Position numbers and translations under genes: made by a program
Notes under the pieces: model-generated
Database searches by the model: none
Told to the model about the DNA's origin: nothing
Seen by the model: only the letters and a program-made list of their open reading frames with translations
Shown: positions 1 to 64,000 of the stretch, one piece after another
How the letters are laid out: every line of letters starts with the position of its first letter
Numbering within the stretch: position 1 is the first letter of the stretch
NCBI RefSeq assembly: GCF_007559335.1
Contig: NZ_VMBG01000001.1
Location: 2,294,001 to 2,358,000, forward strand
Length of the DNA: 64,000 nucleotides
DNA from: Rariglobus hedericola
GTDB lineage: Bacteria; Verrucomicrobiota; Verrucomicrobiia; Opitutales; Opitutaceae
Direction of reading: 5' to 3'

Positions 1-1032
1 GCCGTTAAACCCACCATCCCCGCCCCGCCCGCCGATAAGATGCCGCCAGCCCTCCGTGTAGTCGGGAATCAGATACAAACCGACACCGGCACCACCGTCT
101 GGCTCCAAGGCCTTGCCATCCCCAGTCTCGAATGGGTTTCCAACGGCGAAAATATCCTCAAATCCACCGAGATCGCCCTCACCGAATGGAAGGCCAACTG
201 CATCCGCCTGCCCGTCCGCGACAATTTCTGGACAGGCAAAGGCCCTTACCAAAAAGACGGCGGTGCCGGCTACCGCCAGTTGATCGAAGACGTCGCCAAT
301 CTCTGCGCCACTCACGGCGCTTACCTCGTTCTCGATCTCCACCGCTTCCGCGCGCCCGAGGAAGCCCACGTTGCCTTCTGGAAAGACGCCGCCACCCGTT
401 TCAAAAACCACCCCGCCGTCCTCTTTGAGCTTTTCAACGAGCCGCACGACCTCTCTTGGGATGTCTGGAAAAAGGGCGGCTTTGTCACCGACGAGAAAAG
501 CAACGCGACCATCGTCGCTGAAAACGGTGAAAAGCTCCGCGGCTTCCAATCCGTCGGCATGCAACGCCTGCTCGACACCATCCGTGAAACCGGTGCACAG
601 AACATCGTCATCGTCGGCGGACTCGACTGGGGCTACGACCTCTCCGGCATCCTCAACGGCCACGCCCTCGATGATCGCGGCGGACGCGGTATCGTTTATT
701 CGACGCACGTCTATCCGTGGAAGAGCGCCTGGCAGGGCAAGTTTCTCGCCCTCGCCGATAAATACCCGCTCTTCATCGGTGAACTGGGCGGCGAGGAAAA
801 ACCCATGGCCTTCCTCCGCCCCGACCAGCATGAGGATCCCTACACGTGGTCGCCCGACATGCTCGGCCTGATCCAGAAATATAAATTCCACTGGACCGGC
901 TGGTCCTTTCACCACAAGGCCAGCCCGCGCATCTTGCTCTCCCTCGAAACTTACGAACCCACCCCCTACTGGGGCCAATTCGTAAAAGACGCCCTCGCCG
1001 GAAAACAATTCGAGTTAAAAAAACTCCGCTAA
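1..1032 (+). CDS. GH5-type endoglycanase (cellulase family), 5'-truncated by window edge
   Basis: The reading frame is already open at base 1, with 13 sense codons before the first ATG at 40, so the true start probably lies upstream. From that ATG there are 330 residues forming a GH5-like (beta/alpha)8 barrel. The acid/base motif L-F-N-E-P puts Glu at residue 134, and F-I-G-E-L-G puts the probable nucleophile at residue 248. GH5 enzymes hydrolyse beta-1,4-linked glucans, mannans or related glycans with retention; the substrate cannot be told from sequence alone. No signal peptide is visible, but the N-terminus is missing. It is followed after 63 bp by a PhoD-type gene on the same strand. Confidence 0.8.
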   Translation, partial: AVKPTIPAPPADKMPPALRVVGNQIQTDTGTTVWLQGLAIPSLEWVSNGENILKSTEIALTEWKANCIRLPVRDNFWTGKGPYQKDGGAGYRQLIEDVANLCATHGAYLVLDLHRFRAPEEAHVAFWKDAATRFKNHPAVLFELFNEPHDLSWDVWKKGGFVTDEKSNATIVAENGEKLRGFQSVGMQRLLDTIRETGAQNIVIVGGLDWGYDLSGILNGHALDDRGGRGIVYSTHVYPWKSAWQGKFLALADKYPLFIGELGGEEKPMAFLRPDQHEDPYTWSPDMLGLIQKYKFHWTGWSFHHKASPRILLSLETYEPTPYWGQFVKDALAGKQFELKKLR

Positions 1033-1042
1033 TCCACGCCCA

Positions 1043-1092
1043 TCCTTCCGTCTGTTCTCTGTCCTCTGTATTCCGTCCTCTGTCTTCTTCTC
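1043..1092. repeat. CT-rich TCTGT/TCCGT imperfect repeat (copy 1)
   Basis: This pyrimidine-only tract is built from short units such as TCTGT, TCCGT and CTCTGTC. It fills the gap between the GH5 and PhoD genes up to the PhoD start codon. Closely similar tracts occur at 15244-15289 and 42746-42795, also at gene starts. The function is unknown. Confidence 0.6.
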
Positions 1093-1095
1093 ATA

Positions 1096-2460
1096 ATGAA
1101 CCGCGCTGCAACCGCCCCGATTCTTCGTCCACTCGGATCTCTCCGATTTCCCGCAAATCATCGCCGGAGCTTCTTCGCAGCCATCTTTTCGCTGGTCATT
1201 GGAGCCTGCGCGCAAGCCGCGTCCGTCGGCTGGGCCTGGACCGGCGGCGTCACCGAGTCGGTCGCCGTGATCACCGCCCGCATCGAATCCGCCGCCCCCG
1301 TTTACGTTAGTATCATGGATTCGGATACCGTTTTCTCTTCAGCCCTCACCGCGCCCATGAAGTCCGGTGCGCTCCACCGGTTTATCCTCGCCGGTCTGAA
1401 ACCCGACACCGAATACCGCTATCGTTTCGTCGCCGACGACGGCACTGCGGTGGACGACGAACCCCGTTCGTTCCGCACCTTTCCCAAACCCGGCACTCCC
1501 GCCAGTTTCCGTTTCGCGGTCGCGTCTTGCGCCAAAGGAGCCAACTCCCCCGTCTTCGACGCCGCCGCCCACCAAGGCGCGCGCTTCTTTCTGCATACCG
1601 GTGATTTTCACTATTACGATATCACCGAGAATCGCGTGGAAGCTTTCCGCGACGCCTATGATTTTCACCTTTCCTCACCCCGCCTGCGCACCTTGCTCGC
1701 GACCACGCCGCTTTTTTATCAATGGGACGACCACGACTTCGGCCCCAACGACAGCAATCGAAACAGCCCGAGCAGCGAAGCCTCCCTCCGCAACTACCGT
1801 GAACTCGTCCCGCACCACCCGCTCGTCGGCGGACCTTCCGATCCGGTGGATCAGGCGTTCATGATCGGACGCGTTTATTTCATCATCTCCGATCTGCGCA
1901 GCCAGCGTGATCCCGACGGACGCCGCATGATGAACGCCGCGCAGGACGCGTGGTTGCGCGCCCAGTTACTCGCCGCTCGCGACGCCGGCTGTCCGCTGAT
2001 TTTCTGGATGAGCTCCATTCCTTGGAATGGCACCGAGCTGCCTGTTGATCGCTGGCAGGGCTACTCCGCGCACCGCGCCGAAATCGCCGATTTCATCAAG
2101 GCCAACGGTCTTGCCGGTCGCGTGGCCATTCTCTCCGGCGACGCCCACATGACCGCCATAGACGATGGCTCGCACAGCGACTTCGCCACCGACGGCGGCG
2201 CTCCCGTCCGCGTCTTCCAAGCCGGCCCCATCGCCAACCGTGGCAGTTACAAAGCCGGGCCCTACAGTCACGGCGCCCGCTTCGAAACCGCCCCCGGCCA
2301 GATGCTCAATTATTTCGGCATGGTCGATGTCCAGGATGACGGAAAACAAATCCGCGTTACTTGGAGCGGACGCGATGGCTCCGATGGCATCGGCGACAAA
2401 GTCCTGCAATCCGAACGCGACGCCAAGGGCCCGATCCAATTCGAATTTACGGTGCGTTAA
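1096..2460 (+). CDS. PhoD-like alkaline phosphatase/phosphodiesterase, secreted
   Basis: This 454-residue protein has an N-terminal signal segment (hydrophobic stretch around residues 26-42), then a PhoD_N-like Ig/Fn3 domain (about 45-130), then a metallophosphatase domain. Visible metal-site motifs are A-S-C at 143-145, H-T-G-D-F-H-Y at 167-173 (Asp170), D-D-H-D-F-G-P-N-D at 211-219, and S-G-D-A-H-M at 348-352. PhoD family enzymes cleave phosphate mono- and diesters outside the cytoplasm with Fe/Ca. The length is normal for the family. A CT-rich repeat lies directly upstream, and a converging AraC gene follows. Confidence 0.85.
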   Translation: MNRAATAPILRPLGSLRFPANHRRSFFAAIFSLVIGACAQAASVGWAWTGGVTESVAVITARIESAAPVYVSIMDSDTVFSSALTAPMKSGALHRFILAGLKPDTEYRYRFVADDGTAVDDEPRSFRTFPKPGTPASFRFAVASCAKGANSPVFDAAAHQGARFFLHTGDFHYYDITENRVEAFRDAYDFHLSSPRLRTLLATTPLFYQWDDHDFGPNDSNRNSPSSEASLRNYRELVPHHPLVGGPSDPVDQAFMIGRVYFIISDLRSQRDPDGRRMMNAAQDAWLRAQLLAARDAGCPLIFWMSSIPWNGTELPVDRWQGYSAHRAEIADFIKANGLAGRVAILSGDAHMTAIDDGSHSDFATDGGAPVRVFQAGPIANRGSYKAGPYSHGARFETAPGQMLNYFGMVDVQDDGKQIRVTWSGRDGSDGIGDKVLQSERDAKGPIQFEFTVR

Positions 2461-2517
2461 GCGGAGAACCCGCCGCGTCGCCGCCAACGCGTGCGGTCAC
2501 TTGTCACTGGGTTCGTT

Positions 2518-3414
2518 TCAGGCATCGAGCGTCCGGTGTATCCGCCGGTATTCCTTCGGGCGCTGAGCCGTGTGCTGCTTGAACCACATCATGAAGTGTG
2601 AGTCGGAGCGAAACCCCAGCGTGTAAGCCACCTCCTTCACCGGCATCAGGCTGGTTTCGAGATGGCTCTTCGCGGCCTTCAGCCGTCGCTGCTCCCAGCA
2701 CTTGCGCAATGTCATTCCGTATTCCGCCATAAACATCCGGTTGAGCTGCGCCTCACCCAGTCCGCTTTCCTTGCGCAGCGCCTCGTGCGGCAAGCCTTCT
2801 CGCAATGGCGCCATGTTGAGGCACCGCATCGCGCTCAACACCCGGTCGTCGCTCGTCAAAAGCCGCGAGAGATCCGCACCGCTTTGTTTTTGAATGTTAA
2901 ACCACAACAGCAGCCACTGCTGGAACAGCACATGAAACGATAGGAACTGCTCATAGTCTGAAAAACAGCTGTAATACCGCGTATCCGCTTCCGGGATACT
3001 CTTTCTGACCATGCGCTCCAGCTGCGCCGCCTTGCGCTCCAGCAACGGATGCTCGCCGCCGGCGAACACCAGGCCGCCATTGCCCGACAGGATGTTTTCA
3101 CCCGACGGCCACTGACACAAAAAGTGCAGCGACAGAATTCGCGCGTCCTCCGAAAACCGCTGCGTCATCTGCTCCGTCGGCACCAGCAGCCACATCCCCG
3201 GCCCCGCCTCATAGCGTTTACCCGAAGCCGTGCGCACCGACGCCTTGCCTTGGCGCACATACCACGCCCAGTAGCCGCCTTTCTCCTTGTTCACCTTGCG
3301 ATCGCGATACACGGCCGGCACCTCGTGATCATAAATCCATTCCAACTCACTGTGCAGATAAGCCCACTCCCGCATGGGAAGACGCGCGTTCTGAGTGACT
3401 GCCGGATCATCCAT
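2518..3414 (-). CDS. AraC/XylS family transcriptional regulator
   Basis: The 298-residue protein has an N-terminal cupin-like sensory half (about 1-185) and a C-terminal double helix-turn-helix (about 200-295). Its second HTH holds the family signature V-K-E-V-A-Y-T-L-G-F-R-S-D-S-H-F and then F-K-Q-H at the usual spacing. It is transcribed divergently from the PEP-CTERM gene at 3532 across an AT-rich gap, so control of that gene and of the GH26/heparinase genes beyond is likely, though inferred. AraC regulators of this type usually activate sugar-use genes on binding a ligand. Confidence 0.9.
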   Translation of the reverse strand: MDDPAVTQNARLPMREWAYLHSELEWIYDHEVPAVYRDRKVNKEKGGYWAWYVRQGKASVRTASGKRYEAGPGMWLLVPTEQMTQRFSEDARILSLHFLCQWPSGENILSGNGGLVFAGGEHPLLERKAAQLERMVRKSIPEADTRYYSCFSDYEQFLSFHVLFQQWLLLWFNIQKQSGADLSRLLTSDDRVLSAMRCLNMAPLREGLPHEALRKESGLGEAQLNRMFMAEYGMTLRKCWEQRRLKAAKSHLETSLMPVKEVAYTLGFRSDSHFMMWFKQHTAQRPKEYRRIHRTLDA

Positions 3415-3531
3415 AATGTTTAAAATATATAGTTTTTGTCGCAGTTTCTCAATTCATAAAATTTGGGATCCAAGCGGACGGCCATCACGTTGGGGATAGT
3501 TCAATCACCCCTAATCCGTCCCCTTCCGCAT

Positions 3532-4377
3532 ATGATGAAGCGCATCTCCCTCCCTGGGCTTACTATTTCCGTCCTCGCCCTAGTCGGCCCCGTGCAAGCA
3601 GTCACGCTGATGCTGGATTTCGGTCTCACTCCGGTCATCGACGATGCCGGCCCTGCAGATTCGCGCATCAACAGCCCCTACCACACAGTCAACGGATCGT
3701 TCACCGATACAGCCTGGAACCAGATCCAGACGGCGGACATCGCCTCGGGAAACTTGGTCCGGTCTGACAACACGGCCGCCACCGGAATCGCGCTGAACAT
3801 CGGCGCCACCACCACCAACCTCAGCACCACGCTCAACTTGGCCAGCACCCCCAGCGGAAACTCTGCATTAGGCGGATTCACCAACACGGGCGTTTACGCC
3901 GACACCTCGGTTGGCAAAGACGGTATTTTCACCAGCGACGGCACCGGTGGCACACGCGCCGTGGGCTTTCAACTCAGTGGTCTGGCCGCCGGCACCTACG
4001 ATATCTACATAACCGCTCGTAACACCAGTTTGGGCGGAAACCAGACGCAGAATCTCTACGTCGGCACATCGGCAGCCACGGGAAATTTCAACTTCAGCAC
4101 CTACACCACCAAATCCCTTACTTATAGCAGCTCGTCGGTTGCCACCGGCAGCTGGACCGAAGACGCCAATTACGTCCACTTCAGCGTGTCGATCTCCTCC
4201 GGCGAAGTGCTTAACCTTGCCAGCTACGGCACCGCCGGCGCGGAACCACGCGGCTTCCTCAACTCCGTGCAGATCGTCTCGGCAATTCCCGAGCCGTCCA
4301 CCTACGCTTCCTTCACAGGCATCGGCGTGCTGGCTCTCTGCATTGGCCGCCGACTTCGCGTTTCCCGCACCCCGTGA
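3532..4377 (+). CDS. PEP-CTERM sorting-domain protein
   Basis: The start is set at one of two adjacent ATGs (3532, 3535), which gives a clean signal peptide ending near V-Q-A-V. An upstream TTG in frame at 3463 would add a non-hydrophobic leader and is less likely. The body is Thr/Ser/Asn/Gly-rich and beta-rich, without a recognisable enzyme domain. The C-terminus has the tripartite PEP-CTERM signal: I-P-E-P-S-T-Y, a hydrophobic stretch (G-I-G-V-L-A-L-C-I) and a basic tail (G-R-R-L-R). Such proteins are exported and processed by exosortase; none is in this window. The stop overlaps an alternative GTG start of the next gene, which suggests coupling. Confidence 0.85.
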   Translation: MMKRISLPGLTISVLALVGPVQAVTLMLDFGLTPVIDDAGPADSRINSPYHTVNGSFTDTAWNQIQTADIASGNLVRSDNTAATGIALNIGATTTNLSTTLNLASTPSGNSALGGFTNTGVYADTSVGKDGIFTSDGTGGTRAVGFQLSGLAAGTYDIYITARNTSLGGNQTQNLYVGTSAATGNFNFSTYTTKSLTYSSSSVATGSWTEDANYVHFSVSISSGEVLNLASYGTAGAEPRGFLNSVQIVSAIPEPSTYASFTGIGVLALCIGRRLRVSRTP

Positions 4378-4385
4378 TCCCAGCT

Positions 4386-5168
4386 ATGAAAACCTACCCC
4401 TGTTTCCGTTTTCTTTCATCGAGTGTAGTGGGTTCTTTGATTTTCCCTCTCTCCGTTTTCGCCGCTGACACGCCCACTCCCGCCGTAGCGCCTCCTTCAA
4501 AGGCTCCGGCCAAATCGGTTTCCGAGGATCGCCTCATTCCCAACTACCACTCGCTAGGCGAAATCGCGAATCGCACCAACATCGTCCGCTGCGCCAATCC
4601 TGTGGACGGTATCGCCACCCGGTTGAAAGGCGCCGAACCCACCGACGCAGACCGGCAGCAGGCCAAGGCGCAGATGCAGCATCTCTATGATTTGGGCATC
4701 CGCACTGTCGTCTCACTCCAACGTCAGGAACCCCCGACGCCCGCCCTGCAAAACCCGGAATACACCGCCGTCATGCTCGAAAAGGCCGCCGCCAAGGAGG
4801 TCGGCATTACCTACGTCGCCTACTCCATGGCCAACCGCGGCAAGGATGCGCTCTCCCTTCAGTATATGCCCGACGACAAGGTGTTCACCCTCGTCGAGAC
4901 CATCGGCAACGACATCGTTAAACGCTCCGAGACCGGTGGCGTGGCCTTCCATTGCAAGTCCGGCAAAGACCGCACCGGCCTGGTCGCCGCGTATCTACGA
5001 ATCAAATACCAACACTGGAGCACGGACCAGGCGATCGCCGAGATGCGCCAGAACGGCCACGTCTGGAATAGTTTCCTGAAGCCCGGACAGTCATTTTCCT
5101 GGCACGAAAACCACCTGCGCTCCATCGCCGGAAAACTGTCTCCTGAATCCAAGGCGACGAGCCTGTAG
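4386..5168 (+). CDS. Secreted dual-specificity/tyrosine-type Cys-phosphatase
   Basis: The 260-residue protein begins with a signal peptide (cleavage near residue 27, F-A-A). The P-loop H-C-K-S-G-K-D-R-T-G at 189-198 fits the C-x5-R signature of Cys-based phosphatases, with Cys190 and Arg196. The segment near residues 104-112 (G-I-R-T-V-V-S-L) is the usual strand before the active site in this fold. ATG 4386 is preferred; GTG 4374 in frame overlaps the previous stop. Its place between a PEP-CTERM gene and a GH26 gene suggests extracytoplasmic dephosphorylation, perhaps of sugar phosphates, but the substrate is unknown. Confidence 0.75.
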   Translation: MKTYPCFRFLSSSVVGSLIFPLSVFAADTPTPAVAPPSKAPAKSVSEDRLIPNYHSLGEIANRTNIVRCANPVDGIATRLKGAEPTDADRQQAKAQMQHLYDLGIRTVVSLQRQEPPTPALQNPEYTAVMLEKAAAKEVGITYVAYSMANRGKDALSLQYMPDDKVFTLVETIGNDIVKRSETGGVAFHCKSGKDRTGLVAAYLRIKYQHWSTDQAIAEMRQNGHVWNSFLKPGQSFSWHENHLRSIAGKLSPESKATSL

Positions 5169-5215
5169 TTGAAGGTTTTCATTGGAGGCGGGCATCGGCA
5201 CGCTCTCCAGTCGTC

Positions 5216-6625
5216 GTGCTCTGTCACCTGCCCTCCTTTCTCTTTGCGGTCGCCGCGCTCTTTTTATCGGGGTGCGCCCACACGTCCGAGTATCCCGCAC
5301 GCGCAGCGACTGTCTTGGGTAGCGTCCAGATCGTCCCTCCCGATGCAACGACCGACCGGGATCGAGCCACCGGCTTCACGCAACCCGGCGATGCGATCGT
5401 TTTTTCAGTTCCCGCGCCGCGCGATGGATTTTATCGCCTCGACCTCGTCTACTCAGCCGACGCCGAAAAACGCATTCCCGTCACCATAAACGGCTCCATG
5501 CAGGGCAGCCGGCTTTTCCCGAAAACCACCGGCTTCGAAACCAGATCCTTCGGGCGCATCCGTCTCCGCGCCGGCACCAACACCGTGCGCATCGGCACCG
5601 ATTGGGGCTACGCCGACATCGCCTCGATCCGGATCAAGCGCACCTCGCCACCTCGCGAATTTCATCTCCGCACCACCCCGGTAAACCCCAACGCCTCGCA
5701 CGAGTCCCGCGCTCTTTTTACCACGCTCACGCGTGAATTCGGGCAACGCACGTTCACCGGCCAGCACGAATCCAACCCGACAGTCCCTTCGCGCCTCGAT
5801 TACATCACTCGCAACACGGGCGGAGCCACTCCGGCGATTCTCGGCCTCGATCTGATTTACTATTCACCTTCCTGGAATCAGCCCGGCGGCGACGGAGCCA
5901 TTGAGGCCGCCCGCGACTGGGCGCTCAACCGTCACGGCATCGTCAGCTTATCCTGGCACTGGCTCGCGCCGCTTCACGCCGGACCGCTCATCTGGGACAG
6001 CTTCTCCACCAGCAAAACCCCTTTCGACGTCTCCCGCATCGCCGACGAATCCTCTCCCGAATACGCCGCGATCATCCGCGATCTCGATCACCTCGCCGAA
6101 AAACTAAAACCCCTTCGCGATGCCCGTATCCCCGTGCTGTGGCGTCCGCTCCACGAAGCCGAGGGCGGCTGGTTCTGGTGGGGCGCCCGCGGCCCCGATG
6201 CGACCAGGCAACTCTACCGGTTGATGTTCGACCGGTTTACCCGCATCCACCACCTCGACAATTTGCTCTGGGTCTGGACCTCCACCGACGACGATCGCTC
6301 GCTGGACTGGTATCCGGGTGATAACTACGTCGATATCCTCGCGACGGATCTTTACTTCAGTCCCGGAACCCGCGGCGATTTTTTCACTGTTTTTGACCGG
6401 CTCCGCGAACTGCACGGCGGCCGAAAACCCATCGCACTCGGCGAATGCGGTTCCATCCCCGACCTCACCGCCGACGCCCCCTGGCTCTGGTTTCTCACCT
6501 GGGATGACCTCATTAGCCGCCCCGAGCTCAATCCGGCGGACTTTGTTTATACAATTTTCCGAACACCTCGCGCGATTCTACTGAAGGGCCTCCAATCGGC
6601 TTCCCCCGCACCGCACAGTCGCTAA
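5216..6625 (+). CDS. GH26 beta-mannanase-type lipoprotein
   Basis: This 469-residue protein starts at GTG 5216. It has a lipoprotein signal peptide with lipobox L-S-G-C (Cys20), so it is probably membrane anchored. Residues about 35-145 form a beta-sandwich resembling a CBM35-like module. The GH26 domain follows. Its acid/base motif is R-P-L-H-E-A-E-G-G-W-F-W-W-G (Glu314) and its nucleophile motif is I-A-L-G-E-C-G (Glu410). GH26 enzymes mostly hydrolyse beta-1,4-mannan. The gene lies 47 bp after the phosphatase and 16 bp before the heparinase-like gene, so the three are probably one operon. A mannan target would fit the beta-mannosidase operon at 57-62 kb. Confidence 0.85.
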   Translation: MLCHLPSFLFAVAALFLSGCAHTSEYPARAATVLGSVQIVPPDATTDRDRATGFTQPGDAIVFSVPAPRDGFYRLDLVYSADAEKRIPVTINGSMQGSRLFPKTTGFETRSFGRIRLRAGTNTVRIGTDWGYADIASIRIKRTSPPREFHLRTTPVNPNASHESRALFTTLTREFGQRTFTGQHESNPTVPSRLDYITRNTGGATPAILGLDLIYYSPSWNQPGGDGAIEAARDWALNRHGIVSLSWHWLAPLHAGPLIWDSFSTSKTPFDVSRIADESSPEYAAIIRDLDHLAEKLKPLRDARIPVLWRPLHEAEGGWFWWGARGPDATRQLYRLMFDRFTRIHHLDNLLWVWTSTDDDRSLDWYPGDNYVDILATDLYFSPGTRGDFFTVFDRLRELHGGRKPIALGECGSIPDLTADAPWLWFLTWDDLISRPELNPADFVYTIFRTPRAILLKGLQSASPAPHSR

Positions 6626-6641
6626 CGTTTCGCGCTTCCCC

Positions 6642-8501
6642 ATGCGCAATCTGCTCACCGCCCCGCTCCCCGAAAACGAAATCGCCGCGATCCTCGCCGC
6701 CACCGCCGGCCGCCCTTCGCTTCCCCTGCTGGGCGATCCCGTCTGGAGCGCCGTCCGTGATAATCCCGCCATCACCGCGTGGCTCCTGCCGCTGATCGCC
6801 CGCGCCGACGCCGAGGCCTCCGAACCGCTCCCGATCCTCACCGACGAACTTTACGCCGACTTCGCCAAGACCGGCGACCGTCTCCCCTTCGAGCGCCCCT
6901 ACTTCGAACGCCGCCGCCGTCTCGGCCGCGCTGCCATGGCTGTGTTGCTTGGCGACGACGCCACCCGCACCCGCCTGCTCCCTTCGTTTATTAAAAAACT
7001 CGGCGAGATCATGGACGAGGAATCGTGGACTCTTCCCGCCCACGTCTGGAACGAACCCACCGGGAAAAATCCGTGGATGATCGACCTCTTCGCCGCGGAA
7101 ACGGCCAACAACTTTGCCGATCTCCTCGTGGTCTTCGCCGCAGTGATCCCCGCCGATCTCACGCAGCGCATCAAGACCCGCCTGCACGTCCAGATCTTCG
7201 AAAACTACGTCAACCCGCGCACCACGTTTCACTGGCTCACCATCACCAACAACTGGAACGCCGTCTGCCACCAGGGTGTTCTCGGTGCCGCCCTCGCGGT
7301 TGAGGAAGACCACGCGCTCGTCGCCCGCATGCTGTCAGTCGCCGCCACCCGCCTGCCCGCGTTTCTCACTGGCTACGGCGCCGATGGCTCGACCTCCGAG
7401 GGACCCGGTTACTGGTCCTACGGCTTTGGCTGGTTCGCCGAACTCAACGCCCAGCTCGAACACCGCACACGCGGACAACTCTCCCTCTTCGAAGGCGATG
7501 AAAAAGTCGCCGCCATCGCCCGCTTCGCCCCGCAAGTGACGCTCGCCGAAGGCCATTTTGTTAACTTCTCCGATGGCGGCCGCACCGGCCGCCTGAGCTC
7601 TTCACTCCTCACTTACCTCGGCCAGCGCCTCGCCGACACCACCCTCACGGCGCAAGGCACCGCGATCTACCGCCACCAAGCCGACACCGGTCTCGATTTG
7701 GATATTCTTCGCACCGACTTCTTCTACCTCTCGCGCCTCGCGCTCCGCGTCGCCTCGACCGACGTGCTCGCCACCGCCCGCGAACCCGTGCACCCCGACG
7801 TCTTCTTTGACGACTACGGCGCCATCGTCACGCGCGGCACCGACGCCGGCGGCCACCTCTGGGAGTTTGCCGCCAAGGGCGGCCACAACGCCGAGCACCA
7901 CAACCACAACGACTGCGGCAGTTTTCTCCTCAACGTCGACGGCGCGCCCGCGATCATCGAGATCGGCGCCCCCGAATACGTCCGCGCCTTCTTCAGCGAC
8001 AAACGCTACGACTTCCTCGCCGCCCGCTCACTCGGTCACTCCGTCCCCTTCGTAAATGGCTGCGAACAACCCGAAGGCGCCGCCTTCGCCGCCACCATTC
8101 TCAAAACCGAAATCGGCGGTGATCGCGTCGAGTTCTCCGTGGACCTCACCAAATGCTACCCGCCCGAAGCGCGTTGCGTGAGCCTGATCCGCTCTTGGGT
8201 TTTTCAAAAATCCGCCGGCCGTATCACGATTTCTGATACCTACGAGCTCGCCGCCCCCGGCGTGATCGAATCACTCCTCATCTGCCCGCCCGCCGTCACC
8301 CGCGACGGCGCCGATGCGTTGATCACCACCCCGAAGGCCGTGCTCCGCATCACCCCCGCCACCGGCAGCACGCTGACCGCCGTGGAAACCTGCGATTATC
8401 GCGGACACCACGGCACCGACGAGAAAGTCAGCCGTATCCGTTTTGCGCCCAACGCACCCTCCCGCTCGGGAGTCATTGCGTATGAAGTCAGCCTGCGCTG
8501 A
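6642..8501 (+). CDS. Heparinase II/III-like polysaccharide lyase family protein
   Basis: The 619-residue protein has an N-terminal alpha-toroid (about 60-330) with the W-L-T-I-T-N-N-W-N-A-V-C motif near residue 200 and G-P-G-Y-W-S-Y-G near 252. A C-terminal beta-sandwich carries a His-rich heparinase II/III motif (G-G-H-N-A-E-H-H-N-H-N-D) near 411-422. Family members eliminate uronic acids from glycosaminoglycans, alginate or similar acidic polysaccharides. No signal peptide is visible, so it may act in the cytoplasm on imported oligosaccharides. It follows GH26 by 16 bp in the same operon. The exact PL family cannot be assigned by eye. Confidence 0.75.
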   Translation: MRNLLTAPLPENEIAAILAATAGRPSLPLLGDPVWSAVRDNPAITAWLLPLIARADAEASEPLPILTDELYADFAKTGDRLPFERPYFERRRRLGRAAMAVLLGDDATRTRLLPSFIKKLGEIMDEESWTLPAHVWNEPTGKNPWMIDLFAAETANNFADLLVVFAAVIPADLTQRIKTRLHVQIFENYVNPRTTFHWLTITNNWNAVCHQGVLGAALAVEEDHALVARMLSVAATRLPAFLTGYGADGSTSEGPGYWSYGFGWFAELNAQLEHRTRGQLSLFEGDEKVAAIARFAPQVTLAEGHFVNFSDGGRTGRLSSSLLTYLGQRLADTTLTAQGTAIYRHQADTGLDLDILRTDFFYLSRLALRVASTDVLATAREPVHPDVFFDDYGAIVTRGTDAGGHLWEFAAKGGHNAEHHNHNDCGSFLLNVDGAPAIIEIGAPEYVRAFFSDKRYDFLAARSLGHSVPFVNGCEQPEGAAFAATILKTEIGGDRVEFSVDLTKCYPPEARCVSLIRSWVFQKSAGRITISDTYELAAPGVIESLLICPPAVTRDGADALITTPKAVLRITPATGSTLTAVETCDYRGHHGTDEKVSRIRFAPNAPSRSGVIAYEVSLR

Positions 8502-8994
8502 TTCAGCCGGTCCGATCATGCTATAACCCCTAAGGGCCATCGCCCTTCGGACGCCGTGCCCGCGACCGCCCGACCGGTCCGGGTCCCACGCCGGATCCAC
8601 GCGCCCATAGAGCCCGATCAGGGTCATCCGCACCTTGCCCTGCGCCTGCACAAACAGCGTGAGCACGATTGAAGACAGATGATACGAATAACCCAATCCA
8701 GTGCTGTAATAAATACGCCACCAAACTCCTCATCCGTAATCTCAGGCGAGCTACCACTCATGCATTCGCCCCTAAAATAAATTATTATTATTTATTAATT
8801 ATAAGCATTTTAAGAAATATTAATCCCGCAAAAAACAGTTAAATTACCGGCGCACCCACAAAAACACATCACTTGATATAGTGCTTTACAAATCACCTGA
8901 ATCAATTCTATGACTACAACCAGCCTCCCCGCCCTGAGCCCCTTTTACCCCTTAAACCCATCGCGGCTTCCGACTGCGAAAATCCCGCCCTCCC
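8502..8994. other. Intergenic region, no convincing gene; candidate regulatory sites
   Basis: The gap after the heparinase-like gene has a GC-rich first half and a strongly AT-rich second half (about 8765-8900). A small hairpin AAGGGC-CATC-GCCCTT lies at 8532-8547 and could be a weak terminator. Three copies of an (A/G)TGCTNTA core occur at 8518-8525, 8701-8708 and 8881-8888. Short reading frames here look random. The AT-rich part is probably the promoter of the large gene at 8995, but no good -35/-10 pair stands out. Confidence 0.5.
8877..8888. promoter_or_regulatory. Candidate operator TATAGTGCTTTA
   Basis: The imperfect dyad TAnAG-TG-CTnTA matches the site directly upstream of the hybrid regulator gene (16073-16084). 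It lies about 105 bp before the PEP-CTERM/autotransporter gene. A role as binding site of that regulator is inferred. Confidence 0.35.
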
Positions 8995-11541
8995 ATGCCC
9001 CTCCACGCTCGCAAGTTTCACTCGCTCTCCAAATTTTGCCGCTTAGGCGCGCTCGTTCTGCCGGCCTTGGCCCTCCAGCCAATCTCAGCCCAGACCACCG
9101 GCTTTAACCAGACCGGCGCCGGTCCCCTTGATTACAACACCCCCGCCAACTGGGTCGGCGGCACGATCAACGGCATCTGGGACTCATCCCTCACCCTCAC
9201 CGGAAACCAAGTGGTGACCTTTGCTGCGGATACCACGTTGTCGAACGGCTTGAATTTTTCCTACGCGGGCAACAACACGCTTATTCTGCGTGGAAGCGCC
9301 GCCAACCAGACCGTCATCCTCGGAGGGGACATCACGGTCAACAATGCCTCGGGCCAGCAGATCAACCTGGGAACCACCACTGCGAATCGCGCCCTTACGG
9401 TAGACCTGGGAGGCGGCACCCGTAATTTCGTCATTAACAGCGGAAAAACACTCGGCCTCATCAACACGGCCTCGCACGGCAATATCGCCGTAACCGGTGG
9501 TGGTCAGCTGAAACTCACCGGCAACGCAGCCACGTCCGATATCTCGGTCTCAGAGGGCTCATCCCTGAACTTCGACAGCAGCTCCGGCACCGGCACGACC
9601 CGCGCCAAGAGCGTCACGCTCAACCGCAGCACGCTGTCGATCTCCGGCAACGGCACTTCCAATTCCGTCGACACCATCACGAACGCCCTGACCACCGGCT
9701 CCGGTGCTTCCACGGTGACGCTCACCGCGACCAAAAACACCCAGCTCGTCGCCGGCAGCTTTGTGCGCGGCGCAGGCAGCACTGTTCTCTTCCGTGGCAC
9801 CGGCCTCGGAACCGCCTCTGTCGCGTCGGCCACCGCCGCCACCAGCAACATCGTTTTTAATTCCACCGTCGGGTTGCTTACGGGCTCAGGCTCTTCCGGC
9901 ACAACGATCGGAATCATCGCCGGTGCCTATGGTGACACTTCGTCGGCAGGCAGTGGATTTGCCACGGGCGGCCTCGTCACTTACGACGCAGCCAACGGCG
10001 TCCGTCTGCTTGGTGGCTCTGAATACACCGGCGCGATCATCAACGGTCAGACCCAGCTGGATAACGTCCGCTACGTCGCGACTTCGGGTTCGCCCATCAG
10101 CCAGAATCTCACCTCCGCACTCAGCACGATCAACTCCCTCTCCTTTTCCATCACTGGCGCCGGCACCAACTCGGGTGTCACGCTTTCAGGCGACGCGGGG
10201 TCGGTGCTCAAAATCGATAGCGGCGTGATCTACGCCTACCAAGGCGTCACCACTGCAGCCGCCACGGATGCCATCACCCTCGCTGTTCCCACGCTTAACT
10301 TCAACGGCAAGGAAGCCATCCTCATCGTCTCCACCACCGGCGACTCCAACAATCGCGCCCCTCTCGCGATCAACAGCGAAATCACCAACGCGACCGGCCT
10401 CACCAAATCAGGCCCAGGCGTCGTGTTCCTCGGCGGCACTGCGGCCAACAGCTACACCGGCACCACCACCGTCAACGCCGGCACGCTCGTCCTGAGCAAA
10501 GGATCCGACGGCACCACCGCCATCACCGGCGATTTGGTCATCAACGGCGGCAGCGTGCAAAACTTGAAGAACGAGCAGATCGCGGACACCGCCAACGTCA
10601 CCATCAACTCCGGCACTTATACGCTGCAATACTCCAACTTCGGCGGTTCCTATAGCGAAACCATCAACAATCTCAGCCTGAACGGCGGCATCATCAACAC
10701 CGGCTTCATCGGAAAAAACAACAGCCTCACCCTTAACAATCTGGCGATTACCAACACGGCCTTCACCGCCTACACGCCGGTCATCCTGGCGGGCGGCGAT
10801 ACCGCTATCAACGGCAGCAAGATGGTGCTCAAGGGCAATCTCACCTTCGTGGGCAACACCACCAATACCAATACCGCGGTCATCTCGACGGCCAGCGGCC
10901 ATGCGTTCAAAGGCGCAGTCGCACTCGACGGTATCCGCACCTTCACCATCGGCGATGGCGCAGCAGCGACCGACCTCACCGTCACAGCGCTCCTGACCAA
11001 CAACGCATCCACCACCGGCGGCCTCACCAAGACCGGTCTCGGCACGCTCGCGCTCACCGCCGTCAACACCTACACTGGCGCGACCAATGTGAACCAAGGC
11101 GTGCTCCTCCTCGGGGTTGCCAATGCGCTTTCCACGTCGAGCCCGATCTCGCTGGGCGGAGGCACCCTCAACGCCGGCGGCTTCAGCCAATCACTCGGCA
11201 CCGTCGCCCTCACCGCCAACTCGACCATCGATCTCGGCACGGGCGATGTCGCCCTCCTCTTCGCCGCCAGTAACGCCGTCTCCTGGAGCAGCTCGGTGAG
11301 CCTGAGTTTCGTCAACGTGAATGCCGGCGACACCATCCAGTTCGGCTCCAGCAACACCGCACTGACCTCCGGCCAACTCGCCCAAATCACGATCAACGGT
11401 TTCGCCGCCATGATCGATGGCAACGGCTTCCTCACCGCCTCCGCGATTCCCGAACCGTCCACCTATGCGTTCTTCGCCGGCATGAGCCTGCTCGTGTTCG
11501 CCGGCGTCCGTCGCGGAAACCGCTCGTCCCGTCAGGCTTGA
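8995..11541 (+). CDS. PEP-CTERM protein with autotransporter-associated beta-strand repeats
   Basis: The 848-residue protein has a signal peptide ending near I-S-A-Q (about residue 32). Its long Thr/Asn/Gly-rich body contains passenger-type repeats, for example L-T-K-S-G-P-G-V-V-F-L-G-G, followed by N-S-Y-T-G-T-T-T-V-N-A-G-T-L, and again L-T-K-T-G-L-G-T-L-A-L-T with N-T-Y-T-G-A-T-N-V-N. It ends with the PEP-CTERM signal I-P-E-P-S-T-Y, a hydrophobic segment and a basic R-R-G-N-R tail. A beta-helical, surface-directed protein is expected. There is no autotransporter barrel, so export must use another route. A hairpin follows the stop, then the Verru_Chthon A-like gene. Confidence 0.85.
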   Translation: MPLHARKFHSLSKFCRLGALVLPALALQPISAQTTGFNQTGAGPLDYNTPANWVGGTINGIWDSSLTLTGNQVVTFAADTTLSNGLNFSYAGNNTLILRGSAANQTVILGGDITVNNASGQQINLGTTTANRALTVDLGGGTRNFVINSGKTLGLINTASHGNIAVTGGGQLKLTGNAATSDISVSEGSSLNFDSSSGTGTTRAKSVTLNRSTLSISGNGTSNSVDTITNALTTGSGASTVTLTATKNTQLVAGSFVRGAGSTVLFRGTGLGTASVASATAATSNIVFNSTVGLLTGSGSSGTTIGIIAGAYGDTSSAGSGFATGGLVTYDAANGVRLLGGSEYTGAIINGQTQLDNVRYVATSGSPISQNLTSALSTINSLSFSITGAGTNSGVTLSGDAGSVLKIDSGVIYAYQGVTTAAATDAITLAVPTLNFNGKEAILIVSTTGDSNNRAPLAINSEITNATGLTKSGPGVVFLGGTAANSYTGTTTVNAGTLVLSKGSDGTTAITGDLVINGGSVQNLKNEQIADTANVTINSGTYTLQYSNFGGSYSETINNLSLNGGIINTGFIGKNNSLTLNNLAITNTAFTAYTPVILAGGDTAINGSKMVLKGNLTFVGNTTNTNTAVISTASGHAFKGAVALDGIRTFTIGDGAAATDLTVTALLTNNASTTGGLTKTGLGTLALTAVNTYTGATNVNQGVLLLGVANALSTSSPISLGGGTLNAGGFSQSLGTVALTANSTIDLGTGDVALLFAASNAVSWSSSVSLSFVNVNAGDTIQFGSSNTALTSGQLAQITINGFAAMIDGNGFLTASAIPEPSTYAFFAGMSLLVFAGVRRGNRSSRQA

Positions 11542-11548
11542 TTCGCTG

Positions 11549-11578
11549 AACCGGCGGAGGGCATCCGCCCCGCCGGTT
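11549..11578 (+). terminator. Hairpin, possible terminator or attenuator
   Basis: AACCGGCG (11549-11556) pairs perfectly with CGCCGGTT (11571-11578) across a 14-nt loop. It begins 8 bp after the PEP-CTERM stop codon and is followed by TCCGTTTCC rather than a clean T-run. It may reduce read-through into the next gene. Confidence 0.5.
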
Positions 11579-11620
11579 TCCGTTTCCGCCACCCCGTTCG
11601 CGCAACATCCTCCCCGAGTC

Positions 11621-14600
11621 ATGAGCCCGCGCCCACGCCCTTCGCCGTCAGCCCTCCGTCGTCCGTCTTTTGATCAACGACGCGGCTTCGCGTTGCTCAT
11701 CACGGTCACGCTCCTCGCCTTTTTGGTTCTTCTGCTCGTCTCCCTCGCCGCCCTCACCCGCGTCGAAACCCAGGTCGCCAGCAACAGCCAGACGATCGCG
11801 CAAGCCCGGCAAAACGCGATCCTTGCCCTCAATATCGCTCTGGGCGAACTCCAGAAATACGCCGGCCCCGATCAACGTGCGACAGCCCGCGCCGACATCG
11901 GCACCGCCCTCGACGGCACCCGCCAATGGACCGGTGTCTGGGGCAACGCCTCCAACCCTCAAGGCTCGACCAAGAGCACGCCCGCCCTGCTCCAATGGCT
12001 CGTCAGCGGCAATCACACCACCGCGTTTAACGCGACCACCGCCGTCTCCGGCACGCAGACCTCATTCGGTCAGATCATCACGCCACCGGCCGCACAAACC
12101 TTCACCCCGACAAAGCCGGTTACCGGCGTCATCGCCGGCAGCGCCGCCACGACTGCGATCACCATTGATGGCACCGACGCTGTTTTACTCGCCGCCAACG
12201 GCACCGCCGGCACCACCAACGCCACCGGTTACGTCGCCGCCCCGCTCGTCAACATCAGCGTATCCCCCTCACTCGTCCCCGGCGCGGGCACCTCCGGCGC
12301 CGACATCCGTATCGGCCGTTATGCTTACTGGGTCGGCGACGAAGGCGTTAAAGTCCGGCTTAACACCGTCGATCCCAACGTAACTCCGACCGACGCGATG
12401 GCCGCCGCCGGCGTCACCGCCGACACGAATTCCCTCTATCGATTGATGAGCCCGCAACGCTTCGGCGTGGAGCTGGTCGACGGCTACGCGCAATATCCCG
12501 CCAACAACGCCTCCCTCCGCCACGTGCTGGATCAGAACCAGGCCGGCCTCATTGTCCCCGGTCTTTCCACCCAGGCGCGACAGGCCGCATTTCATGATCT
12601 GAGCGCGGTTTCCCTCACGGTTCTGTCCGACCAGCTGCACGGCGGACTCAAGCGCGATCTCACCTACGCATTCGCCCGCAACTCCCTCTCGGAATACCGG
12701 AGCGTCATCCGCGACCCGCAGCGCACGATTTCCCAAACCGCGCCCAATCCCCTGCTCTCTGGCGCCCTCGACACGAGCGTCACCGATACTCCCGCCGTCC
12801 TCGACCCCGCCTTGATCGCCGAACAAGGCCCCACCTGGGAGCAACTCCGCAGCTTTGCCCGCATCGGCGCCGACATCGACGTTTCCAACCCCGCACTTCC
12901 GCGCATCCAGCCGCGTATCCAGACCGGAACTACGCAAGGCATCTATCCCGTGCTCGTCCAGGCACGCCTCGGCTTCGTCGGCGGCAAAACCGTCGAAGGC
13001 GCCACCGCCACGATGCAGCGGTTCATCTTCCGCCTCAGCCCGGTCTTCGTTCTCGCCAATCCCTACAACGTCACGATTGCCGCCGGCAAATACCGCGTGC
13101 GCGCCATATTCGACTCCACCGGCGCCGGCTACGGCGTCTACCTCGGCAGCAATGTGGACGGCACGATCCGCACCCCGATCTGGCGCAAAACGCTGCGCGA
13201 GCTCTTCGACGGCCAGGTTTACGAGCTCAACTGCCCCGATATCGCGCCGGGCCAGGCCCGCTTGTTCACCCTAGCCGGCGATGAAACCTGGGCGGCCCAG
13301 AAAACCTACCAGTTCGATAACGAGTTCGCCGAGACCATGATCTCCCTCGACACCGCGGCGGAGGTGACCGACGACGACATCAAAAATTATGGTCTGCACG
13401 CCGTCTTCTCCGACACCGGCACGCAGAACTCCTGGCGTCCCAACGGCACGATCAACGCCGCCGGCGCGACCGATGGCACCATCACTTGGGCGCTCACCAC
13501 TGCGACGGACCAGGTTTATCAACGCTTCAGCAACTTCGTTGCCCGCGGCTCCGGCGCCTCCGTTTACGACGGCGGTTTCTTCAACTCCACTGGCGACCCC
13601 AAGGATGACCCCGAAGTGCGTGGCTACTTCATGTTCAAGCTCGGCGAGTCCGGTCATTTCCAACGCACCGGCGAGCTCAATCAGATAGATATTTATCCTT
13701 ACTACGCATTGGGAAACATCCGCGCTCCGATGGTCGGCCGACCCAACTGGTATAAGGACAAATCCATCTTCTCTCCGCTGACCTTCAACCAAGTATTCAA
13801 CAAAAGCGTGAACAAGGAACGTTTCCAGCACTGGATGCGTTTCGGGTCCAGTGATCCCACGACCTCCGCCGAGGTCGAGTGGCAGGGCCTCCTCAAGGTC
13901 GGCAGCATGGGCAACAGCACGCCCTCGCTCCCGCAGGCGCAGATGCGCTGGCCCATGGCCGATCTCCCTCGCGAGCCCGCCGGCCCCGCCCCCGGCCTTG
14001 TATCACTTGGACAACTACAACACTTCAACGCCGGCGGCTACAACGACGGCCAGATCCTCCCCTCGGCCGCCGATCTTGTGGCCACCCCCACCACCCGCCC
14101 GTCGAACAACGAGAGCTGGCGCGCCCGCCACATCGGCAACCCCAACCCCATCGGAAATTCACGCGCCAACCCGTTTGTGCGCCGCGACCTCGTCCGCACC
14201 CAGTGGCCCGCCAACGCCACCCGCGAACCGTTTCACGATCAAAGCTACCTGCTGAATCGCGAGCTCTTCGACGGTTACTTTTTCTCCACCTACCCGCAGG
14301 ATTCATCGGTCGCCGTTGATCTGAATACCCGTCGTCTCGCCAACTCTTCCTTGCTGCCGTTCCGCTCCGACATCGCGGCCAACAATCCGGAATCATTTCG
14401 CGGCAGTGCCTCGACTTTCAATTCCACTGACGCCCTGCTGCCCGCCCGCAACTTGATCCAGCGGGGCGGCTTCAACATCAACTCCACTTCCGTCGCCGCC
14501 TGGCGCGCCGTGCTCGGCTCCCTCGGCGGCACGAACTTTAACGGCGAGTCGAGTCTCACCGGGCCCTTCGTTCGCTCCATCCGCCAATCCGGTGGATCCG

Positions 14601-15238
14601 CCAACGCAGGCACCGGCATTTCTCCAAACTCCTGGAGTGGTTTCCGCAACCTCACCACGGCCCAGATCGATGCCCTCGCCATCCAGCTGGTTGCGCAAAT
14701 CAAACAGCGCGGCCCCGCCGTCAGCTTGGCAGATTTCATCAACCGCAAGCTCGTCGCCGACACCGCGGCCAATGCACCCGACGGTCTCGCCGGTCCCATT
14801 CAGGCCGCCATCGATGCCTCCGGCGTCAACTCCGCGCTCACGAATCAAATCAAGAACTGGGACAACATTGACGCGAACATCGCGACGGCCACCGCTGCGC
14901 CTCTCTACCCCTACCCCGCACACCTTCCCGTGCATCCACTGGAAGGCATCGCCGGCTGGCTTTCGCAGGCTGACATCGTTCAAGCCATCGCCCCGGTGCT
15001 CACCGCGCGCAGCGACACGTTCCGCATCCGCACCTACGGCGAGACCCGTAATCCCGTCACCGATGAGCTGACCGGTCGCGCGTGGTGCGAAGCCATTGTC
15101 CAACGCCTGCCCGACTACATCGTTCCCTCCGAAAACGACGCCATCGCGACCGGCACCGCCCTTACAACCAACAACCGCCAGTTCGGCCGAAAATTTATCG
15201 TGACCGGCTTCCGCTGGCTCACCGCCGACGAAATATGA
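11621..15238 (+). CDS. Verru_Chthon cassette protein A-like giant prepilin-like protein
   Basis: The 1205-residue protein begins with a basic leader, then R-R-G-F-A-L-L-I-T-V-T-L-L-A-F-L-V, one long hydrophobic helix (about 24-46), like a type IV prepilin/PulG N-terminus. Next comes the stretch V-E-T-Q-V-A-S-N-S-Q with A-L-N-I-A-L-G-E-L-Q-K-Y-A-G, typical of the Verru_Chthon cassette A family (TIGR02600, recalled from knowledge, not searched). The size also fits. The rest is a large non-catalytic extracellular region. The family is described from multi-gene cassettes; partners B, C and D are not seen next to it. Its stop overlaps the next start (ATGA). An envelope or surface-filament role is plausible but unproven. 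Confidence 0.7.
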   Translation: MSPRPRPSPSALRRPSFDQRRGFALLITVTLLAFLVLLLVSLAALTRVETQVASNSQTIAQARQNAILALNIALGELQKYAGPDQRATARADIGTALDGTRQWTGVWGNASNPQGSTKSTPALLQWLVSGNHTTAFNATTAVSGTQTSFGQIITPPAAQTFTPTKPVTGVIAGSAATTAITIDGTDAVLLAANGTAGTTNATGYVAAPLVNISVSPSLVPGAGTSGADIRIGRYAYWVGDEGVKVRLNTVDPNVTPTDAMAAAGVTADTNSLYRLMSPQRFGVELVDGYAQYPANNASLRHVLDQNQAGLIVPGLSTQARQAAFHDLSAVSLTVLSDQLHGGLKRDLTYAFARNSLSEYRSVIRDPQRTISQTAPNPLLSGALDTSVTDTPAVLDPALIAEQGPTWEQLRSFARIGADIDVSNPALPRIQPRIQTGTTQGIYPVLVQARLGFVGGKTVEGATATMQRFIFRLSPVFVLANPYNVTIAAGKYRVRAIFDSTGAGYGVYLGSNVDGTIRTPIWRKTLRELFDGQVYELNCPDIAPGQARLFTLAGDETWAAQKTYQFDNEFAETMISLDTAAEVTDDDIKNYGLHAVFSDTGTQNSWRPNGTINAAGATDGTITWALTTATDQVYQRFSNFVARGSGASVYDGGFFNSTGDPKDDPEVRGYFMFKLGESGHFQRTGELNQIDIYPYYALGNIRAPMVGRPNWYKDKSIFSPLTFNQVFNKSVNKERFQHWMRFGSSDPTTSAEVEWQGLLKVGSMGNSTPSLPQAQMRWPMADLPREPAGPAPGLVSLGQLQHFNAGGYNDGQILPSAADLVATPTTRPSNNESWRARHIGNPNPIGNSRANPFVRRDLVRTQWPANATREPFHDQSYLLNRELFDGYFFSTYPQDSSVAVDLNTRRLANSSLLPFRSDIAANNPESFRGSASTFNSTDALLPARNLIQRGGFNINSTSVAAWRAVLGSLGGTNFNGESSLTGPFVRSIRQSGGSANAGTGISPNSWSGFRNLTTAQIDALAIQLVAQIKQRGPAVSLADFINRKLVADTAANAPDGLAGPIQAAIDASGVNSALTNQIKNWDNIDANIATATAAPLYPYPAHLPVHPLEGIAGWLSQADIVQAIAPVLTARSDTFRIRTYGETRNPVTDELTGRAWCEAIVQRLPDYIVPSENDAIATGTALTTNNRQFGRKFIVTGFRWLTADEI

Positions 15239-15996
15239 ACGCCTCCATCCTCCGTGCTCTGTTCTCCGTCCTCTGTCTTCTGTCCTCAGTCGTGCTCGCC
15301 CGGTCCGCCGACGCCCCCGCGCGCACCGAGATTCGTTTCATGAGCTGGGAGCTCGATCAAGAGGGGCTCTTCATCACCGAAAACGGCCGCGATTACGCGC
15401 CCATCACCGCTCCCGCCTACGCCTTCGGCGCGCCGATTTTTATCAGGGCCGATTCCCCGCTGCGGATCTACCGGCAAACCATCGGCCCCGACGGCCCCGT
15501 CTACACCATCGTCGGCGAGGCCTCGCTTCCTCCGGGCTCCCGCCTCGCGCAAGCTTACTTGATCCGCCAGTCCGATCAACTCACGCCGCGCGACTACCGC
15601 GTCATCGCCATGTCCAATGACCCGGCCGCCTTCGCGATCGGCCGTGTCCGTGTATTCAATTTTTCACCACTTGAAGCGGCCGTGAAAATCGGCGCCGAAT
15701 CCGTGCGCCTGCGTCCGCTGGAGTGGAAGACCCTGACCGCCGAGCCCGACCGCAAACACCGCGTCTCCATCCTCGCCGCCCTGCAACTCACCGAGAACGA
15801 CTGGACCCCGGGCGTTCGCGACATGGTGACCCTGCGTGAAAACTACCGGGGCAACGTCACGCTCCTCCACACCCGCATTCGTTTCGATCAGGACGGCCCC
15901 GTCCTCCGCACACCCGATCCCCGCATGCTCATCCGGACCTCGACCGATTACGTGAATCCGCAGGAGCCCAAACTGACCTCGCTGCGCGGACCCTAG
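15235..15996 (+). CDS. Secreted protein of unknown function, coupled to the Verru_Chthon A-like gene
   Basis: The start ATG 15235 overlaps the preceding stop by 4 bp, which gives a 253-residue protein with a clear signal peptide (L-F-S-V-L-C-L-L-S-S-V-V-L-A). The frame is open further upstream, but those codons overlap the large gene and lack a signal sequence. The mature part is beta-rich with motifs such as F-M-S-W-E-L-D-Q-E-G-L-F and no recognised domain. Translational coupling suggests that it works with the giant prepilin-like protein, perhaps as a periplasmic partner. Unusually, the DNA coding for its signal peptide is itself one of the CT-rich repeats. Confidence 0.65.
   Translation: MNASILRALFSVLCLLSSVVLARSADAPARTEIRFMSWELDQEGLFITENGRDYAPITAPAYAFGAPIFIRADSPLRIYRQTIGPDGPVYTIVGEASLPPGSRLAQAYLIRQSDQLTPRDYRVIAMSNDPAAFAIGRVRVFNFSPLEAAVKIGAESVRLRPLEWKTLTAEPDRKHRVSILAALQLTENDWTPGVRDMVTLRENYRGNVTLLHTRIRFDQDGPVLRTPDPRMLIRTSTDYVNPQEPKLTSLRGP
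15244..15289. repeat. CT-rich TCTGT/TCCGT imperfect repeat (copy 2), inside a signal-peptide coding region
   Basis: The units TCCGTGCTCTG, TTCTCCGTCCTCTG and TCTTCTGTCC repeat the composition of copy 1 (1043-1092). Here the tract encodes the hydrophobic core of a signal peptide, because CTC/CTG/GTC/TCC codons read as Leu, Val and Ser. Confidence 0.55.
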
Positions 15997-16072
15997 GCTA
16001 TCCTCAAAAATCAAGCTCCCTTAATCCTTTAGTTATAACATATAACCTTAAACTACAGTTGTTTAATTAAAT

Positions 16073-16084
16073 TATAGTGCTGTA
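16073..16084. promoter_or_regulatory. Candidate autoregulatory operator TATAGTGCTGTA
   Basis: This imperfect dyad (TATAG-TG-CTGTA) lies in an AT-rich leader just upstream of the GntR/LacI hybrid gene. The same core is found upstream of the genes at 8995 and 17414. Binding by the adjacent regulator is inferred. Confidence 0.4.
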
Positions 16085-17287
16085 TTGACGACAATAAACG
16101 CTTACCTACAGTCCGTGACTGTGCCGCGTCCCCAGCTCAAGTATCAGAACGTTGAAGAAAAAATGCGAAAGTTGGTCGCATCTCTCCCGGAAGGCTCGCG
16201 GCTCCCGTCTGAACGCGAACTCGCCGCCGAGTTCGGCATTAATTTCCTGACCGCCCGCCGCGGCGTCATGCGCTTGGTGGAAGATGGTATCGTCTGGCGC
16301 AAAGTCGGCAGCGGCACCTTCGTCAGCGCCAAGAACTCCGGCCAGACCTCCACCGCGGCCAAGAGCACCGCAACCGTCCGGCTCGGCATGCTCATTCCCA
16401 AAAACAGCGACGCCTACGCCCACCGGCTCATGCAAGCCGTGGTCGGGGCGGCCTCTCAGCAGAACATCGAAATCTCTTCCTGCTGGATTAACGACTACGG
16501 CCCATCCGCCCTCCGTCAGGCCGAGTTCATTAAAAAACAAGGGTGCATCGCGACCATGCTGCCTTGGTTCGAGCCTTCCCGGTCTTACGAGGTTCTGGAG
16601 CTCGCCAAATCCGCGTCCCTGCCCGTGTCGCACCCGCAGATTCTTTACGGCTTCGATGACAACAACTCATCCATCCGCCGTTCCCGTATCGTGCTTCAAA
16701 GCGCCTGTGCCTACTTGCGTTATGACAACACGGATACCCTCGCATTCCTCGGCCCCGACGAGCCCGAAAACACCTTCCTCCAGCAACGTCTCGGCGCCTT
16801 CAGCCTGCACTGCGCCAGCAATAACATCCCGCATATCGTCGGCCTGGTGAAAGAGGGCTCCGTCACCATGAACCGTCTGGCCGAACAATGGGTCGCCCAT
16901 CGCGGAAACCTCTCGATCCTCGCCTATGACGACGACTATGCACTCCGGTTCATGACCGCCATGCATCGTCAGGGTCTTGTCGCCCCCGACGATTTCCGCA
17001 TCATCGGCTTCAACAACACCGAGAGCAGCCGGTTGAGTGATCCCCTGCTCACCACCATCGCGCAGAACTTCGACCACATCGCGCACCAACTCGTGGACAA
17101 CGCGCTCAACCTCGCCAGAGGCAAACCCGTCCGGTTCGGCGAAATGGAAGACATGCCCTTGATCATCCGGGAAAGCTGCCGTGGACGCGCCCTGCTGGCC
17201 GCCAATCCCGACATCAAATTTCCCGGCCTCGTCTGCTGCACCGAAGACGGCATTCCGACAGGTAATGCCGGCGCCCTCGTTTCGTAA
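16085..17287 (+). CDS. GntR-HTH / LacI-type sensor hybrid transcriptional regulator
   Basis: The protein has about 400 residues. A GntR winged helix occupies about 18-80, with L-P-S-E-R-E-L-A-A-E-F-G and a wing ending G-S-G-T-F-V-S. A periplasmic-binding-protein-like sensor (about 95-380) follows, as in AraR-type regulators. The start is uncertain: TTG 16085, GTG 16115 and GTG 16121 are possible, and the domain must begin before the ATG at 16163. No good ribosome binding site is visible. It sits between the Verru_Chthon-like genes and the GH78 gene, so control of rhamnoside use and of the surface proteins is likely. Candidate operators share an (A/G)TGCTNTA core. Confidence 0.85.
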   Translation: MTTINAYLQSVTVPRPQLKYQNVEEKMRKLVASLPEGSRLPSERELAAEFGINFLTARRGVMRLVEDGIVWRKVGSGTFVSAKNSGQTSTAAKSTATVRLGMLIPKNSDAYAHRLMQAVVGAASQQNIEISSCWINDYGPSALRQAEFIKKQGCIATMLPWFEPSRSYEVLELAKSASLPVSHPQILYGFDDNNSSIRRSRIVLQSACAYLRYDNTDTLAFLGPDEPENTFLQQRLGAFSLHCASNNIPHIVGLVKEGSVTMNRLAEQWVAHRGNLSILAYDDDYALRFMTAMHRQGLVAPDDFRIIGFNNTESSRLSDPLLTTIAQNFDHIAHQLVDNALNLARGKPVRFGEMEDMPLIIRESCRGRALLAANPDIKFPGLVCCTEDGIPTGNAGALVS

Positions 17288-17348
17288 CCGGCGAGCCCCG
17301 CCTCACGCAGGCACCATACCGGTGGCCGGCAGAAAGAGTGAGCTGATC

Positions 17349-17356
17349 GTGCTATA
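17349..17356. promoter_or_regulatory. Candidate operator half GTGCTATA upstream of GH78
   Basis: This copy of the (A/G)TGCTNTA core overlaps a TATAAA-like -10 element 60 bp before the rhamnosidase start. It would fit repression by the regulator encoded just upstream. No strong -35 is seen. Confidence 0.3.
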
Positions 17357-17372
17357 AAAATCCCTGCTCGTG

Positions 17373-17392
17373 AAGGCGCCTCGTCGCGCCTT
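17373..17392 (+). terminator. Hairpin in leader of GH78 gene
   Basis: AAGGCGC (17373-17379) and GCGCCTT (17386-17392) form a perfect 7-bp stem with a 6-nt loop, followed by TTCTGTTAAT. It may end the regulator transcript. If the GH78 promoter lies at the TATAAA-like element upstream, it would instead lie in the GH78 leader. Confidence 0.45.
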
Positions 17393-17413
17393 TCTGTTAA
17401 TATCGGCGGCACC

Positions 17414-20032
17414 ATGCCCCTCCGCCTCACCGACCTGCGCACCGAACATCTCGTCAACCCGCTCGGCCTCGACGAATCCATCCCGCGTTTCTCTTGGAAA
17501 ATCGCCGACTCGCGCAACGGCGCCTCGCAACTCGCCTACCAGCTCGAAGTCTCCGCCCACAACGTCGTCGTCTGGGACTCCCGCCGCATCGACGCCGACA
17601 CGTCCATTCTCGTTCCCTACGCCGGCCCCGCGCTCAAGCCCCACACGCGCTACGACTGGCGCATTCGCATCTGGGATCACACCGGCACCGCTTCCGCCTG
17701 GAGCACGCCCGCTTGGTTCGAAACCGGTTTCCTCAACGCCCTCGCTCCGTGGCCCGCCGCCGAATGGATTCATCGCCCCCTCGCCGCCGCGCCCGCCGAC
17801 CGCCCCGCCGCCCACCTGCGCAAAACCTTCCGCCTCACCGCCGCCCCGCGCGAAGCCCGCCTCTACATCACCGCTCGCGGCATCTTTGAACCGCACGTCA
17901 ACGGACAACGCATCGGCAACGACCACCTCACGCCCGGCTGGACCGACTACCGCCACCGCCTCGAATACCTGACCTACGACGTCACCGCGCAACTCACCGC
18001 CGGTGACAACACTCTAGAGGCCCTCCTCGCCGACGGTTGGTATTGCGGCTTCTTCGGATTCAAAACCCAACGCAATAACTACGGCGATAAACCTGCGCTT
18101 CTTGCCACCCTCCGTCTCGTCGAAGCCGACGGCTCAGTCCGCTGGATCGGCACCGACGCCTCTTGGAAAACGTCCCTCGGCCCCGTCGTCGCTGCCGACC
18201 TCTACAACGGAGAAGCCTTCGATGCCCGCCTTGCGCCCAAAACCTGGCAACCCGCCCGCGTTCTCGCTTTCCCCTCGCTTCCTCTCACCGCCAAAGCCTT
18301 CGGCCGGGTCCGCACCATCGAAGAACTCGCCACCGTCGCTCTCACCCAGCCGACGAAAGGCACCCACGTCTTCGATCTCGGCCAAAACATGGTCGGCAAC
18401 ATCCGCCTGCGTATCCGCGCTCCGCGAGGCACGAAGATCACGATCCGCTACGCCGAAATGCTCCAGGCCGACGGCACCGTTTATACCGCCAATCTCCGCG
18501 GTGCCCGCTGCACCGACACCTACATCTGCCGTGGCGGCGGCCTTGAGACCTACGAGCCGCGCTTCACCTTCCACGGCTTCCGCTACGTCGAACTCACCGG
18601 CCTGAAAACCAAGCCGCGTCCCGACGCCGTCACCGGCCTCGTCTGGCACACCGACATGGAGTCCACCGGCACCTTCACCTGCTCCGATCCGCTCGTGAAC
18701 CAGCTCCAGTCCAACATCCGCTGGGGCCAGCGCGGCAACTTCCTCGAAGTCCCCACCGACTGTCCGCAACGCGACGAACGCCTCGGCTGGACCGGCGACG
18801 CGCAAGTGTTCATCCCCACCGCCGCCTTCAACTACGACGTCGCCTCCTTCTTCCGCAAATGGACGCGCGACCTCGCCGACGGCCAGCATCCGAGCGGCGC
18901 CTTCCCCGACACCGCGCCCGACATCTTCTTCAACATCTGGCCCGACAACACCGGCGGCACCGCCGCCTGGGGCGACGCCGGCGTCATCTGCCCGTGGACT
19001 GTGTATCAGAAATACGGAGACACCCGCATCCTCTCCGAAAACTACTCCGCGATGGCCCGCTCGGTCGCCTTCCAGGAAAAAACCTCCGCCGCTCTCATCC
19101 GCCCCGACACCCACTACGGCGACTGGCTCGCCCCCGACGCCTCCGAAGCCGGCTGGGGCGCCACGCCCAGCGATCTCATCGGCACCGCCTATTTTGCCCG
19201 CATCACCGCCATCATGGCCGACGTCGCGCGCATCCTTGGCCACACCGCCGACGCCAAACGCTTCAACGCGCTCCACGCCAAAATCCTCGCCGCCTTCAAC
19301 CGCCGCTTCGTCACCCCCGACGGACGCCTCGCCGGTGACACCCAGACTGCCTACCTGCTCGCGCTCGGCTTCGACCTCCTGCCCGAAAAGCTCCGCCCCG
19401 CTGCGCTCGCCAACCTCGAACGCGCCCTCAAACGCCGTAACGACCACCTCGCCACCGGCTTCGTGGGCACCCCGCTGCTCTGCCCCGTGCTCAGTCGCTT
19501 TGGACGCACCGACCTCGCCTACAAACTCCTCTTCAACGACGACTATCCTGGATGGCTTTTCCCAGTCAAAAACGGAGCCACGACCATGTGGGAACGTTGG
19601 AACAGCTGGACGCCCAACAAAGGCTTCGGCGAAGTCGGCATGAACTCCTTCAACCACTACGCCTACGGTGCGATCGGCGAGTGGCTCTACAACACCACCG
19701 CCGGCATCAGCGAACTCGCCCCCGCCTTCAAAAAAATCCTCCTGCGCCCCCAACCGCACGACAAGCTCACCCACGCCACTGCAACACTCGACACGCCCTA
19801 CGGTATCGTCAGCAGCGCCTGGAAACGCACCGCCAAAACGATCACTTGGACCGTCGTTGTCCCGCCCAACACCACCGCCCTCGCCGTCCCACCCGCCGCA
19901 TCACTCGACGAAGTGCGCATCGCCAAAAAACCGTGGCGAGATACCGTCGGCATCTCCACCGCGACGCACGACAACCTCCCCGCCCTCGTCCTCCCTCCGG
20001 GGCGCTACGTCTTCACGCTCCCGGCCAAATAA
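17414..20032 (+). CDS. GH78 alpha-L-rhamnosidase
   Basis: The 872-residue protein shows the usual order of the family: an N-terminal beta-sandwich beginning L-R-T-E-H-L-V-N-P-L-G-L-D, a second N-domain near 130-290, an (alpha/alpha)6 barrel from about 420, and a C-terminal beta domain (about 765-872). The catalytic-region motif P-T-D-C-P-Q-R-D-E-R-L-G-W-T-G-D lies at about 447-462 and carries the conserved acids; G-D-W-L-A-P-D follows near 569. The enzyme releases terminal L-rhamnose with inversion. There is no signal peptide, so it probably acts on imported rhamnosides. It follows the hybrid regulator after 126 bp. Confidence 0.92.
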   Translation: MPLRLTDLRTEHLVNPLGLDESIPRFSWKIADSRNGASQLAYQLEVSAHNVVVWDSRRIDADTSILVPYAGPALKPHTRYDWRIRIWDHTGTASAWSTPAWFETGFLNALAPWPAAEWIHRPLAAAPADRPAAHLRKTFRLTAAPREARLYITARGIFEPHVNGQRIGNDHLTPGWTDYRHRLEYLTYDVTAQLTAGDNTLEALLADGWYCGFFGFKTQRNNYGDKPALLATLRLVEADGSVRWIGTDASWKTSLGPVVAADLYNGEAFDARLAPKTWQPARVLAFPSLPLTAKAFGRVRTIEELATVALTQPTKGTHVFDLGQNMVGNIRLRIRAPRGTKITIRYAEMLQADGTVYTANLRGARCTDTYICRGGGLETYEPRFTFHGFRYVELTGLKTKPRPDAVTGLVWHTDMESTGTFTCSDPLVNQLQSNIRWGQRGNFLEVPTDCPQRDERLGWTGDAQVFIPTAAFNYDVASFFRKWTRDLADGQHPSGAFPDTAPDIFFNIWPDNTGGTAAWGDAGVICPWTVYQKYGDTRILSENYSAMARSVAFQEKTSAALIRPDTHYGDWLAPDASEAGWGATPSDLIGTAYFARITAIMADVARILGHTADAKRFNALHAKILAAFNRRFVTPDGRLAGDTQTAYLLALGFDLLPEKLRPAALANLERALKRRNDHLATGFVGTPLLCPVLSRFGRTDLAYKLLFNDDYPGWLFPVKNGATTMWERWNSWTPNKGFGEVGMNSFNHYAYGAIGEWLYNTTAGISELAPAFKKILLRPQPHDKLTHATATLDTPYGIVSSAWKRTAKTITWTVVVPPNTTALAVPPAASLDEVRIAKKPWRDTVGISTATHDNLPALVLPPGRYVFTLPAK

Positions 20033-20081
20033 CGCCAAGGCGTCCGCCGGCCCGGTGAGCGGTCCCGCCGCGCCGTCCTAG

Positions 20082-20090
20082 TCTTACGTG
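20082..20090. promoter_or_regulatory. Half-site TCTTACGTG of the LacI operator family
   Basis: The sequence matches the left half of the palindromic site at 25354-25365 and of the site next to the lacI start (28440-28451). It lies about 125 bp before the GH39-like gene at 20215. Regulation by that LacI protein is possible but inferred. Confidence 0.3.
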
Positions 20091-20145
20091 GTGGAGTCCG
20101 AGCGTATTGCCAGCCGGAGTCCGCCTGTTCGATTCACGGTAGAAT

Positions 20146-20191
20146 CCGCGCGTCACCCCTATCCCGACCTTCCGGTCGTGATGGCGCGCGG
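20146..20191. terminator. GC-rich hairpin between GH78 and GH39-like genes
   Basis: CCGCGCG (20146-20152) pairs with CGCGCGG (20185-20191). Inside it TCAC pairs with GTGA, and CGACC pairs with GGTCG around TTCC. No strict T-run follows. It may terminate GH78 transcription or form the leader of the next gene. Confidence 0.4.
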
Positions 20192-20214
20192 TCTTGGTTA
20201 AATTGGACCTACCC

Positions 20215-22575
20215 ATGAGAATCACCGCTCCCCTCCGCGGCGTGCTGGCTGGCTTCACGCCGTTGGCTGTTCTGTCCTCCCTCCTGTTCATCACGCCGGC
20301 GCTCAACGCCGCGCCCGTCGCCATGGAAAAATTCGGGCTTTGTGTGAGACCACAAAGCGTTTCGGATCCCGCTGCTTACTGTGATCAACTGATCGCCTCC
20401 GGAGTAAAATGGGTTCGCATCTCCCCTGAATGGGGCTCGATCGAAACATCGAAAAACACCTATGACTCCGCCTATCTGACCAAGCTGGACGGAATTGTGG
20501 ATCGCCTGCACGACGGCGGCGTAAACGTCCTTTGGATACTATGCTACACGGCACCGTGGGCATCCTCCCAGCCCACCTTGGCGTGGCCCCATATTACTCG
20601 GCGAAAACCCGCCAACTGGGCTGACTGGGAGAGCTACGTCTCGTTCATCACCGCCCGCTACAACGGCAAGATTTCACACTGGGAAGTCTGGAACGAGCCC
20701 GACTTGATCGGCTTCTGGGAGGACAGTGTGGCCGACTACTACACCCTGCTCCAAAAAGCCCATGCCAAGGTAAAGCTGACCAACCCGTCCAACACCGTTC
20801 TCTTGGGCGGCCTCGCCTTGTATGACGGCACCGCCGACTCCTACGGCCTCGGAACCTTCTTCGATAGCCTCATGGCGCTCGGCGCGATCAACTATTTCGA
20901 TGTCACCAATTACCACGCCTACGGTGACTACGCGCGTCACGTCAAACTGCACCAAGGCATGCTCGATGTGATCAACAAATACGGCATCCAGAACAAACCG
21001 ATCTGGATCACCGAGACTGGCTACACCACCTACGGCAACACCTCCTTGGAATCCGCCAAAGCCGACCGGGTCGATCAGATCCACACGGGCAACCTCGGCT
21101 GGAGCGATGTCTCCCGCTACTTCTGGTATTGTCATAGCAACCCCGTCATCACGCCGCCCAATCCTCAGGAGGAAAACTTCGGACTGACCTCCAACGACCT
21201 CACGCCGTTCAAGGCATTCCGGCACTATCAAGCGCTCGACGGAGCCCAAACCGATTTCGCCAAGCAGGCCGCATACCCGTCGCAGGCCGGAACGTTGCAC
21301 ACGCTCCTCTACGTTCCCACCACCAGCGGTGACGGCAGCTATGTCACGCCATCAGGCGACGACCGGGTCATTGCCGCCACCCGCTACATGTATTACCGCG
21401 TCAACGACGGCTGGCTCTATGACGGCAACAGCGGCTTGGACCGCACCGCTTACGTTGACGTCACCTTCCTCGATACAGGTTCGGGCAACTTCACCCTGCA
21501 ATACGACGGCACCGCCAACGCCTACCAGAGCGTCTCCACTGTGCGCACCAACACCGGACTGTGGAAAACCGTCACGTTCACTCTCAACGACGTGAAGTTC
21601 GCAAACCGGCAAAACAACAGCGCCGACTTTCGTTTCTCCGCCGGCAGCACCGGTCTCACCGTTCGCAACGTCACCGTGCATAAATCCTTCAACCCGGGTT
21701 CGGTCATTCTTCAAACCACGCCGGCCTACAAACTGATCGACTACGTCATCGATCCCAACTCCGCCAACGAAGCCTACAATCCGGTCGCCATCCAAGGTGG
21801 GGTCGAATGCCGGTCCATCACGGGAAACAACAAATACTTTTACTTCAGAGTCAGTGACGCCCTCGCCCGGACCGGCGACACCGCCATCAACGTCTCCATC
21901 CGTTTTTGGGATGCCGGCACCGACAACCTCGCGCTCCAATACAACGCGATCAGCAGCACCCATAAGACCATCTCGATCACCAAAACCAATACCAACGCCT
22001 GGCGCACCGTCACCCTCTCGATCACCGACGCTCAGTTCGCCAACGCGCAAAGTTACTTCAGCGACTTTCGCATCACCAATGGCTTGGATGGCACCGCCGA
22101 ATACGTGAGCCGCATTGACGTTACCGTCCTCAACCAAGCTTGGGCCGTCCTCGGGACCACGCCTGATTACAAGCGGCTCCACTATGTCATGACCGCCTCT
22201 GGTGAAGCCGCCAACGTCGTCGCCACCATCGGAGGCCTGGAATGCCGCTCCATCACCGCCAGCAATAAATACCTCTACTTCCGAGCCGACGACGATCTCG
22301 CCGGTTCGGGGAATACCGACGTCAGCATCGCCATCACTTTTTGGGATGCCGGCACCGACAAACTTACCCTGCATTACAATGCCGTCGGCAATGCCTACAA
22401 AGGCGTGAATATCACGAAGACCAACACCAACGCCTGGCGCACGGTCACGGTTAACGTCACCGACGCCAGCTTTACCAACGCTCAAAACTACTCCGCCGAT
22501 TTCCGCATCGGCAACGGCTACGACACCGGCCCGACTGAATACGTGCGCCGCGTCGAACTGACCGTGAATAACTAA
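20215..22575 (+). CDS. Secreted clan-A (GH39-like) glycoside hydrolase with three C-terminal repeat modules
   Basis: ATG 20215 gives a 786-residue protein with a signal peptide ending near L-N-A-A. An earlier in-frame start at 20194 would add 7 residues. The catalytic barrel (about 40-340) has W-E-V-W-N-E-P-D with acid/base Glu161 and I-T-E-T-G-Y with nucleophile Glu267, as in GH39 and related clan-A families. Behind it lie three modules of about 140 residues sharing F-W-D-A-G-T-D and T-N-T-N-A-W-R-T-V-T, probably carbohydrate-binding beta-sandwiches. The gene converges with another GH39-like gene at 22680. The substrate is unknown. Confidence 0.75.
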   Translation: MRITAPLRGVLAGFTPLAVLSSLLFITPALNAAPVAMEKFGLCVRPQSVSDPAAYCDQLIASGVKWVRISPEWGSIETSKNTYDSAYLTKLDGIVDRLHDGGVNVLWILCYTAPWASSQPTLAWPHITRRKPANWADWESYVSFITARYNGKISHWEVWNEPDLIGFWEDSVADYYTLLQKAHAKVKLTNPSNTVLLGGLALYDGTADSYGLGTFFDSLMALGAINYFDVTNYHAYGDYARHVKLHQGMLDVINKYGIQNKPIWITETGYTTYGNTSLESAKADRVDQIHTGNLGWSDVSRYFWYCHSNPVITPPNPQEENFGLTSNDLTPFKAFRHYQALDGAQTDFAKQAAYPSQAGTLHTLLYVPTTSGDGSYVTPSGDDRVIAATRYMYYRVNDGWLYDGNSGLDRTAYVDVTFLDTGSGNFTLQYDGTANAYQSVSTVRTNTGLWKTVTFTLNDVKFANRQNNSADFRFSAGSTGLTVRNVTVHKSFNPGSVILQTTPAYKLIDYVIDPNSANEAYNPVAIQGGVECRSITGNNKYFYFRVSDALARTGDTAINVSIRFWDAGTDNLALQYNAISSTHKTISITKTNTNAWRTVTLSITDAQFANAQSYFSDFRITNGLDGTAEYVSRIDVTVLNQAWAVLGTTPDYKRLHYVMTASGEAANVVATIGGLECRSITASNKYLYFRADDDLAGSGNTDVSIAITFWDAGTDKLTLHYNAVGNAYKGVNITKTNTNAWRTVTVNVTDASFTNAQNYSADFRIGNGYDTGPTEYVRRVELTVNN
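21280..22572 (+). repeat. Three tandem module-coding repeats within the GH39-like gene
   Basis: Three units of roughly 430 bp start near 21280, 21710 and 22145. The second and third share nearly identical DNA, for instance TTTTGGGATGCCGGCACCGA near 21905 and 22340, so this duplication is fairly recent. The first is more diverged. Confidence 0.65.
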
Positions 22576-22604
22576 AACGCCCGACCGCACCGCGCTCTGC
22601 CGGT

Positions 22605-22648
22605 GACCTGAGACAGCGAAGGAACAGGCTCCTTCGCTGCTTCAGGTC
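22605..22648. terminator. Strong bidirectional terminator hairpin
   Basis: GACCTGA pairs with TCAGGTC on the outside, and CAGCGAAGGA pairs with TCCTTCGCTG inside, around an ACAGGC loop. It lies between two convergent genes (stops at 22575 and 22680), where a two-way terminator is expected. Confidence 0.75.
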
Positions 22649-22679
22649 GCGTCGGCTATCACGCGCTCTTTTCCGATCA

Positions 22680-25187
22680 TCAACGCGCTGCCGGCTCCAC
22701 CAAGAACAGCGGGAACCGTTCCGGCGCCTTGCCGTCACCCATGCCAGGCGCAAGGCGCAGCCATTGTTTGCGTCCGTCGCCGTCGTCATCGTTCACGATA
22801 AAGTTCACGCGGAACGGCTCAGCCGGCACCTGCTTCAGCCCGAGCGCCACCCAAGGCAGACGCACCTGATAGCGGGTCGTCGTGCCTTCACGCGTAATCG
22901 CCAGCGCAGTCTGCCGCGTCACCCGGCTGGTTCGCAACGTGGTGCGCGGTGCCATCTGATAAACCGCGCCGTTCAACTCGCCCTTTTCAGTCAGCGCAAA
23001 ACCGACCTCGCTGTAATCAGTCGGCAGCCCCGAAAGCGCGATTCCGACCTGCAAAGAATCCTGCTCCCACAGATCGGTGTCCGTGTGGCTTTGCACATGG
23101 CGGTCATCCGTCACGCGAATATCCAACACGAGCGCTTCATCGGAAGCACTGAGCCGCGCGCTTCCCGAGAGATCGCTTGTGCCGCGCCAGTTCATCTCGG
23201 GACGGATGAGCGCCTCAAAGAGATTCACCACATCGTCCCGCTTGTTCAGCTCCAGCACCAGCGGAGCAGACTCGCTGCGCGGCACCACCCGCACGCCTTC
23301 ATAGGGCAGCCGGAAAACGAACGGTTGCGCCGCGTCACCCAGAGTAATCCGGCCAACCAACGCCCCGCTCGTATCAGCCTTATCGATACTGAAAACCGTC
23401 GTTAACGCAGCCTCCGCGCCCGGGCCAACTGCACCCGATTTGTCGCGGCGGGTGATTTTCAAACCCGCACGATCCGACTCCCACTCAATCGACGGAGTCA
23501 GGTTTCGTTTCAGCGGATTGCGCACTTTAACCGCCGCTTCAACATCCCGACCCGCCACCAGCGCGAGCGTCTTGGGCAGCTCAAGAATCGGCTGCACCAC
23601 CGGCAACATCGCCGGGCCGCTTAACCGCAGGTAAACCGGGCGGTCCGTCACTTCGATCAACACCCCGTCGTCCAATCCGGTGATTGCCAGCGGCTCACCC
23701 ATCAGATCGGTCGCGGACACTACGCTCACGCCCGCCGGACACTCGATCCACATCGGCTGGCTAAACCCGCGGGATTCATTCCACAAGACGAGCACGTTGC
23801 CCTCGCCTGCAGCGGAGCCAGCATACAGGTGCATCTGCATCGCCCCGTCGATAGGCTGGGCGCTCGTAAGATATTTCCGGCCAGAAAGCTCACGAATGAC
23901 CTGACGGTAAGCCGCATAGGCGGGCTTGAGCTGAAAGTCGCGACCAGTGAGCCCGAAGTGATGCTCTTTGTCGGTGGGATCCACGCCCTTGTCGCGCAAG
24001 TTATACCAAAGATATCCCGTGAATCCAAAGGCCGGCGAGGCAGCCATTTTTTTGGCCAACGTGATCGCCTGCTCAGGCTCCCCGCCGGGCATCAACGTGT
24101 GGAAGCCGCCCTCATTCACAAAGACCGGAGCCTTGGCCAAGGCATGGCCTTGGTAAGCCGCTTCGTGTTCGCGATGGCGCACGATCATATCCGGAAACGA
24201 CATGTAGTCGTGATACGCGCGGATGTCCCAGTTGCGCGTTTCCGCCGCGGCGAGGAAGTCGCGAATGAACTCCGGGTTCGGCTTGCGCTTCACCATGGCA
24301 AAACCGCCGTTCATCACTTGCAGCGTGGGATCGACTGCCTTGATCGCGGCGGCCGTGCGGTCGAACAGCGTGACGTAATCCGCAACCGGCGCATTCCAGA
24401 AACCGATGTCGGGCTCGTTCCAGATTTCCCACCAACGAATGCGCTTCTGATAACGCTTCACCGTCGTCGTGACGAACTCGAGCCACGGCTCCATCTTCGG
24501 CGCGGCCTTGTTCCAGTCGGCATGGCTGCCTTGCGGATTTCCCAGGGTGGCCCAGCGCGCAGTGAAGCCCAGCAGCCACTGCTGTTCGATTTTACGCGCA
24601 TCGAGTTCATCCAGGAGCGCATCGCTCGCTTCAAAGCGCCACTGCCCGGCCGCGGGCTGAATGCCGTTCCAGTCCAGAGAATCGCGGACCATGTCGATGC
24701 CGAGCCCCGAGGCGGCGTCCAGTTCACGACGAAGGTCTTCCGGCGTGTTTCGAAACAAATGGGTGCACACTCCGTAGCGGAAAAAACGGCCGTCGCTCTT
24801 CACCGGCTCGCCAATCGTCAGCGCAAATTCATCCGCACCCAGCAAGACGCCGGCCCCATCGCGCGCTTCGAGCCGCACGCGGAACCAACCCGTCCCGGGC
24901 GAAGGCACCGCGACTACGTTTCGACCGGACGTTTTTTCCGGACGCAGTTCACCGCCGCCGCGTTTTTTCTTGAGCCAATCGTCCATCGACCAACGCACGC
25001 TCGCCACGGCTGCACCTTGCGCGCCCAGATCGAAACGGATTTTTTCCTGCCCCCCATAAACCAGGATTACGCGGTCCGCCGGTTTGATTCCGGCCGAGGG
25101 AACCGCAGGCAACGCGGCCGTGGCGACCACAGAACCGAGGCACGCGGCCAGCATCACAAAACGACAAACAAGAAGTCGGAGGCTCAT
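22680..25187 (-). CDS. Secreted GH39-like glycoside hydrolase with C-terminal CBM9/DOMON-like domain
   Basis: ATG at 25187 gives an 835-residue protein with a signal peptide ending near V-A-T-A-A. A TTG two codons upstream is less likely. An N-terminal beta domain (about 25-130) precedes a clan-A barrel with W-E-I-W-N-E-P-D (acid/base Glu258) and V-F-V-N-E-G-G (nucleophile Glu359). A beta-rich linker region follows. The C-terminal 180 residues resemble CBM9/DOMON-type modules, with L-D-I-R-V-T-D-D-R-H and D-L-W-E-Q-D-S-L-Q-V. It is divergent from the PEP-CTERM gene at 25429, and two LacI-type sites lie between them. Confidence 0.75.
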   Translation of the reverse strand: MSLRLLVCRFVMLAACLGSVVATAALPAVPSAGIKPADRVILVYGGQEKIRFDLGAQGAAVASVRWSMDDWLKKKRGGGELRPEKTSGRNVVAVPSPGTGWFRVRLEARDGAGVLLGADEFALTIGEPVKSDGRFFRYGVCTHLFRNTPEDLRRELDAASGLGIDMVRDSLDWNGIQPAAGQWRFEASDALLDELDARKIEQQWLLGFTARWATLGNPQGSHADWNKAAPKMEPWLEFVTTTVKRYQKRIRWWEIWNEPDIGFWNAPVADYVTLFDRTAAAIKAVDPTLQVMNGGFAMVKRKPNPEFIRDFLAAAETRNWDIRAYHDYMSFPDMIVRHREHEAAYQGHALAKAPVFVNEGGFHTLMPGGEPEQAITLAKKMAASPAFGFTGYLWYNLRDKGVDPTDKEHHFGLTGRDFQLKPAYAAYRQVIRELSGRKYLTSAQPIDGAMQMHLYAGSAAGEGNVLVLWNESRGFSQPMWIECPAGVSVVSATDLMGEPLAITGLDDGVLIEVTDRPVYLRLSGPAMLPVVQPILELPKTLALVAGRDVEAAVKVRNPLKRNLTPSIEWESDRAGLKITRRDKSGAVGPGAEAALTTVFSIDKADTSGALVGRITLGDAAQPFVFRLPYEGVRVVPRSESAPLVLELNKRDDVVNLFEALIRPEMNWRGTSDLSGSARLSASDEALVLDIRVTDDRHVQSHTDTDLWEQDSLQVGIALSGLPTDYSEVGFALTEKGELNGAVYQMAPRTTLRTSRVTRQTALAITREGTTTRYQVRLPWVALGLKQVPAEPFRVNFIVNDDDGDGRKQWLRLAPGMGDGKAPERFPLFLVEPAAR

Positions 25188-25296
25188 AAGCAATAGACGG
25201 GGTGAGGGTAGTTAAACGAAGCGGCCGAACAATAACAGGACATCCGCAGGTAACGACCGAGCCGCGAATTCAAAACCGGCACAATCACCCAAATAT

Positions 25297-25308
25297 CTTC
25301 CATGTAAG
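25297..25308. promoter_or_regulatory. LacI-type operator, imperfect (CTTCCATGTAAG)
   Basis: It differs from the palindromic site at 25354-25365 by two bases, and the half-site GTAAG is kept. It lies in the divergent gap between a GH39-like gene and a PEP-CTERM gene. Confidence 0.45.
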
Positions 25309-25353
25309 ACGCGCGCGCGAGCTGCACGCCCGACACCTGCACACCGCGCAATC

Positions 25354-25365
25354 CTTACGTGTAAG
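25354..25365. promoter_or_regulatory. LacI-type operator CTTACGTGTAAG
   Basis: Arms CTTAC and GTAAG flank a GT centre. An 11-of-12 match lies beside the start codon of the LacI gene at 27396-28439 (site 28440-28451). The site is 64 bp before the PEP-CTERM start at 25429. Binding by that LacI protein is a well-supported inference. Confidence 0.6.
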
Positions 25366-25428
25366 ATTCCAAGCGCATTGTGGGGACACCGCCCCTGCGG
25401 TCAAAAGCAGGCAGCCCCCTTACCCACC

Positions 25429-26262
25429 ATGAAATTATTTCGCCCCCTCGTCTGCCTCGCCGCCGGCCTCGGCCTCAGCCAATTCGTCTCGGCCCAGACC
25501 ACCCTCTTCTCCCAAAACTTCGACACACTCGGAGCCACGTCGCCCATCACCAATAGCACCGGCACCCTCGGCAGCGGCACAGGACAGTTCAACTACAACC
25601 TCGGCTCTCAGCAGACTCTTTCCATCGCCGACAAAGGTAGCGGCAATTACGCCGTTCGCCTCAGCGACAACAACACCGCGGCCAGCAATTCGATTATCCA
25701 AGCCAATTTCACCGGAGTCAGCACCACCGGCACGGGTAACAACATCCTCAGTGGTTCGTTCGACTTCACTCCGCTGGCTCTGGGCAACGGCTCCCGCGGA
25801 AATTTGGTCTTCGGCATTGCCACGACAAACGCGACCTCCACCGGTGCCAACAACGCCGTCCAGTTTTTCATCAATGCTGATCTGACCGTCGGCTACACCA
25901 ACGGAACCACGACAACGAACGTGCCGAGTCTCACGCTGGTGGCCGGAACCAGCTACCGCATCGGCATCACCGCCGATTTCGGAAGCGCCATCCAAGACAC
26001 ATGGGGCTTCAGCATCACCAACACGTCCACCAGCACCCAACTTACCTCCCTTTCCGGCCTCTCGACCCGGGGAGCCAACATCACCCCAGGCTCCCTCTAC
26101 TTCTCAGCCGGGACCTTCGACGCCCGCAGCTCCTCGGATCCCCACGTCGAACTCGACAACATCAACTTCACCTCCACATCCGCGATTCCCGAGCCCGGCA
26201 CTTACGCACTCCTCGTCGGTGCCGGCACGCTGTTGATGGTCGGCATGCGCCGCCGTCGTTGA
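25429..26262 (+). CDS. PEP-CTERM sorting-domain protein
   Basis: ATG 25429 gives 277 residues with a signal peptide ending F-V-S-A-Q. The mature part starts with F-S-Q-N-F-D-T-L, a motif often seen in lectin-like PEP-CTERM proteins, and is Thr/Ser/Asn-rich with an all-beta look. The C-terminus is I-P-E-P-G-T-Y, a hydrophobic stretch, then M-R-R-R-R. It probably goes to the outer surface through exosortase. A PL22-like gene follows after 78 bp on the same strand. LacI-type sites lie upstream. Confidence 0.85.
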   Translation: MKLFRPLVCLAAGLGLSQFVSAQTTLFSQNFDTLGATSPITNSTGTLGSGTGQFNYNLGSQQTLSIADKGSGNYAVRLSDNNTAASNSIIQANFTGVSTTGTGNNILSGSFDFTPLALGNGSRGNLVFGIATTNATSTGANNAVQFFINADLTVGYTNGTTTTNVPSLTLVAGTSYRIGITADFGSAIQDTWGFSITNTSTSTQLTSLSGLSTRGANITPGSLYFSAGTFDARSSSDPHVELDNINFTSTSAIPEPGTYALLVGAGTLLMVGMRRRR

Positions 26263-26340
26263 CCGCAGGAGAATTCTACGGATTCTAAGGGCTAACGTGG
26301 GCGAACTCCGCCCTGTTTGCTCGCCTCGTTCCTACCCCTC

Positions 26341-27390
26341 ATGGACGCCATTCCCGTCACTCAGTTCTCAGACTTCGAATACCTCACCTACCCGCATTCC
26401 AACGGCTGGGTGGACAACGGTGCCGGTCTGATCCTCGCCCGTCGCGGGCCCACGATGACCGCCTTTGTGCGTCACGACGTCGCGTCCGGCCAAGCCACCG
26501 TCCTCGCTGAAGTTTCCCACGCGAAGAATGACGCGCGCTGCGTTTACTTCGATGTCGCTGAAAACGTGCTGGCCTGCCTGAGCGAGCTCACGCTCTTCAC
26601 GCTCGATCTAGGCAACGCGTCCGCGAAACCGCACGCCGTGTTTACCTTCCCCGCCGATACGAAATACTGCGAGTTGTGCAGCCTGCATCCAGAGGGGACT
26701 CATGTCCTCGTGCATGCCCATTTTGAAGGCCGGCATCGCTGCTGGGAATTTTCACTTAGCGACGACACGCATAAAGAGCTCTGGAGTTCCGAGTGGTATG
26801 CCAACCACTTCCACTACGTCCCGCACAACCCTTCGTTGATCGGCTTCAGTCACGAGGGCCCCGCTCACGAAATCGCGGACCGCGCCTGGGTCTTCACCGC
26901 CGGCTCGCCCGAGACCGCCCGCTGCGTCTTTGACCTCAGTCACCTGCCCGTCGAAAAACGCCTCAACATCGGCCACGAGTTATGGGCGCACCACGCCGAT
27001 ACCGGTCTCGCGGTCGCGTATGTCGGCAGCAAAGGTCGCCCGCGCGGACTCTACGAAATCTACGCCGACGGACGCCCCGCACGCCTCGTCAGCGAAGGCG
27101 ACCGCGACTGGCACTCCAATATTTCCCGCGACGGCACCATGGCCGTCACCGACACGAGCGCCCCGCTAGACCGCCCGGAAATCGAATTCAGTCCTGCCGA
27201 CGCCGGCAGCGACATCGTGCTCATCGACATGGCCACCGGTGCCCGTCGCGTCATCGCCCACACGCTTTCCACGCCGCATCACCCGGCGCATCCGCATCCC
27301 ACGTTTTCGCCCGACGGCCAGTGGGTGTATTTCAACCAAAGCGAACCCGGCAACCAACGCTATCGCGTGTGCCGTGTGAAGATCGCTTGA
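26341..27390 (+). CDS. PL22 oligogalacturonate lyase-like beta-propeller protein
   Basis: The 349-residue protein without signal peptide has a WD40/TolB-like seven-bladed propeller look (late blade F-S-P-D-G-Q-W-V-Y-F). The segment N-H-F-H-Y-V-P-H, then G-F-S-H-E-G-P-A-H, D-R-A-W, and later G-H-E-L-W-A-H-H resembles the His-rich metal site of oligogalacturonate lyases (PL22), as I recall the family. Those enzymes split unsaturated digalacturonate in the cytoplasm. A pectin link would fit the rhamnosidase at 17.4 kb. It could instead be a non-catalytic propeller. It converges with the LacI gene, leaving 5 bp between stops. Confidence 0.55.
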   Translation: MDAIPVTQFSDFEYLTYPHSNGWVDNGAGLILARRGPTMTAFVRHDVASGQATVLAEVSHAKNDARCVYFDVAENVLACLSELTLFTLDLGNASAKPHAVFTFPADTKYCELCSLHPEGTHVLVHAHFEGRHRCWEFSLSDDTHKELWSSEWYANHFHYVPHNPSLIGFSHEGPAHEIADRAWVFTAGSPETARCVFDLSHLPVEKRLNIGHELWAHHADTGLAVAYVGSKGRPRGLYEIYADGRPARLVSEGDRDWHSNISRDGTMAVTDTSAPLDRPEIEFSPADAGSDIVLIDMATGARRVIAHTLSTPHHPAHPHPTFSPDGQWVYFNQSEPGNQRYRVCRVKIA

Positions 27391-27395
27391 GGTAA

Positions 27396-28439
27396 TCAGG
27401 ACTCCGCCCGCCGGTTCGCCGTCGGACCGTCCATCCAGGTGCCCTCGACCAACGTGACCTTGGGCGACACCGGCATGCCGATCTCACTGCGGAAAAGCTG
27501 TCCTGCGAGCATGTCCATCGCCGCCATGCCGATGCTCGTGTTGTCTTGTTGCATACCGGCGATTTTCCCGACGCGGTCGCCGAGATCGAGCGTGGCGTAG
27601 CCCACCTGCGCGGGCACACTGATCTTATTATTTCGCAGCCAGTCGAGCGGCTGATCGCGCCACACGCCGATGACCGCGTCCGGACGCGTTTTCTTCACCC
27701 ATTTCAAAAACGGGCCGTCGTCGTCAAAATCCTTGAACATCATCGGGGCAATCCGAGCGCCGCCAAAACGCCACTGTGCTCCCAGAAATCCAGTGACCCA
27801 AAGATGGCGCACCCGCGCACTGTCGGTCTCGTGCATCACCAGTCCGATGCGTTTGTGCCCGAGCTTTTTCAATTGCTGGTAACACGCCTCCATCAGGCTC
27901 ACGTTGTCGTGCACCGTGCGGTGCAACGGAACCTGCCGGAACGAATAACCAATCGTCACCACCGCACGATGCGCCCAGTCCAGCTCCAGTGTGTGATGAT
28001 CAACCGCCAGGGGCGCGAGGATCGCCCCGCGCACTCCGCGCGCGCCGAGGATTCGATCCAGCTGACGCGAGCGAAGCCCACGATCTCCGAGCCACATCGG
28101 CTGGAGCATAAAGCCCAACTCTTCCGCCCGCTGCCGCGCCCCTTCGAATTGTTGCCGATGCGACGGATGCTGCCGCCAGTCATCCTCACCGGAATGTGAA
28201 GTCAGATACGCGACCACTTCGCCCGAGGGCGCGATGCGGCGTCCGCGACGCACTTGCACCATGAGTGCGTTCACCAGTGCATTGGAATGATAGCCTGTTT
28301 TCTGCGCGAGGTCCTGCACCCGGCGGCGCGTCGCTTCCGCCACCGACGGATGATTGCGCAATGCCAGCGATACCGTCGTGTGGCTGATACCTAGACGCGC
28401 CGCGAGATCTCGAATATTGGGGGGAGGAGACGAGGACAT
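27396..28439 (-). CDS. LacI family transcriptional regulator
   Basis: The 347-residue protein has an N-terminal LacI HTH (N-I-R-D-L-A-A-R-L-G-I-S-H-T-T-V-S-L-A-L), the hinge helix region near 50-60 and a PBP-like sensor domain to the end. It lies between the GH39/PEP-CTERM/PL22 genes and the pseudopilin gene. A CTTACGTGTCAG site directly abuts its start codon, so it probably represses itself. Matching sites at 25297 and 25354 point to control of the neighbouring PEP-CTERM and GH39-like genes. The ligand is unknown. Confidence 0.92.
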   Translation of the reverse strand: MSSSPPPNIRDLAARLGISHTTVSLALRNHPSVAEATRRRVQDLAQKTGYHSNALVNALMVQVRRGRRIAPSGEVVAYLTSHSGEDDWRQHPSHRQQFEGARQRAEELGFMLQPMWLGDRGLRSRQLDRILGARGVRGAILAPLAVDHHTLELDWAHRAVVTIGYSFRQVPLHRTVHDNVSLMEACYQQLKKLGHKRIGLVMHETDSARVRHLWVTGFLGAQWRFGGARIAPMMFKDFDDDGPFLKWVKKTRPDAVIGVWRDQPLDWLRNNKISVPAQVGYATLDLGDRVGKIAGMQQDNTSIGMAAMDMLAGQLFRSEIGMPVSPKVTLVEGTWMDGPTANRRAES

Positions 28440-28451
28440 CTTACGTGTCAG
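28440..28451. promoter_or_regulatory. LacI autoregulatory operator CTTACGTGTCAG
   Basis: It is one base from the palindrome at 25354-25365 and is immediately upstream of the lacI ATG (minus strand). A further GTAAGA half-site occurs at 28557-28562 towards the divergent pseudopilin gene. Confidence 0.55.
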
Positions 28452-28673
28452 ACTGAGCAGGGGTTGAGATCAATCAGGGAAGAACGAAACTGGTCTTATC
28501 TACCCAACCCCAGTCCGGATTTCGGAAAGCCAACCGATCAGATTGCACCGCCCACTGTAAGACAAAAAAAGAAAAATCCGTTGCGATCCCTTTCGGCAAC
28601 CATTCGCGATAACCCGTTTTTTTATTTACCGCAGATCCGGAATAGTCCGGCACAATCAACTACCCCGCCCGCC

Positions 28674-29405
28674 ATGCCCCGCCCCGTCCACATCTCCTTT
28701 TCGCTGCCCCCGAAAGGCCACACCAGCACACATAAATCCGGCCGCGGTTTCACGCTGGTCGAGCTGCTGGCGGTCATCGCCATCATCGGTATTCTCGCGG
28801 CGATTATCATCCCCGTAACCGGCAGTGTGCGCGAAAGCGCGCGCTCATCCCAATGCATGAGCAACCTCCGCCAAATCGGCGTCGGGATGAATCTCTACGC
28901 GCAATCCAACAAGGGTAAGTTTGCCGCTCCCCTCGCCACTCCCGTCAACGGTCCCTCCGACTGGTATAACGATTCTTGGATGACCGCGGTCCAGCCATAC
29001 TTGGAGAATCGCAAGCCCGGCATCTCCGACAACGTCGGTAAACGTGCCGCGATTTGGGACAGTGTTTTCCGCTGCCCGAGCAAACCCGACTGGGCTCTTG
29101 AAGGCGCGGGCGTCACCGACATCCAGCGCATCTCTTACAGCATGGCCACTTACAACGAGGATCGCGCCATCGCCCGCCGCATAAACGAATTCGCCAAGCC
29201 CGCCGCCACCGCGCTGATCGTCGATTCCAACACGGGCACCGTTTTCATGCCGAACACCTCCTACATGTATCGCGACTTCACCGCCCTCTGGCACAAGCAG
29301 CGCGATCAGGTGCTCTTTGTGGACGGCCACGTCGAGGCCGTGGCCAAAAACGGACTCAGCTACTATCTGGTCAAATCGACCAACATCGAAGCACGTCCGT
29401 GGTAA
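28674..29405 (+). CDS. Prepilin-type (pseudopilin-like) protein with N-terminal methylation motif
   Basis: ATG 28674 gives 243 residues. After a long basic leader comes G-R-G-F-T-L-V-E-L-L-A-V-I-A-I-I-G-I-L-A, the class III prepilin cleavage and methylation site with its hydrophobic helix. S-S-Q-C-M-S-N-L-R-Q-I-G-V-G-M-N-L-Y follows, as in the large pseudopilin families of Planctomycetes and Verrucomicrobia. Near the C-terminus V-L-F-V-D-G-H-V-E-A matches the usual H-x-G-G/D-G-H-V region. Such proteins are processed by a prepilin peptidase and may join type II secretion-like fibres. It is divergent from the LacI gene and begins a run of four co-directional genes. Confidence 0.88.
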   Translation: MPRPVHISFSLPPKGHTSTHKSGRGFTLVELLAVIAIIGILAAIIIPVTGSVRESARSSQCMSNLRQIGVGMNLYAQSNKGKFAAPLATPVNGPSDWYNDSWMTAVQPYLENRKPGISDNVGKRAAIWDSVFRCPSKPDWALEGAGVTDIQRISYSMATYNEDRAIARRINEFAKPAATALIVDSNTGTVFMPNTSYMYRDFTALWHKQRDQVLFVDGHVEAVAKNGLSYYLVKSTNIEARPW

Positions 29406-29442
29406 GCACGGCCCGCCAACCCTCCGCTCGAAGCGCCCGCCC

Positions 29443-30288
29443 GTGATCACCGACGAACATCGCCGGAACCATTTGGACCGCCTGGTCGAGGCATGGGACG
29501 GCATCTTTGATCCAGAAATTGTGGGCCTGCGCCACTCGGGGCTCAAATCACCGCGCAACCCGTCGCCCGCCTGCGAGGAATCCCTGCACTACGCACTCGC
29601 ATTGCTGGAAATGGCCGAGCGATCCCGTCAAGGCCGCGCCGAAGCGATCATCAACCGCCTCGTCGATCCATCAACTCCGCCTGGCACCGGCGCACTCACC
29701 CTCTCGTTGATCTGGCACCGTCACCGCCGCCGGCTCCCGTCCGCGTTGACCGAAAAAATCGCGCTCAACCTGGAAAAATCGGCAACCAGTATCCGTTATT
29801 CAGATACCAACCGCAAATCCGCCGTCCCGCCCGAAGCCATCAACGAGATCTTCGTGCTGCTCTCCGCCGCCCGAATTCTCGATGACGCAACTTTGCGCAC
29901 GCACGCCATCAACCGGCTCAACACGCCTGCGGATAACCGCCCTCTTCCGGCGCGCGCATCCAAGGATGTCGCCGCCCGCGATCTGGCGGTCGCCCTGGCC
30001 GGCTTTCGTGCCATTGACACTTATATTGCAGGGGCCGATGCCGCGTCACTGATTGAACCCGCCCTGCTGAATTTTCAAAACGAAATCCTGCCACCTTTGC
30101 AGCTGCGCGCCGGACAAATCCGCGGCACCGACTTGCTGGCCCTTCTCGTGGATAACGCCCTCCGCGGCATCCAGTCCGGCAGTGCCGACTCGGCCCAACG
30201 CACGTTCGCCGCGCTCTACGCCTGCGTGATGAAAATCGAATCCACTCCCGTCCGCCTCGCGGATGAAGCCGCCCTCCCCGCGCGCTAA
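29443..30288 (+). CDS. Alpha-helical protein of unknown function
   Basis: GTG 29443 is the best start, 37 bp after the pseudopilin stop, giving 281 residues. The frame is open further upstream but overlaps the pseudopilin. The sequence is helix-rich (for example S-L-H-Y-A-L-A-L-L-E-M-A-E-R, and E-I-F-V-L-L-S-A-A-R-I-L) without signal peptide. It could be an alpha/alpha-toroid-like fold of the type seen beside polysaccharide lyases, but I cannot assign it. It is probably co-transcribed with its neighbours. Confidence 0.6.
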   Translation: MITDEHRRNHLDRLVEAWDGIFDPEIVGLRHSGLKSPRNPSPACEESLHYALALLEMAERSRQGRAEAIINRLVDPSTPPGTGALTLSLIWHRHRRRLPSALTEKIALNLEKSATSIRYSDTNRKSAVPPEAINEIFVLLSAARILDDATLRTHAINRLNTPADNRPLPARASKDVAARDLAVALAGFRAIDTYIAGADAASLIEPALLNFQNEILPPLQLRAGQIRGTDLLALLVDNALRGIQSGSADSAQRTFAALYACVMKIESTPVRLADEAALPAR

Positions 30289-30319
30289 AATCCTGCGGCT
30301 ACCTTCCCCTTTTTCCGTT

Positions 30320-31087
30320 ATGAACTACCTCCAGAAACCCTCCCGCAACTTCCTCCGGTCCGCCTTGCTTGCCGCCGGCCTCGCTCTCCTTACCACGTCG
30401 CTCTCCGCTGCCGATCCCGAGCAGGCCCTCGTCGCCAAATGGACGTTCAAGAACGGCTCGCTCACCAGCGTTCCCGGCAACATTGCCCTGTCTTCTAGCC
30501 GCCCCTTCACCCCCAAATCGCAGAAGGGCGCCATCACTCTCAGCGACCGCCAATACCTGATTGCCTCCGCGCTCAACTCGGAAAAATTTCCCGCGCTCAC
30601 CAGCGGCGTGACCATCTGGGCCCGCATTCGCATGGATGCCCTGCCCACGGATTATGAGATCAATCTCCTCGGCTTGCAGGACACGCCCGACACCGGCGAT
30701 TGGTCCAACATGGTCTTCTCCCTTCTCTACCGCCCCGTCGGCGGCGACGTCACCCAGGCCGGTTTCTCCTTCCTGAGTCGCACCTCCAACGGCACGCAAC
30801 TCGGCGTGGGTTCATCGCGTTTCCAACCCGCGCCCGTCGGCGAATTCATCGATGTCGCCCTGGTCTTCGACCCGGCTTTCAACGCCGCCAGCATGTGGGT
30901 CGACGGCGTCCTCGTCACCAGCCGCCACCACGATGCCCTCGCGTTGCCACGCTTCGGCGGACTCGGCATCGGCCAGCTCAAATCCCCCGGCTCGCTCATG
31001 GGCGTGACCACCTATGACGAAATCCGCGTCTACTCGCGCGCCCTCAGCGAAAAAGAACTCAAGGCACTGAAACCCACGCAGGATTAA
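30320..31087 (+). CDS. Secreted LamG/concanavalin A-like domain protein
   Basis: ATG 30320 yields 255 residues with a signal peptide ending S-L-S-A-A. The remaining sequence has the LamG-type jelly-roll pattern: a W-T-F-K-N-G strand at the start, V-T-I-W-A-R-I-R-M-D, a central V-A-L-V-F-D-P-A-F-N-A-A-S-M-W-V-D-G-V strand pair and a final Y-D-E-I-R-V-Y-S-R-A-L-S-E-K-E-L motif. Such domains bind or cleave glycans; no glutamate pair typical of a catalytic GH16 is seen, so binding is more likely. It sits 18 bp before an SGNH hydrolase gene. Confidence 0.75.
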   Translation: MNYLQKPSRNFLRSALLAAGLALLTTSLSAADPEQALVAKWTFKNGSLTSVPGNIALSSSRPFTPKSQKGAITLSDRQYLIASALNSEKFPALTSGVTIWARIRMDALPTDYEINLLGLQDTPDTGDWSNMVFSLLYRPVGGDVTQAGFSFLSRTSNGTQLGVGSSRFQPAPVGEFIDVALVFDPAFNAASMWVDGVLVTSRHHDALALPRFGGLGIGQLKSPGSLMGVTTYDEIRVYSRALSEKELKALKPTQD

Positions 31088-31105
31088 CCCGCCGCCGTCA
31101 TCATC

Positions 31106-31810
31106 ATGACAACCTCCTTCATTCGCACGACCATCGCGGCCGTCGCTGCCTTGCTGCTCGGTGCCGTCGCTTTTGCCGAAGCCCCCGTGCGCATCATGCA
31201 ACTGGGCGATTCGCTCACCGCCCAGTCGGAGGCGCGCAAATTCCTCTACGACAAACTCACCGCCGACGGCATCTCCTTCGAGTTCGTGGGATCAAAAGGC
31301 GGCGCCCCGCTTCGCCACGAAGGCCACGGCGGTTACACCATCGGCCCCGACGAGAGCAAGCCGGGCAGCCTCTTTGCCAACATCGAAGAATGGGTTCCCG
31401 CCGCGCGCCCCGACATCATCACCGTCCTCGTCGGCAACAACGACTACAACGGCAAGGCAGGCGTCGATCCTTCCAACGCGCCCGAGCGCATGACCGCCTT
31501 TCTCGATCGTCTGCACACCCTCGCGCCCAAGGCCACCATCCTCGTTTCCTCCGTGCTTAAAATCGCCTGGAAAGACGACTACGCCGGCCCGCTCAACCGC
31601 GCCCTGCCCGACATCATCAAACAACAACAAGCCGCCGGCCGCAGCGTTCACTTCGTGGATCTGCACACCGAGGTGGACTTGATCAAAGGCGAGCGCCCCT
31701 ACGACAAACCGGGTGGCGACTACATCGATGGCACGCACCTCAACGCCTCCGGCGGAAAAAAACTAGCCGACGGCTGGTATGCGCACCTGAAGCCTCTGCT
31801 TAAACCGTAG
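31106..31810 (+). CDS. Secreted SGNH/GDSL-family hydrolase (carbohydrate esterase-like)
   Basis: The 234-residue protein has a signal peptide ending A-F-A-E. All SGNH blocks are visible: L-G-D-S-L-T (Ser nucleophile), G-H-G-G-Y, V-G-N-N-D-Y and D-G-T-H-L-N near the end (Asp/His). Such enzymes remove acetyl or other ester groups from polysaccharides. It closes the run that begins with the pseudopilin at 28674. Its stop overlaps the end of the convergent AraC gene by 11 bp. Confidence 0.88.
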   Translation: MTTSFIRTTIAAVAALLLGAVAFAEAPVRIMQLGDSLTAQSEARKFLYDKLTADGISFEFVGSKGGAPLRHEGHGGYTIGPDESKPGSLFANIEEWVPAARPDIITVLVGNNDYNGKAGVDPSNAPERMTAFLDRLHTLAPKATILVSSVLKIAWKDDYAGPLNRALPDIIKQQQAAGRSVHFVDLHTEVDLIKGERPYDKPGGDYIDGTHLNASGGKKLADGWYAHLKPLLKP

Positions 31811-32666
31811 CCTGCTTCTCCCGCCATTCCCGAGGCGTGCAGCCCATGCGCGCCCGGAACTGGCGCGCGAAATAATTCCCGTCTCCAAACCCCGCCGCCA
31901 GCGCCGCCTCGGTCACGGTCGTGTCCGCATCGCGCAACAGGTGACACGCCCGCGCCAAGCGCACTTGCAGTAAATAGTCGATGGGCGAAGTTCCCGTCAC
32001 CGCCTTGAACGCACGCTTGAACGTGCTCAGCGACATGCCTGCTTTTTTTGCCAGCACGTTCAGCTCAACCGCCTCCGCGTGTTTCTCCTCGATGTGCCGG
32101 ATAGCCTTCTGCACCGCCAGCAACCGCCGCCCCGCGGGTGATGCATGTGCGCCATAGCTCCGCGCCAATCGCACCACCAACTGCGTGAACAACGCCTCCA
32201 CCAGCACTGTTCCGCCTTTCATATAATCCCGCGTCTCGGCTTCCAGTTCGCGCACGAGGGTCGTCACGCGCTCCAGCTCTTCCGGCGGCAACCGCAGGTG
32301 CCCCGCGAAGCCCTGCGCATCGCGATACTTCGGTTCCGATTCAAACAATGCCTGCCACCCCGCCATACGGCGTAATTCGTCGGTTGGTTCCGGCAACCGT
32401 TTCGGCAAAAACAGCACGTTCACCAATCCCAGACCGCGCACATCAGCGAACCCGTGCGGTTGATCCGGCGGAATAAAAAATACATCCCCCGCCGCGATCG
32501 GATACCGTCCCTCGGCGGTTACATGCAGGGCCGTCCCCGCCGTAATGATCGTGAGCTCTGAAAACTCATGCCGATGCACCGCCATCGCTCCTTGCTCCGG
32601 CATCGAAATGACGACGACCGGCAGTTCCTTGACAAAAAAATAATCCGCGACGCGCAGTCGTTGCAT
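31800..32666 (-). CDS. AraC family transcriptional regulator with cupin sensor
   Basis: The 288-residue protein has a cupin domain (about 15-110; M-A-V-H-R-H-E-F-S-E-L, and G-D-V-F-F-I-P-P-D-Q-P-H-G-F) and a C-terminal double HTH with L-A-K-K-A-G-M-S-L-S-T-F-K-R-A-F and A-A-L-A-A-G-F-G-D-G-N-Y-F-A-R-Q-F. It lies downstream of the epimerase gene on the same strand (53 bp gap). It overlaps the SGNH gene tail to tail by 11 bp. Targets are unknown; the sugar-activation operon or the SGNH/LamG genes are candidates. Confidence 0.9.
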   Translation of the reverse strand: MQRLRVADYFFVKELPVVVISMPEQGAMAVHRHEFSELTIITAGTALHVTAEGRYPIAAGDVFFIPPDQPHGFADVRGLGLVNVLFLPKRLPEPTDELRRMAGWQALFESEPKYRDAQGFAGHLRLPPEELERVTTLVRELEAETRDYMKGGTVLVEALFTQLVVRLARSYGAHASPAGRRLLAVQKAIRHIEEKHAEAVELNVLAKKAGMSLSTFKRAFKAVTGTSPIDYLLQVRLARACHLLRDADTTVTEAALAAGFGDGNYFARQFRARMGCTPREWREKQATV

Positions 32667-32719
32667 AGGAGTGAGCCGAACGTGCTAGCCCACTTCCGCA
32701 ACGTCAAATCCACCTTGCT

Positions 32720-33667
32720 TCAAGTAGGATCGTCGTGCTCGCGATACCACGCCAGCGTCTCGGCGAGCCCGGCTTCCAAATCGTAGCCCGGCTTCCAGCC
32801 CGCCGCGCGCAGTTTGTCCGCCGATGCACGCGAGTGCCGCACATCACCGGTTCGCGGCGCTTCGTGCACGATTGTGCCCTTGCCTCCGGTCTGCGCCAGA
32901 ATGCGCTCGGCTATTGCGTTGATCGTAATGCTGCCGCCGTAACCGACATTGAACACGCCCGTGAGCCCCACCGTGGATGCCGCAAAAATATTCGCCGCCA
33001 CCACGTCCTTCACGAAAACAAAATCCCGCGTCTGTTCGCCATCGCCATGGATCGTGATCGGTTGTTCCGCCAGCGCACGTCGGATAAAAATCGGCACCGC
33101 CGCCGCATACGCGCTGCGCGGATCCTGCCTCGGCCCAAACACATTGAAATAACGCAGGCACGCGGTCTCGATTCGTCCCGTCGCGGCGAACAACGCACAG
33201 TAATATTCACCATCAAGCTTGGTGATCGCGTAAGGACTCTTCGGCGCCGGACGCATATCTTCGCGCTTCGGCACCTCGGGATCATCACCGTAGATCGCCG
33301 CCGAACTGGAAAGCACCAGTTTGCGCACACCGGCGGCGGACGCTTCTTCAAGCACGGTCAGCAAGCCCGTGACGTTGAGTGAAACGCACTCGTGAATGCG
33401 CTCCATCGACTCCGGCACGCTGACGAGCGCGGCCAGATGGAACACCGCGTCACAGCCCCGCACCGCCTCGCGCACGATCTCACGATCCGTAATGCAGCCG
33501 CGCACGAGGCGCACCGGCAGATCCTCGATGTTGCGCAGATGGCCCGTGCGAAAATTGTCCAACACCACGACCTCCGCACCTTGTTCGAGCAACGCACGCA
33601 CGAGATGCCCGCCGATGAAACCCGAGCCGCCGGTCACGAGCGCTTTTTTGATGGATACGGCGCTCAT
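32720..33667 (-). CDS. UDP-sugar 4-epimerase-like NAD-dependent SDR
   Basis: The 315-residue extended SDR has the Rossmann motif T-G-G-S-G-F-I-G-G-H-L at about 11-21, L-S-S-S-A-A-I-Y-G in the catalytic strand and Y-A-I-T-K (YxxxK). The insertion and length fit UDP-glucose/UDP-GlcNAc 4-epimerases. Its start overlaps the stop of the kinase gene (ATGA at 33664-33667), so it is third in a minus-strand operon after the nucleotidyltransferase and the kinase. It may interconvert UDP-GlcNAc/UDP-GalNAc or UDP-Glc/UDP-Gal; the exact substrate is not resolved. Confidence 0.88.
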   Translation of the reverse strand: MSAVSIKKALVTGGSGFIGGHLVRALLEQGAEVVVLDNFRTGHLRNIEDLPVRLVRGCITDREIVREAVRGCDAVFHLAALVSVPESMERIHECVSLNVTGLLTVLEEASAAGVRKLVLSSSAAIYGDDPEVPKREDMRPAPKSPYAITKLDGEYYCALFAATGRIETACLRYFNVFGPRQDPRSAYAAAVPIFIRRALAEQPITIHGDGEQTRDFVFVKDVVAANIFAASTVGLTGVFNVGYGGSITINAIAERILAQTGGKGTIVHEAPRTGDVRHSRASADKLRAAGWKPGYDLEAGLAETLAWYREHDDPT

Positions 33668-34788
33668 TGGGAAAGGGCTGAGACGATTTTTTCAAAGGCC
33701 GCCGACTGCGCCTCCAGGCTGCGCACCAGCGCGAACTGATTGCGCGCACGGTCGAGGTTGTGACCGGGTCGCTTGATCTTGAAATACACGTCGCCCTGCA
33801 GGTGGTCGGTCAGGAACCGCAGACCGATCTCGTAGGTGATCACCTGTCCCGCAACGACCAGGTGCGCGCGCTCGACGTCGTTGAGCGCCGCGCCGGCTCC
33901 GGCGAGAAACCCCTCTGCCAAAGCCGCGAAGATTTCCGGCCGCGCCACGACTTGGGTGAGATCGGTTTCGTCTTCGGCCGCTGCATTCGTTGCCGAGCGC
34001 ACCATATCGCCGAAGTCATACAACGAGAGTCCGGGCATGACCGTATCGAGGTCGATCACGCACACGCCGGCGCCCGTGACGTCGTCGAGCATCACGTTGT
34101 TGAGCTTGGTGTCGTTGTGCGTCACGCGCTCCGGCACGAGTCCGGCGTCCAGCAGATCGGTGAGCGTGCGCGCGAGCGGTTCTTTGCTCCGCGCAAAGGC
34201 CACGTCCTCCGCGCAACCCGCCGCGCGTCCCACCACATCCGCCTGCGCCGCCGCATCGAAGGTCGCGTAGCGGCGCGGCGTGTGATGAAACGCCGGAATC
34301 GTCTCGCTCAACCGCCCGCCCGGCAGGTCGGCCAGCAGTCGCTGAAACTCGCCGAAGGCCTGCGCCGCGGTGCGAGCCTGCGCGGCCGACTCGATTTTAT
34401 CGTAGGTCAAAGCCTGCTCGATGAAGAGATACGCGCGCCACCAGGCACCGCCGTCATCGCGCACATACGGACGTCCATCGCGCCCCGGAATCACCGTGAG
34501 CGAGCGTCGCGAGGCATCGCCCCCCCCCGTCGCCGTCAGCCGCGCCTGTTGATGCGAGGTGACGCGCAGAATGTTGTCCATCAGCGCAGGCACATCGGTG
34601 AAGATGCGATGATTGATGCGCTGGAAAATATAGCGCACCGCCGTGCCGGCCTGCGAAACCGTGACAGCAAACGTATCGTTGATGTGCCCGGAACCGTGGT
34701 GCGCCGCCGCAACGGCTTCGCCGTAGATCGAAAAACGGCGCGTCAGTTCGACGAATTCAGACAACGAGGGAAGGGTCGTGGTGGACAT
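33664..34788 (-). CDS. APH-fold sugar kinase, N-acetylhexosamine 1-kinase-like
   Basis: The 374-residue aminoglycoside-phosphotransferase-fold kinase has H-N-D-T-K-L-N-N-V-M-L (catalytic Asp and Mg-binding Asn) and V-I-D-L-D-T in place of the DFG-like Asp motif, then L-Y-D-F-G-D. The N-terminus contains G-S-G-H-I-N-D-T-F, a glycine-rich loop seen in NahK-type kinases. Those phosphorylate GlcNAc/GalNAc at C1. Its operon partners, a nucleotidyltransferase and a 4-epimerase, match that role. A run of nine C bases (34520-34528) lies within the gene. Confidence 0.75.
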   Translation of the reverse strand: MSTTTLPSLSEFVELTRRFSIYGEAVAAAHHGSGHINDTFAVTVSQAGTAVRYIFQRINHRIFTDVPALMDNILRVTSHQQARLTATGGGDASRRSLTVIPGRDGRPYVRDDGGAWWRAYLFIEQALTYDKIESAAQARTAAQAFGEFQRLLADLPGGRLSETIPAFHHTPRRYATFDAAAQADVVGRAAGCAEDVAFARSKEPLARTLTDLLDAGLVPERVTHNDTKLNNVMLDDVTGAGVCVIDLDTVMPGLSLYDFGDMVRSATNAAAEDETDLTQVVARPEIFAALAEGFLAGAGAALNDVERAHLVVAGQVITYEIGLRFLTDHLQGDVYFKIKRPGHNLDRARNQFALVRSLEAQSAAFEKIVSALSQ

Positions 34789-34800
34789 AGTAGAAAGGGA

Positions 34801-35697
34801 TCAGGTGTTGAGCGGCGACGGATACGCGCCGGCGGCGACGAGCGCGGCGATGGCGGCTTGCACGCGCGGTTTGTCTTCACGGTAAGTCACACCGAACCAC
34901 TGGTCCGCCGTGGGCAGCACGTGCACGCTTACTTCGCCAGCGGTGAGCAGGTCGTTCACCGCGAACGGCAGATAAAACTCGGTTTTCTCCGCCGTGCCGT
35001 TGATCGCGAGAAACGCCCGCCACCGCGCATCCAGCATCGGCAGAAAATCCGCGGTGAACCCCCAGCAGTTCATCGAAACCGTGACCTCAGGCGCATATTT
35101 TTTGTCCGAACCCACGCCCACCTCGGTCGCCAGAATGCCGGTGTGTTCCTCGATGCCTTGCAACACCCCGTCGGCTCCCACCGCGCACACACCGCGCGAC
35201 ACCGCGCCGTGTTCGGACAACGTGTTGGCGAGCGCGAAGCCCACCATCGCGAACTCTGGCGGATGCGCCTTCGCCGCTCCCGCCGCCCGCAGAAACGTCG
35301 CGAGCCGCTCAAACGATCCCGCCCCGTAAAAGTCGTCCGCATTCACCACCGCAAACGGTCCGTTGAGTGCCTCGCGCGCGCACCACACCGCATGCCCCGT
35401 GCCCCACGGCTTCGTGCGACCCGCCGGTAACACATGTCCCTCCGGCAGTGCGTCGAGCGCTTGGAATACATAGTCCACCTGCACGCGGCCCGCGAAACGC
35501 GCGCCCACCACCGCGCGAAACTCCGCCTCGAAATCACGGCGTATGATGAACAGCACGCGGTCAAATCCCGCACGGATCGCGTCATGCACCGAGTAGTCGA
35601 GCACGGTCTCTCCGGACGGCCCCATGGGATCGACCTGCTTGAGTCCGCCGTAGCGCGATCCCATCCCCGCCGCGAGAACCACCAGTGTGAGTTGCAT
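34801..35697 (-). CDS. Sugar-1-phosphate nucleotidyltransferase-like (GT-A fold)
   Basis: ATG at 35697 gives 298 residues starting M-Q-L-T-L-V-V-L-A-A-G-M-G-S-R-Y-G-G-L-K-Q, the NTP-transferase nucleotide-binding loop. Starts further upstream would run into the operator palindrome at 35728-35749. A conserved V-N-A-D-D-F-Y-G gives the metal/nucleotide Asp. The family transfers UMP or another NMP to sugar 1-phosphates. It is first in the operon with the kinase (12 bp gap) and the epimerase, and it is divergent from a GntR-type regulator. Confidence 0.85.
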   Translation of the reverse strand: MQLTLVVLAAGMGSRYGGLKQVDPMGPSGETVLDYSVHDAIRAGFDRVLFIIRRDFEAEFRAVVGARFAGRVQVDYVFQALDALPEGHVLPAGRTKPWGTGHAVWCAREALNGPFAVVNADDFYGAGSFERLATFLRAAGAAKAHPPEFAMVGFALANTLSEHGAVSRGVCAVGADGVLQGIEEHTGILATEVGVGSDKKYAPEVTVSMNCWGFTADFLPMLDARWRAFLAINGTAEKTEFYLPFAVNDLLTAGEVSVHVLPTADQWFGVTYREDKPRVQAAIAALVAAGAYPSPLNT

Positions 35698-35727
35698 GGC
35701 GACCAAACGAAACAAAAAATCCATGTA

Positions 35728-35749
35728 TGCAACAAAATATCTTGTTGCA
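35728..35749. promoter_or_regulatory. Perfect inverted-repeat operator between sugar-activation operon and its regulator
   Basis: TGCAACAA (35728-35735) and TTGTTGCA (35742-35749) are perfect 8-bp arms around AATATC. The site sits in the 83-bp divergent gap, 30 bp from the nucleotidyltransferase start and 31 bp from the regulator start. It is the obvious binding site for the adjacent GntR-type protein. Confidence 0.7.
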
Positions 35750-35780
35750 AAATGAAGCACGCCACCCTCGTGTTTCATTT

Positions 35781-36860
35781 ATGCCGTCCCGCTCCTCCGA
35801 GCCGAAACCCAGCAAGCGCCTCGAACTTTTTTTGCGCACCCGCGCCGTTGACGACGCCTGGCCCGTCGATCGTCCGCTGCCCACGACCCGCGAGCTGGCC
35901 AAACGCTTCAAGCTCTCCGCCGCCACCGCGTTTCGCACGCTCCAGGAGCTCTCCCGCGAAAACCTCTTCTGGCAGCACACCAGCGGACGCTTCTATCGCG
36001 CCGCCGCACGTCCGATGCTCGACCGCCCGCGTCCCGCCGCGTGCCTCATCCGCCGCCTGGAATTATGCAGCGCCCTCTACAGTGAATTGCTCGAGGGCAT
36101 CAGCGCCGGCTGCGGCGAAGCGCACCGCGCCATGCTGCTTTGGCACGACGACGTGCTCGTCAACCACGCCGACCCCGAGCGTCCGCCCGCCTTCGCAGGC
36201 GCTGACGCCCAACGCCTCCTCCTCAACAGCTTCCTCGAACGCCACGGCGACGATGCCGGCGGCTTTCTTCTCGATCACGTGTGGTCCGACGCCGTGCTAA
36301 AACGCGCCGGCGACCGCCTCGCGCCCGGCGTGCTTTTGTTTCGCAAAGCCCCCGCCGGCCTCCGCCTGTCCAATGTCCGCGCCGACTTCGACGCCGCCGC
36401 GACCCAGGCGCTCGCCCACCTGCTCGGCCGCGGCTTCACCCGCATCATCCCCGTCGAACCTTTCGCCGGAGATCCCGCCGTAACGGAATTTTTCAACGCC
36501 GTGGAAACCGCCGCCCGCGCCCTCGCCTGCTCCGATCGTATCGCTCCGTCCGTCCGCGCCGGCACACCCGAAGAAGCCGCCGCCCTCATTCGCTCGCTGC
36601 CGAAAACCACCCGCACCGCCCTGCTCATCCCCGAGGACCACGTCGCCGTGCGCCTGCACACACTCTTAAAAGAATCCGCCCGCGCCTGCCCCGTCGGCCT
36701 GCTCGCCGTGATGGGCACCGGCGTCAGCGCCCGCGCCGGACTCAGCCGGATCAGTTTCGATTTCCGCGCCATGGGCCGCGCCGCTGTCGGCCTGCTCGCG
36801 GAATCAAAATCGCGCAGCATCGCCTTTCCGCCCGTGCTCCATCACGGCGAAACCACCTGA
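35781..36860 (+). CDS. GntR-HTH / LacI-type sensor hybrid transcriptional regulator
   Basis: ATG 35781 is chosen because the ATG at 35727 would place the operator palindrome inside the coding region. The product has 359 residues. Its N-terminal winged helix (about 10-75) includes L-P-T-T-R-E-L-A-K-R-F-K-L-S and a wing with H-T-S-G-R-F-Y-R. The C-terminal half resembles a PBP-like sensor, ending with S-R-I-S-F-D-F-R-A-M-G-R-A-A-V-G-L-L. It is divergent from the sugar-activation operon, which it probably controls. Confidence 0.82.
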   Translation: MPSRSSEPKPSKRLELFLRTRAVDDAWPVDRPLPTTRELAKRFKLSAATAFRTLQELSRENLFWQHTSGRFYRAAARPMLDRPRPAACLIRRLELCSALYSELLEGISAGCGEAHRAMLLWHDDVLVNHADPERPPAFAGADAQRLLLNSFLERHGDDAGGFLLDHVWSDAVLKRAGDRLAPGVLLFRKAPAGLRLSNVRADFDAAATQALAHLLGRGFTRIIPVEPFAGDPAVTEFFNAVETAARALACSDRIAPSVRAGTPEEAAALIRSLPKTTRTALLIPEDHVAVRLHTLLKESARACPVGLLAVMGTGVSARAGLSRISFDFRAMGRAAVGLLAESKSRSIAFPPVLHHGETT

Positions 36861-37125
36861 TTTTCAGCCCCAGGATCGAAGCCGGACAACTGGATACAGA
36901 CCACGCTCCAGCTGGATTTTGCGCGTCACCCATCGTCGAAAATCGGGACTAAAACCCCGGTAATTCACGCGCGTAAAACACCTGCGCGCTCAAAATCGAT
37001 CAGCCCGCACTTAAGGCAATTTACTGGCCGCGCTCTCGCAAGTATCCAGCAATCGCACGTTCCGGAAAATTTTATCATATATAAAATTTAATATCATCAT
37101 CTTACAAAATCTCTGCGCCGTTTGC

Positions 37126-37137
37126 GTAACCACTTAC
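37126..37137. promoter_or_regulatory. LacI operator GTAACCACTTAC
   Basis: It fits GTAA-N4-TTAC. The left flank TTTGC is shared with the operator at 49913-49936. It lies 76 bp before the oxidoreductase start. Confidence 0.55.
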
Positions 37138-37148
37138 ATTTAAATCTT

Positions 37149-37160
37149 GTAACCGGTTAC
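37149..37160. promoter_or_regulatory. LacI operator GTAACCGGTTAC (perfect palindrome)
   Basis: This 12-bp perfect palindrome is 23 bp after the first site, about two helical turns. It lies 53 bp before the oxidoreductase start. It is probably bound by the LacI encoded at 38383 and/or its paralogue at 50030. Confidence 0.65.
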
Positions 37161-37213
37161 ATCGTTGGCCTTAGTCCTGCTAAACCTACCCCGTTCACGC
37201 TCAAAACAAGCTC

Positions 37214-38365
37214 ATGATTCGCCTCGGTCTCATCGGTATCGGTCAACGTCTCGCTCACATGGTGACGTGCTTCAAAGCCAGCGATCCCTCGCTGCGCATC
37301 GTCGGCGTCGTGGACCCCGACCGCGAAGGCGCCCTCGCCCGCCTCCCCGAGCCCGACCGCGCCCACGTTCGCTTCTTCGACAGCCTCGATGAATTGCTCC
37401 GCGAAGCCCGCCCGGACGCCCTCGCGATCGGCACCCGCTGCAATCTCCACACGCCCCTCGCCATCGCCGCCGCCGCGTCCGGCCTGCCCCTCTTTCTCGA
37501 AAAACCCGTCTCCGTTTCGTTCGCCCAGGCCCACGCCCTCGAGCAAGCCTTCGCCCGCTCCCGCTCCGAGGTCGTCGTGAGTTTCCCGCTCCGCGTTTCC
37601 CATCTCTGCCGCATGGTCAAAGCCCGCGTCGAAGCCGGCGAACTCGGCCGCCTCGAGCATCTCCTCGGCGTGAACTACGTCCCCTACGGCAACGTTTACT
37701 TCGACTCGTGGTATCGCGACTACGCGACGACCCAGGGCCTCTTCCTCCAGAAGGCCACACACGACTTCGACTACCTCACCTACCTCGCCGGCGCACCCAT
37801 CGTCCGCGTCGCCGCCATGGCGCAACAGGGCCGCGTCTTCCGCGACCGCTCCCTCGAACCCGCCGAAGGCGACGACACCCGCACCTACTTCGACAACATC
37901 GGCCGCCCCGAGACCGGCATGAACGAAGACGCCTCCAGCGCCCTCCTCGAATTCGCCAACGGTATCCACGGAGTCTATACACAGGTCTTCTACTCCAAGC
38001 ACGAAGCCCAGGCCCGCGGTGCCACGCTCAGCGGACGCCACGGCACACTCCGCTTCGACTGGTATCAAAACGAGCTCCGCCTCCACCCCCACGCCGAGGC
38101 CGCCACCGTCACCGACCGCCCCCCCGAGGGACTCAACCACTTCGGCGGCGACGGCGTGCTCGCCGAAAACTTCATCAACGTCATCCGCGGCCGCGCCGCC
38201 TCCGCCTCGCCGCTCTCCGCCGGACTCCAGAGCGTTTATGCCTGCCTCGCCGCCCGCGAAAGCGCCGCCACCGGCCGCTTTGTCGCCGTCCAGCAGGTCA
38301 CCGAACTCGCCCCCGCCTCCGAGATTCCCGCCGAGTCCCCCGAACCCGTCGCCGCCTCCGCCTGA
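37214..38365 (+). CDS. Gfo/Idh/MocA family oxidoreductase
   Basis: The 383-residue protein has an N-terminal Rossmann fold (L-G-L-I-G-I-G-Q-R-L and V-V-D-P-D-R), the family signature L-F-L-E-K-P-V near residue 97 and a C-terminal alpha/beta domain with A-T-H-D-F-D-Y-L-T-Y containing the probable catalytic His. Such enzymes oxidise or reduce sugars, inositols or amino sugars with NAD(P), and some cleave glycosides. It is the first gene behind the double operator and is followed after 17 bp by a frameshifted lacI gene. Confidence 0.88.
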   Translation: MIRLGLIGIGQRLAHMVTCFKASDPSLRIVGVVDPDREGALARLPEPDRAHVRFFDSLDELLREARPDALAIGTRCNLHTPLAIAAAASGLPLFLEKPVSVSFAQAHALEQAFARSRSEVVVSFPLRVSHLCRMVKARVEAGELGRLEHLLGVNYVPYGNVYFDSWYRDYATTQGLFLQKATHDFDYLTYLAGAPIVRVAAMAQQGRVFRDRSLEPAEGDDTRTYFDNIGRPETGMNEDASSALLEFANGIHGVYTQVFYSKHEAQARGATLSGRHGTLRFDWYQNELRLHPHAEAATVTDRPPEGLNHFGGDGVLAENFINVIRGRAASASPLSAGLQSVYACLAARESAATGRFVAVQQVTELAPASEIPAESPEPVAASA

Positions 38366-38382
38366 GCCATCCGCCACCCACC

Positions 38383-39404
38383 ATGGATATCCGCACGTTC
38401 TCCTCCCTCATCGGCGTCTCCACCGCCACCGTCTCGCGCGCCTTCTCCGGCCGCGGTGTCGTCGGTGCCGCCACCCGGGAGCACGTGCTCAGCGAAGCCC
38501 GCCGCCTCAACTTCAGCCCCAACGTCCTCGCCGCCGCCTCTCCATGCAATCCAGCGGCGTGCTCGGCCTGTATTATAGTTTCGGCGACGAAGCCATTTTC
38601 GACTACTACAACATGGAGCTCGCGCAAGAGGTCGCCAAAGCCGCCGCATCCGCCGGCTTCGGACTCCACCTCGAACTCGCCCCGCGCCGCACGCCCGTCC
38701 CCACCGACCCCGCCGCGCAACTCGCCGCCCTCGCCGCCGGCAAAGCCATCGACGGCGTCGTCGTGGTCTCTGACGGACACGACAGCGCCCGCCACCTCCT
38801 CGCCCAACTCAAAGGCACGCCCGCCGTCATCCTCACCGGCGAACTCCACGCCGGCCTCGATTGCCTCGCGCAGGTCGTCATCGATTTCGAACCCGGCGTG
38901 CGCGCCGCCGTCGATCACCTCGTCGCCCAGGGACACCGCAACATCGGCTTCGTCCGCGGACTCGGCGACACCGCCAAACTCTCCGCCCTGCAAAAAGCCC
39001 TCGCCGCCCACGGCCTCAAGCCCGCCGACATCGCCATGCGCACCGGCCACAAAACCTTTGCCGACGGCCAGCGCGCCTTCGCCGAACTCCGCGCCGCCGG
39101 TGTCACCGCCGCGATCTGCGCGACCGACATCCTCGCCCTCGGCGCGATCCACGGCGCATCCGCCGCCGGCGTGAAATTGCCACAGGAATTTTCCATCATC
39201 GGCATCGACGACCTTGCCATCGCCGAACACTCGGTCCCCACGCTGTCGAGCATCGGCGTTCCCCGCGCAACGCTCGCCCGTGAAGCCATCGCCGCGCTCA
39301 CGACCGCACTGCGCAAACCAGCCGAAGACGAGACTGCACCGACCGTGCTCCCCGTCTCAACCTACTTCATCCCCCGCGAATCCAGCGGGCCCATTTCCGC
39401 CTGA
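38383..39404 (+). pseudogene. LacI family regulator with an apparent frameshift
   Basis: The N-terminal HTH (starting M-D-I-R-T-F-S-S-L-I, with V-S-T-A-T-V-S-R-A-F-S-G-R-G) reads from ATG 38383 in one frame as far as P-N-V-L-A. The rest (R-R-L-S-M-Q-S-S-G-V-L-G-L-Y-Y-S-F onward, a full PBP-like sensor) reads in another frame to 39404. Comparison with the intact paralogue at 50030 places the break at 38530-38537 within GCCGCCGCC; one extra base there would restore the frame. It may be a real mutation, a sequencing error or programmed slippage. Both halves are otherwise well conserved. It lies 17 bp after the oxidoreductase. Confidence 0.8.
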
Positions 39405-39439
39405 GAACATTCAACGTCAGCTTCAAAACAACACACATC

Positions 39440-40090
39440 ATGAACACGCTCCACCGCCTGCTCGCCCTCCCGGTCCTCGCCCTGACCGTTGCCACCGCTA
39501 ACGCCGGAACATTCGCCGAGATCAACTTGGTTGATAACAGCCTTGCCGACTGGACCGGCATTGTTGCGTCCGCCACCAACACCGGCGCTGGACCGGTAGA
39601 CCAAATCTTCGTGTCCAACAACGACACGCGCCTTTTTATCCTCATCACATTTAAGACAAACACCAATATTCTGACGGACGGCTTTCGTCTGAACATCGAT
39701 AGCGATGGTAATGCAAACACCGGTTTCCACACTTACGGAACACCGAGCATAGGCTCGGAGGTTCTTTTTGAAGGAGACACCGCTTATCGCCAGGCAGACG
39801 GAGTGTATAGCACCGGAACATCGGCGCCTTTTTCCTTGCTCATCGGGCCTTACAACCAAGCCGTCGCCGCGCTTGAGTTCGGCATCGTCCGCACAGCCAT
39901 GGTCGATAGCACGCCGATCTTCCAAAGTGGCACAATCAACTTGGCGACTTATTTTGAATCGCCCGGCAGCTCCTCACTCATCGGGCCGATCAACTACACC
40001 TTCGCCTCCGCCGTCCCCGAGCCCTCCACCTACGCAGCTCTCGCGGGCATGGGCGTCCTCACACTCGCCTTCTTCCGCCGCCGCCGCTAA
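39440..40090 (+). CDS. PEP-CTERM sorting-domain protein
   Basis: The 216-residue protein has a signal peptide ending A-N-A-G-T. The mature part resembles a small beta-sandwich: F-V-S-N-N-D-T-R-L-F-I-L-I-T and L-N-I-D-S-D-G-N-A-N-T-G-F recall DOMON/CBM9-like domains. It ends V-P-E-P-S-T-Y, a hydrophobic stretch and F-F-R-R-R-R. The calcium-like D-S-D-G-N motif hints at a metal-supported ligand-binding fold. It follows the lacI pseudogene by 35 bp and precedes a pseudopilin gene. Confidence 0.85.
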   Translation: MNTLHRLLALPVLALTVATANAGTFAEINLVDNSLADWTGIVASATNTGAGPVDQIFVSNNDTRLFILITFKTNTNILTDGFRLNIDSDGNANTGFHTYGTPSIGSEVLFEGDTAYRQADGVYSTGTSAPFSLLIGPYNQAVAALEFGIVRTAMVDSTPIFQSGTINLATYFESPGSSSLIGPINYTFASAVPEPSTYAALAGMGVLTLAFFRRRR

Positions 40091-40141
40091 ACCCTGAAGC
40101 CGTCGGGCGTTTTCCACCAACCGCAACTCATCGCACACGTC

Positions 40142-40807
40142 ATGAACCACTCGTTCTCACGTCGGCGCCCCTCCGGCTTCACTCTCATCGAATTGCTCAC
40201 GGTCATCGCCATCATCGGCGTGCTCGCAGGCATCATCTTCGCCGTCCTCGGCAACATCCGTCGCAGCGCCCAGCAAACCCAGTCGCTGTCCAAGCTTCGC
40301 AACATCGGTTCCGCCGCCTTGGTCTACGCGAGCGAACACCGCGGCGGCCTTCCCGTGTGGCACAATTACACCACGGGCACCTACTGGTGGCGCACGCTTC
40401 AGCCCTATATCGGCGAAGACCTCGAAGCCTTCCACAGCCCGGCCCACACCGGCTTCGACCCGTCGACTCCGGATCGTTTCACCGAGACCATGTCCTACGG
40501 GTGGAACTACGCCGTCAGCGGCCGCCACGTGGGCGACCCCAACCGTGGCAGCAACCACTCGCTGATCGTTAACGATTTCCCTAATCCCACCAAGGTCCTC
40601 ATCGCCGCGGAAGCCCAGGAATCCGCCTACGGTTTCATCGCCGCGGACACACCTCCCGCCCAAGGCCGCTACGGTGAAAATGTCCCCTCCGTCTTCCTCG
40701 ATGGGCATGTCGATAGCCGTCCCTACTCCGAGTTTCTACAGACCGCACCCTGGTTCGTCGGCCCCAAAGAAGTCCCCCCCTACATTCCCACTCCGTCTCC
40801 CCAATGA
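40142..40807 (+). CDS. Prepilin-type (pseudopilin-like) protein
   Basis: The 221-residue protein has a short basic leader and P-S-G-F-T-L-I-E-L-L-T-V-I-A-I-I-G-V, the prepilin cleavage/methylation motif and helix. K-L-R-N-I-G-S-A-A-L-V-Y-A and the late V-F-L-D-G-H-V-D follow as in the pseudopilin at 28674. The stop overlaps the start of the GH114-like gene (ATGA at 40804-40807), so the two are translationally coupled. Coupling of a pilin-like protein to a glycan hydrolase is unusual. Confidence 0.88.
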   Translation: MNHSFSRRRPSGFTLIELLTVIAIIGVLAGIIFAVLGNIRRSAQQTQSLSKLRNIGSAALVYASEHRGGLPVWHNYTTGTYWWRTLQPYIGEDLEAFHSPAHTGFDPSTPDRFTETMSYGWNYAVSGRHVGDPNRGSNHSLIVNDFPNPTKVLIAAEAQESAYGFIAADTPPAQGRYGENVPSVFLDGHVDSRPYSEFLQTAPWFVGPKEVPPYIPTPSPQ

Positions 40808-42726
40808 AACCGACCTTTCTGCTTTTCCTCGCCCTCCTCTGCGCCACCGTCTCCGCCCAAGCCCAGCCCTTCACCCAGCCCGCCGCCGCAACGACCGCCC
40901 CTGAAGGCACCGGCCTCATCGCCGCCAACGCAGCCGTCGCCAACGGCATCCTCACCCTCAGCCTCAAATCCAAGGGCGGCGAATTTACTGCCTGGACCCA
41001 TGTCTTCATCGATGTCGGTCCCGCCGCCAAACCGTCCTACAACCACACCTCCGGAAAACCCGCCGGCAACGGCCTCGAAATCCTCCTCGAGGGTTCGCAG
41101 GCCTACCGGTTCAACAGCGATGATCCCCACGTCTGGTCCTGGACCCCGCTCGCCGGCGTCACCGTCGAACGCACCGTCACCGGCGACACGCTCACCCTCA
41201 AAACCGCCCTCGCCCCCCTCGGCCTGCCCTCCGGCGGCACGGTGAAAATCTTCGCCGCCACCTACACAGAGAACTACGCCGACACCCTCGACACGATCCC
41301 ACGCGACACGCGTTCCTGGACCTTCACCGTTCCTAAATACAACGCCCCGCTCCCCGGTGCCAAAACCACCTCCGCCGTCACACCCCTGCCCGCCCGCACC
41401 GACGCCCGCACCGCCTTCAAAAAAATCCAGTCTTACTCCTGCTTCTACGGCCCGGGCCGCACCACCGACCTCCTCACCCGCGACGCCGCCATCATCGAAA
41501 CCCGCGCCCAATCCGTCGCCGAAGTGAACGCCCTCCGCGCCGCCGGACGCCTCGCGATCGGCTACATCTCCATCGGCGAAGACTCCGAACTGCGCACCGG
41601 CGACACCAAAGGCCCCGGCGGCTACGACTCCGCCTACTTCGATCGCAACGCCGACAATCTCCCCGACAAAAACGAAACCTGGAACTCCTACTTCGCCAAC
41701 GCCGCCTCCCCCGCCTGGCGCGCGCACTTCCTCGCCCGCGCCGACGAGATCATCAAGTCCCACGGCGTGGACGGCTTCTTCCTCGATACCGTCGAAACCT
41801 CCCTCAGCTACCGCGACTCCTTCCCCGCGATGGTCTCGCTCATCCGCGAGCTCCGCGCCCGCCACCCCGCCGCCGTCATCGTCCTCAACCGCGGCTGGGA
41901 CCTCCTCCCCGACCTCGGCGCCACACCCGACGGCATCATGTTCGAAAGCTTCACCCTCAGCTACGACTTCGCCGAGAAACGCTACGTCACCATGCGCCCC
42001 TCCGCCTGGGACCACGGGCTCGAGGTCTGGCAAACCCTCATCCACCCCGCGCAAAAGAAGCATGGCCTCGTCGCCCTCGCGCTCGACTACGCTCCCGCTG
42101 CCGACAGTCCCGAGATCGCCCTCGCCTACGACCGCGCCGCCACGCTCGGCATGATCCCCTGCGTCACGTCCATCATGCTCGATGCGTTCTACGACATCGC
42201 TTACCAAGGCCGCACCGACGCCCGCTGGCTCTCCCCCGCCGAGACCGCCGACACCCGTATCGTAACCTTGGATACCGAGCGCAACGGCTTCCCCGCCGGC
42301 ACCCGCGTCACCCCGAGCTCCAACTACGCCGACTACACCGTCGCCGCCGTGATCGACGGCGTCGCCGACAAAGACTCTCTCGGCTGGCGCGACCGCGCGT
42401 GGGCCTCCACCGAAAGCCGCACCGAGCACTCCCTTGAGTTCACCTTCCCGCCCGTCGCCTCCGCCACCGGCGTGACCATCGACTGGGCCCGCGACAACGG
42501 CCGCGCCTTTCCCGCCCGCGCCTTCCGCGTCGAAGTCCGCCCCGCCGGCCCCGACGCCACCGCCTGGACGCGCATCGCTCAAGTAAAGGACAACACCGTC
42601 GGCCGCAGCCTCATCACCTTCGATCCCGCCACGATCACCGCCCTGCGCATCGTCCAATCCGTCGCCGGCGGCGCCTCCGACCGCCCCAATCTGATGTGGG
42701 TCCAGCAAGTCAGCCTCGTTCGCTAA
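40804..42726 (+). CDS. Secreted GH114-like (endo-alpha-1,4-polygalactosaminidase-type) hydrolase
   Basis: The 640-residue protein has a signal peptide ending S-A-Q-A-Q. An N-terminal beta domain (about 25-180) precedes a TIM barrel (about 195-470) with I-G-Y-I-S-I-G-E-D-S, H-G-V-D-G-F-F-L-D-T-V-E-T and I-V-L-N-R-G-W-D, as in GH114/TM1410-like proteins. The Asp and Glu in these strands are catalytic candidates. The last 140 residues form a discoidin-like module that is clearly related to the C-terminus of the protein at 46261-49914. GH114 founders cleave galactosaminogalactan-type polymers; the substrate here is inferred only. Confidence 0.65.
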   Translation: MKPTFLLFLALLCATVSAQAQPFTQPAAATTAPEGTGLIAANAAVANGILTLSLKSKGGEFTAWTHVFIDVGPAAKPSYNHTSGKPAGNGLEILLEGSQAYRFNSDDPHVWSWTPLAGVTVERTVTGDTLTLKTALAPLGLPSGGTVKIFAATYTENYADTLDTIPRDTRSWTFTVPKYNAPLPGAKTTSAVTPLPARTDARTAFKKIQSYSCFYGPGRTTDLLTRDAAIIETRAQSVAEVNALRAAGRLAIGYISIGEDSELRTGDTKGPGGYDSAYFDRNADNLPDKNETWNSYFANAASPAWRAHFLARADEIIKSHGVDGFFLDTVETSLSYRDSFPAMVSLIRELRARHPAAVIVLNRGWDLLPDLGATPDGIMFESFTLSYDFAEKRYVTMRPSAWDHGLEVWQTLIHPAQKKHGLVALALDYAPAADSPEIALAYDRAATLGMIPCVTSIMLDAFYDIAYQGRTDARWLSPAETADTRIVTLDTERNGFPAGTRVTPSSNYADYTVAAVIDGVADKDSLGWRDRAWASTESRTEHSLEFTFPPVASATGVTIDWARDNGRAFPARAFRVEVRPAGPDATAWTRIAQVKDNTVGRSLITFDPATITALRIVQSVAGGASDRPNLMWVQQVSLVR

Positions 42727-42745
42727 CTGCCCCTCCGGCTACGTC

Positions 42746-42795
42746 AGTCCGTCTGTTCTCCGTCTTCTGCTCTCCGCCCTCCGTATTCCGCCCCC
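42746..42795. repeat. CT-rich TCTGT/TCCGT imperfect repeat (copy 3)
   Basis: The tract runs from TCCGTCTGTTCTCCG to CCTCCGTATTCCGCC directly up to the symporter start codon, and it matches copy 1 (1043-1092) in order of units (TCCGTCTGTTCTC at the start, GTATTCCG later). Confidence 0.6.
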
Positions 42796-44769
42796 GTGCA
42801 CACCCTCGACTGGCTCATCCTCGCCGTCTCCCTCTCCGCGCTGCTGATCGTCTGCGCACGCGCCGGCCGCCACATGAAAGGCGTGTCCGACTACCTCGTC
42901 GCCAGCCGCTGCGCCGGCCGCTACCTGCTCACGCTCTCCGAGGGCGCCGCCGGTCTCGGCGCCATCACCATCGTCGGCACCTTTGAAATCTTTTTTAACG
43001 CCGGCTTCGTCCCGCTCTGGTGGGGCTACTTCCTCGCCCCGCTCGGCCTCTTCATCGCCCTGAGCGGCTTCGTCATCTACCGCTACCGGCAGACGCGTGC
43101 CATGACGATGGCCCAATTCATCGAGATGCGTTACTCGCGCAAATTCCGCCTCTTCTTCGGCGCGCTCACGTTTGTCTCCGGCGTCATCAACTACGGCATC
43201 TTCCCCGCCGTCACCGTCCGCTGCTTCATGCAGTTCTGCGGAATCCCCGCCACGCTCGCCCTCGGCGGCGTCGACATCCCGATGTTCCCCGCCCTCATGG
43301 CACTCGAACTGGGCCTCGCCCTCGGCCTGGTCTGGATCGGCGGACAAATCACGATCCTCATCTCCGACTTCCTGCAGGCCGCCTTCTGCATGATCGTGTT
43401 CATCATTCTCATGGTGTTCTTCCTCTGGCTGATGCCGTGGGGCGACTTGCTTACCGGTCTCGCCGCCGCACCCGCCGGTGCCTCGATGGTGCATCCGTTC
43501 AAGACCGGCAACTCCGCCGACTTCAACACCGCTTACTACCTCATCGGCGCCTTCATGGTGGTTTACACCACCCGCGCCTGGCAGGGCACCTCCGGCTACA
43601 ACGCCTCCGCCCGCTCCCCCCACGAAGCCCGCATGGCCGGCATCCTGGCCAACTGGCGCTCAATGGGCCAGAACCTCGCGCTCCTGCTCATGCCGCTCTG
43701 CGTTTACGCCGTGCTGCACAACCCCGCCTTCGCCTCGCAGGCCGCCGAGATCCAGGCGCTCCTCGCCAACATCTCCGATCCCGTCACCCGCGCGCAACTC
43801 ACCGTCCCCGCCGGCCTCACCGTGCTGCTGCCCGTCGGCTTCCTCGGACTCCTCGCGACCGTGCTCGTCGCCGCCGCCCTCAGCACCGACAACGCCTACC
43901 TCCACTCGTGGGGCAGCATCTTCATCCAGGACATCGTTCTCCCCCTGCGCAAAAAACCGCTCGAGCCCGTGCAACACGTCCGCTGGCTCCGCCGCTCCTC
44001 GCTCGGCGTCGCGCTCTTCGCCTTCGCCTTCAGTCTCCTGTTCCCGCTGAAAGACTACGTCTTCATGTTCTTCGACATCACCGGCGCCATCTTCCTCGGC
44101 GGCGCCGGCGCCGCCATCATCGGCGGACTCTACTGGCGCCGCGGCAGCACCGCCGCCGCGTGGTCGGCCATGATCACCGGCGGTGTGCTTTCCACCGGCG
44201 GACTCGCCGTGCAAAGCGCCTGGCCCTCCTACCTTTCCCCGTGGCTGCAACACCTGTTCACCGACAACGCCTGGCTCCTCACCCACGCCGCCAAATTCCC
44301 CTTCAACGGCCGCGAAATCATGTTCGGTGCCATGCTCACCGCGTTGCTCGTCTATGTGATCGTCTCCCTCTGCGGGCGCACCCGTTTCGACCTCGAAACC
44401 ATGCTCGGCCGCGAAGCCCGCGTCGCCCACGACCCGCTCGCCGCCCCGCGCTTCGGCTGGCGCGAACGCCTCGCCGAAACCCTCGGCAGCGGTCCCGAAT
44501 TCACGCGCGGCGACCGCTTCATCTGCCGCGGCACGCTTGTGTGGACGCTCGCCTGGTGGCTCATCTTCGTCATCGGCACCCTCTACAATCTCGCTGTCGA
44601 CGTGCCCGACTCCTCCTGGGCATCCTTCTGGAAATGGAACATCTGGATCAGCATCCCCATCGGCATCGGCGCAACCGTGTGGTTCCTCCTCGGCGGCATC
44701 CGTGACTTCCGCCAGATGTTCATCGACCTCCGCGCCCCCCGCACCGTCACCGCCGAAGATGGCCGTTAA
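42796..44769 (+). CDS. Sodium:solute symporter (SSS) family transporter
   Basis: GTG 42796 gives a 657-residue membrane protein with about 13-14 hydrophobic segments. The early part (W-L-I-L-A-V-S-L-S-A-L-L, then G-V-S-D-Y-L-V-A-S-R) and S-E-G-A-A-G-L-G-A-I-T-I-V-G-T match the SSS start, where the bound sodium is coordinated near TM1. Such proteins import sugars, sialic acid, amino acids or other solutes with Na+. Its place between a GH114-like hydrolase and a beta-helix protein suggests uptake of the released sugar. The stop lies 11 bp inside the next gene. Confidence 0.9.
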   Translation: MHTLDWLILAVSLSALLIVCARAGRHMKGVSDYLVASRCAGRYLLTLSEGAAGLGAITIVGTFEIFFNAGFVPLWWGYFLAPLGLFIALSGFVIYRYRQTRAMTMAQFIEMRYSRKFRLFFGALTFVSGVINYGIFPAVTVRCFMQFCGIPATLALGGVDIPMFPALMALELGLALGLVWIGGQITILISDFLQAAFCMIVFIILMVFFLWLMPWGDLLTGLAAAPAGASMVHPFKTGNSADFNTAYYLIGAFMVVYTTRAWQGTSGYNASARSPHEARMAGILANWRSMGQNLALLLMPLCVYAVLHNPAFASQAAEIQALLANISDPVTRAQLTVPAGLTVLLPVGFLGLLATVLVAAALSTDNAYLHSWGSIFIQDIVLPLRKKPLEPVQHVRWLRRSSLGVALFAFAFSLLFPLKDYVFMFFDITGAIFLGGAGAAIIGGLYWRRGSTAAAWSAMITGGVLSTGGLAVQSAWPSYLSPWLQHLFTDNAWLLTHAAKFPFNGREIMFGAMLTALLVYVIVSLCGRTRFDLETMLGREARVAHDPLAAPRFGWRERLAETLGSGPEFTRGDRFICRGTLVWTLAWWLIFVIGTLYNLAVDVPDSSWASFWKWNIWISIPIGIGATVWFLLGGIRDFRQMFIDLRAPRTVTAEDGR

Positions 44770-46111
44770 ATCACTCCGGTTTCCTGCCTTTATCCTGCTC
44801 GCGGTTCTCTGTGCCCATTCACTCGGAGCCGCGACCTACGTCGTCAGCCCCTCCGGGAAAAACACCGCCGCCGGCACGCTCGCCGCACCGTGGAAAACCC
44901 TCGCCCACGCCGCGACCAAAGCCCGACCCGGCGATACCGTCGAGGTCCGAACCGGCATCTATGCCGAACGCCTGCTCCTCACCCGTTCCGGCACCGCGCA
45001 GGCCCCGATTATCTTTCGCGCCCGCTCCGGCGAAACACCCGTGATCGACGGTGCCAAGCTCTCCACCGACTCCGGCTGGCTCCCGCTCTTCTGGCTCCAA
45101 GGCGTCAGCCACGTCACCATCCAGGGTTTCGAGCTGCGCAACTACTACACCGCGCAAAAAAACCGCGTGCCCATCGGCATCCTCATCAACGGCTCCGGCA
45201 CAGGGGTGCGTCTGCTCAACAATCACATTCACCACCTCGGCACGACTTACACCGGCGCCAATGGAGGCGATGCCCATGGCATCGCCATCTACGGAGACGA
45301 AAACACTCCCATCCGCGACCTCGTTATCCGCGGCAACCGCCTCCACCACCTCAAGCTCGGTTCCAGCGAAGCCCTCGTGCTCAACGGCAACGTCACCGGC
45401 TTTCTCGTCGAGTCCAACACTGTCCGCGCCTGCAACAATATCGGCATCGACGCCATTGGACATGAGGACACCTGCCCCGACCCCGCGCAAGACGCCGCCC
45501 GCAACGGTATCATCCGTTTGAATACTGTTTACGGCATCAATTCCTACGGAAACCCCGCCTACGGTAAAAACCATTCCGCCGGCGGCATCTACGTGGACGG
45601 CGGACGCGACATCCTCATCGAGCAAAACACCGTTTACGATTGCGACATCGGCATCGAGCTCGCCAGCGAACACGCCGGCGAATCCACGAGCGGCGTCACC
45701 GTCCGAAAAAACCTCATCCACCACAACCGCATCGGCGGACTCTTCATGGGCGGCTACGACACGAAGCGCGGCCGCACCGAAGACTGCTTGATCGAGGAAA
45801 ACACCTTCGTCGAAAACGACACGCTCCGCTACGGCAACGGGGAAATCCAGCTCCAGTTCGATGTGCGCGACACGATCATCCAAAAAAACCTCATCGTCAC
45901 GAACACCCAATCGCTCGTCATCGGTAACTCCTACACCCAAAACACGGGCACCACCGTCGATTACACCACGCTCTACACCCCTGCCAAACCCCGCTGGCAG
46001 TGGAAAAACAAATCCTACTCCGGCCTTTCCGCCTGGCGCACCGCCTCCAAACAAGACACCCACTCCAAAGTCCTAAGCACCCGCCCCAAGAACCTCCCCA
46101 CCGCTCCGTAG
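44759..46111 (+). CDS. Secreted right-handed beta-helix protein (pectate lyase/NosD-like)
   Basis: ATG 44759 overlaps the symporter end by 11 bp and gives 450 residues with a signal peptide ending L-G-A-A. The mature protein starts T-Y-V-V-S-P-S-G-K-N-T-A-A-G-T-L with P-W-K-T-L-A-H-A-A, the usual start of DUF1565-type beta-helix proteins. Repeating coils follow (I-E-Q-N-T-V-Y-D-C-D-I-G-I-E-L, I-E-E-N-T-F-V-E-N-D). This fold is shared by PL and GH28-like enzymes acting on acidic or galactosamine polymers. No certain catalytic residues can be named. Confidence 0.8.
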   Translation: MAVKSLRFPAFILLAVLCAHSLGAATYVVSPSGKNTAAGTLAAPWKTLAHAATKARPGDTVEVRTGIYAERLLLTRSGTAQAPIIFRARSGETPVIDGAKLSTDSGWLPLFWLQGVSHVTIQGFELRNYYTAQKNRVPIGILINGSGTGVRLLNNHIHHLGTTYTGANGGDAHGIAIYGDENTPIRDLVIRGNRLHHLKLGSSEALVLNGNVTGFLVESNTVRACNNIGIDAIGHEDTCPDPAQDAARNGIIRLNTVYGINSYGNPAYGKNHSAGGIYVDGGRDILIEQNTVYDCDIGIELASEHAGESTSGVTVRKNLIHHNRIGGLFMGGYDTKRGRTEDCLIEENTFVENDTLRYGNGEIQLQFDVRDTIIQKNLIVTNTQSLVIGNSYTQNTGTTVDYTTLYTPAKPRWQWKNKSYSGLSAWRTASKQDTHSKVLSTRPKNLPTAP

Positions 46112-46133
46112 CGGAACGGCAGAACAACTTGTC

Positions 46134-46198
46134 GCGCGAAGGACGCTAAGTCCGCGAAGGGTTCTTAACTTACCTCCGTTCCTTCGCGTCCTTCGCGC
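46134..46198. terminator. Perfect 13-bp inverted repeat between convergent genes
   Basis: GCGCGAAGGACGC (46134-46146) and GCGTCCTTCGCGC (46186-46198) are exact reverse complements around a 39-nt loop. It lies between stops at 46111 and 46261 and probably terminates transcription from both sides. The surroundings are rich in TTCGCG and CTCCGT units. Confidence 0.6.
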
Positions 46199-46260
46199 TC
46201 TTCGCGAGACCCCTTCCTTCCCTCAGAGACTCCGTGCCCTCCGTCCTCTCTTCGCCACAC

Positions 46261-49200
46261 TCAGTTCGCCTCCAGTTCCGTCAGCCACATGATGCCCGGT
46301 CGCTCCGGCGCACCCTGCCCCGGGCTCTGAGTCACCCGCAGCGTCTTCAGCATCTGACGCGGAAACGTGACCCGCGTCATCCGCTCGCCCGGCTTTGATT
46401 TCCAATTCGCGATCGGCAACTCCTGGCCAGTCGCCACTTCCCCAAGGATAACGCCCTCGCGTCCCGTGTAGGCCACGCCGCCTTCATGGTTCCAGTGGAT
46501 GATCACTTCCTCCACCGCGACCGGCTGCGGGAATGCCAGCCGCACCCAATGCTCGCCCGGGCCGTCCTCCGACGCCCAAGCCGCCTCGTTCCACGCCAGA
46601 TTCGCACCATCGGCCACACCGTCATTCAAAGCCTTCGCCGAATATCCGCCAAACGTGCTGTCCGCCGACACCTGCACACCCGGCCCGCTCGCCAGACTCT
46701 CACGCGCCGTGAGAAACACCACGCGGCACTCCTCCGCCCACCACTCCCGCCCGCCCGACGACAGCGTCATCTTCAACGTCACCGCCCCGCCCACCTTCGG
46801 ACGCTCTACCGGCAGCGAAACCACTTCCTGCGCGCCCGCCGCCAACGTCACATTCTTCCGTCCTCCCGTCCACTCCACCACCGCCTCACGCGCCTCGGCG
46901 GTGTGATTCGTCACCGTAACCGCCACCGCAGTCTTCGCCTCACGCGTGACCACGCGCCGCCCCGGTCCGCTCGCCTCCACCGGCGAAACCGCACGCACCC
47001 GCACCACGCGCGAAAACTCCACGCCATTCACGCGCCACGCCACCACGCGCGTCTCCGCATCCGTCGCCGGCAACACCACCCGCAACTCCTGCGATTCACC
47101 CGCCGTCACCTTGACCGGCTCTCCTCCCGCAACGCCCACCGTGATCGTATCCGTCTTGTCATTACGCACTAAAATCCGCCACGCCGACGCCTCACCCGTG
47201 ATCACCGCACCCGCCGGCGCAACATCCACGCGAAAACCCGCCGCCTGCTCACGCTCCAACGACTCCAGCGAGCGCAGCGCCGCCTTCGCCTCATCGCCGC
47301 CCGAGCGCCAGCCACCCAAAAACGCCCGCTCATCTGCGAACCGCTCCGGCGCCACCAAGTCGAGCACAAGTAACGCATGCGGCTCCAGCGCCACCGGCAA
47401 CCGCGCACCCGCGTCCACCCAGCCGCCAAATCCCGTCAACGGATCCAGCCACGCCACCCGCCCGATCCCCGCCGGCATCACCAGCTCGGTTACCCGCCGC
47501 GTCTCGGTCTGATTCTGCAACGTCAGGTGCCACAGCCCGCCCGCCGCGCGACCAAACTGCTCCAACCGCACGCCCTCTGCATCCGCCAAGCGCGCCTCAC
47601 GCACCGGCTCCCAGCCCGCGTCCGACACACGCCGCGTCAGCGGCACATACGTCTTAAAAAGATGCCGGTCCCGCTCCAGCAGCTTCACATCATGCCAGTA
47701 AGGATTGTCCGCCGCGTTGTGACTGAAAAAACTCGGCTGAAATCCATACGCCACGCACGTCTCGAAATACCGGCGCAACGGCTCGCCCTCGAACGTCTCA
47801 AAATCCGTGGACTGCAAAAACCCGAACGGCTTCCGCCCCGAAAGCGCCCTGCGGTAATCCAGCCGCGTCCGGCTGTTCGGGTTGTATTGCCCGCCGCTCC
47901 ACCAGTCGGTCTCCTCGCCGGGAATATCGATCCAGCGGTTAATGAACGGCGAATCCACCAGCGAAAAATTCGCCATCAGGTATTTCCCGCGCGCCCGCAG
48001 CAACGCCCCGAGCGTCGCCGTGAATTCATACTGCGGCACATTCGGCGCCATCACCGGCACGCGCCCCGCACGCGTGTAAGTCCCCGGATAATCCGCCGCC
48101 TGAAACGCCGCCGCCGCGTGATCCGGCTGCACGATCGCATCCATCGAATCCAAATAAATGCCGTTCACCCGCGGATCATCCAACCACTCCGCGATGCGTT
48201 TCCATTCCGCCTCCGCGCGATTGAGTCCGTCCGGCGTTGCCCGCGCCAGATCCGGATCGCTGCTCACTTCCATGCGCGCGCCCTTGTTCCAGGGCAGGTC
48301 CATGAACTTCGTGTGGATGTCCCCATTCCCATCCCGCGCCGCGCCCGCCAATCCCGACGCTGCCAGATCGCGACTCCAACCCGAACCGAGCGCGGACAAC
48401 TGCCGCACTTTCTCCAACGCCCGCGCCGGCGTGCGCGTCTCACCGTCGTCAAACGGAAGCCAGTATAGCCACGGCTCCGCATACATCAGCGTGAGAATCC
48501 CGTTCTGCTTCGCGTAATCCACATCCGCCCCGCGCTCGCCGACCTTTTCAAAAAACGAGAATCCAAAATCCTCCGCCTCCGGCAGCTTCGAGATATCCGA
48601 AAACGGCATCCACAAGCCCGAACGCGGCACGCGCCGTTCCGCATAATCCGGATACCGCTTATAAAACTCCGCCAGTGCCGCGCGAAATCCGCCTTCCTCT
48701 CCGCGCTCGACTGCATAAACCGAAAACCGGAATGTCGCCTGCCCCGGAAACTTCGCCGTCTCCGGCGTGAGCGCCAGATCGTAGTTGGCTTTCAAATACG
48801 TCGCTCCCGCGCCCAGCGCGAACACCCGCGGCTCCGCCGGATCGGTCTCGATCACCCACGCCTTCGCACCGTCTTCGACCACGCCGATCGGATAATACGA
48901 CTGCCGCGCATCCAGCCCGTAACGTCCGCCCGCAAAATTCCCATACACCGGTTCATCCGTGCCGATCACGCGAGTCGTGCTCATGTCGTCCGCCCACGTT
49001 TTTCCGGCAAGCGGCAGCGCCAGCCCAGCCTCAATGCGCAACACCCGCGCCGCATCGTCGCGCAGCCAGCCCGTCACCCGCAGTTCGCCCGCACGCGGCG
49101 CATCCGCCACCAACACCCAAGAAACGCCCACCGCTTCGCCCGCCCACGCGAAATTATCGCCCTTCCGCCACATCCGCGTCGGCACCAACCCAACCGCCTC

Positions 49201-49914
49201 GCCGCCCGTCGCGTCGCGCAACGCCGCCTCCAACCGCGCCTCTGCCGGAAGCCCGAGCGCGCCCAGCCGTTCTGCCAGCGCCGCAAACGCCACGCCGCCG
49301 CGCACCGGTGTCCACTCGCTCAAATTCGGTCCGCCATTCAACGCCACCGAAAGCGATTTCGGCCGCATCGCCAAAAACGGCTCCATATCCACCGCTGCCG
49401 TTTCGGCAGGACGCGCCATCTCCTTCAACTTCGCCGGATCGCCCACCGCCGCCGCGCCGCTCGCCGGCCAGCGTTGCCCCACGTTCCAATCCGGCGTCGT
49501 CACTTCCGCGAACCAAGAAAACGGACGCCCGAATTCCGGCGCGCTCACGATGCACACCAACTCGCCCGCCTTCGCCTGAAACACCGGCGCGCCGATGCGA
49601 TTCCACGACCACCCCGTCCCGCCCGCCGGATAGGCGTAGAACGACGGCCCCTCCACTAAAAAATCCGCCCCCGACGACGGCTCGCCCGCCTTCGGCTTCG
49701 TATCGAAATAAAACCGCATCCGCTCCGGCGCCAACGTGCCCTCGTGTTCCAAAATCACCGCCACTGCATCCGGCATCCCCGCCACGCGCTCCACCCGCGC
49801 TCCCGTCACTTGCGCATCCACCTCTTTCACCGACCCAATAAATCCAACAACCATCAGCAATCCAGTAACTAAGCCCATCCCTTGTTGCCCGTGAAACGCG
49901 GTCAATTTCATCAT
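46261..49914 (-). CDS. Large secreted putative glycoside hydrolase, family not recognised
   Basis: The 1217-residue protein starts at one of two adjacent ATGs (49914 or 49911) with a signal peptide ending V-D-A-Q. The N-terminal third is beta-rich. A central TIM-barrel-like region begins with G-L-W-M-P-F-S-D-I-S and carries G-I-L-T-L-M-Y-A-E-P-W, V-N-G-I-Y-L-D-S-M-D (candidate catalytic Asp) and Y-L-M-A-N-F-S. Ig-like domains follow. The last 140 residues are a discoidin-like module related to that of the GH114-like protein. A strong operator touches its start codon and the divergent lacI gene lies beyond, so it is almost certainly regulated by LacI. Confidence 0.6.
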   Translation of the reverse strand: MMKLTAFHGQQGMGLVTGLLMVVGFIGSVKEVDAQVTGARVERVAGMPDAVAVILEHEGTLAPERMRFYFDTKPKAGEPSSGADFLVEGPSFYAYPAGGTGWSWNRIGAPVFQAKAGELVCIVSAPEFGRPFSWFAEVTTPDWNVGQRWPASGAAAVGDPAKLKEMARPAETAAVDMEPFLAMRPKSLSVALNGGPNLSEWTPVRGGVAFAALAERLGALGLPAEARLEAALRDATGGEAVGLVPTRMWRKGDNFAWAGEAVGVSWVLVADAPRAGELRVTGWLRDDAARVLRIEAGLALPLAGKTWADDMSTTRVIGTDEPVYGNFAGGRYGLDARQSYYPIGVVEDGAKAWVIETDPAEPRVFALGAGATYLKANYDLALTPETAKFPGQATFRFSVYAVERGEEGGFRAALAEFYKRYPDYAERRVPRSGLWMPFSDISKLPEAEDFGFSFFEKVGERGADVDYAKQNGILTLMYAEPWLYWLPFDDGETRTPARALEKVRQLSALGSGWSRDLAASGLAGAARDGNGDIHTKFMDLPWNKGARMEVSSDPDLARATPDGLNRAEAEWKRIAEWLDDPRVNGIYLDSMDAIVQPDHAAAAFQAADYPGTYTRAGRVPVMAPNVPQYEFTATLGALLRARGKYLMANFSLVDSPFINRWIDIPGEETDWWSGGQYNPNSRTRLDYRRALSGRKPFGFLQSTDFETFEGEPLRRYFETCVAYGFQPSFFSHNAADNPYWHDVKLLERDRHLFKTYVPLTRRVSDAGWEPVREARLADAEGVRLEQFGRAAGGLWHLTLQNQTETRRVTELVMPAGIGRVAWLDPLTGFGGWVDAGARLPVALEPHALLVLDLVAPERFADERAFLGGWRSGGDEAKAALRSLESLEREQAAGFRVDVAPAGAVITGEASAWRILVRNDKTDTITVGVAGGEPVKVTAGESQELRVVLPATDAETRVVAWRVNGVEFSRVVRVRAVSPVEASGPGRRVVTREAKTAVAVTVTNHTAEAREAVVEWTGGRKNVTLAAGAQEVVSLPVERPKVGGAVTLKMTLSSGGREWWAEECRVVFLTARESLASGPGVQVSADSTFGGYSAKALNDGVADGANLAWNEAAWASEDGPGEHWVRLAFPQPVAVEEVIIHWNHEGGVAYTGREGVILGEVATGQELPIANWKSKPGERMTRVTFPRQMLKTLRVTQSPGQGAPERPGIMWLTELEAN

Positions 49915-49936
49915 TTGCGTAATTAGTTACGCAAAT
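49913..49936. promoter_or_regulatory. LacI operator, perfect 10-bp arms, overlapping the start of the large hydrolase gene
   Basis: ATTTGCGTAA (49913-49922) and TTACGCAAAT (49927-49936) flank TTAG. The core GTAATTAGTTAC at 49919-49930 matches the two sites at 37126 and 37149. The left arm overlaps the start codon of the minus-strand hydrolase gene. It lies 93 bp before the divergent lacI start. Confidence 0.75.
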
Positions 49937-50029
49937 AATCTCATCGTCAAGCCCCGACTCCTTTTTCGCCCTCCGGAGAAAGTAAATTTTGCACAAACGC
50001 CCGCCCGTGCGTTACTACTTTCACCGTTC

Positions 50030-51052
50030 ATGGATATTAAGAAGTTCTCCGTTCTCGCCGATGTCTCCACCGCCACGGTTTCCCGCGCCTTTTCCGGCCG
50101 CGGACGCATCAAGGAAGAGACCCGCCAGCGCATTTTCGCCCTCGCCGCCGAGCACGGTTACACGCCCAACATCCACGCCCAGCGCCTCAACGCCCGGCGC
50201 ACCGACATCATCGCGGTTTACTACAGCTTCAGCACCGCCGCGATTTTCGACTACTACAACATGGAGCTCGCCCAAGAGATCGCCAAAGCCGCCGCCGCCC
50301 GCGACTACACGACCAACCTCGAGCTGACCCAAAAAACCGCCGAGCCCTCCCTCGGTCTGCAACGCGCCGCGGCCGGTGGCGGACTCGACGGCATCATCTT
50401 GGTCGCCGACTCCCGCAGCGGCGCCCTCGCCTTCCTCGAGCGTTTCAAAACCCTCCCCGTCGTCGTCATCGCCAACCACGATTGGGATCTCCCCGAAGCC
50501 GCCGGCCTCGTCCGCATACACCAGGACTCCGGCATCGCCGAAGCCATCGCCCAGCTGAAAAACGCCGGCCACACCCGCATCGGTTTTATCCACGGCCTGG
50601 CCGACACCGCGAAACACGACGCCTTCCTCCACGCTCTCCGCGCCGAAGGCCTCGACGCCGACTCCGCCCCCACCGCATCCGGCCCACTCTCCTTCGAAGA
50701 CGGCGAACGCGCCCTCGCCGAACTTCTCCCCACCGGCGTCACCGCCGTCCTGTGCTCGACCGACATCCTCGCGCTCGGCGCCATCAGCGGCGCGGACAAA
50801 CACGGCCTGCGCGTGCCGAAAGACATCTCGATCATCGGCATCGACAACCTCTCCTTCGCCCCCTTCACGCGCCCGCCCCTCGCCAGCGTCGGCATCCCGC
50901 GCACCGAGATCGCCGCCGCCGCCGTGGAGCAACTTCACCAACTCATCGAAGACGCCACCGCACCCGTCCCCCGCGCCTCCGCCCAGTTGATCCACACGAT
51001 CAACACCCGCTTCATCCCCCGCGCCTCCCTCGGCCCGGTTCTTCAGCGATAA
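50030..51052 (+). CDS. LacI family transcriptional regulator (paralogue of the frameshifted copy)
   Basis: The 340-residue protein has the HTH V-S-T-A-T-V-S-R-A-F-S-G-R-G at about 12-25, the hinge region, and a PBP-like sensor with I-F-D-Y-Y-N-M-E-L-A-Q-E-I-A-K-A-A-A in common with the broken copy at 38383. The recognition helix is identical in the two, which explains why they share operators. It is divergent from the large hydrolase gene. Its end overlaps the PIG-L gene by 10 bp tail to tail. Confidence 0.93.
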   Translation: MDIKKFSVLADVSTATVSRAFSGRGRIKEETRQRIFALAAEHGYTPNIHAQRLNARRTDIIAVYYSFSTAAIFDYYNMELAQEIAKAAAARDYTTNLELTQKTAEPSLGLQRAAAGGGLDGIILVADSRSGALAFLERFKTLPVVVIANHDWDLPEAAGLVRIHQDSGIAEAIAQLKNAGHTRIGFIHGLADTAKHDAFLHALRAEGLDADSAPTASGPLSFEDGERALAELLPTGVTAVLCSTDILALGAISGADKHGLRVPKDISIIGIDNLSFAPFTRPPLASVGIPRTEIAAAAVEQLHQLIEDATAPVPRASAQLIHTINTRFIPRASLGPVLQR

Positions 51053-51894
51053 CGCGTCAGCCGTCCCGCGACATCCGCCTTCAAGCGCTCGATGTGCGCC
51101 GCGATAAACGCATTCACATCCAGCGTCGCATCCGTCACCAGCGGCGTCAGGTCCACTGCCCAGGTGATACCCGCGACTTTGTCCGACGCGTGCGACGTGT
51201 GAAACGTCGCGTTCGCACAACGCCGCCCGATCGTCGCCAGGTCGTAGCGTTTTCCTCCGCTGATCTGTGAATCGAACACCTTCAGCAAATCCGCCGCCAG
51301 CGCCGGATGCCGCCCCGAATCGAGGACCACTTTGTCCGCATCCACCAACCAATCGAGATCGCGCCACACTTCGCAGCCGAGCACGCGCTTCGGCCTGCGC
51401 TCCACTGGCAACGAGCGCAATGCCGTGAGGCAGCGCAGCAACACCGCGATGTGCGTGTCATGCTTGTCCGCCGGCTGGTGCAGATACACCACCTCGGGCG
51501 AACACGCCGAAAAAATCGCCGTCAAATCCGCCGCCACGCCCGCATGTCCCGCCTGCTTCACATCCGCGCTCGGATGCGCCAGCTGCACCTGAATCGCGTA
51601 GCTCCCGATATCGGCCGCCTTGCGCTGCTCCTCGCGACGGATCTCCTGCATTTGCTCGTCGGTGAACTGCGCATACGGTCCGATGCGCGACGATCCCGCG
51701 CCGTTCGTGACGACCACGCCGCCAAACGCCTTGTCCGCCGTCTCCAGACAATCCGAGATGCCCGCGTGCGCCATGATCTCAATGTCGTCCTGATGCGCCG
51801 CGACACATAGGTGCGTCACCGCCGCGAGGGCCGCCTCGGGCGAACGCGCATCACCGGGAACATACACATCAGCCTTGGAGTGGGAAAATTTCAT
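51043..51894 (-). CDS. PIG-L/LmbE family deacetylase
   Basis: The 283-residue protein has the zinc motif A-H-Q-D-D at about 33-37 and a later H-Q-P-A-D-K-H-D-T-H segment with the third His ligand. The family deacetylates N-acetylglucosaminyl compounds or related substrates. It is third in a minus-strand operon after the ROK-like gene (44 bp gap). Unlike the LmbE-like domain in the NagB fusion two genes upstream, its metal motif is intact. Confidence 0.88.
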   Translation of the reverse strand: MKFSHSKADVYVPGDARSPEAALAAVTHLCVAAHQDDIEIMAHAGISDCLETADKAFGGVVVTNGAGSSRIGPYAQFTDEQMQEIRREEQRKAADIGSYAIQVQLAHPSADVKQAGHAGVAADLTAIFSACSPEVVYLHQPADKHDTHIAVLLRCLTALRSLPVERRPKRVLGCEVWRDLDWLVDADKVVLDSGRHPALAADLLKVFDSQISGGKRYDLATIGRRCANATFHTSHASDKVAGITWAVDLTPLVTDATLDVNAFIAAHIERLKADVAGRLTRYR

Positions 51895-51938
51895 GGGTGA
51901 ATAAAACAGAGGGTTTCAAAAACAATTCAGCCGCAATC

Positions 51939-53336
51939 TCAAGCCGCGCCCACCGCCGGCAGACTCGCCGCCGCGACCGCCTGCCCGTGGCGCTTGTCCT
52001 TCTCGTCCGGCATCGCCAGCCGCACGCGTTCCGCCAGTCCGGAAAACTCGCCGCACAACACTTCGCGCGCTTTTCCCAAGATGACTTCGCCGCCCGCGCC
52101 CGACGTCACGCGACCGAGCACGAGCACATTACGCAGTTCATAAAAATCCGCGTAGTGCGCCACTGAATACCCGAGCTCCGTGCCAATGCTTTCGTAAACC
52201 GCCTGCGCGCGATCATCGCCCGCCGCCATCGACGCCTGCACCGCCACCAACCGCTCCGGCAGCGGCATCGCCTCGGGGAATTTGATCCCGGCGCGCAACG
52301 CCAACCGGTTCACGCCCTGCTGCGAGAAATACTGCACCCCACACCCGCGGTCGCCCGACCACTCGTCGGCCGGCGCACCCTCTGCGTAATCGATCGGCGC
52401 AAACGCCAGCTCGTTCAGCCAAGGCGTGATCCCGCCCTCCGGCGTCACATAACCCGCCGCCATGCTCGTGCCCATCGACACGCCGAGCACCGCATTGTCG
52501 CCGAGCGACATCGAGCCCGCCAGCGCCGTGACTTCGCCGTCGTTGACGACTTCAAACGGCACGCCGCTCCACCGCTCGCGCAGATCAAAAAACATCCGGC
52601 GGATGCTCTTCTCAAATCGGTCGCGCGGCACGCCGCGAAACAGCGACGCCACGCGCACTTCGTTGTTCACGTAAACACCCGCCGCGCTCCCGCCGATCGC
52701 GTCCACGCGCGGCAGATGGGCCGCCGCCCTCAATAGCGAATCCTGCACGCCTTCGATATGATACGCCGGGTCCGCCTGAAAATACGGGTCCCACGGAATC
52801 TCTTCCGTAAACACGACGTTCCCATCGATCACCGCCGAAACCTTGCGATCACTTCCACCCAGATCGAAGCCGATGCGGCAGCCGCTCAAATGGCGCCCCA
52901 CGGCGAGCGCATCCGGCGCTTCCTTGGGCAGATCGTTCCACAGCCCCGCCTCCACCGTGAAGTCGCTTCCATACACTTCCGCTCCCATGAACCGATAGTC
53001 GAACGCCCGCGCGCCCCGCGCCGAATAAATCTTTTTTAATTCCGCCGCGATCTCCGGCGCGCCCACCACCATCACGCGACAACCCCCGCGTTGCCACAGC
53101 AGGAACTTCAGCAATCGTTCCACATAACGAAACGTGAGCGCCGCCTGCGGATGCCACGAGGGCAACACGTCACCGCGCCACACCGAGGAGCGTCCATCGG
53201 CCCGAGTCAGCGCGAGCGCAAAGGGACGGCTGCCGCGCGTCTCTTGAACGAGGACGCGGTAAGCGCGATTCCACAGCACGGCCGGAACGAAATCCGGATC
53301 AAGCGCCGGCGTAAATTGAGGAGAAATTTTTAGCAT
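51939..53336 (-). CDS. ROK-like sugar kinase family protein
   Basis: ATG at 53336 is preferred, with GGAG 12 nt upstream; a TTG three codons earlier is less likely. The product has 465 residues. The first 150 residues are an N-terminal extension. The ASKHA core starts I-G-F-D-L-G-G-S-D-R-K, and E-V-V-N-D-G-E-V-T-A-L-A-G holds the probable catalytic Asp, with the phosphate loop M-G-T-S-M-A-A-G. The ROK zinc motif CxCGxxGCxE is not seen. It begins 5 bp after the NagB fusion gene, so kinase and deaminase are coupled. It probably phosphorylates an amino sugar for that enzyme. Confidence 0.75.
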   Translation of the reverse strand: MLKISPQFTPALDPDFVPAVLWNRAYRVLVQETRGSRPFALALTRADGRSSVWRGDVLPSWHPQAALTFRYVERLLKFLLWQRGGCRVMVVGAPEIAAELKKIYSARGARAFDYRFMGAEVYGSDFTVEAGLWNDLPKEAPDALAVGRHLSGCRIGFDLGGSDRKVSAVIDGNVVFTEEIPWDPYFQADPAYHIEGVQDSLLRAAAHLPRVDAIGGSAAGVYVNNEVRVASLFRGVPRDRFEKSIRRMFFDLRERWSGVPFEVVNDGEVTALAGSMSLGDNAVLGVSMGTSMAAGYVTPEGGITPWLNELAFAPIDYAEGAPADEWSGDRGCGVQYFSQQGVNRLALRAGIKFPEAMPLPERLVAVQASMAAGDDRAQAVYESIGTELGYSVAHYADFYELRNVLVLGRVTSGAGGEVILGKAREVLCGEFSGLAERVRLAMPDEKDKRHGQAVAAASLPAVGAA

Positions 53337-53341
53337 GGTAA

Positions 53342-55252
53342 TCAAGCTCCGGGCATCCAGCGGCGAAAGGCTTCAATGGCTTCGTAATCGGCGAGACCCA
53401 ACGCGTCATACGTCGTGGCGAGATCCCGGTTTTGTTTCTCAGCCTGCTGCCACGGTTCGCGCAGACCCGACGCCACCGCCGAGTGCCCGCGTTGCGAGCG
53501 ATGCGGGAAAATCGCCTGCGTCTTCTGCGAGAGTTCACGCGGGCTCACCGGCACCGCCATGTCGATCTCCGCCGCGTCGCACGGCGTTTCCACCCCGTGA
53601 TACAGCCACACGCGGCAGTCCGAAAACCAATCGTCACCGGCGAATCCTACACACGCATTTCCTACCAGCGAGAAACACACTCCCGCAACCGATGAGGGAT
53701 CATCCCGGTCGCCAGTGACGAAAATCTGATGAGGCCGCACCTCCGCCAGCAGCCGCGCAATCGCCTCGCGATCCGCCGCCCCCGGCTTGAACTGCCGATA
53801 ACGCCCTTCCTCGTAAAACGGCAGGTCGATGAACCGCACCGCCTTCTCCGCGAGTCCGCACAACTTGATCGAGGCCCGCGCCTCGCCGCGTCGCACGAGT
53901 CCCTTCAACCGCCGCACCTGCGCCGAGTCTCCCACGAACGCGGATTTCTCCAGCAACTCGCCGCGCACCACACGCGCAAATGCCTCCGCCGGTCCTGCCT
54001 CTCCGGGAAAACACCCCGCGAGATCCGACACAAAATCTGTCGCCATCAACGCGTCCGCATCCGGCACCGCGAGATTGCCCGAGGTCTGGTAAACCACCGT
54101 GACTTGGTGTCCTTGATCGACCAGCCGGCGTAGCGTCCCGCCCATGCCGAGCATGTCGTGCGACGGCTCGGGGCTGAACACCACCACGCGCTTCGACGCC
54201 GGCTCCGCCCGCTCCGGGCGATGCGTGTCGTCCGCCCCCGGCTTGCCGCCTGGCCAACCCGTGATCGTGTGCTGCAGCTCGTTAAAAATCCGGATATTCA
54301 GATCGTAAACCGATCCCTGCTCCGTGAGCAGATCCGCCATGCCGTGCTCGCTGTAATCTTCATCGAGCAGCTTGAGCACCGGACGCCCCACGGTGTGCGA
54401 CAGCCACACCACTGCGCGCCGCGCCATCTCGGGCGTCCACGCAACCGGCCCGACCAGCCACGGGTGGCGCATCCGCGTGAGCGCCGACGCCGCCGACCCG
54501 TCGATGTAGAACCTCACATTCGGATGCCCCTGCAAAAAACTCGCCGGCAACGTGTCCACCGGCGCGGCTTCGACCGCCTGCGCCAGCACCCCCGCCTTCG
54601 ACTCGCCCCACGCGAGGAGCACAATGCGTCGTGCATCCAGAATCGTGCCCACGCCCATCGTGATTGCATGACGCGGCACGTTGGCCTCGCCCAAAAAATC
54701 GCGCGCCGCATCGCGCCGCGTCAACCCGTCGAGTGTCACCAGCCGAGTGCGCGACTCGCGCGTCGAACCAGGCTCGTTGAAACCGATGTGTCCCGTGCGA
54801 CCGATGCCGAGCACCTGCAAATCAAGCCCGCCCGCCGCCGCGATCTTGTCTTCGTAGGCGCGACACGAGCCAAACACCTCGCCGCGCGGCAACGTGCCGT
54901 TGGGCAGGTTGATCTGCGCCGCCGGCAGATCGATGTGGTTGAACAGCTGCTCGTGCATGAAGCGCCAGTAGCTCTCCGGATGATCGCGCGTCAGCCCGTA
55001 GTATTCATCGAGGTTGAACGTGATGACGTTCTTAAACGAAAGCCCTTCCTCCCGATGCATACGGATGAGTTCGCGATAAAGCCTCACCGGCGTGGAGCCC
55101 GTCGCGAGCCCGAGGACAACACCCTTTCCGGCCGCCGCGCGCTCGCGAATCAACGCGGCAATCTCGCCCGCCAGCTGACGTGACGCGGCGTCCGCATCGG
55201 CAAAAATCTCGGTCCGGATACGTTCGCGCTGCTGGGATTCGGAGGTGTGCAT
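53342..55252 (-). CDS. NagB-type glucosamine-6-phosphate deaminase fused to a degenerate LmbE-like domain
   Basis: ATG at 55252 gives 636 residues; earlier in-frame codons lack similarity. The N-terminal NagB domain (about 10-290) has G-L-A-T-G-S-T-P, F-N-L-D-E-Y-Y-G-L (Asp82) and G-I-G-R-T-G-H-I-G-F-N-E-P-G-S (His155, Glu160), although the usual Asp before G-H is Thr. The C-terminal half resembles LmbE/PIG-L, but the zinc motif (normally HPDDD) reads E-P-S-H-D and the later D-P-H-G-T-H is D-P-S-S-V-A. NagB converts GlcN6P to Fru6P and ammonia. It begins an operon with the ROK-like kinase and PIG-L genes. The fusion is known elsewhere; the altered zinc site is the unusual part. Confidence 0.85.
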   Translation of the reverse strand: MHTSESQQRERIRTEIFADADAASRQLAGEIAALIRERAAAGKGVVLGLATGSTPVRLYRELIRMHREEGLSFKNVITFNLDEYYGLTRDHPESYWRFMHEQLFNHIDLPAAQINLPNGTLPRGEVFGSCRAYEDKIAAAGGLDLQVLGIGRTGHIGFNEPGSTRESRTRLVTLDGLTRRDAARDFLGEANVPRHAITMGVGTILDARRIVLLAWGESKAGVLAQAVEAAPVDTLPASFLQGHPNVRFYIDGSAASALTRMRHPWLVGPVAWTPEMARRAVVWLSHTVGRPVLKLLDEDYSEHGMADLLTEQGSVYDLNIRIFNELQHTITGWPGGKPGADDTHRPERAEPASKRVVVFSPEPSHDMLGMGGTLRRLVDQGHQVTVVYQTSGNLAVPDADALMATDFVSDLAGCFPGEAGPAEAFARVVRGELLEKSAFVGDSAQVRRLKGLVRRGEARASIKLCGLAEKAVRFIDLPFYEEGRYRQFKPGAADREAIARLLAEVRPHQIFVTGDRDDPSSVAGVCFSLVGNACVGFAGDDWFSDCRVWLYHGVETPCDAAEIDMAVPVSPRELSQKTQAIFPHRSQRGHSAVASGLREPWQQAEKQNRDLATTYDALGLADYEAIEAFRRWMPGA

Positions 55253-55326
55253 AAGTGGGACGGGGATAAATTCGATGCTTCCCACCCTACTCTTTCGCCG
55301 GCATATCGAGAATAGCTTTACCGCCT

Positions 55327-56211
55327 ATGTTTTTAACAAAAACGCCAAAAAATAAAGCCCGTGCTTTTGCTTCACTCGCGACCAGCACCCGCCGCCTGCC
55401 CAGTCCGGACAGTCCGCTCCACGGCCAGCGGCGCCCCGCCCCGACCCTGCCGGAAAACATCATTTGTTTCCAACGCCGGTCGGGCACCGAGCTCAACCGG
55501 CCGCACACCGGACGCGCCATGCATCATCGCCATGTGCTCATCGTCCCGCTCCGAGGCAACGCAGTCGTCTGTGCCGACGACCGCGAGCTTCCGCTCGAAC
55601 CCGGCAAGGGCCTGGTGATTCTTCCGTATCAATATCATCACTACGCGCACGCCGACAAAAACCTGCACTGGCTGTTCATCACCTTTGAATATGCGCAAGG
55701 CGTGGTGATGGAGCCGCTGCGCAACCTCACCTTTCCCGTGGATACGGAACTCGCCGGCCAGCTCGACACGCTGCTGCGCGCACAACGCAACCTCGCCGAC
55801 GAAGGCCTGCCCGAGTTGCGCCTCGCCTTGCTGCTCGCGCAACTGACCCCGCCTCCGGGCCGCTCAGCGCCCGCCTCTCGCCCCAGCGCGACCATCGAAC
55901 TTCAAGTTAACCACGCCGCACAAAAACTCCGTCCCGCCGCTCCCACGATCCGCGAGCTGGCCGCCGAACTCGGCATGAGCCCCAGCAATTTACGCACGCG
56001 TTTCCGCGCCTCCTGCGGCGTGAGCCTGGGCAAACACATGCGCGAACTCCGCCTCGAGCGCGCCTGCGGACTCCTGCGCATGACCTCCGCGCGCATCTCC
56101 GAAATCTCCGAGCAGTGCGGTTTCAGCTCACTCTTCAGTTTTAGCCGCACCTTCCGCACCCGCCACGGCATGTCGCCGCGCGCCTACCGGGCCAAGGCGG
56201 CGAACGATTGA
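55327..56211 (+). CDS. AraC family transcriptional regulator
   Basis: The 294-residue protein has an N-terminal cupin-like part (G-K-G-L-V-I-L-P-Y-Q-Y-H-H-Y at about 97-110) and a C-terminal double HTH (I-R-E-L-A-A-E-L-G-M-S-P-S-N-L-R-T-R-F and I-S-E-I-S-E-Q-C-G-F-S-S-L-F-S-F-S-R). The N-terminal 45 residues are basic and low-complexity, so the start may be further in, but no later ATG fits better. It is divergent from the NagB operon and probably controls it. Confidence 0.88.
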   Translation: MFLTKTPKNKARAFASLATSTRRLPSPDSPLHGQRRPAPTLPENIICFQRRSGTELNRPHTGRAMHHRHVLIVPLRGNAVVCADDRELPLEPGKGLVILPYQYHHYAHADKNLHWLFITFEYAQGVVMEPLRNLTFPVDTELAGQLDTLLRAQRNLADEGLPELRLALLLAQLTPPPGRSAPASRPSATIELQVNHAAQKLRPAAPTIRELAAELGMSPSNLRTRFRASCGVSLGKHMRELRLERACGLLRMTSARISEISEQCGFSSLFSFSRTFRTRHGMSPRAYRAKAAND

Positions 56212-56235
56212 TCACTCGTGATCGTTTTGATCGTT
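56210..56235. promoter_or_regulatory. Candidate DeoR-type operator (dyad plus direct repeats)
   Basis: GATCAC-TC-GTGATC (56210-56223) is a perfect dyad. It overlaps the first of two TGATCGTT direct repeats (56219-56226 and 56228-56235) spaced 9 bp apart. It lies 41 bp before the DeoR gene. DeoR proteins often bind such repeated sites. Confidence 0.5.
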
Positions 56236-56276
56236 AGTGGCGTTTATTTTCGCCTTCACCACTCCATCCGACATGG

Positions 56277-57053
56277 ATGGGTCTCGTGCTCGCCCCTGAA
56301 CGACAACGTCTGTTGCTTCGCATCCTTGCCGAACAAGGACGCCTGACCATTAACGAGGCTTCGTCACGGCTGGCGGTTTCACTCCCCACCATCCGGCGTG
56401 ATTTTGTCGCACTCGCCGCATCCGGCTTCGCCCGGCGGGCGCACGGCGCACTGCTTCCCGTGGACTTCGGACTGGTGGAGCCCAAATACACCCGTAAAGC
56501 CGAAAAAGCCGTCGCCGCCAAAGTCCGCCTCGGCCGCGCCGCCGCCGCTTTGCTGCCGGAGCAGGGCAATCTCTTTGTGGACGCCGGCACCACCTGCCTC
56601 GAAGTGGGCCGCGTGTTGATCGAGCGTCCCGGCCTGCGCATCCACACCAATTCGATTCCGCTGCTGGCTCTAGCCAGCGAAGCCCGCGCAACCTTGATCG
56701 CTCTCGGCGGCGAAGTCCGTCCGCTCAGTCTCGCGCTCACCGGGGCACTTACCCAGCACTGGCTCGAAAATCTGCGTTTTGATGCGGCGGTGATCGGCGC
56801 CTCCGGGCTTGATGCCGCCTCGGGTGCGAGCACCACCGAGCTGGGCGAGGCCGCGGTCAAAACCGAGGCCCTGCGCCGCTCACGGCGCCGCATCCTGATC
56901 GCATTGGGCGATAAATGGAACCAGCCCGCCGCGCTTCGTTTTGCGCCGTGGGACGCCTTCAGTGATCTCGTGACCGACCACCCGTTTTCCCGCGCCGAAC
57001 GCCTTGCGCTCAGTCGCAACGGCCTTCGCCTGCACGCACCGGCTATTCGCTGA
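56277..57053 (+). CDS. DeoR family transcriptional regulator
   Basis: The 258-residue protein has the DeoR HTH (E-R-Q-R-L-L-L-R-I-L, L-T-I-N-E-A-S-S-R-L-A-V-S-L-P-T-I-R-R-D-F) at about 8-48. The DeoRC effector domain carries L-F-V-D-A-G-T-T-C-L-E-V and later G-A-S-G-L-D and G-D-K-W. Such proteins respond to sugar phosphates. It is the first gene of a same-strand run to 61.96 kb, so it probably regulates that operon and itself. Confidence 0.92.
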   Translation: MGLVLAPERQRLLLRILAEQGRLTINEASSRLAVSLPTIRRDFVALAASGFARRAHGALLPVDFGLVEPKYTRKAEKAVAAKVRLGRAAAALLPEQGNLFVDAGTTCLEVGRVLIERPGLRIHTNSIPLLALASEARATLIALGGEVRPLSLALTGALTQHWLENLRFDAAVIGASGLDAASGASTTELGEAAVKTEALRRSRRRILIALGDKWNQPAALRFAPWDAFSDLVTDHPFSRAERLALSRNGLRLHAPAIR

Positions 57054-57087
57054 TTCCCGCGTCCCGCCACCTCACTTCCTTTAAAAA

Positions 57088-58116
57088 ATGTCCGCCGCAC
57101 CGCTCAAATCGCTCGATCAAAAACTCGCCCGCATTCACGCCGATCCTGCGGGTTGTCGTGACTTCATCCTGGCCGACGCCAAGGACGCGGACATGGCCTT
57201 TGGCATTGCCGCACCCGGCCCCCGCTCCGGTGAAAGCGGTTTCAAATCCCTGGCGGATTATCGCGACCAGATCCGCGAAATCGTCCGCCAAGGTCTGGTG
57301 GACATCATGCTTCTCTCGGCATCCAACGTGGAAAAACTCGCCATCGAAGAACGCTGTTTTGCAAAGAGCACGGTCACACCTGCCGCCCGGGCCAACGACA
57401 CGTCCGACATCTGGGTCGTGCGCGGCGGAAAATATCCGCGACTGCCCTCGCGTTCGTTTCGCACCGCGACGCTCGATCACATCATGCACGCGCGCCTGGA
57501 CGTTCCGGCCGGCACGCCCGCGACCGGCGCCGACCTCGGCCTCTACTCGATCACCTTCACCAACAACCTCGATCAGGATCATCAGGCGCTGCAGGATTAC
57601 CGCGACTTCCGCATCGAGGCGGAGCGACGCGGCTTCCGCCACTTCCTCGAGGTTTTCAATCCCAACGTCGATCCCGGCATGGACGCCGCCACCGTGCCCG
57701 GGTTCCTCAACGATCATGTCGTCCGCACTCTCGCAGGCGTCGCTTCCCGCGGATGCCCGCTCTTCCTTAAAATTCCCTACAACGGTCCCGCCGCCTTGGA
57801 GGAACTCGTCGCCTATGATCCCCACCTGATCGTCGGCATTCTCGGCGGCTCCGCCGGCACCACTCATGATGCCTTCATGCTCATCCATGAAGCCCGCCAT
57901 CATGGCGCGCGTGTCGCCCTCTTTGGACGGAAGATCAACCTCAGCGAACACCCGCTCACTTTCATCGGCTACCTGCGCGCCATCGTGGACGGATCGATTG
58001 CCCCCGTAGAAGCCGTGCGGGCCTACCACGGCGACCTCGCCCGACTCGGTATAAAACCGCTTCGATCCTTGCCCGCCGACTTGGAGCTGACCGATCAGAC
58101 CATGAGCTATCGTTAA
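57088..58116 (+). CDS. Aldolase-type TIM-barrel protein, probable sugar-phosphate aldolase
   Basis: The 342-residue protein without signal peptide looks like a class I aldolase-type barrel: V-D-I-M-L-L-S-A-S-N-V, F-L-E-V-F-N-P-N-V, P-L-F-L-K-I-P-Y-N-G-P with a Lys that could form a Schiff base, and I-V-G-I-L-G-G-S-A-G-T-T. I cannot name the family. It lies in an operon with an isomerase and a PfkB kinase, the classic isomerase-kinase-aldolase set, so cleavage of a ketose phosphate is a reasonable inference. Confidence 0.6.
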   Translation: MSAAPLKSLDQKLARIHADPAGCRDFILADAKDADMAFGIAAPGPRSGESGFKSLADYRDQIREIVRQGLVDIMLLSASNVEKLAIEERCFAKSTVTPAARANDTSDIWVVRGGKYPRLPSRSFRTATLDHIMHARLDVPAGTPATGADLGLYSITFTNNLDQDHQALQDYRDFRIEAERRGFRHFLEVFNPNVDPGMDAATVPGFLNDHVVRTLAGVASRGCPLFLKIPYNGPAALEELVAYDPHLIVGILGGSAGTTHDAFMLIHEARHHGARVALFGRKINLSEHPLTFIGYLRAIVDGSIAPVEAVRAYHGDLARLGIKPLRSLPADLELTDQTMSYR

Positions 58117-58127
58117 GCCCCCGCCCC

Positions 58128-58703
58128 ATGAAACGCTCCGACATCAACCGCGCCTTTCGCGACGCCGCCGCGTGTTTCGCCGCGCATCACTGGACGCTGC
58201 CACCCAACGCCGCGTGGGACATCACTGACTTCGGTCTCGGCGATTTTGCCCGCCACGGCCTCACCCTCATCAACCTCGCGGAGGAGCCCGAGTATTGTGA
58301 AAAATTGATGTATGCGCGCCGCGGCCAGACCACGCCCGGCCACACGCACGCGAAGAAAAAAGAGGACATCATCTGCCGCTCCGGCGAACTCACGCTCGAG
58401 CTCTGGGCTGTGCGCCCCGGCCCCGACGCGGTGCAGCCCGCGAGTTTCACGGTTCCGGTCAACGGCTTGCCTCACGTGCTTCGCAGTGGCGAAAAACTGG
58501 TGCTTCCCGCCGGCTCGCGCGTGACGCTCATCCCCGGCATCTGGCACGCCTTCTACCCGAGCAGTGAAGAATGCATCATCGGCGAAGTCTCGACGGCCAA
58601 CGACGACGTGAACGACAACATTTTCACCAACCCCGATATCGGCCGCTTCCCCGGCATCGAAGAAGACGAACCCGCCGCCCTGCGTCTTCTGTCCGAAAAG
58701 TAA
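58128..58703 (+). CDS. D-lyxose/D-mannose ketol-isomerase family (cupin)
   Basis: The 191-residue cupin has G-H-T-H-A-K-K-K-E-D-I (His, His and Glu metal ligands) at about 68-77 and L-I-P-G-I-W-H-A-F-Y with the fourth ligand His. Motif order and length fit D-lyxose isomerases (EC 5.3.1.15), which also convert D-mannose to D-fructose. It begins 11 bp after the aldolase-like gene and 11 bp before the kinase gene. In this operon it probably isomerises mannose released by the GH2 beta-mannosidase. Confidence 0.85.
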   Translation: MKRSDINRAFRDAAACFAAHHWTLPPNAAWDITDFGLGDFARHGLTLINLAEEPEYCEKLMYARRGQTTPGHTHAKKKEDIICRSGELTLELWAVRPGPDAVQPASFTVPVNGLPHVLRSGEKLVLPAGSRVTLIPGIWHAFYPSSEECIIGEVSTANDDVNDNIFTNPDIGRFPGIEEDEPAALRLLSEK

Positions 58704-58714
58704 CGCCACCCCTT

Positions 58715-59749
58715 ATGCCCTCTCCTCAACGCTCCGGTGTGCTCGCCGCCGGCAATTGGCTGGTCGACCGGGTCAAGACCATCGACGCGTGGCCCGCCCA
58801 GGACGCACTCGTCTTTATCCTCTCACAGACGGTGGGCAACGGCGGTGGCCCTTACAACGTCCTCAAGGACCTCGCGCGTCTCGGGGCAACGTTCCCGCTC
58901 GCCGGACTGGGCTTGCTCGGAGACGACGCCGACGGCCGCACCATTCGCGAGGATTGCACGGCGCATGGCATCGACGCCTCGCGCCTGCACACGACGTCGC
59001 TTGCGGACACGAGCTTCACCGACGTGATGACCGTGCGTGACACCGGACGCCGCACGTTCTTCCACGCTCGCGGAGCCAACGCGCTGCTCGCCCCCGCGCA
59101 CTTTGATTTCAGCGGCGTCACCGCTCGCTGGTTCTATCTCGGCTACCTGCTGCTCCTCGACACCCTCGATGCTCCCGATCCGGCATGTTCGGATCAAGCC
59201 CCTCTTGCTCGCGACGTGTTGCGCCGCGCCCGCGCGGCCGGACTCCTGACCGCGCTGGACTGCGTGAGTGCGTCGCCCGAACGTTTTCGCACCGTGGTCA
59301 CTCCCGTGCTGCCGGAAGTCGATGTGCTCTTCGTGAACGATTATGAAGCGGAGCAACTCACCGGTCTCGACCTCGGACGCGGCGCTTCACTCAACCGCAA
59401 CTCCGTCGAACAAGCCGCCCGCGCTTTGATCGCGCTCGGCGTGCGCCGCCATGTGATCCTGCATTTTCCCGAAGGCACCTGCGCCGCCTCGATTGACGGA
59501 ACCGTGGTCTGGCAGCCCGCCGTGCGCATTCCCGCCCCCCTCATCGCCGGCGCCGCGGGCGCAGGCGACGCCTTTGCGGCCGGCTGCTTGCTCGCCCTTC
59601 ACGACGACCAGCCCCTCGCGGCCGCGCTGGAGCTCGGTGTCTGCACCGCGGCCACCTCGCTGCTTCACCCCACCTGCTCCGAAAGCGTGCGGCCCGCCGG
59701 CGATACCCTCGCCTTTGGTCGCGCGCACGGATTCATAACGCTCCCCTGA
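58715..59749 (+). CDS. PfkB family carbohydrate kinase
   Basis: ATG 58715 gives 344 residues. The N-terminal substrate region has V-G-N-G-G-G-P-Y-N-V-L-K-D-L-A-R-L-G-A and L-G-D-D-A-D-G. The C-terminal signature A-G-A-A-G-A-G-D-A-F-A-A-G contains the anion hole and catalytic Asp. PfkB kinases phosphorylate fructose, ribose or similar sugars. The isomerase upstream and aldolase-like gene suggest fructose or xylulose as substrate. It is 8 bp before the GH2 gene. Confidence 0.9.
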   Translation: MPSPQRSGVLAAGNWLVDRVKTIDAWPAQDALVFILSQTVGNGGGPYNVLKDLARLGATFPLAGLGLLGDDADGRTIREDCTAHGIDASRLHTTSLADTSFTDVMTVRDTGRRTFFHARGANALLAPAHFDFSGVTARWFYLGYLLLLDTLDAPDPACSDQAPLARDVLRRARAAGLLTALDCVSASPERFRTVVTPVLPEVDVLFVNDYEAEQLTGLDLGRGASLNRNSVEQAARALIALGVRRHVILHFPEGTCAASIDGTVVWQPAVRIPAPLIAGAAGAGDAFAAGCLLALHDDQPLAAALELGVCTAATSLLHPTCSESVRPAGDTLAFGRAHGFITLP

Positions 59750-59757
59750 TTTCATCC

Positions 59758-61959
59758 ATGGCCATCCGACCCCTCGCCCCGCTCACCTGGCAACTCGCCC
59801 GCCTGTCAACCGCCAGTGAGGCACCCGCATCCACCGATTGGATACCGGCACATGTTCCGGGCGCCGTGCAGCTGGACTGGGCCGCAGCACGTGGTCTGCC
59901 CGATCACAACTACGGTCAAAACGTTCGCGCCTACGACGGCCTTGAGGACTTTTTCTGGCTCTATCGCACCACCGTGCCGGCCGTAAAACTGGCCGCCGGA
60001 GAACGCCTCGTTCTCACCGGCGGCGGCATCGACTACCACGCCGATTTTCGCGTCGCCGGACAAACCGTGCTCACCCACACCGGTCTCTGCACCCCGTTCG
60101 AGCTCGATCTCACGGACGCCCCCGCCGGAAGCCCGCTGGAAATCCTCATCCACCCCGCACCCAAACGCCAGGCCCTGCCCGCCGATCGCTCGCAAGCCGC
60201 CCACGTCACCAAGCCTGCGGTGAGCTACGGATGGGACTGGCATCCGCGCCTGATCACGCTGGGCCTGTGCGCAGACATCCGCTGCGAGGTCCGGCCCGCC
60301 GCCCACCTGCGCCACGTCGATTTCAGCTACCAGCTGGCCGGGGATTTCTCCTCCGCCCAAATCACCGTCACGGCGGAAACCAACATACCGTCGGCCTTCA
60401 CGTGGAAACTCCGCGATCCCGAGGGCAACGTCGTCATAGAGTCCGCGACCCCGACCGACACCCTCGCCGCCCCACGTCTGTGGTGGACTCATGACCACGG
60501 GGAGCCGGCGCTCTACACGCTCGAAGTCACACTCACCGCGCCGGGGGCCGACACACACACTCGTCGCGTCGGCTTCCGCAGCGTGCGCCTCGTGATGCAC
60601 GAAGGCGCCTGGGGCCAGCCCGCCGGTTTCCCCAAGTCCCGCAGCACCCCGCCCATAACGCTCGAACTCAACGGCCGCCGCATCTTCGCCCGCGGCACCA
60701 ACTGGGTCGCCCCGGAAATTTTCACCGGCGTCATCACCGCCGACACCTACCGCCCGCTGCTCGAACTCGCCCGAGACGCGCACATGAACCTGTTGCGCTG
60801 CTGGGGCGGCGCCCAGGTTTCCAAAGAAATTTTTTTCGATCAATGCGACGCTCTAGGCCTGCTCGTCTGGCAGGAATTCCCGCTGGCGTGTAACTATTAT
60901 CCGGATACGCCATCTTATCTCGCGGATCTAGATCGCGAATCCCGCGCGATCATCCGCCGCGTGCGCCAGCATCCTTCGCTCGGTTTCTGGTGCGGCGGCA
61001 ACGAGCTCTTCAACGCGTGGTCCGGCATGGACGACCAGTCCCACCCGTTACGCCTGCTCAACCGCAACTGCTTCGAGCTTGATCGCGACTCGCCCTTCAT
61101 TCCAACCGCACCCATCGGCGGCATGGGCCACGGTGACTACCGGTTCCGCGATGAAACGGGCCGTGATATTTTCCAGATTTTCCAAGGCTCCGCCAACACC
61201 GCCTACAGCGAGTTCGGTTGCCCCGGTCCTTCGCCCGTCGCCTACCTGAAGACCTTCATACCCGAGGCCGAGCTCTGGCCCGTGAGACCCGGCACGAGCT
61301 GGGAAACCCACCACGCGTTCAACGCCTGGGATATGGAGCCGACCTCCTGGCTCTGCACCGCCATCATCGAGCACTACTTCGGTCCCGCCACGTCGCTTGA
61401 ACAACTCGTCGCCCGCGGCGAATGGCTCCAATGCGAAGGCTACAAATCCGTCTACGAAGAAGCCCGCCGGCAGGCGCCGCGCTGCTCGATGGCGTTGAAC
61501 TGGTGCTACAACGAACCGTGGCCCTCCGCCGCCAACAACAGCATCATCAACTACCCCGCACTGCCCAAGCCTGCCTACTACTCCGTTCAGGCCGCCTGCC
61601 GTCCGCTCCTCGCCAGCGCCCGCATTCCAAAATTTCAGTGGAACGCCCACGAGTTGTTCAGCGCCGAACTCTGGCTCCTCAACGATCATCCCGCCGCGCA
61701 GACCGGCGGCGAACTCATCGCCACGCTCGAACACGACGGCCAACTCACCGAACTGGTGCGCTGGAATTTCTCCGGACTCGCCCCGCAGCAATCTGTCGCC
61801 GGCCCGTCCGTGCGCATGGTTCTGCCTGACACCCCGTGCGGCGAGTTCACCCTCGTCCTGTCCGTCACCGGCCATCGCGAATGGAACTCAAGCTACCGCC
61901 TGAGCCTGAAGCCCGCTCGCAGACCCGTGCCCGTCTCCACGGCGACGATGAACGCCTAA
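59758..61959 (+). CDS. GH2 beta-mannosidase-type glycoside hydrolase
   Basis: The 733-residue protein has the GH2 beta-mannosidase order: an N-terminal jelly roll (about 10-180, with V-S-Y-G-W-D-W-H-P-R), an Ig-like domain, then a TIM barrel beginning near R-G-T-N-W-V-A-P. F-W-C-G-G-N-E-L-F gives acid/base Glu416, and A-Y-S-E-F-G-C-P-G-P gives the probable nucleophile Glu485. There is no signal peptide, so it probably cleaves imported mannosides. It is the last gene of the DeoR operon. It converges with the glycerate kinase gene with only 5 bp between stops. At 733 residues it is somewhat shorter than classic beta-mannosidases. Confidence 0.85.
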   Translation: MAIRPLAPLTWQLARLSTASEAPASTDWIPAHVPGAVQLDWAAARGLPDHNYGQNVRAYDGLEDFFWLYRTTVPAVKLAAGERLVLTGGGIDYHADFRVAGQTVLTHTGLCTPFELDLTDAPAGSPLEILIHPAPKRQALPADRSQAAHVTKPAVSYGWDWHPRLITLGLCADIRCEVRPAAHLRHVDFSYQLAGDFSSAQITVTAETNIPSAFTWKLRDPEGNVVIESATPTDTLAAPRLWWTHDHGEPALYTLEVTLTAPGADTHTRRVGFRSVRLVMHEGAWGQPAGFPKSRSTPPITLELNGRRIFARGTNWVAPEIFTGVITADTYRPLLELARDAHMNLLRCWGGAQVSKEIFFDQCDALGLLVWQEFPLACNYYPDTPSYLADLDRESRAIIRRVRQHPSLGFWCGGNELFNAWSGMDDQSHPLRLLNRNCFELDRDSPFIPTAPIGGMGHGDYRFRDETGRDIFQIFQGSANTAYSEFGCPGPSPVAYLKTFIPEAELWPVRPGTSWETHHAFNAWDMEPTSWLCTAIIEHYFGPATSLEQLVARGEWLQCEGYKSVYEEARRQAPRCSMALNWCYNEPWPSAANNSIINYPALPKPAYYSVQAACRPLLASARIPKFQWNAHELFSAELWLLNDHPAAQTGGELIATLEHDGQLTELVRWNFSGLAPQQSVAGPSVRMVLPDTPCGEFTLVLSVTGHREWNSSYRLSLKPARRPVPVSTATMNA

Positions 61960-61964
61960 GCCAT

Positions 61965-63119
61965 TTAACCGGGATTAAACGTTTTTTCCGTTCGCTGACG
62001 AAGCCACGCCCCTGCCTTCGCCAGCGCCTGAGCCAGCGGCACATCCCGCGGCGAGACTTCGTGCAACGTCACACCCGGCGTCTCCTGCGCGTCCACACGC
62101 CCGGCGAACACATGCACCGGCTTACCCAAGGCCACCGCCGCCCGCACCAGCGAACCCGGCCCCTTGCCTTGCAGTGAACTGTCGTCGAAACGCCCTTCGC
62201 CCGTGATCACCAGATCGGCCGCCGCCAATCGCTCTTCCACGCGCAACCAATCGCTCACCAACTCGAAGCCCGGCACGAGCCGCGCTCCCGTGGCCGCCAT
62301 CAGCCCGAACGCGATCCCACCTGCCGCCCCCGCGCCCGGCGTTTCCGCCAACCCCGCATCCACTCCGCAGCTCGCGCACAACAGCACCATCATGCGCGCG
62401 CTTTGCGCTTCCAGTTTCACCAACGCCTCCGATTCCAATCCCTTCTGCGGGCCGTAAACCGTCACCGCTCCTCGCGGCCCGAGCAGTGGATTGGTCACGT
62501 CGCACGCGATCCAGATTGGCGGTAATTTCCGCAGGCGCTCCGCCTTGAGGCTCACCACGCGCGGCCACTTGAGCGGAGCTCCACTTGTCATCAACTGACC
62601 ATGTTCATTGCACAACTCGAGTCCCAGCATGCCCAACGCTCCGAGCCCGAGATCACTCGTCGCGCTCCCGCCCACGCCCAACAAAATCCCCTCCACACCG
62701 CGCTCCGCCGCCGCCGCGATCAACTCGCCGGTTCCCCTGGTATCCGTGCGCCACACATCACGTTCATCGGGACGCAACAACGCCAGTCCGCTCGCCGCCG
62801 CCATCTCGATCACCGCCAGTTGTCCACCGCTCGCGCACCCGAGTCGCCGCAAAACTGCCGCCGGCAAGAGCTTCGTTTCAATCACACCAAAGCCTGCCTC
62901 AACCTCCGCCCCACGCGGCCCGGTCACACGGCACACCACCCACTCGCCACCCACCGCCTCCGTCAAAATAACCGCGAACCCTTCGCCGCCATCCGTCAGC
63001 GGACACTGCTCCACGCTCCATGTAGGCTGCGCACACCGCACCCCCACCGCCATCTCCGCGCATGCCTGCCCCGCCGTGAGTGAGTCCTTGAATTTATCCG
63101 ACGCAATGAGCACCCGCAT
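61965..63119 (-). CDS. Glycerate kinase (GlxK/GarK type)
   Basis: ATG at 63119 gives 384 residues starting M-R-V-L-I-A-S-D-K-F-K-D-S-L-T-A, the family N-terminus. I-L-L-G-V-G-G-S-A-T-S-D-L-G and V-I-T-G-E-G-R-F-D are the second and third signatures. The enzyme makes 2- or 3-phosphoglycerate from glycerate. It may help to use products of the neighbouring aldolase pathway, but this link is only positional. Confidence 0.92.
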   Translation of the reverse strand: MRVLIASDKFKDSLTAGQACAEMAVGVRCAQPTWSVEQCPLTDGGEGFAVILTEAVGGEWVVCRVTGPRGAEVEAGFGVIETKLLPAAVLRRLGCASGGQLAVIEMAAASGLALLRPDERDVWRTDTRGTGELIAAAAERGVEGILLGVGGSATSDLGLGALGMLGLELCNEHGQLMTSGAPLKWPRVVSLKAERLRKLPPIWIACDVTNPLLGPRGAVTVYGPQKGLESEALVKLEAQSARMMVLLCASCGVDAGLAETPGAGAAGGIAFGLMAATGARLVPGFELVSDWLRVEERLAAADLVITGEGRFDDSSLQGKGPGSLVRAAVALGKPVHVFAGRVDAQETPGVTLHEVSPRDVPLAQALAKAGAWLRQRTEKTFNPG

Positions 63120-63302
63120 GGCCAATTTGCTTACACGCCGGCCAGCCAAGTTCCATGACTATTTGTGCGCCGATTCGATGCGCCCGCTGCATTGATGCGC
63201 GAACCATCCTCAACGGCATTAACCCTTTATCATATCCCAAATACCACCGGAATCGTGAGGTCCGCGTGGCGCAGGCTCGACCGAACGGCGGCTATCGTGT
63301 TG

Positions 63303-64000
63303 ATGGATTCACTTACCATGAGCTTACGCACCAGACTGCTCTCCGAATTTGAAGCGCCCGAAGCCCTGCGTCGTTTCGGCAGCGGGTGGTTGAGTGGCGT
63401 GATCGGCGTTATCCTGGGACTGGCGAGTCTGGCACTGGTTTTGTCGCTCCTCGCACCCGGAACCTTCTCCACGCCGGAACTGACCGCGCTGCGTCAGGGC
63501 CCCGGGTTTCGCATCATCTTGAATGTCCTGCTAGTCTTGGCCTTCACCTGCTCGGCGTTGAGTCTGGCACTGCGTCGCCAAGGACCGCTGCTCGGCATCG
63601 CCGGCGTTTCACTCTCGCTGATCGCCGTCCTGCTCGGCGGCTCCAACGCCCACTCGGTCGTCGGTGATCCGTCGCCGGCTTACTTCGGCCTCGATTTCTT
63701 TGTGCTGCGCATGGCGTTCACCGGCATCCTGTTCATCCCCGTCGAGCGCTTGTTCGCGCATCGTAAAGAGCAGCCGGTCTTTCGCACCGAGTGGCGCGAG
63801 GATCTCTTTTATTTTCTGCTAAGCAGCATGCTGGTGCAGATCCTCACCTACCTGACCTTCGCGCCCGCACGCTCGATCCTTGCCTTCGCTCCGCTGACGG
63901 AAACCCGCGCCTGGGTGAGCGCCCTGCCGTTTGTCGTCCAGTTCGCCGTCATCATGTTTTTGACGGATGTGGTGCAGTATTGGGTGCATCGCTCCTTTCA
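63303..64000 (+). CDS. Sterol desaturase/fatty acid hydroxylase family membrane protein, 3'-truncated by window edge
   Basis: The frame is open from ATG 63303 (or ATG 63318) to the end of the window. The start of the protein is membrane-rich: four or five hydrophobic segments such as G-V-I-G-V-I-L-G-L-A-S-L-A-L-V-L-S-L-L and I-I-L-N-V-L-L-V-L-A-F. It ends D-V-V-Q-Y-W-V-H-R-S-F, the first histidine box (HRxxH) of the family, cut at the window edge. Members are di-iron oxygenases acting on lipids in the membrane. It is divergent from the glycerate kinase gene across an 183-bp gap. Confidence 0.75.
   Translation, partial: MDSLTMSLRTRLLSEFEAPEALRRFGSGWLSGVIGVILGLASLALVLSLLAPGTFSTPELTALRQGPGFRIILNVLLVLAFTCSALSLALRRQGPLLGIAGVSLSLIAVLLGGSNAHSVVGDPSPAYFGLDFFVLRMAFTGILFIPVERLFAHRKEQPVFRTEWREDLFYFLLSSMLVQILTYLTFAPARSILAFAPLTETRAWVSALPFVVQFAVIMFLTDVVQYWVHRSF

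Follow-up and report, generated by a model that had tools for sequence, protein, structure and literature searches.

The locus of Rariglobus hedericola described here encodes two glycosidase-like proteins, A and B, on convergent genes with a transporter gene and a beta-helix gene between them. Both proteins end in the same type of module, which raises the question of which ligand could be common to two such enzymes and what the locus is for. We propose that the module would anchor two secreted glycosidases to a single polysaccharide, an alpha-1,4-linked galactosamine/N-acetylgalactosamine polymer of the Pel or galactosaminogalactan (GAG) type, and that the surrounding cassette would be the regulon for degradation of this polymer. 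We give this reading a probability of about two in three. All the features lie within a window of 64,000 nucleotides, i.e. the whole stretch of DNA that was analysed (Table 1).

Table 1 Features of the locus, with positions counted from the first nucleotide of the window
Feature	Position	Strand	Remark
NAD-dependent epimerase	32720..33667	-	
N-acetylhexosamine 1-kinase (NahK) homologue	33664..34788	-	PDB 4wh1/4ocj, E 1.6e-77
Sugar-1-phosphate nucleotidylyltransferase homologue	34801..35778	-	
Double GTAA-N4-TTAC operator before the MocA...A operon	37126..37160	.	sites at 37126 and 37149
Gfo/Idh/MocA oxidoreductase	37214..38365	+	gene 1 of the A operon
LacI-type regulator	38383..39404	+	reading frame interrupted between the DNA-binding and the sugar-binding part
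PEP-CTERM protein	39440..40090	+	conserved in cassette
Prepilin-like protein	40142..40807	+	conserved in cassette
Protein A	40804..42726	+	
N-terminal domain of A, residues 1-184	40804..41355	+	low model confidence
Predicted GH166-type (PelA-hydrolase-like) catalytic domain of A, residues 200-472, D328 and E381	41401..42219	+	profile, model and aligned acids
CBM32-like / F5/8 type C module of A, residues 485-640	42256..42723	+	PF00754 match, homology to B's module, model
Sodium:solute symporter (SSF)	42796..44769	+	
Right-handed beta-helix protein	44696..46111	+	frame; start not fixed
Protein B	46261..49914	-	
CBM32-like module of B, residues 1064-1217	46264..46725	-	homology to A's module, DUF7402 match, model
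Catalytic region of B, residues 205-860, candidate acids D589 and E668	47335..49302	-	without Pfam/NCBIfam catalytic family
GTAA-N4-TTAC operator before B	49919..49930	.	
LacI-type regulator adjoining B	50030..51052	+	
PIG-L type N-deacetylase	51043..51894	-	
Glucosamine-6-phosphate deaminase (NagB) fused to PIG-L	53342..55285	-	

The motifs reported for both C-termini in the preliminary description, i.e. DGVAD, AWAS, V-x-I-x-W (VTIDW and VIIHW) and RP-x-x-MW (RPNLMW and RPGIMW), are indeed present in the same order, and residues 483-637 of A and 1062-1215 of B are homologous with 31 % identity (BLASTP E 5e-16). The module had been suggested to be an undescribed carbohydrate-binding family. 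This proposal does not hold in that form: A's copy passes the curated cut-off of the F5/8 type C family PF00754 (30.7 compared to 28.2 bits) and the models of both copies fold like CBM32. The profile comparison placed only A's copy in this known family, as B's copy stayed below the same cut-off, with 17.4 bits within the full protein and 21.1 bits alone. B's module alone passed the cut-off of DUF7402 (PF24135; 29.0 compared to 27), the full protein being below it at 23.3, and PF00754 was matched at E ≤ 1 by 12 of the 13 module members. The model of A's module superposed on the chitosan-binding CBM32 4zz5 with Z 16.4 (rmsd 2.9, 130 residues) and that of B's module on the CBM32 2v72 with Z 14.6 (rmsd 2.7, 130 residues). 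The chitosan-binding DD1 and DD2 (CBM32) of Paenibacillus sp. IK-5 share the beta-sandwich (profile E about 2e-4, Z 16.4 and 16.1 with A's model). The modules differ from CBM32/PF00754 in that B's copy falls under the cut-off and in forming a distinct group with an RPxxxW ending of their own. Based on profiles and models, a divergent CBM32-like (F5/8 type C) subgroup is the more fitting name for them. The described GAG-binding module, CBM87 of Agd3, has a reductase-like alpha/beta/alpha fold in the excerpts available of its description, unlike the beta-sandwich of the modules of A and B; the ligand would be common.

The catalytic domain of A suggests what this ligand could be. The PelA (GH166), GH191 and GH114 families act on galactosaminan according to the available excerpts of PMC12022489 and PMC12054363. 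Among the PDB sequences A's barrel was closest to PelA 5tcb (E 8.8e-26 by profile, E 2.1e-18 by single sequence), followed by GH191 (3.9e-5 by profile), and its model superposed on PelA with Z 28.5 (rmsd 2.2, 246 residues, about 24 % identity), compared to 25.8 for GH191 and 21.1 for the GH114 enzyme Ega3. A shares the barrel fold with these endo-galactosaminidases and scores above the curated cut-off of GH114 (PF03537; 29.9 compared to 27), yet PelA is nearer. D328 and E381 of A align with the catalytic D160 and E218 of PelA and are invariant (7/7 and 11/11 aligned rows). The PelA glutamate is Glu223 in the excerpts of PMC12054363, and E218, the number used here, in those of PMC12022489 and in the title of PDB 5tsy. 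From these comparisons A is predicted to be a GH166-type enzyme, similar to the PelA hydrolase domain (5tcb, 9cgy), which would cleave Pel or an alpha-1,4-GalNAc polymer. Unlike PelA, A carries the CBM32-like module, has no PelA deacetylase domain in a Pfam search, and is found in a context which looks catabolic and not like a pel operon. The N-terminal domain of A occurs as a stand-alone protein in two relatives and is absent from others.

Novelty lies more in the catalytic region of B, on which the preliminary description placed no emphasis. The members of B's alignments had no catalytic family in either Pfam or NCBIfam (0/33 and 0/26, respectively), and at E ≤ 0.1 the 33 members gave no match to a Pfam glycosidase catalytic family and one weak match to Malt_amylase_C. 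A profile search of the PDB sequences with the catalytic region gave nothing credible. The model resembles alpha-glycosidases in fold, with GH66, GH36, GH129 and GH31 near-tied (Z 14.4-17.3), from which B differs in the missing Pfam catalytic match, and we regard B as a candidate new glycosidase family outside Pfam and NCBIfam. To call A and B unrelated hydrolases, as was done earlier, is too strong: B's barrel aligned with that of PelA, the nearest relative of A's barrel, over 235 of 253 residues in the model comparison, and the barrels of A and B are thus not wholly unrelated. HHalign of the two barrels gave a probability of 37.8 and E 3.4e-4, which is suggestive only. The substrate of B is not readable across its whole family, since among 19 distant B-like proteins, the loci of which were read with flanks of up to about 9 kb, one had NahK nearby and none the other amino-sugar genes; a galactosaminidase role for the whole family is unsupported on the same count.

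B's model also matches enzymes releasing alpha-N-acetylgalactosamine from other substrates, i.e. FpGalactosaminidase (9ayu, Z 16.3 over 534 residues) and NagBb (5wzp, Z 14.8), and the Tn-antigen-binding CBM32 4a44 (Z 15.7) was tied with the best matches of A's module model. It is conceivable, although unlikely, that the specificity of the PelA-like domain has shifted and that the locus degrades a different glycan containing GalNAc, for instance an algal one or O-glycans of the mucin type. Against this, both catalytic acids of PelA are retained in A, PelA is its closest relative among the families with solved structures, and a Spherulin4 gene adjoins B in three of the nine genomes carrying the module, with the same operator upstream in all three. 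Spherulin4 is presumably the family of the GH135 enzyme Sph3.

The distribution of the module argues for a common role of A and B. The search of 372 genomes of the order gave a sharply bimodal result, with 15 copies at 170-199 bits and the next best at 43 bits, and all the strong copies, found in nine genomes, are on homologues of A or B. A search of the 99.99 %-complete R. hedericola genome with B's module found only the copies of A and B. NahK, the substrates of which include GlcNAc as well as GalNAc, is present in 8 of the 9 module genomes compared to 157 of the 363 others (Fisher p 0.0075) and lies within the cassette in all eight; G225 gave no NahK match. The pair is not obligatory, since B is kept in three genomes (G633, G691 and G479) in which the A slot lacks the GH domain and the module.

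Exact GTAA-N4-TTAC sites occur three times in the window compared to 0.06 expected, and none of 100 shuffles reached three. Operators had been described near both genes. This holds for B, where the site starts 16 bases before the start codon, but for A only via a presumed operon, as the double site lies 3.6 kb upstream of A, in front of the MocA gene, the genes between being co-directional. The site is conserved before B in 8/8 genomes and before the MocA gene of the A operon in 9/9, and its conservation extends to G449, although A and B are unlinked there. A genome-wide regulon based on the operator pattern alone was rejected, the pattern being unspecific and not enriched in the R. hedericola genome (14 sites compared to 23 for the reversed control). 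The suggestion that both modules bind the same glycan is well supported, if indirectly, by the exclusive pairing, the conserved common operator and the linked amino-sugar genes.

F5/8 type C domains can also bind proteins or lipids, and the module might be a structural or protein-interaction discoidin domain, duplicated locally and with no function as a glycan anchor. We consider this quite improbable, as both host proteins are glycosidase-like, 15 positions including three W and one Y are identical across all 15 module copies, and across the nine genomes the A modules group together (support 0.998), separate from the B modules, which rules out a recent local duplication.

In the proposed degradation of galactosaminan, A would be a retaining enzyme (D328 and E381) that makes internal cuts in the chain, B would attack this chain or fragments of it, and the products would be imported via the SSF symporter. 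NahK would phosphorylate GalNAc ahead of its activation and epimerisation, the epimerase being one which we take to be GalE-like, and for amino sugars the PIG-L enzymes would carry out deacetylation and NagB deamination. The A and B genes may be switched together by LacI-type repressors that act at GTAA-N4-TTAC. A GH109 activity of the MocA-family protein was unsupported, the matches being generic Gfo/Idh/MocA ones. A further improbable alternative is that the PelA-like enzyme serves biosynthesis or remodelling of the bacterium's own galactosamine exopolysaccharide, as PelA hydrolase normally works in Pel biosynthesis (excerpts of PMC12022489) and NahK, the nucleotidyltransferase and the epimerase could make UDP-sugars, possibly UDP-GalNAc, but the genome has no PelG, no glycosyltransferase was recognised among the annotated cassette genes, and the cassette includes an importer, LacI regulators, PIG-L and NagB.

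The matrix of bacterial and fungal biofilms contains cationic polymers such as Pel and GAG, and R. hedericola probably consumes sticky galactosamine polymers of this kind made by other microbes. The best-studied Pel/GAG hydrolases (PelA, Sph3 and Ega3) come from polymer producers, according to the available excerpts of PMC12054363. A consuming regulon, if true, would point to natural degraders, a new glycosidase family (B) and a galactosaminan-binding module. Among the papers listed by full-text searches, with subscription journals mostly outside, we found no published description of such a locus and no report of galactosaminan specificity for a CBM32-type binder. More tentatively, and short of even odds, the cassette may represent a dedicated galactosaminan (Pel/GAG-type) regulon of Opitutia-class Verrucomicrobiota, with B founding a new glycosidase family and the module being a CBM32-type galactosaminan binder.

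Also in favour of the proposed reading, the more distant genome G006 has a module-less GH166-like gene together with homologues of NahK, the nucleotidyltransferase, the epimerase and NagB. Outside the order eight module carriers were found: B-like proteins in G074 (two), G206, G079, G114 and G244 (the last judged from its BLAST range only), as well as an FG-GAP protein in G371 and, again in G074, a protein of 480 residues. The 480-residue protein falls inside the B group of the module tree on a very long branch, in a region of the tree that is not clean. Amino-sugar genes are near three of the eight carriers, i.e. the second B-like protein of G074, that of G206 and the 480-residue protein, the loci of G079 and G114 being read with 7.5 kb only.

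The C-terminal modules of proteins A and B (coordinates in the table) are homologous, as the preliminary description had proposed from four motifs, all of which were found: residues 483-637 of A and 1062-1215 of B share 31 % identity (BLASTP, E 5e-16). When B's module was used as the query, the genome itself (4.15 Mb, 99.99 % complete) contained only these two copies, and PF00754 recovered both plus one weak extra match. A's module scored 30.7 with Pfam F5/8 type C, over the cut-off of 28.2; B's, with the full protein searched, remained below it at 17.4. At E<=1, F5/8 type C was matched by 12 of the 13 module sequences and DUF7402 by 10 of the 13. Among solved structures, the 13-sequence profile matched DD1/DD2, CBM32 modules that bind chitosan, and a beta-galactosidase (~1e-4 to 2e-3). 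In structure alignments the module in A's model matched 4zz5 (Z 16.4) and 4zxe (Z 16.1), on a par with galactose oxidase and with a CBM32 that binds the Tn antigen, and that in B's model matched the CBM32 of NanJ (Z 14.6). Because of the Pfam scores, the DD1/DD2 profile matches and the CBM32 model alignments, the module is a divergent CBM32-like subgroup, neither a new fold nor a new superfamily, and the earlier suggestion of an undescribed carbohydrate-binding family was abandoned. The module differs in fold from CBM87 of Agd3, which is the GAG-binding module described (PMC7229062).

In a scan of the order (372 genomes), fifteen matches to the module profile, from nine genomes, scored 170-199 bits; the next best reached 43 bits. 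The carriers were nine B homologs, six A homologs and no other proteins. Both modules occurred together in six of the nine genomes and B's alone in three (G633, G691 and G479). The position of A is taken by its N-terminal domain only in G633 and G691, and is vacant in G479, where the cassette is otherwise present. A-type and B-type modules were separate in the tree (support for the A clade 0.998), with 15 positions identical in all 15 modules.

PelA cuts Pel, an alpha-1,4-GalNAc polymer, and its hydrolase domain is the nearest relative of A's barrel, both by phmmer (2.1e-18) and in profile searches (8.8e-26, versus 3.9e-5 for GH191). The barrel model aligned with PelA at Z 28.5 (rmsd 2.2, 246 residues), D328 and E381 pairing with D160 and E218 of PelA. 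According to PMC12022489, changing these two PelA residues jointly inactivates the hydrolase, Verrucomicrobiota contain full-length PelA homologs, and many homologs of PelA are encoded away from any pel operon. The known endo-galactosaminidase families are GH114, GH135, GH166 and GH191 (PMC12054363). The N-terminal domain of A is fused in the window and in G449, free-standing in G633 and G691, and absent from G225, G384, G457 and G468. Between symporter and B, G633 encodes another large protein, in which a distant A-like barrel is combined with repeats resembling the PEP-CTERM protein.

The model of B was confident (mean pLDDT 90.4), and its catalytic region resembled GH66, GH36 galactosaminidase, GH31, GH129 and PelA, with Z values of 14.4-17.3 spread among all of them. 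None of 33 B alignment members matched a Pfam glycosidase catalytic family, none of 26 matched an NCBIfam model, and sequence searches found no solved structure. The model covered 235 of 253 residues of PelA (rmsd 3.7); the barrels of A and B are therefore, judged from models, distant relatives in fold. The earlier view of two unrelated hydrolases thus fails for fold, and their likeness in sequence is weak (profile probability 37.8, E 3.4e-4). That weak alignment pairs GIYLDS and IPGEET of B with FFLDT and MFES of A, respectively; of the 28 B members in the alignment, 26 keep D589 and 24 keep E668. In G074, a 480-residue protein beside a NagB gene lacks the barrel part that is matched in other proteins; its B-like beta region runs straight into the module.

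To judge from their hydrophobic N-termini, read by eye, A and B are most likely secreted. Once exported, each would be kept by its module on galactosaminan, the putative ligand. A would cleave this predicted substrate internally, B would act on the chain or its fragments by a chemistry that we infer, and the cell would import and then salvage the amino sugar. Fungi or other bacteria could be its source; PelG was absent from the genome itself. Among the matches listed in literature searches was no paper on a galactosaminan utilisation locus of this type.

The window also encodes amino-sugar genes (see table). NahK (E<=1e-40) occurred in 165 of the 372 genomes and in eight of the nine with the module, G225 being the exception (Fisher p 0.0075); in all eight it lies inside the cassette. 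Outside the order, G006 has a GH166-like gene without the module beside homologs of NahK, nucleotidyltransferase, epimerase and NagB. Counting against the amino-sugar link, 19 loci of distant B-like proteins had NahK nearby in one case and other amino-sugar genes in none.

Relatives repeatedly show the order MocA, LacI, PEP-CTERM protein, prepilin-like protein, A and symporter, with B and a LacI gene near; in G449, A and B are far apart on the chromosome. Operators had been noted near both genes; this was borne out for B directly and for A through its presumed operon. With some start codons assigned by us, GTAA-N4-TTAC occurred within 300 bases upstream of B in 8/8 genomes with the B start in the sequence, and of MocA, first gene of the A operon, in 9/9; base-shuffled upstream stretches contained it in 0.1-1.6 %. 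The window has three exact sites (0.06 expected), and the motif is not enriched across the whole genome. The neighbouring LacI proteins presumably bind it. A Spherulin4 gene adjoins B in three of nine genomes, each time with an operator upstream.

Features of the window and of compared loci
Feature	Position	Strand	Remarks
Protein A	40804-42726	+	640 aa
N-terminal domain of A	40804-41355
Protein B	46261-49914	-	1217 aa
NahK (N-acetylhexosamine 1-kinase) homolog	window		E 1.6e-77
Nucleotidylyltransferase and epimerase	window
PIG-L deacetylases and NagB	window
LacI-type gene of A operon	38383-39404
Beta-helix protein	44696-46111	+	weak likeness to pectate lyase PelN
468-residue protein	51939-53345	-	no Pfam match
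A-like-barrel protein, G633 (L103)	2494-5817	-
480-residue protein, G074 (L143)	3192-4631	-
811-residue frame, G384 (L036)	8259-10691		weak fn3 match

The DNA-binding and sugar-binding parts of the LacI-type gene lie in separate frames, through either a true break or a sequencing error; G633 matches the gene along its full length. The 468-residue protein, which we take to be ROK-like, has a 58 % homolog in the GH166-like locus of G006. The beta-helix protein adjoins the symporter also in G457, G468 and G479. In G384 the 811-residue frame separates the Spherulin4 gene from B and has a GTAA-N4-TTAC site of its own.
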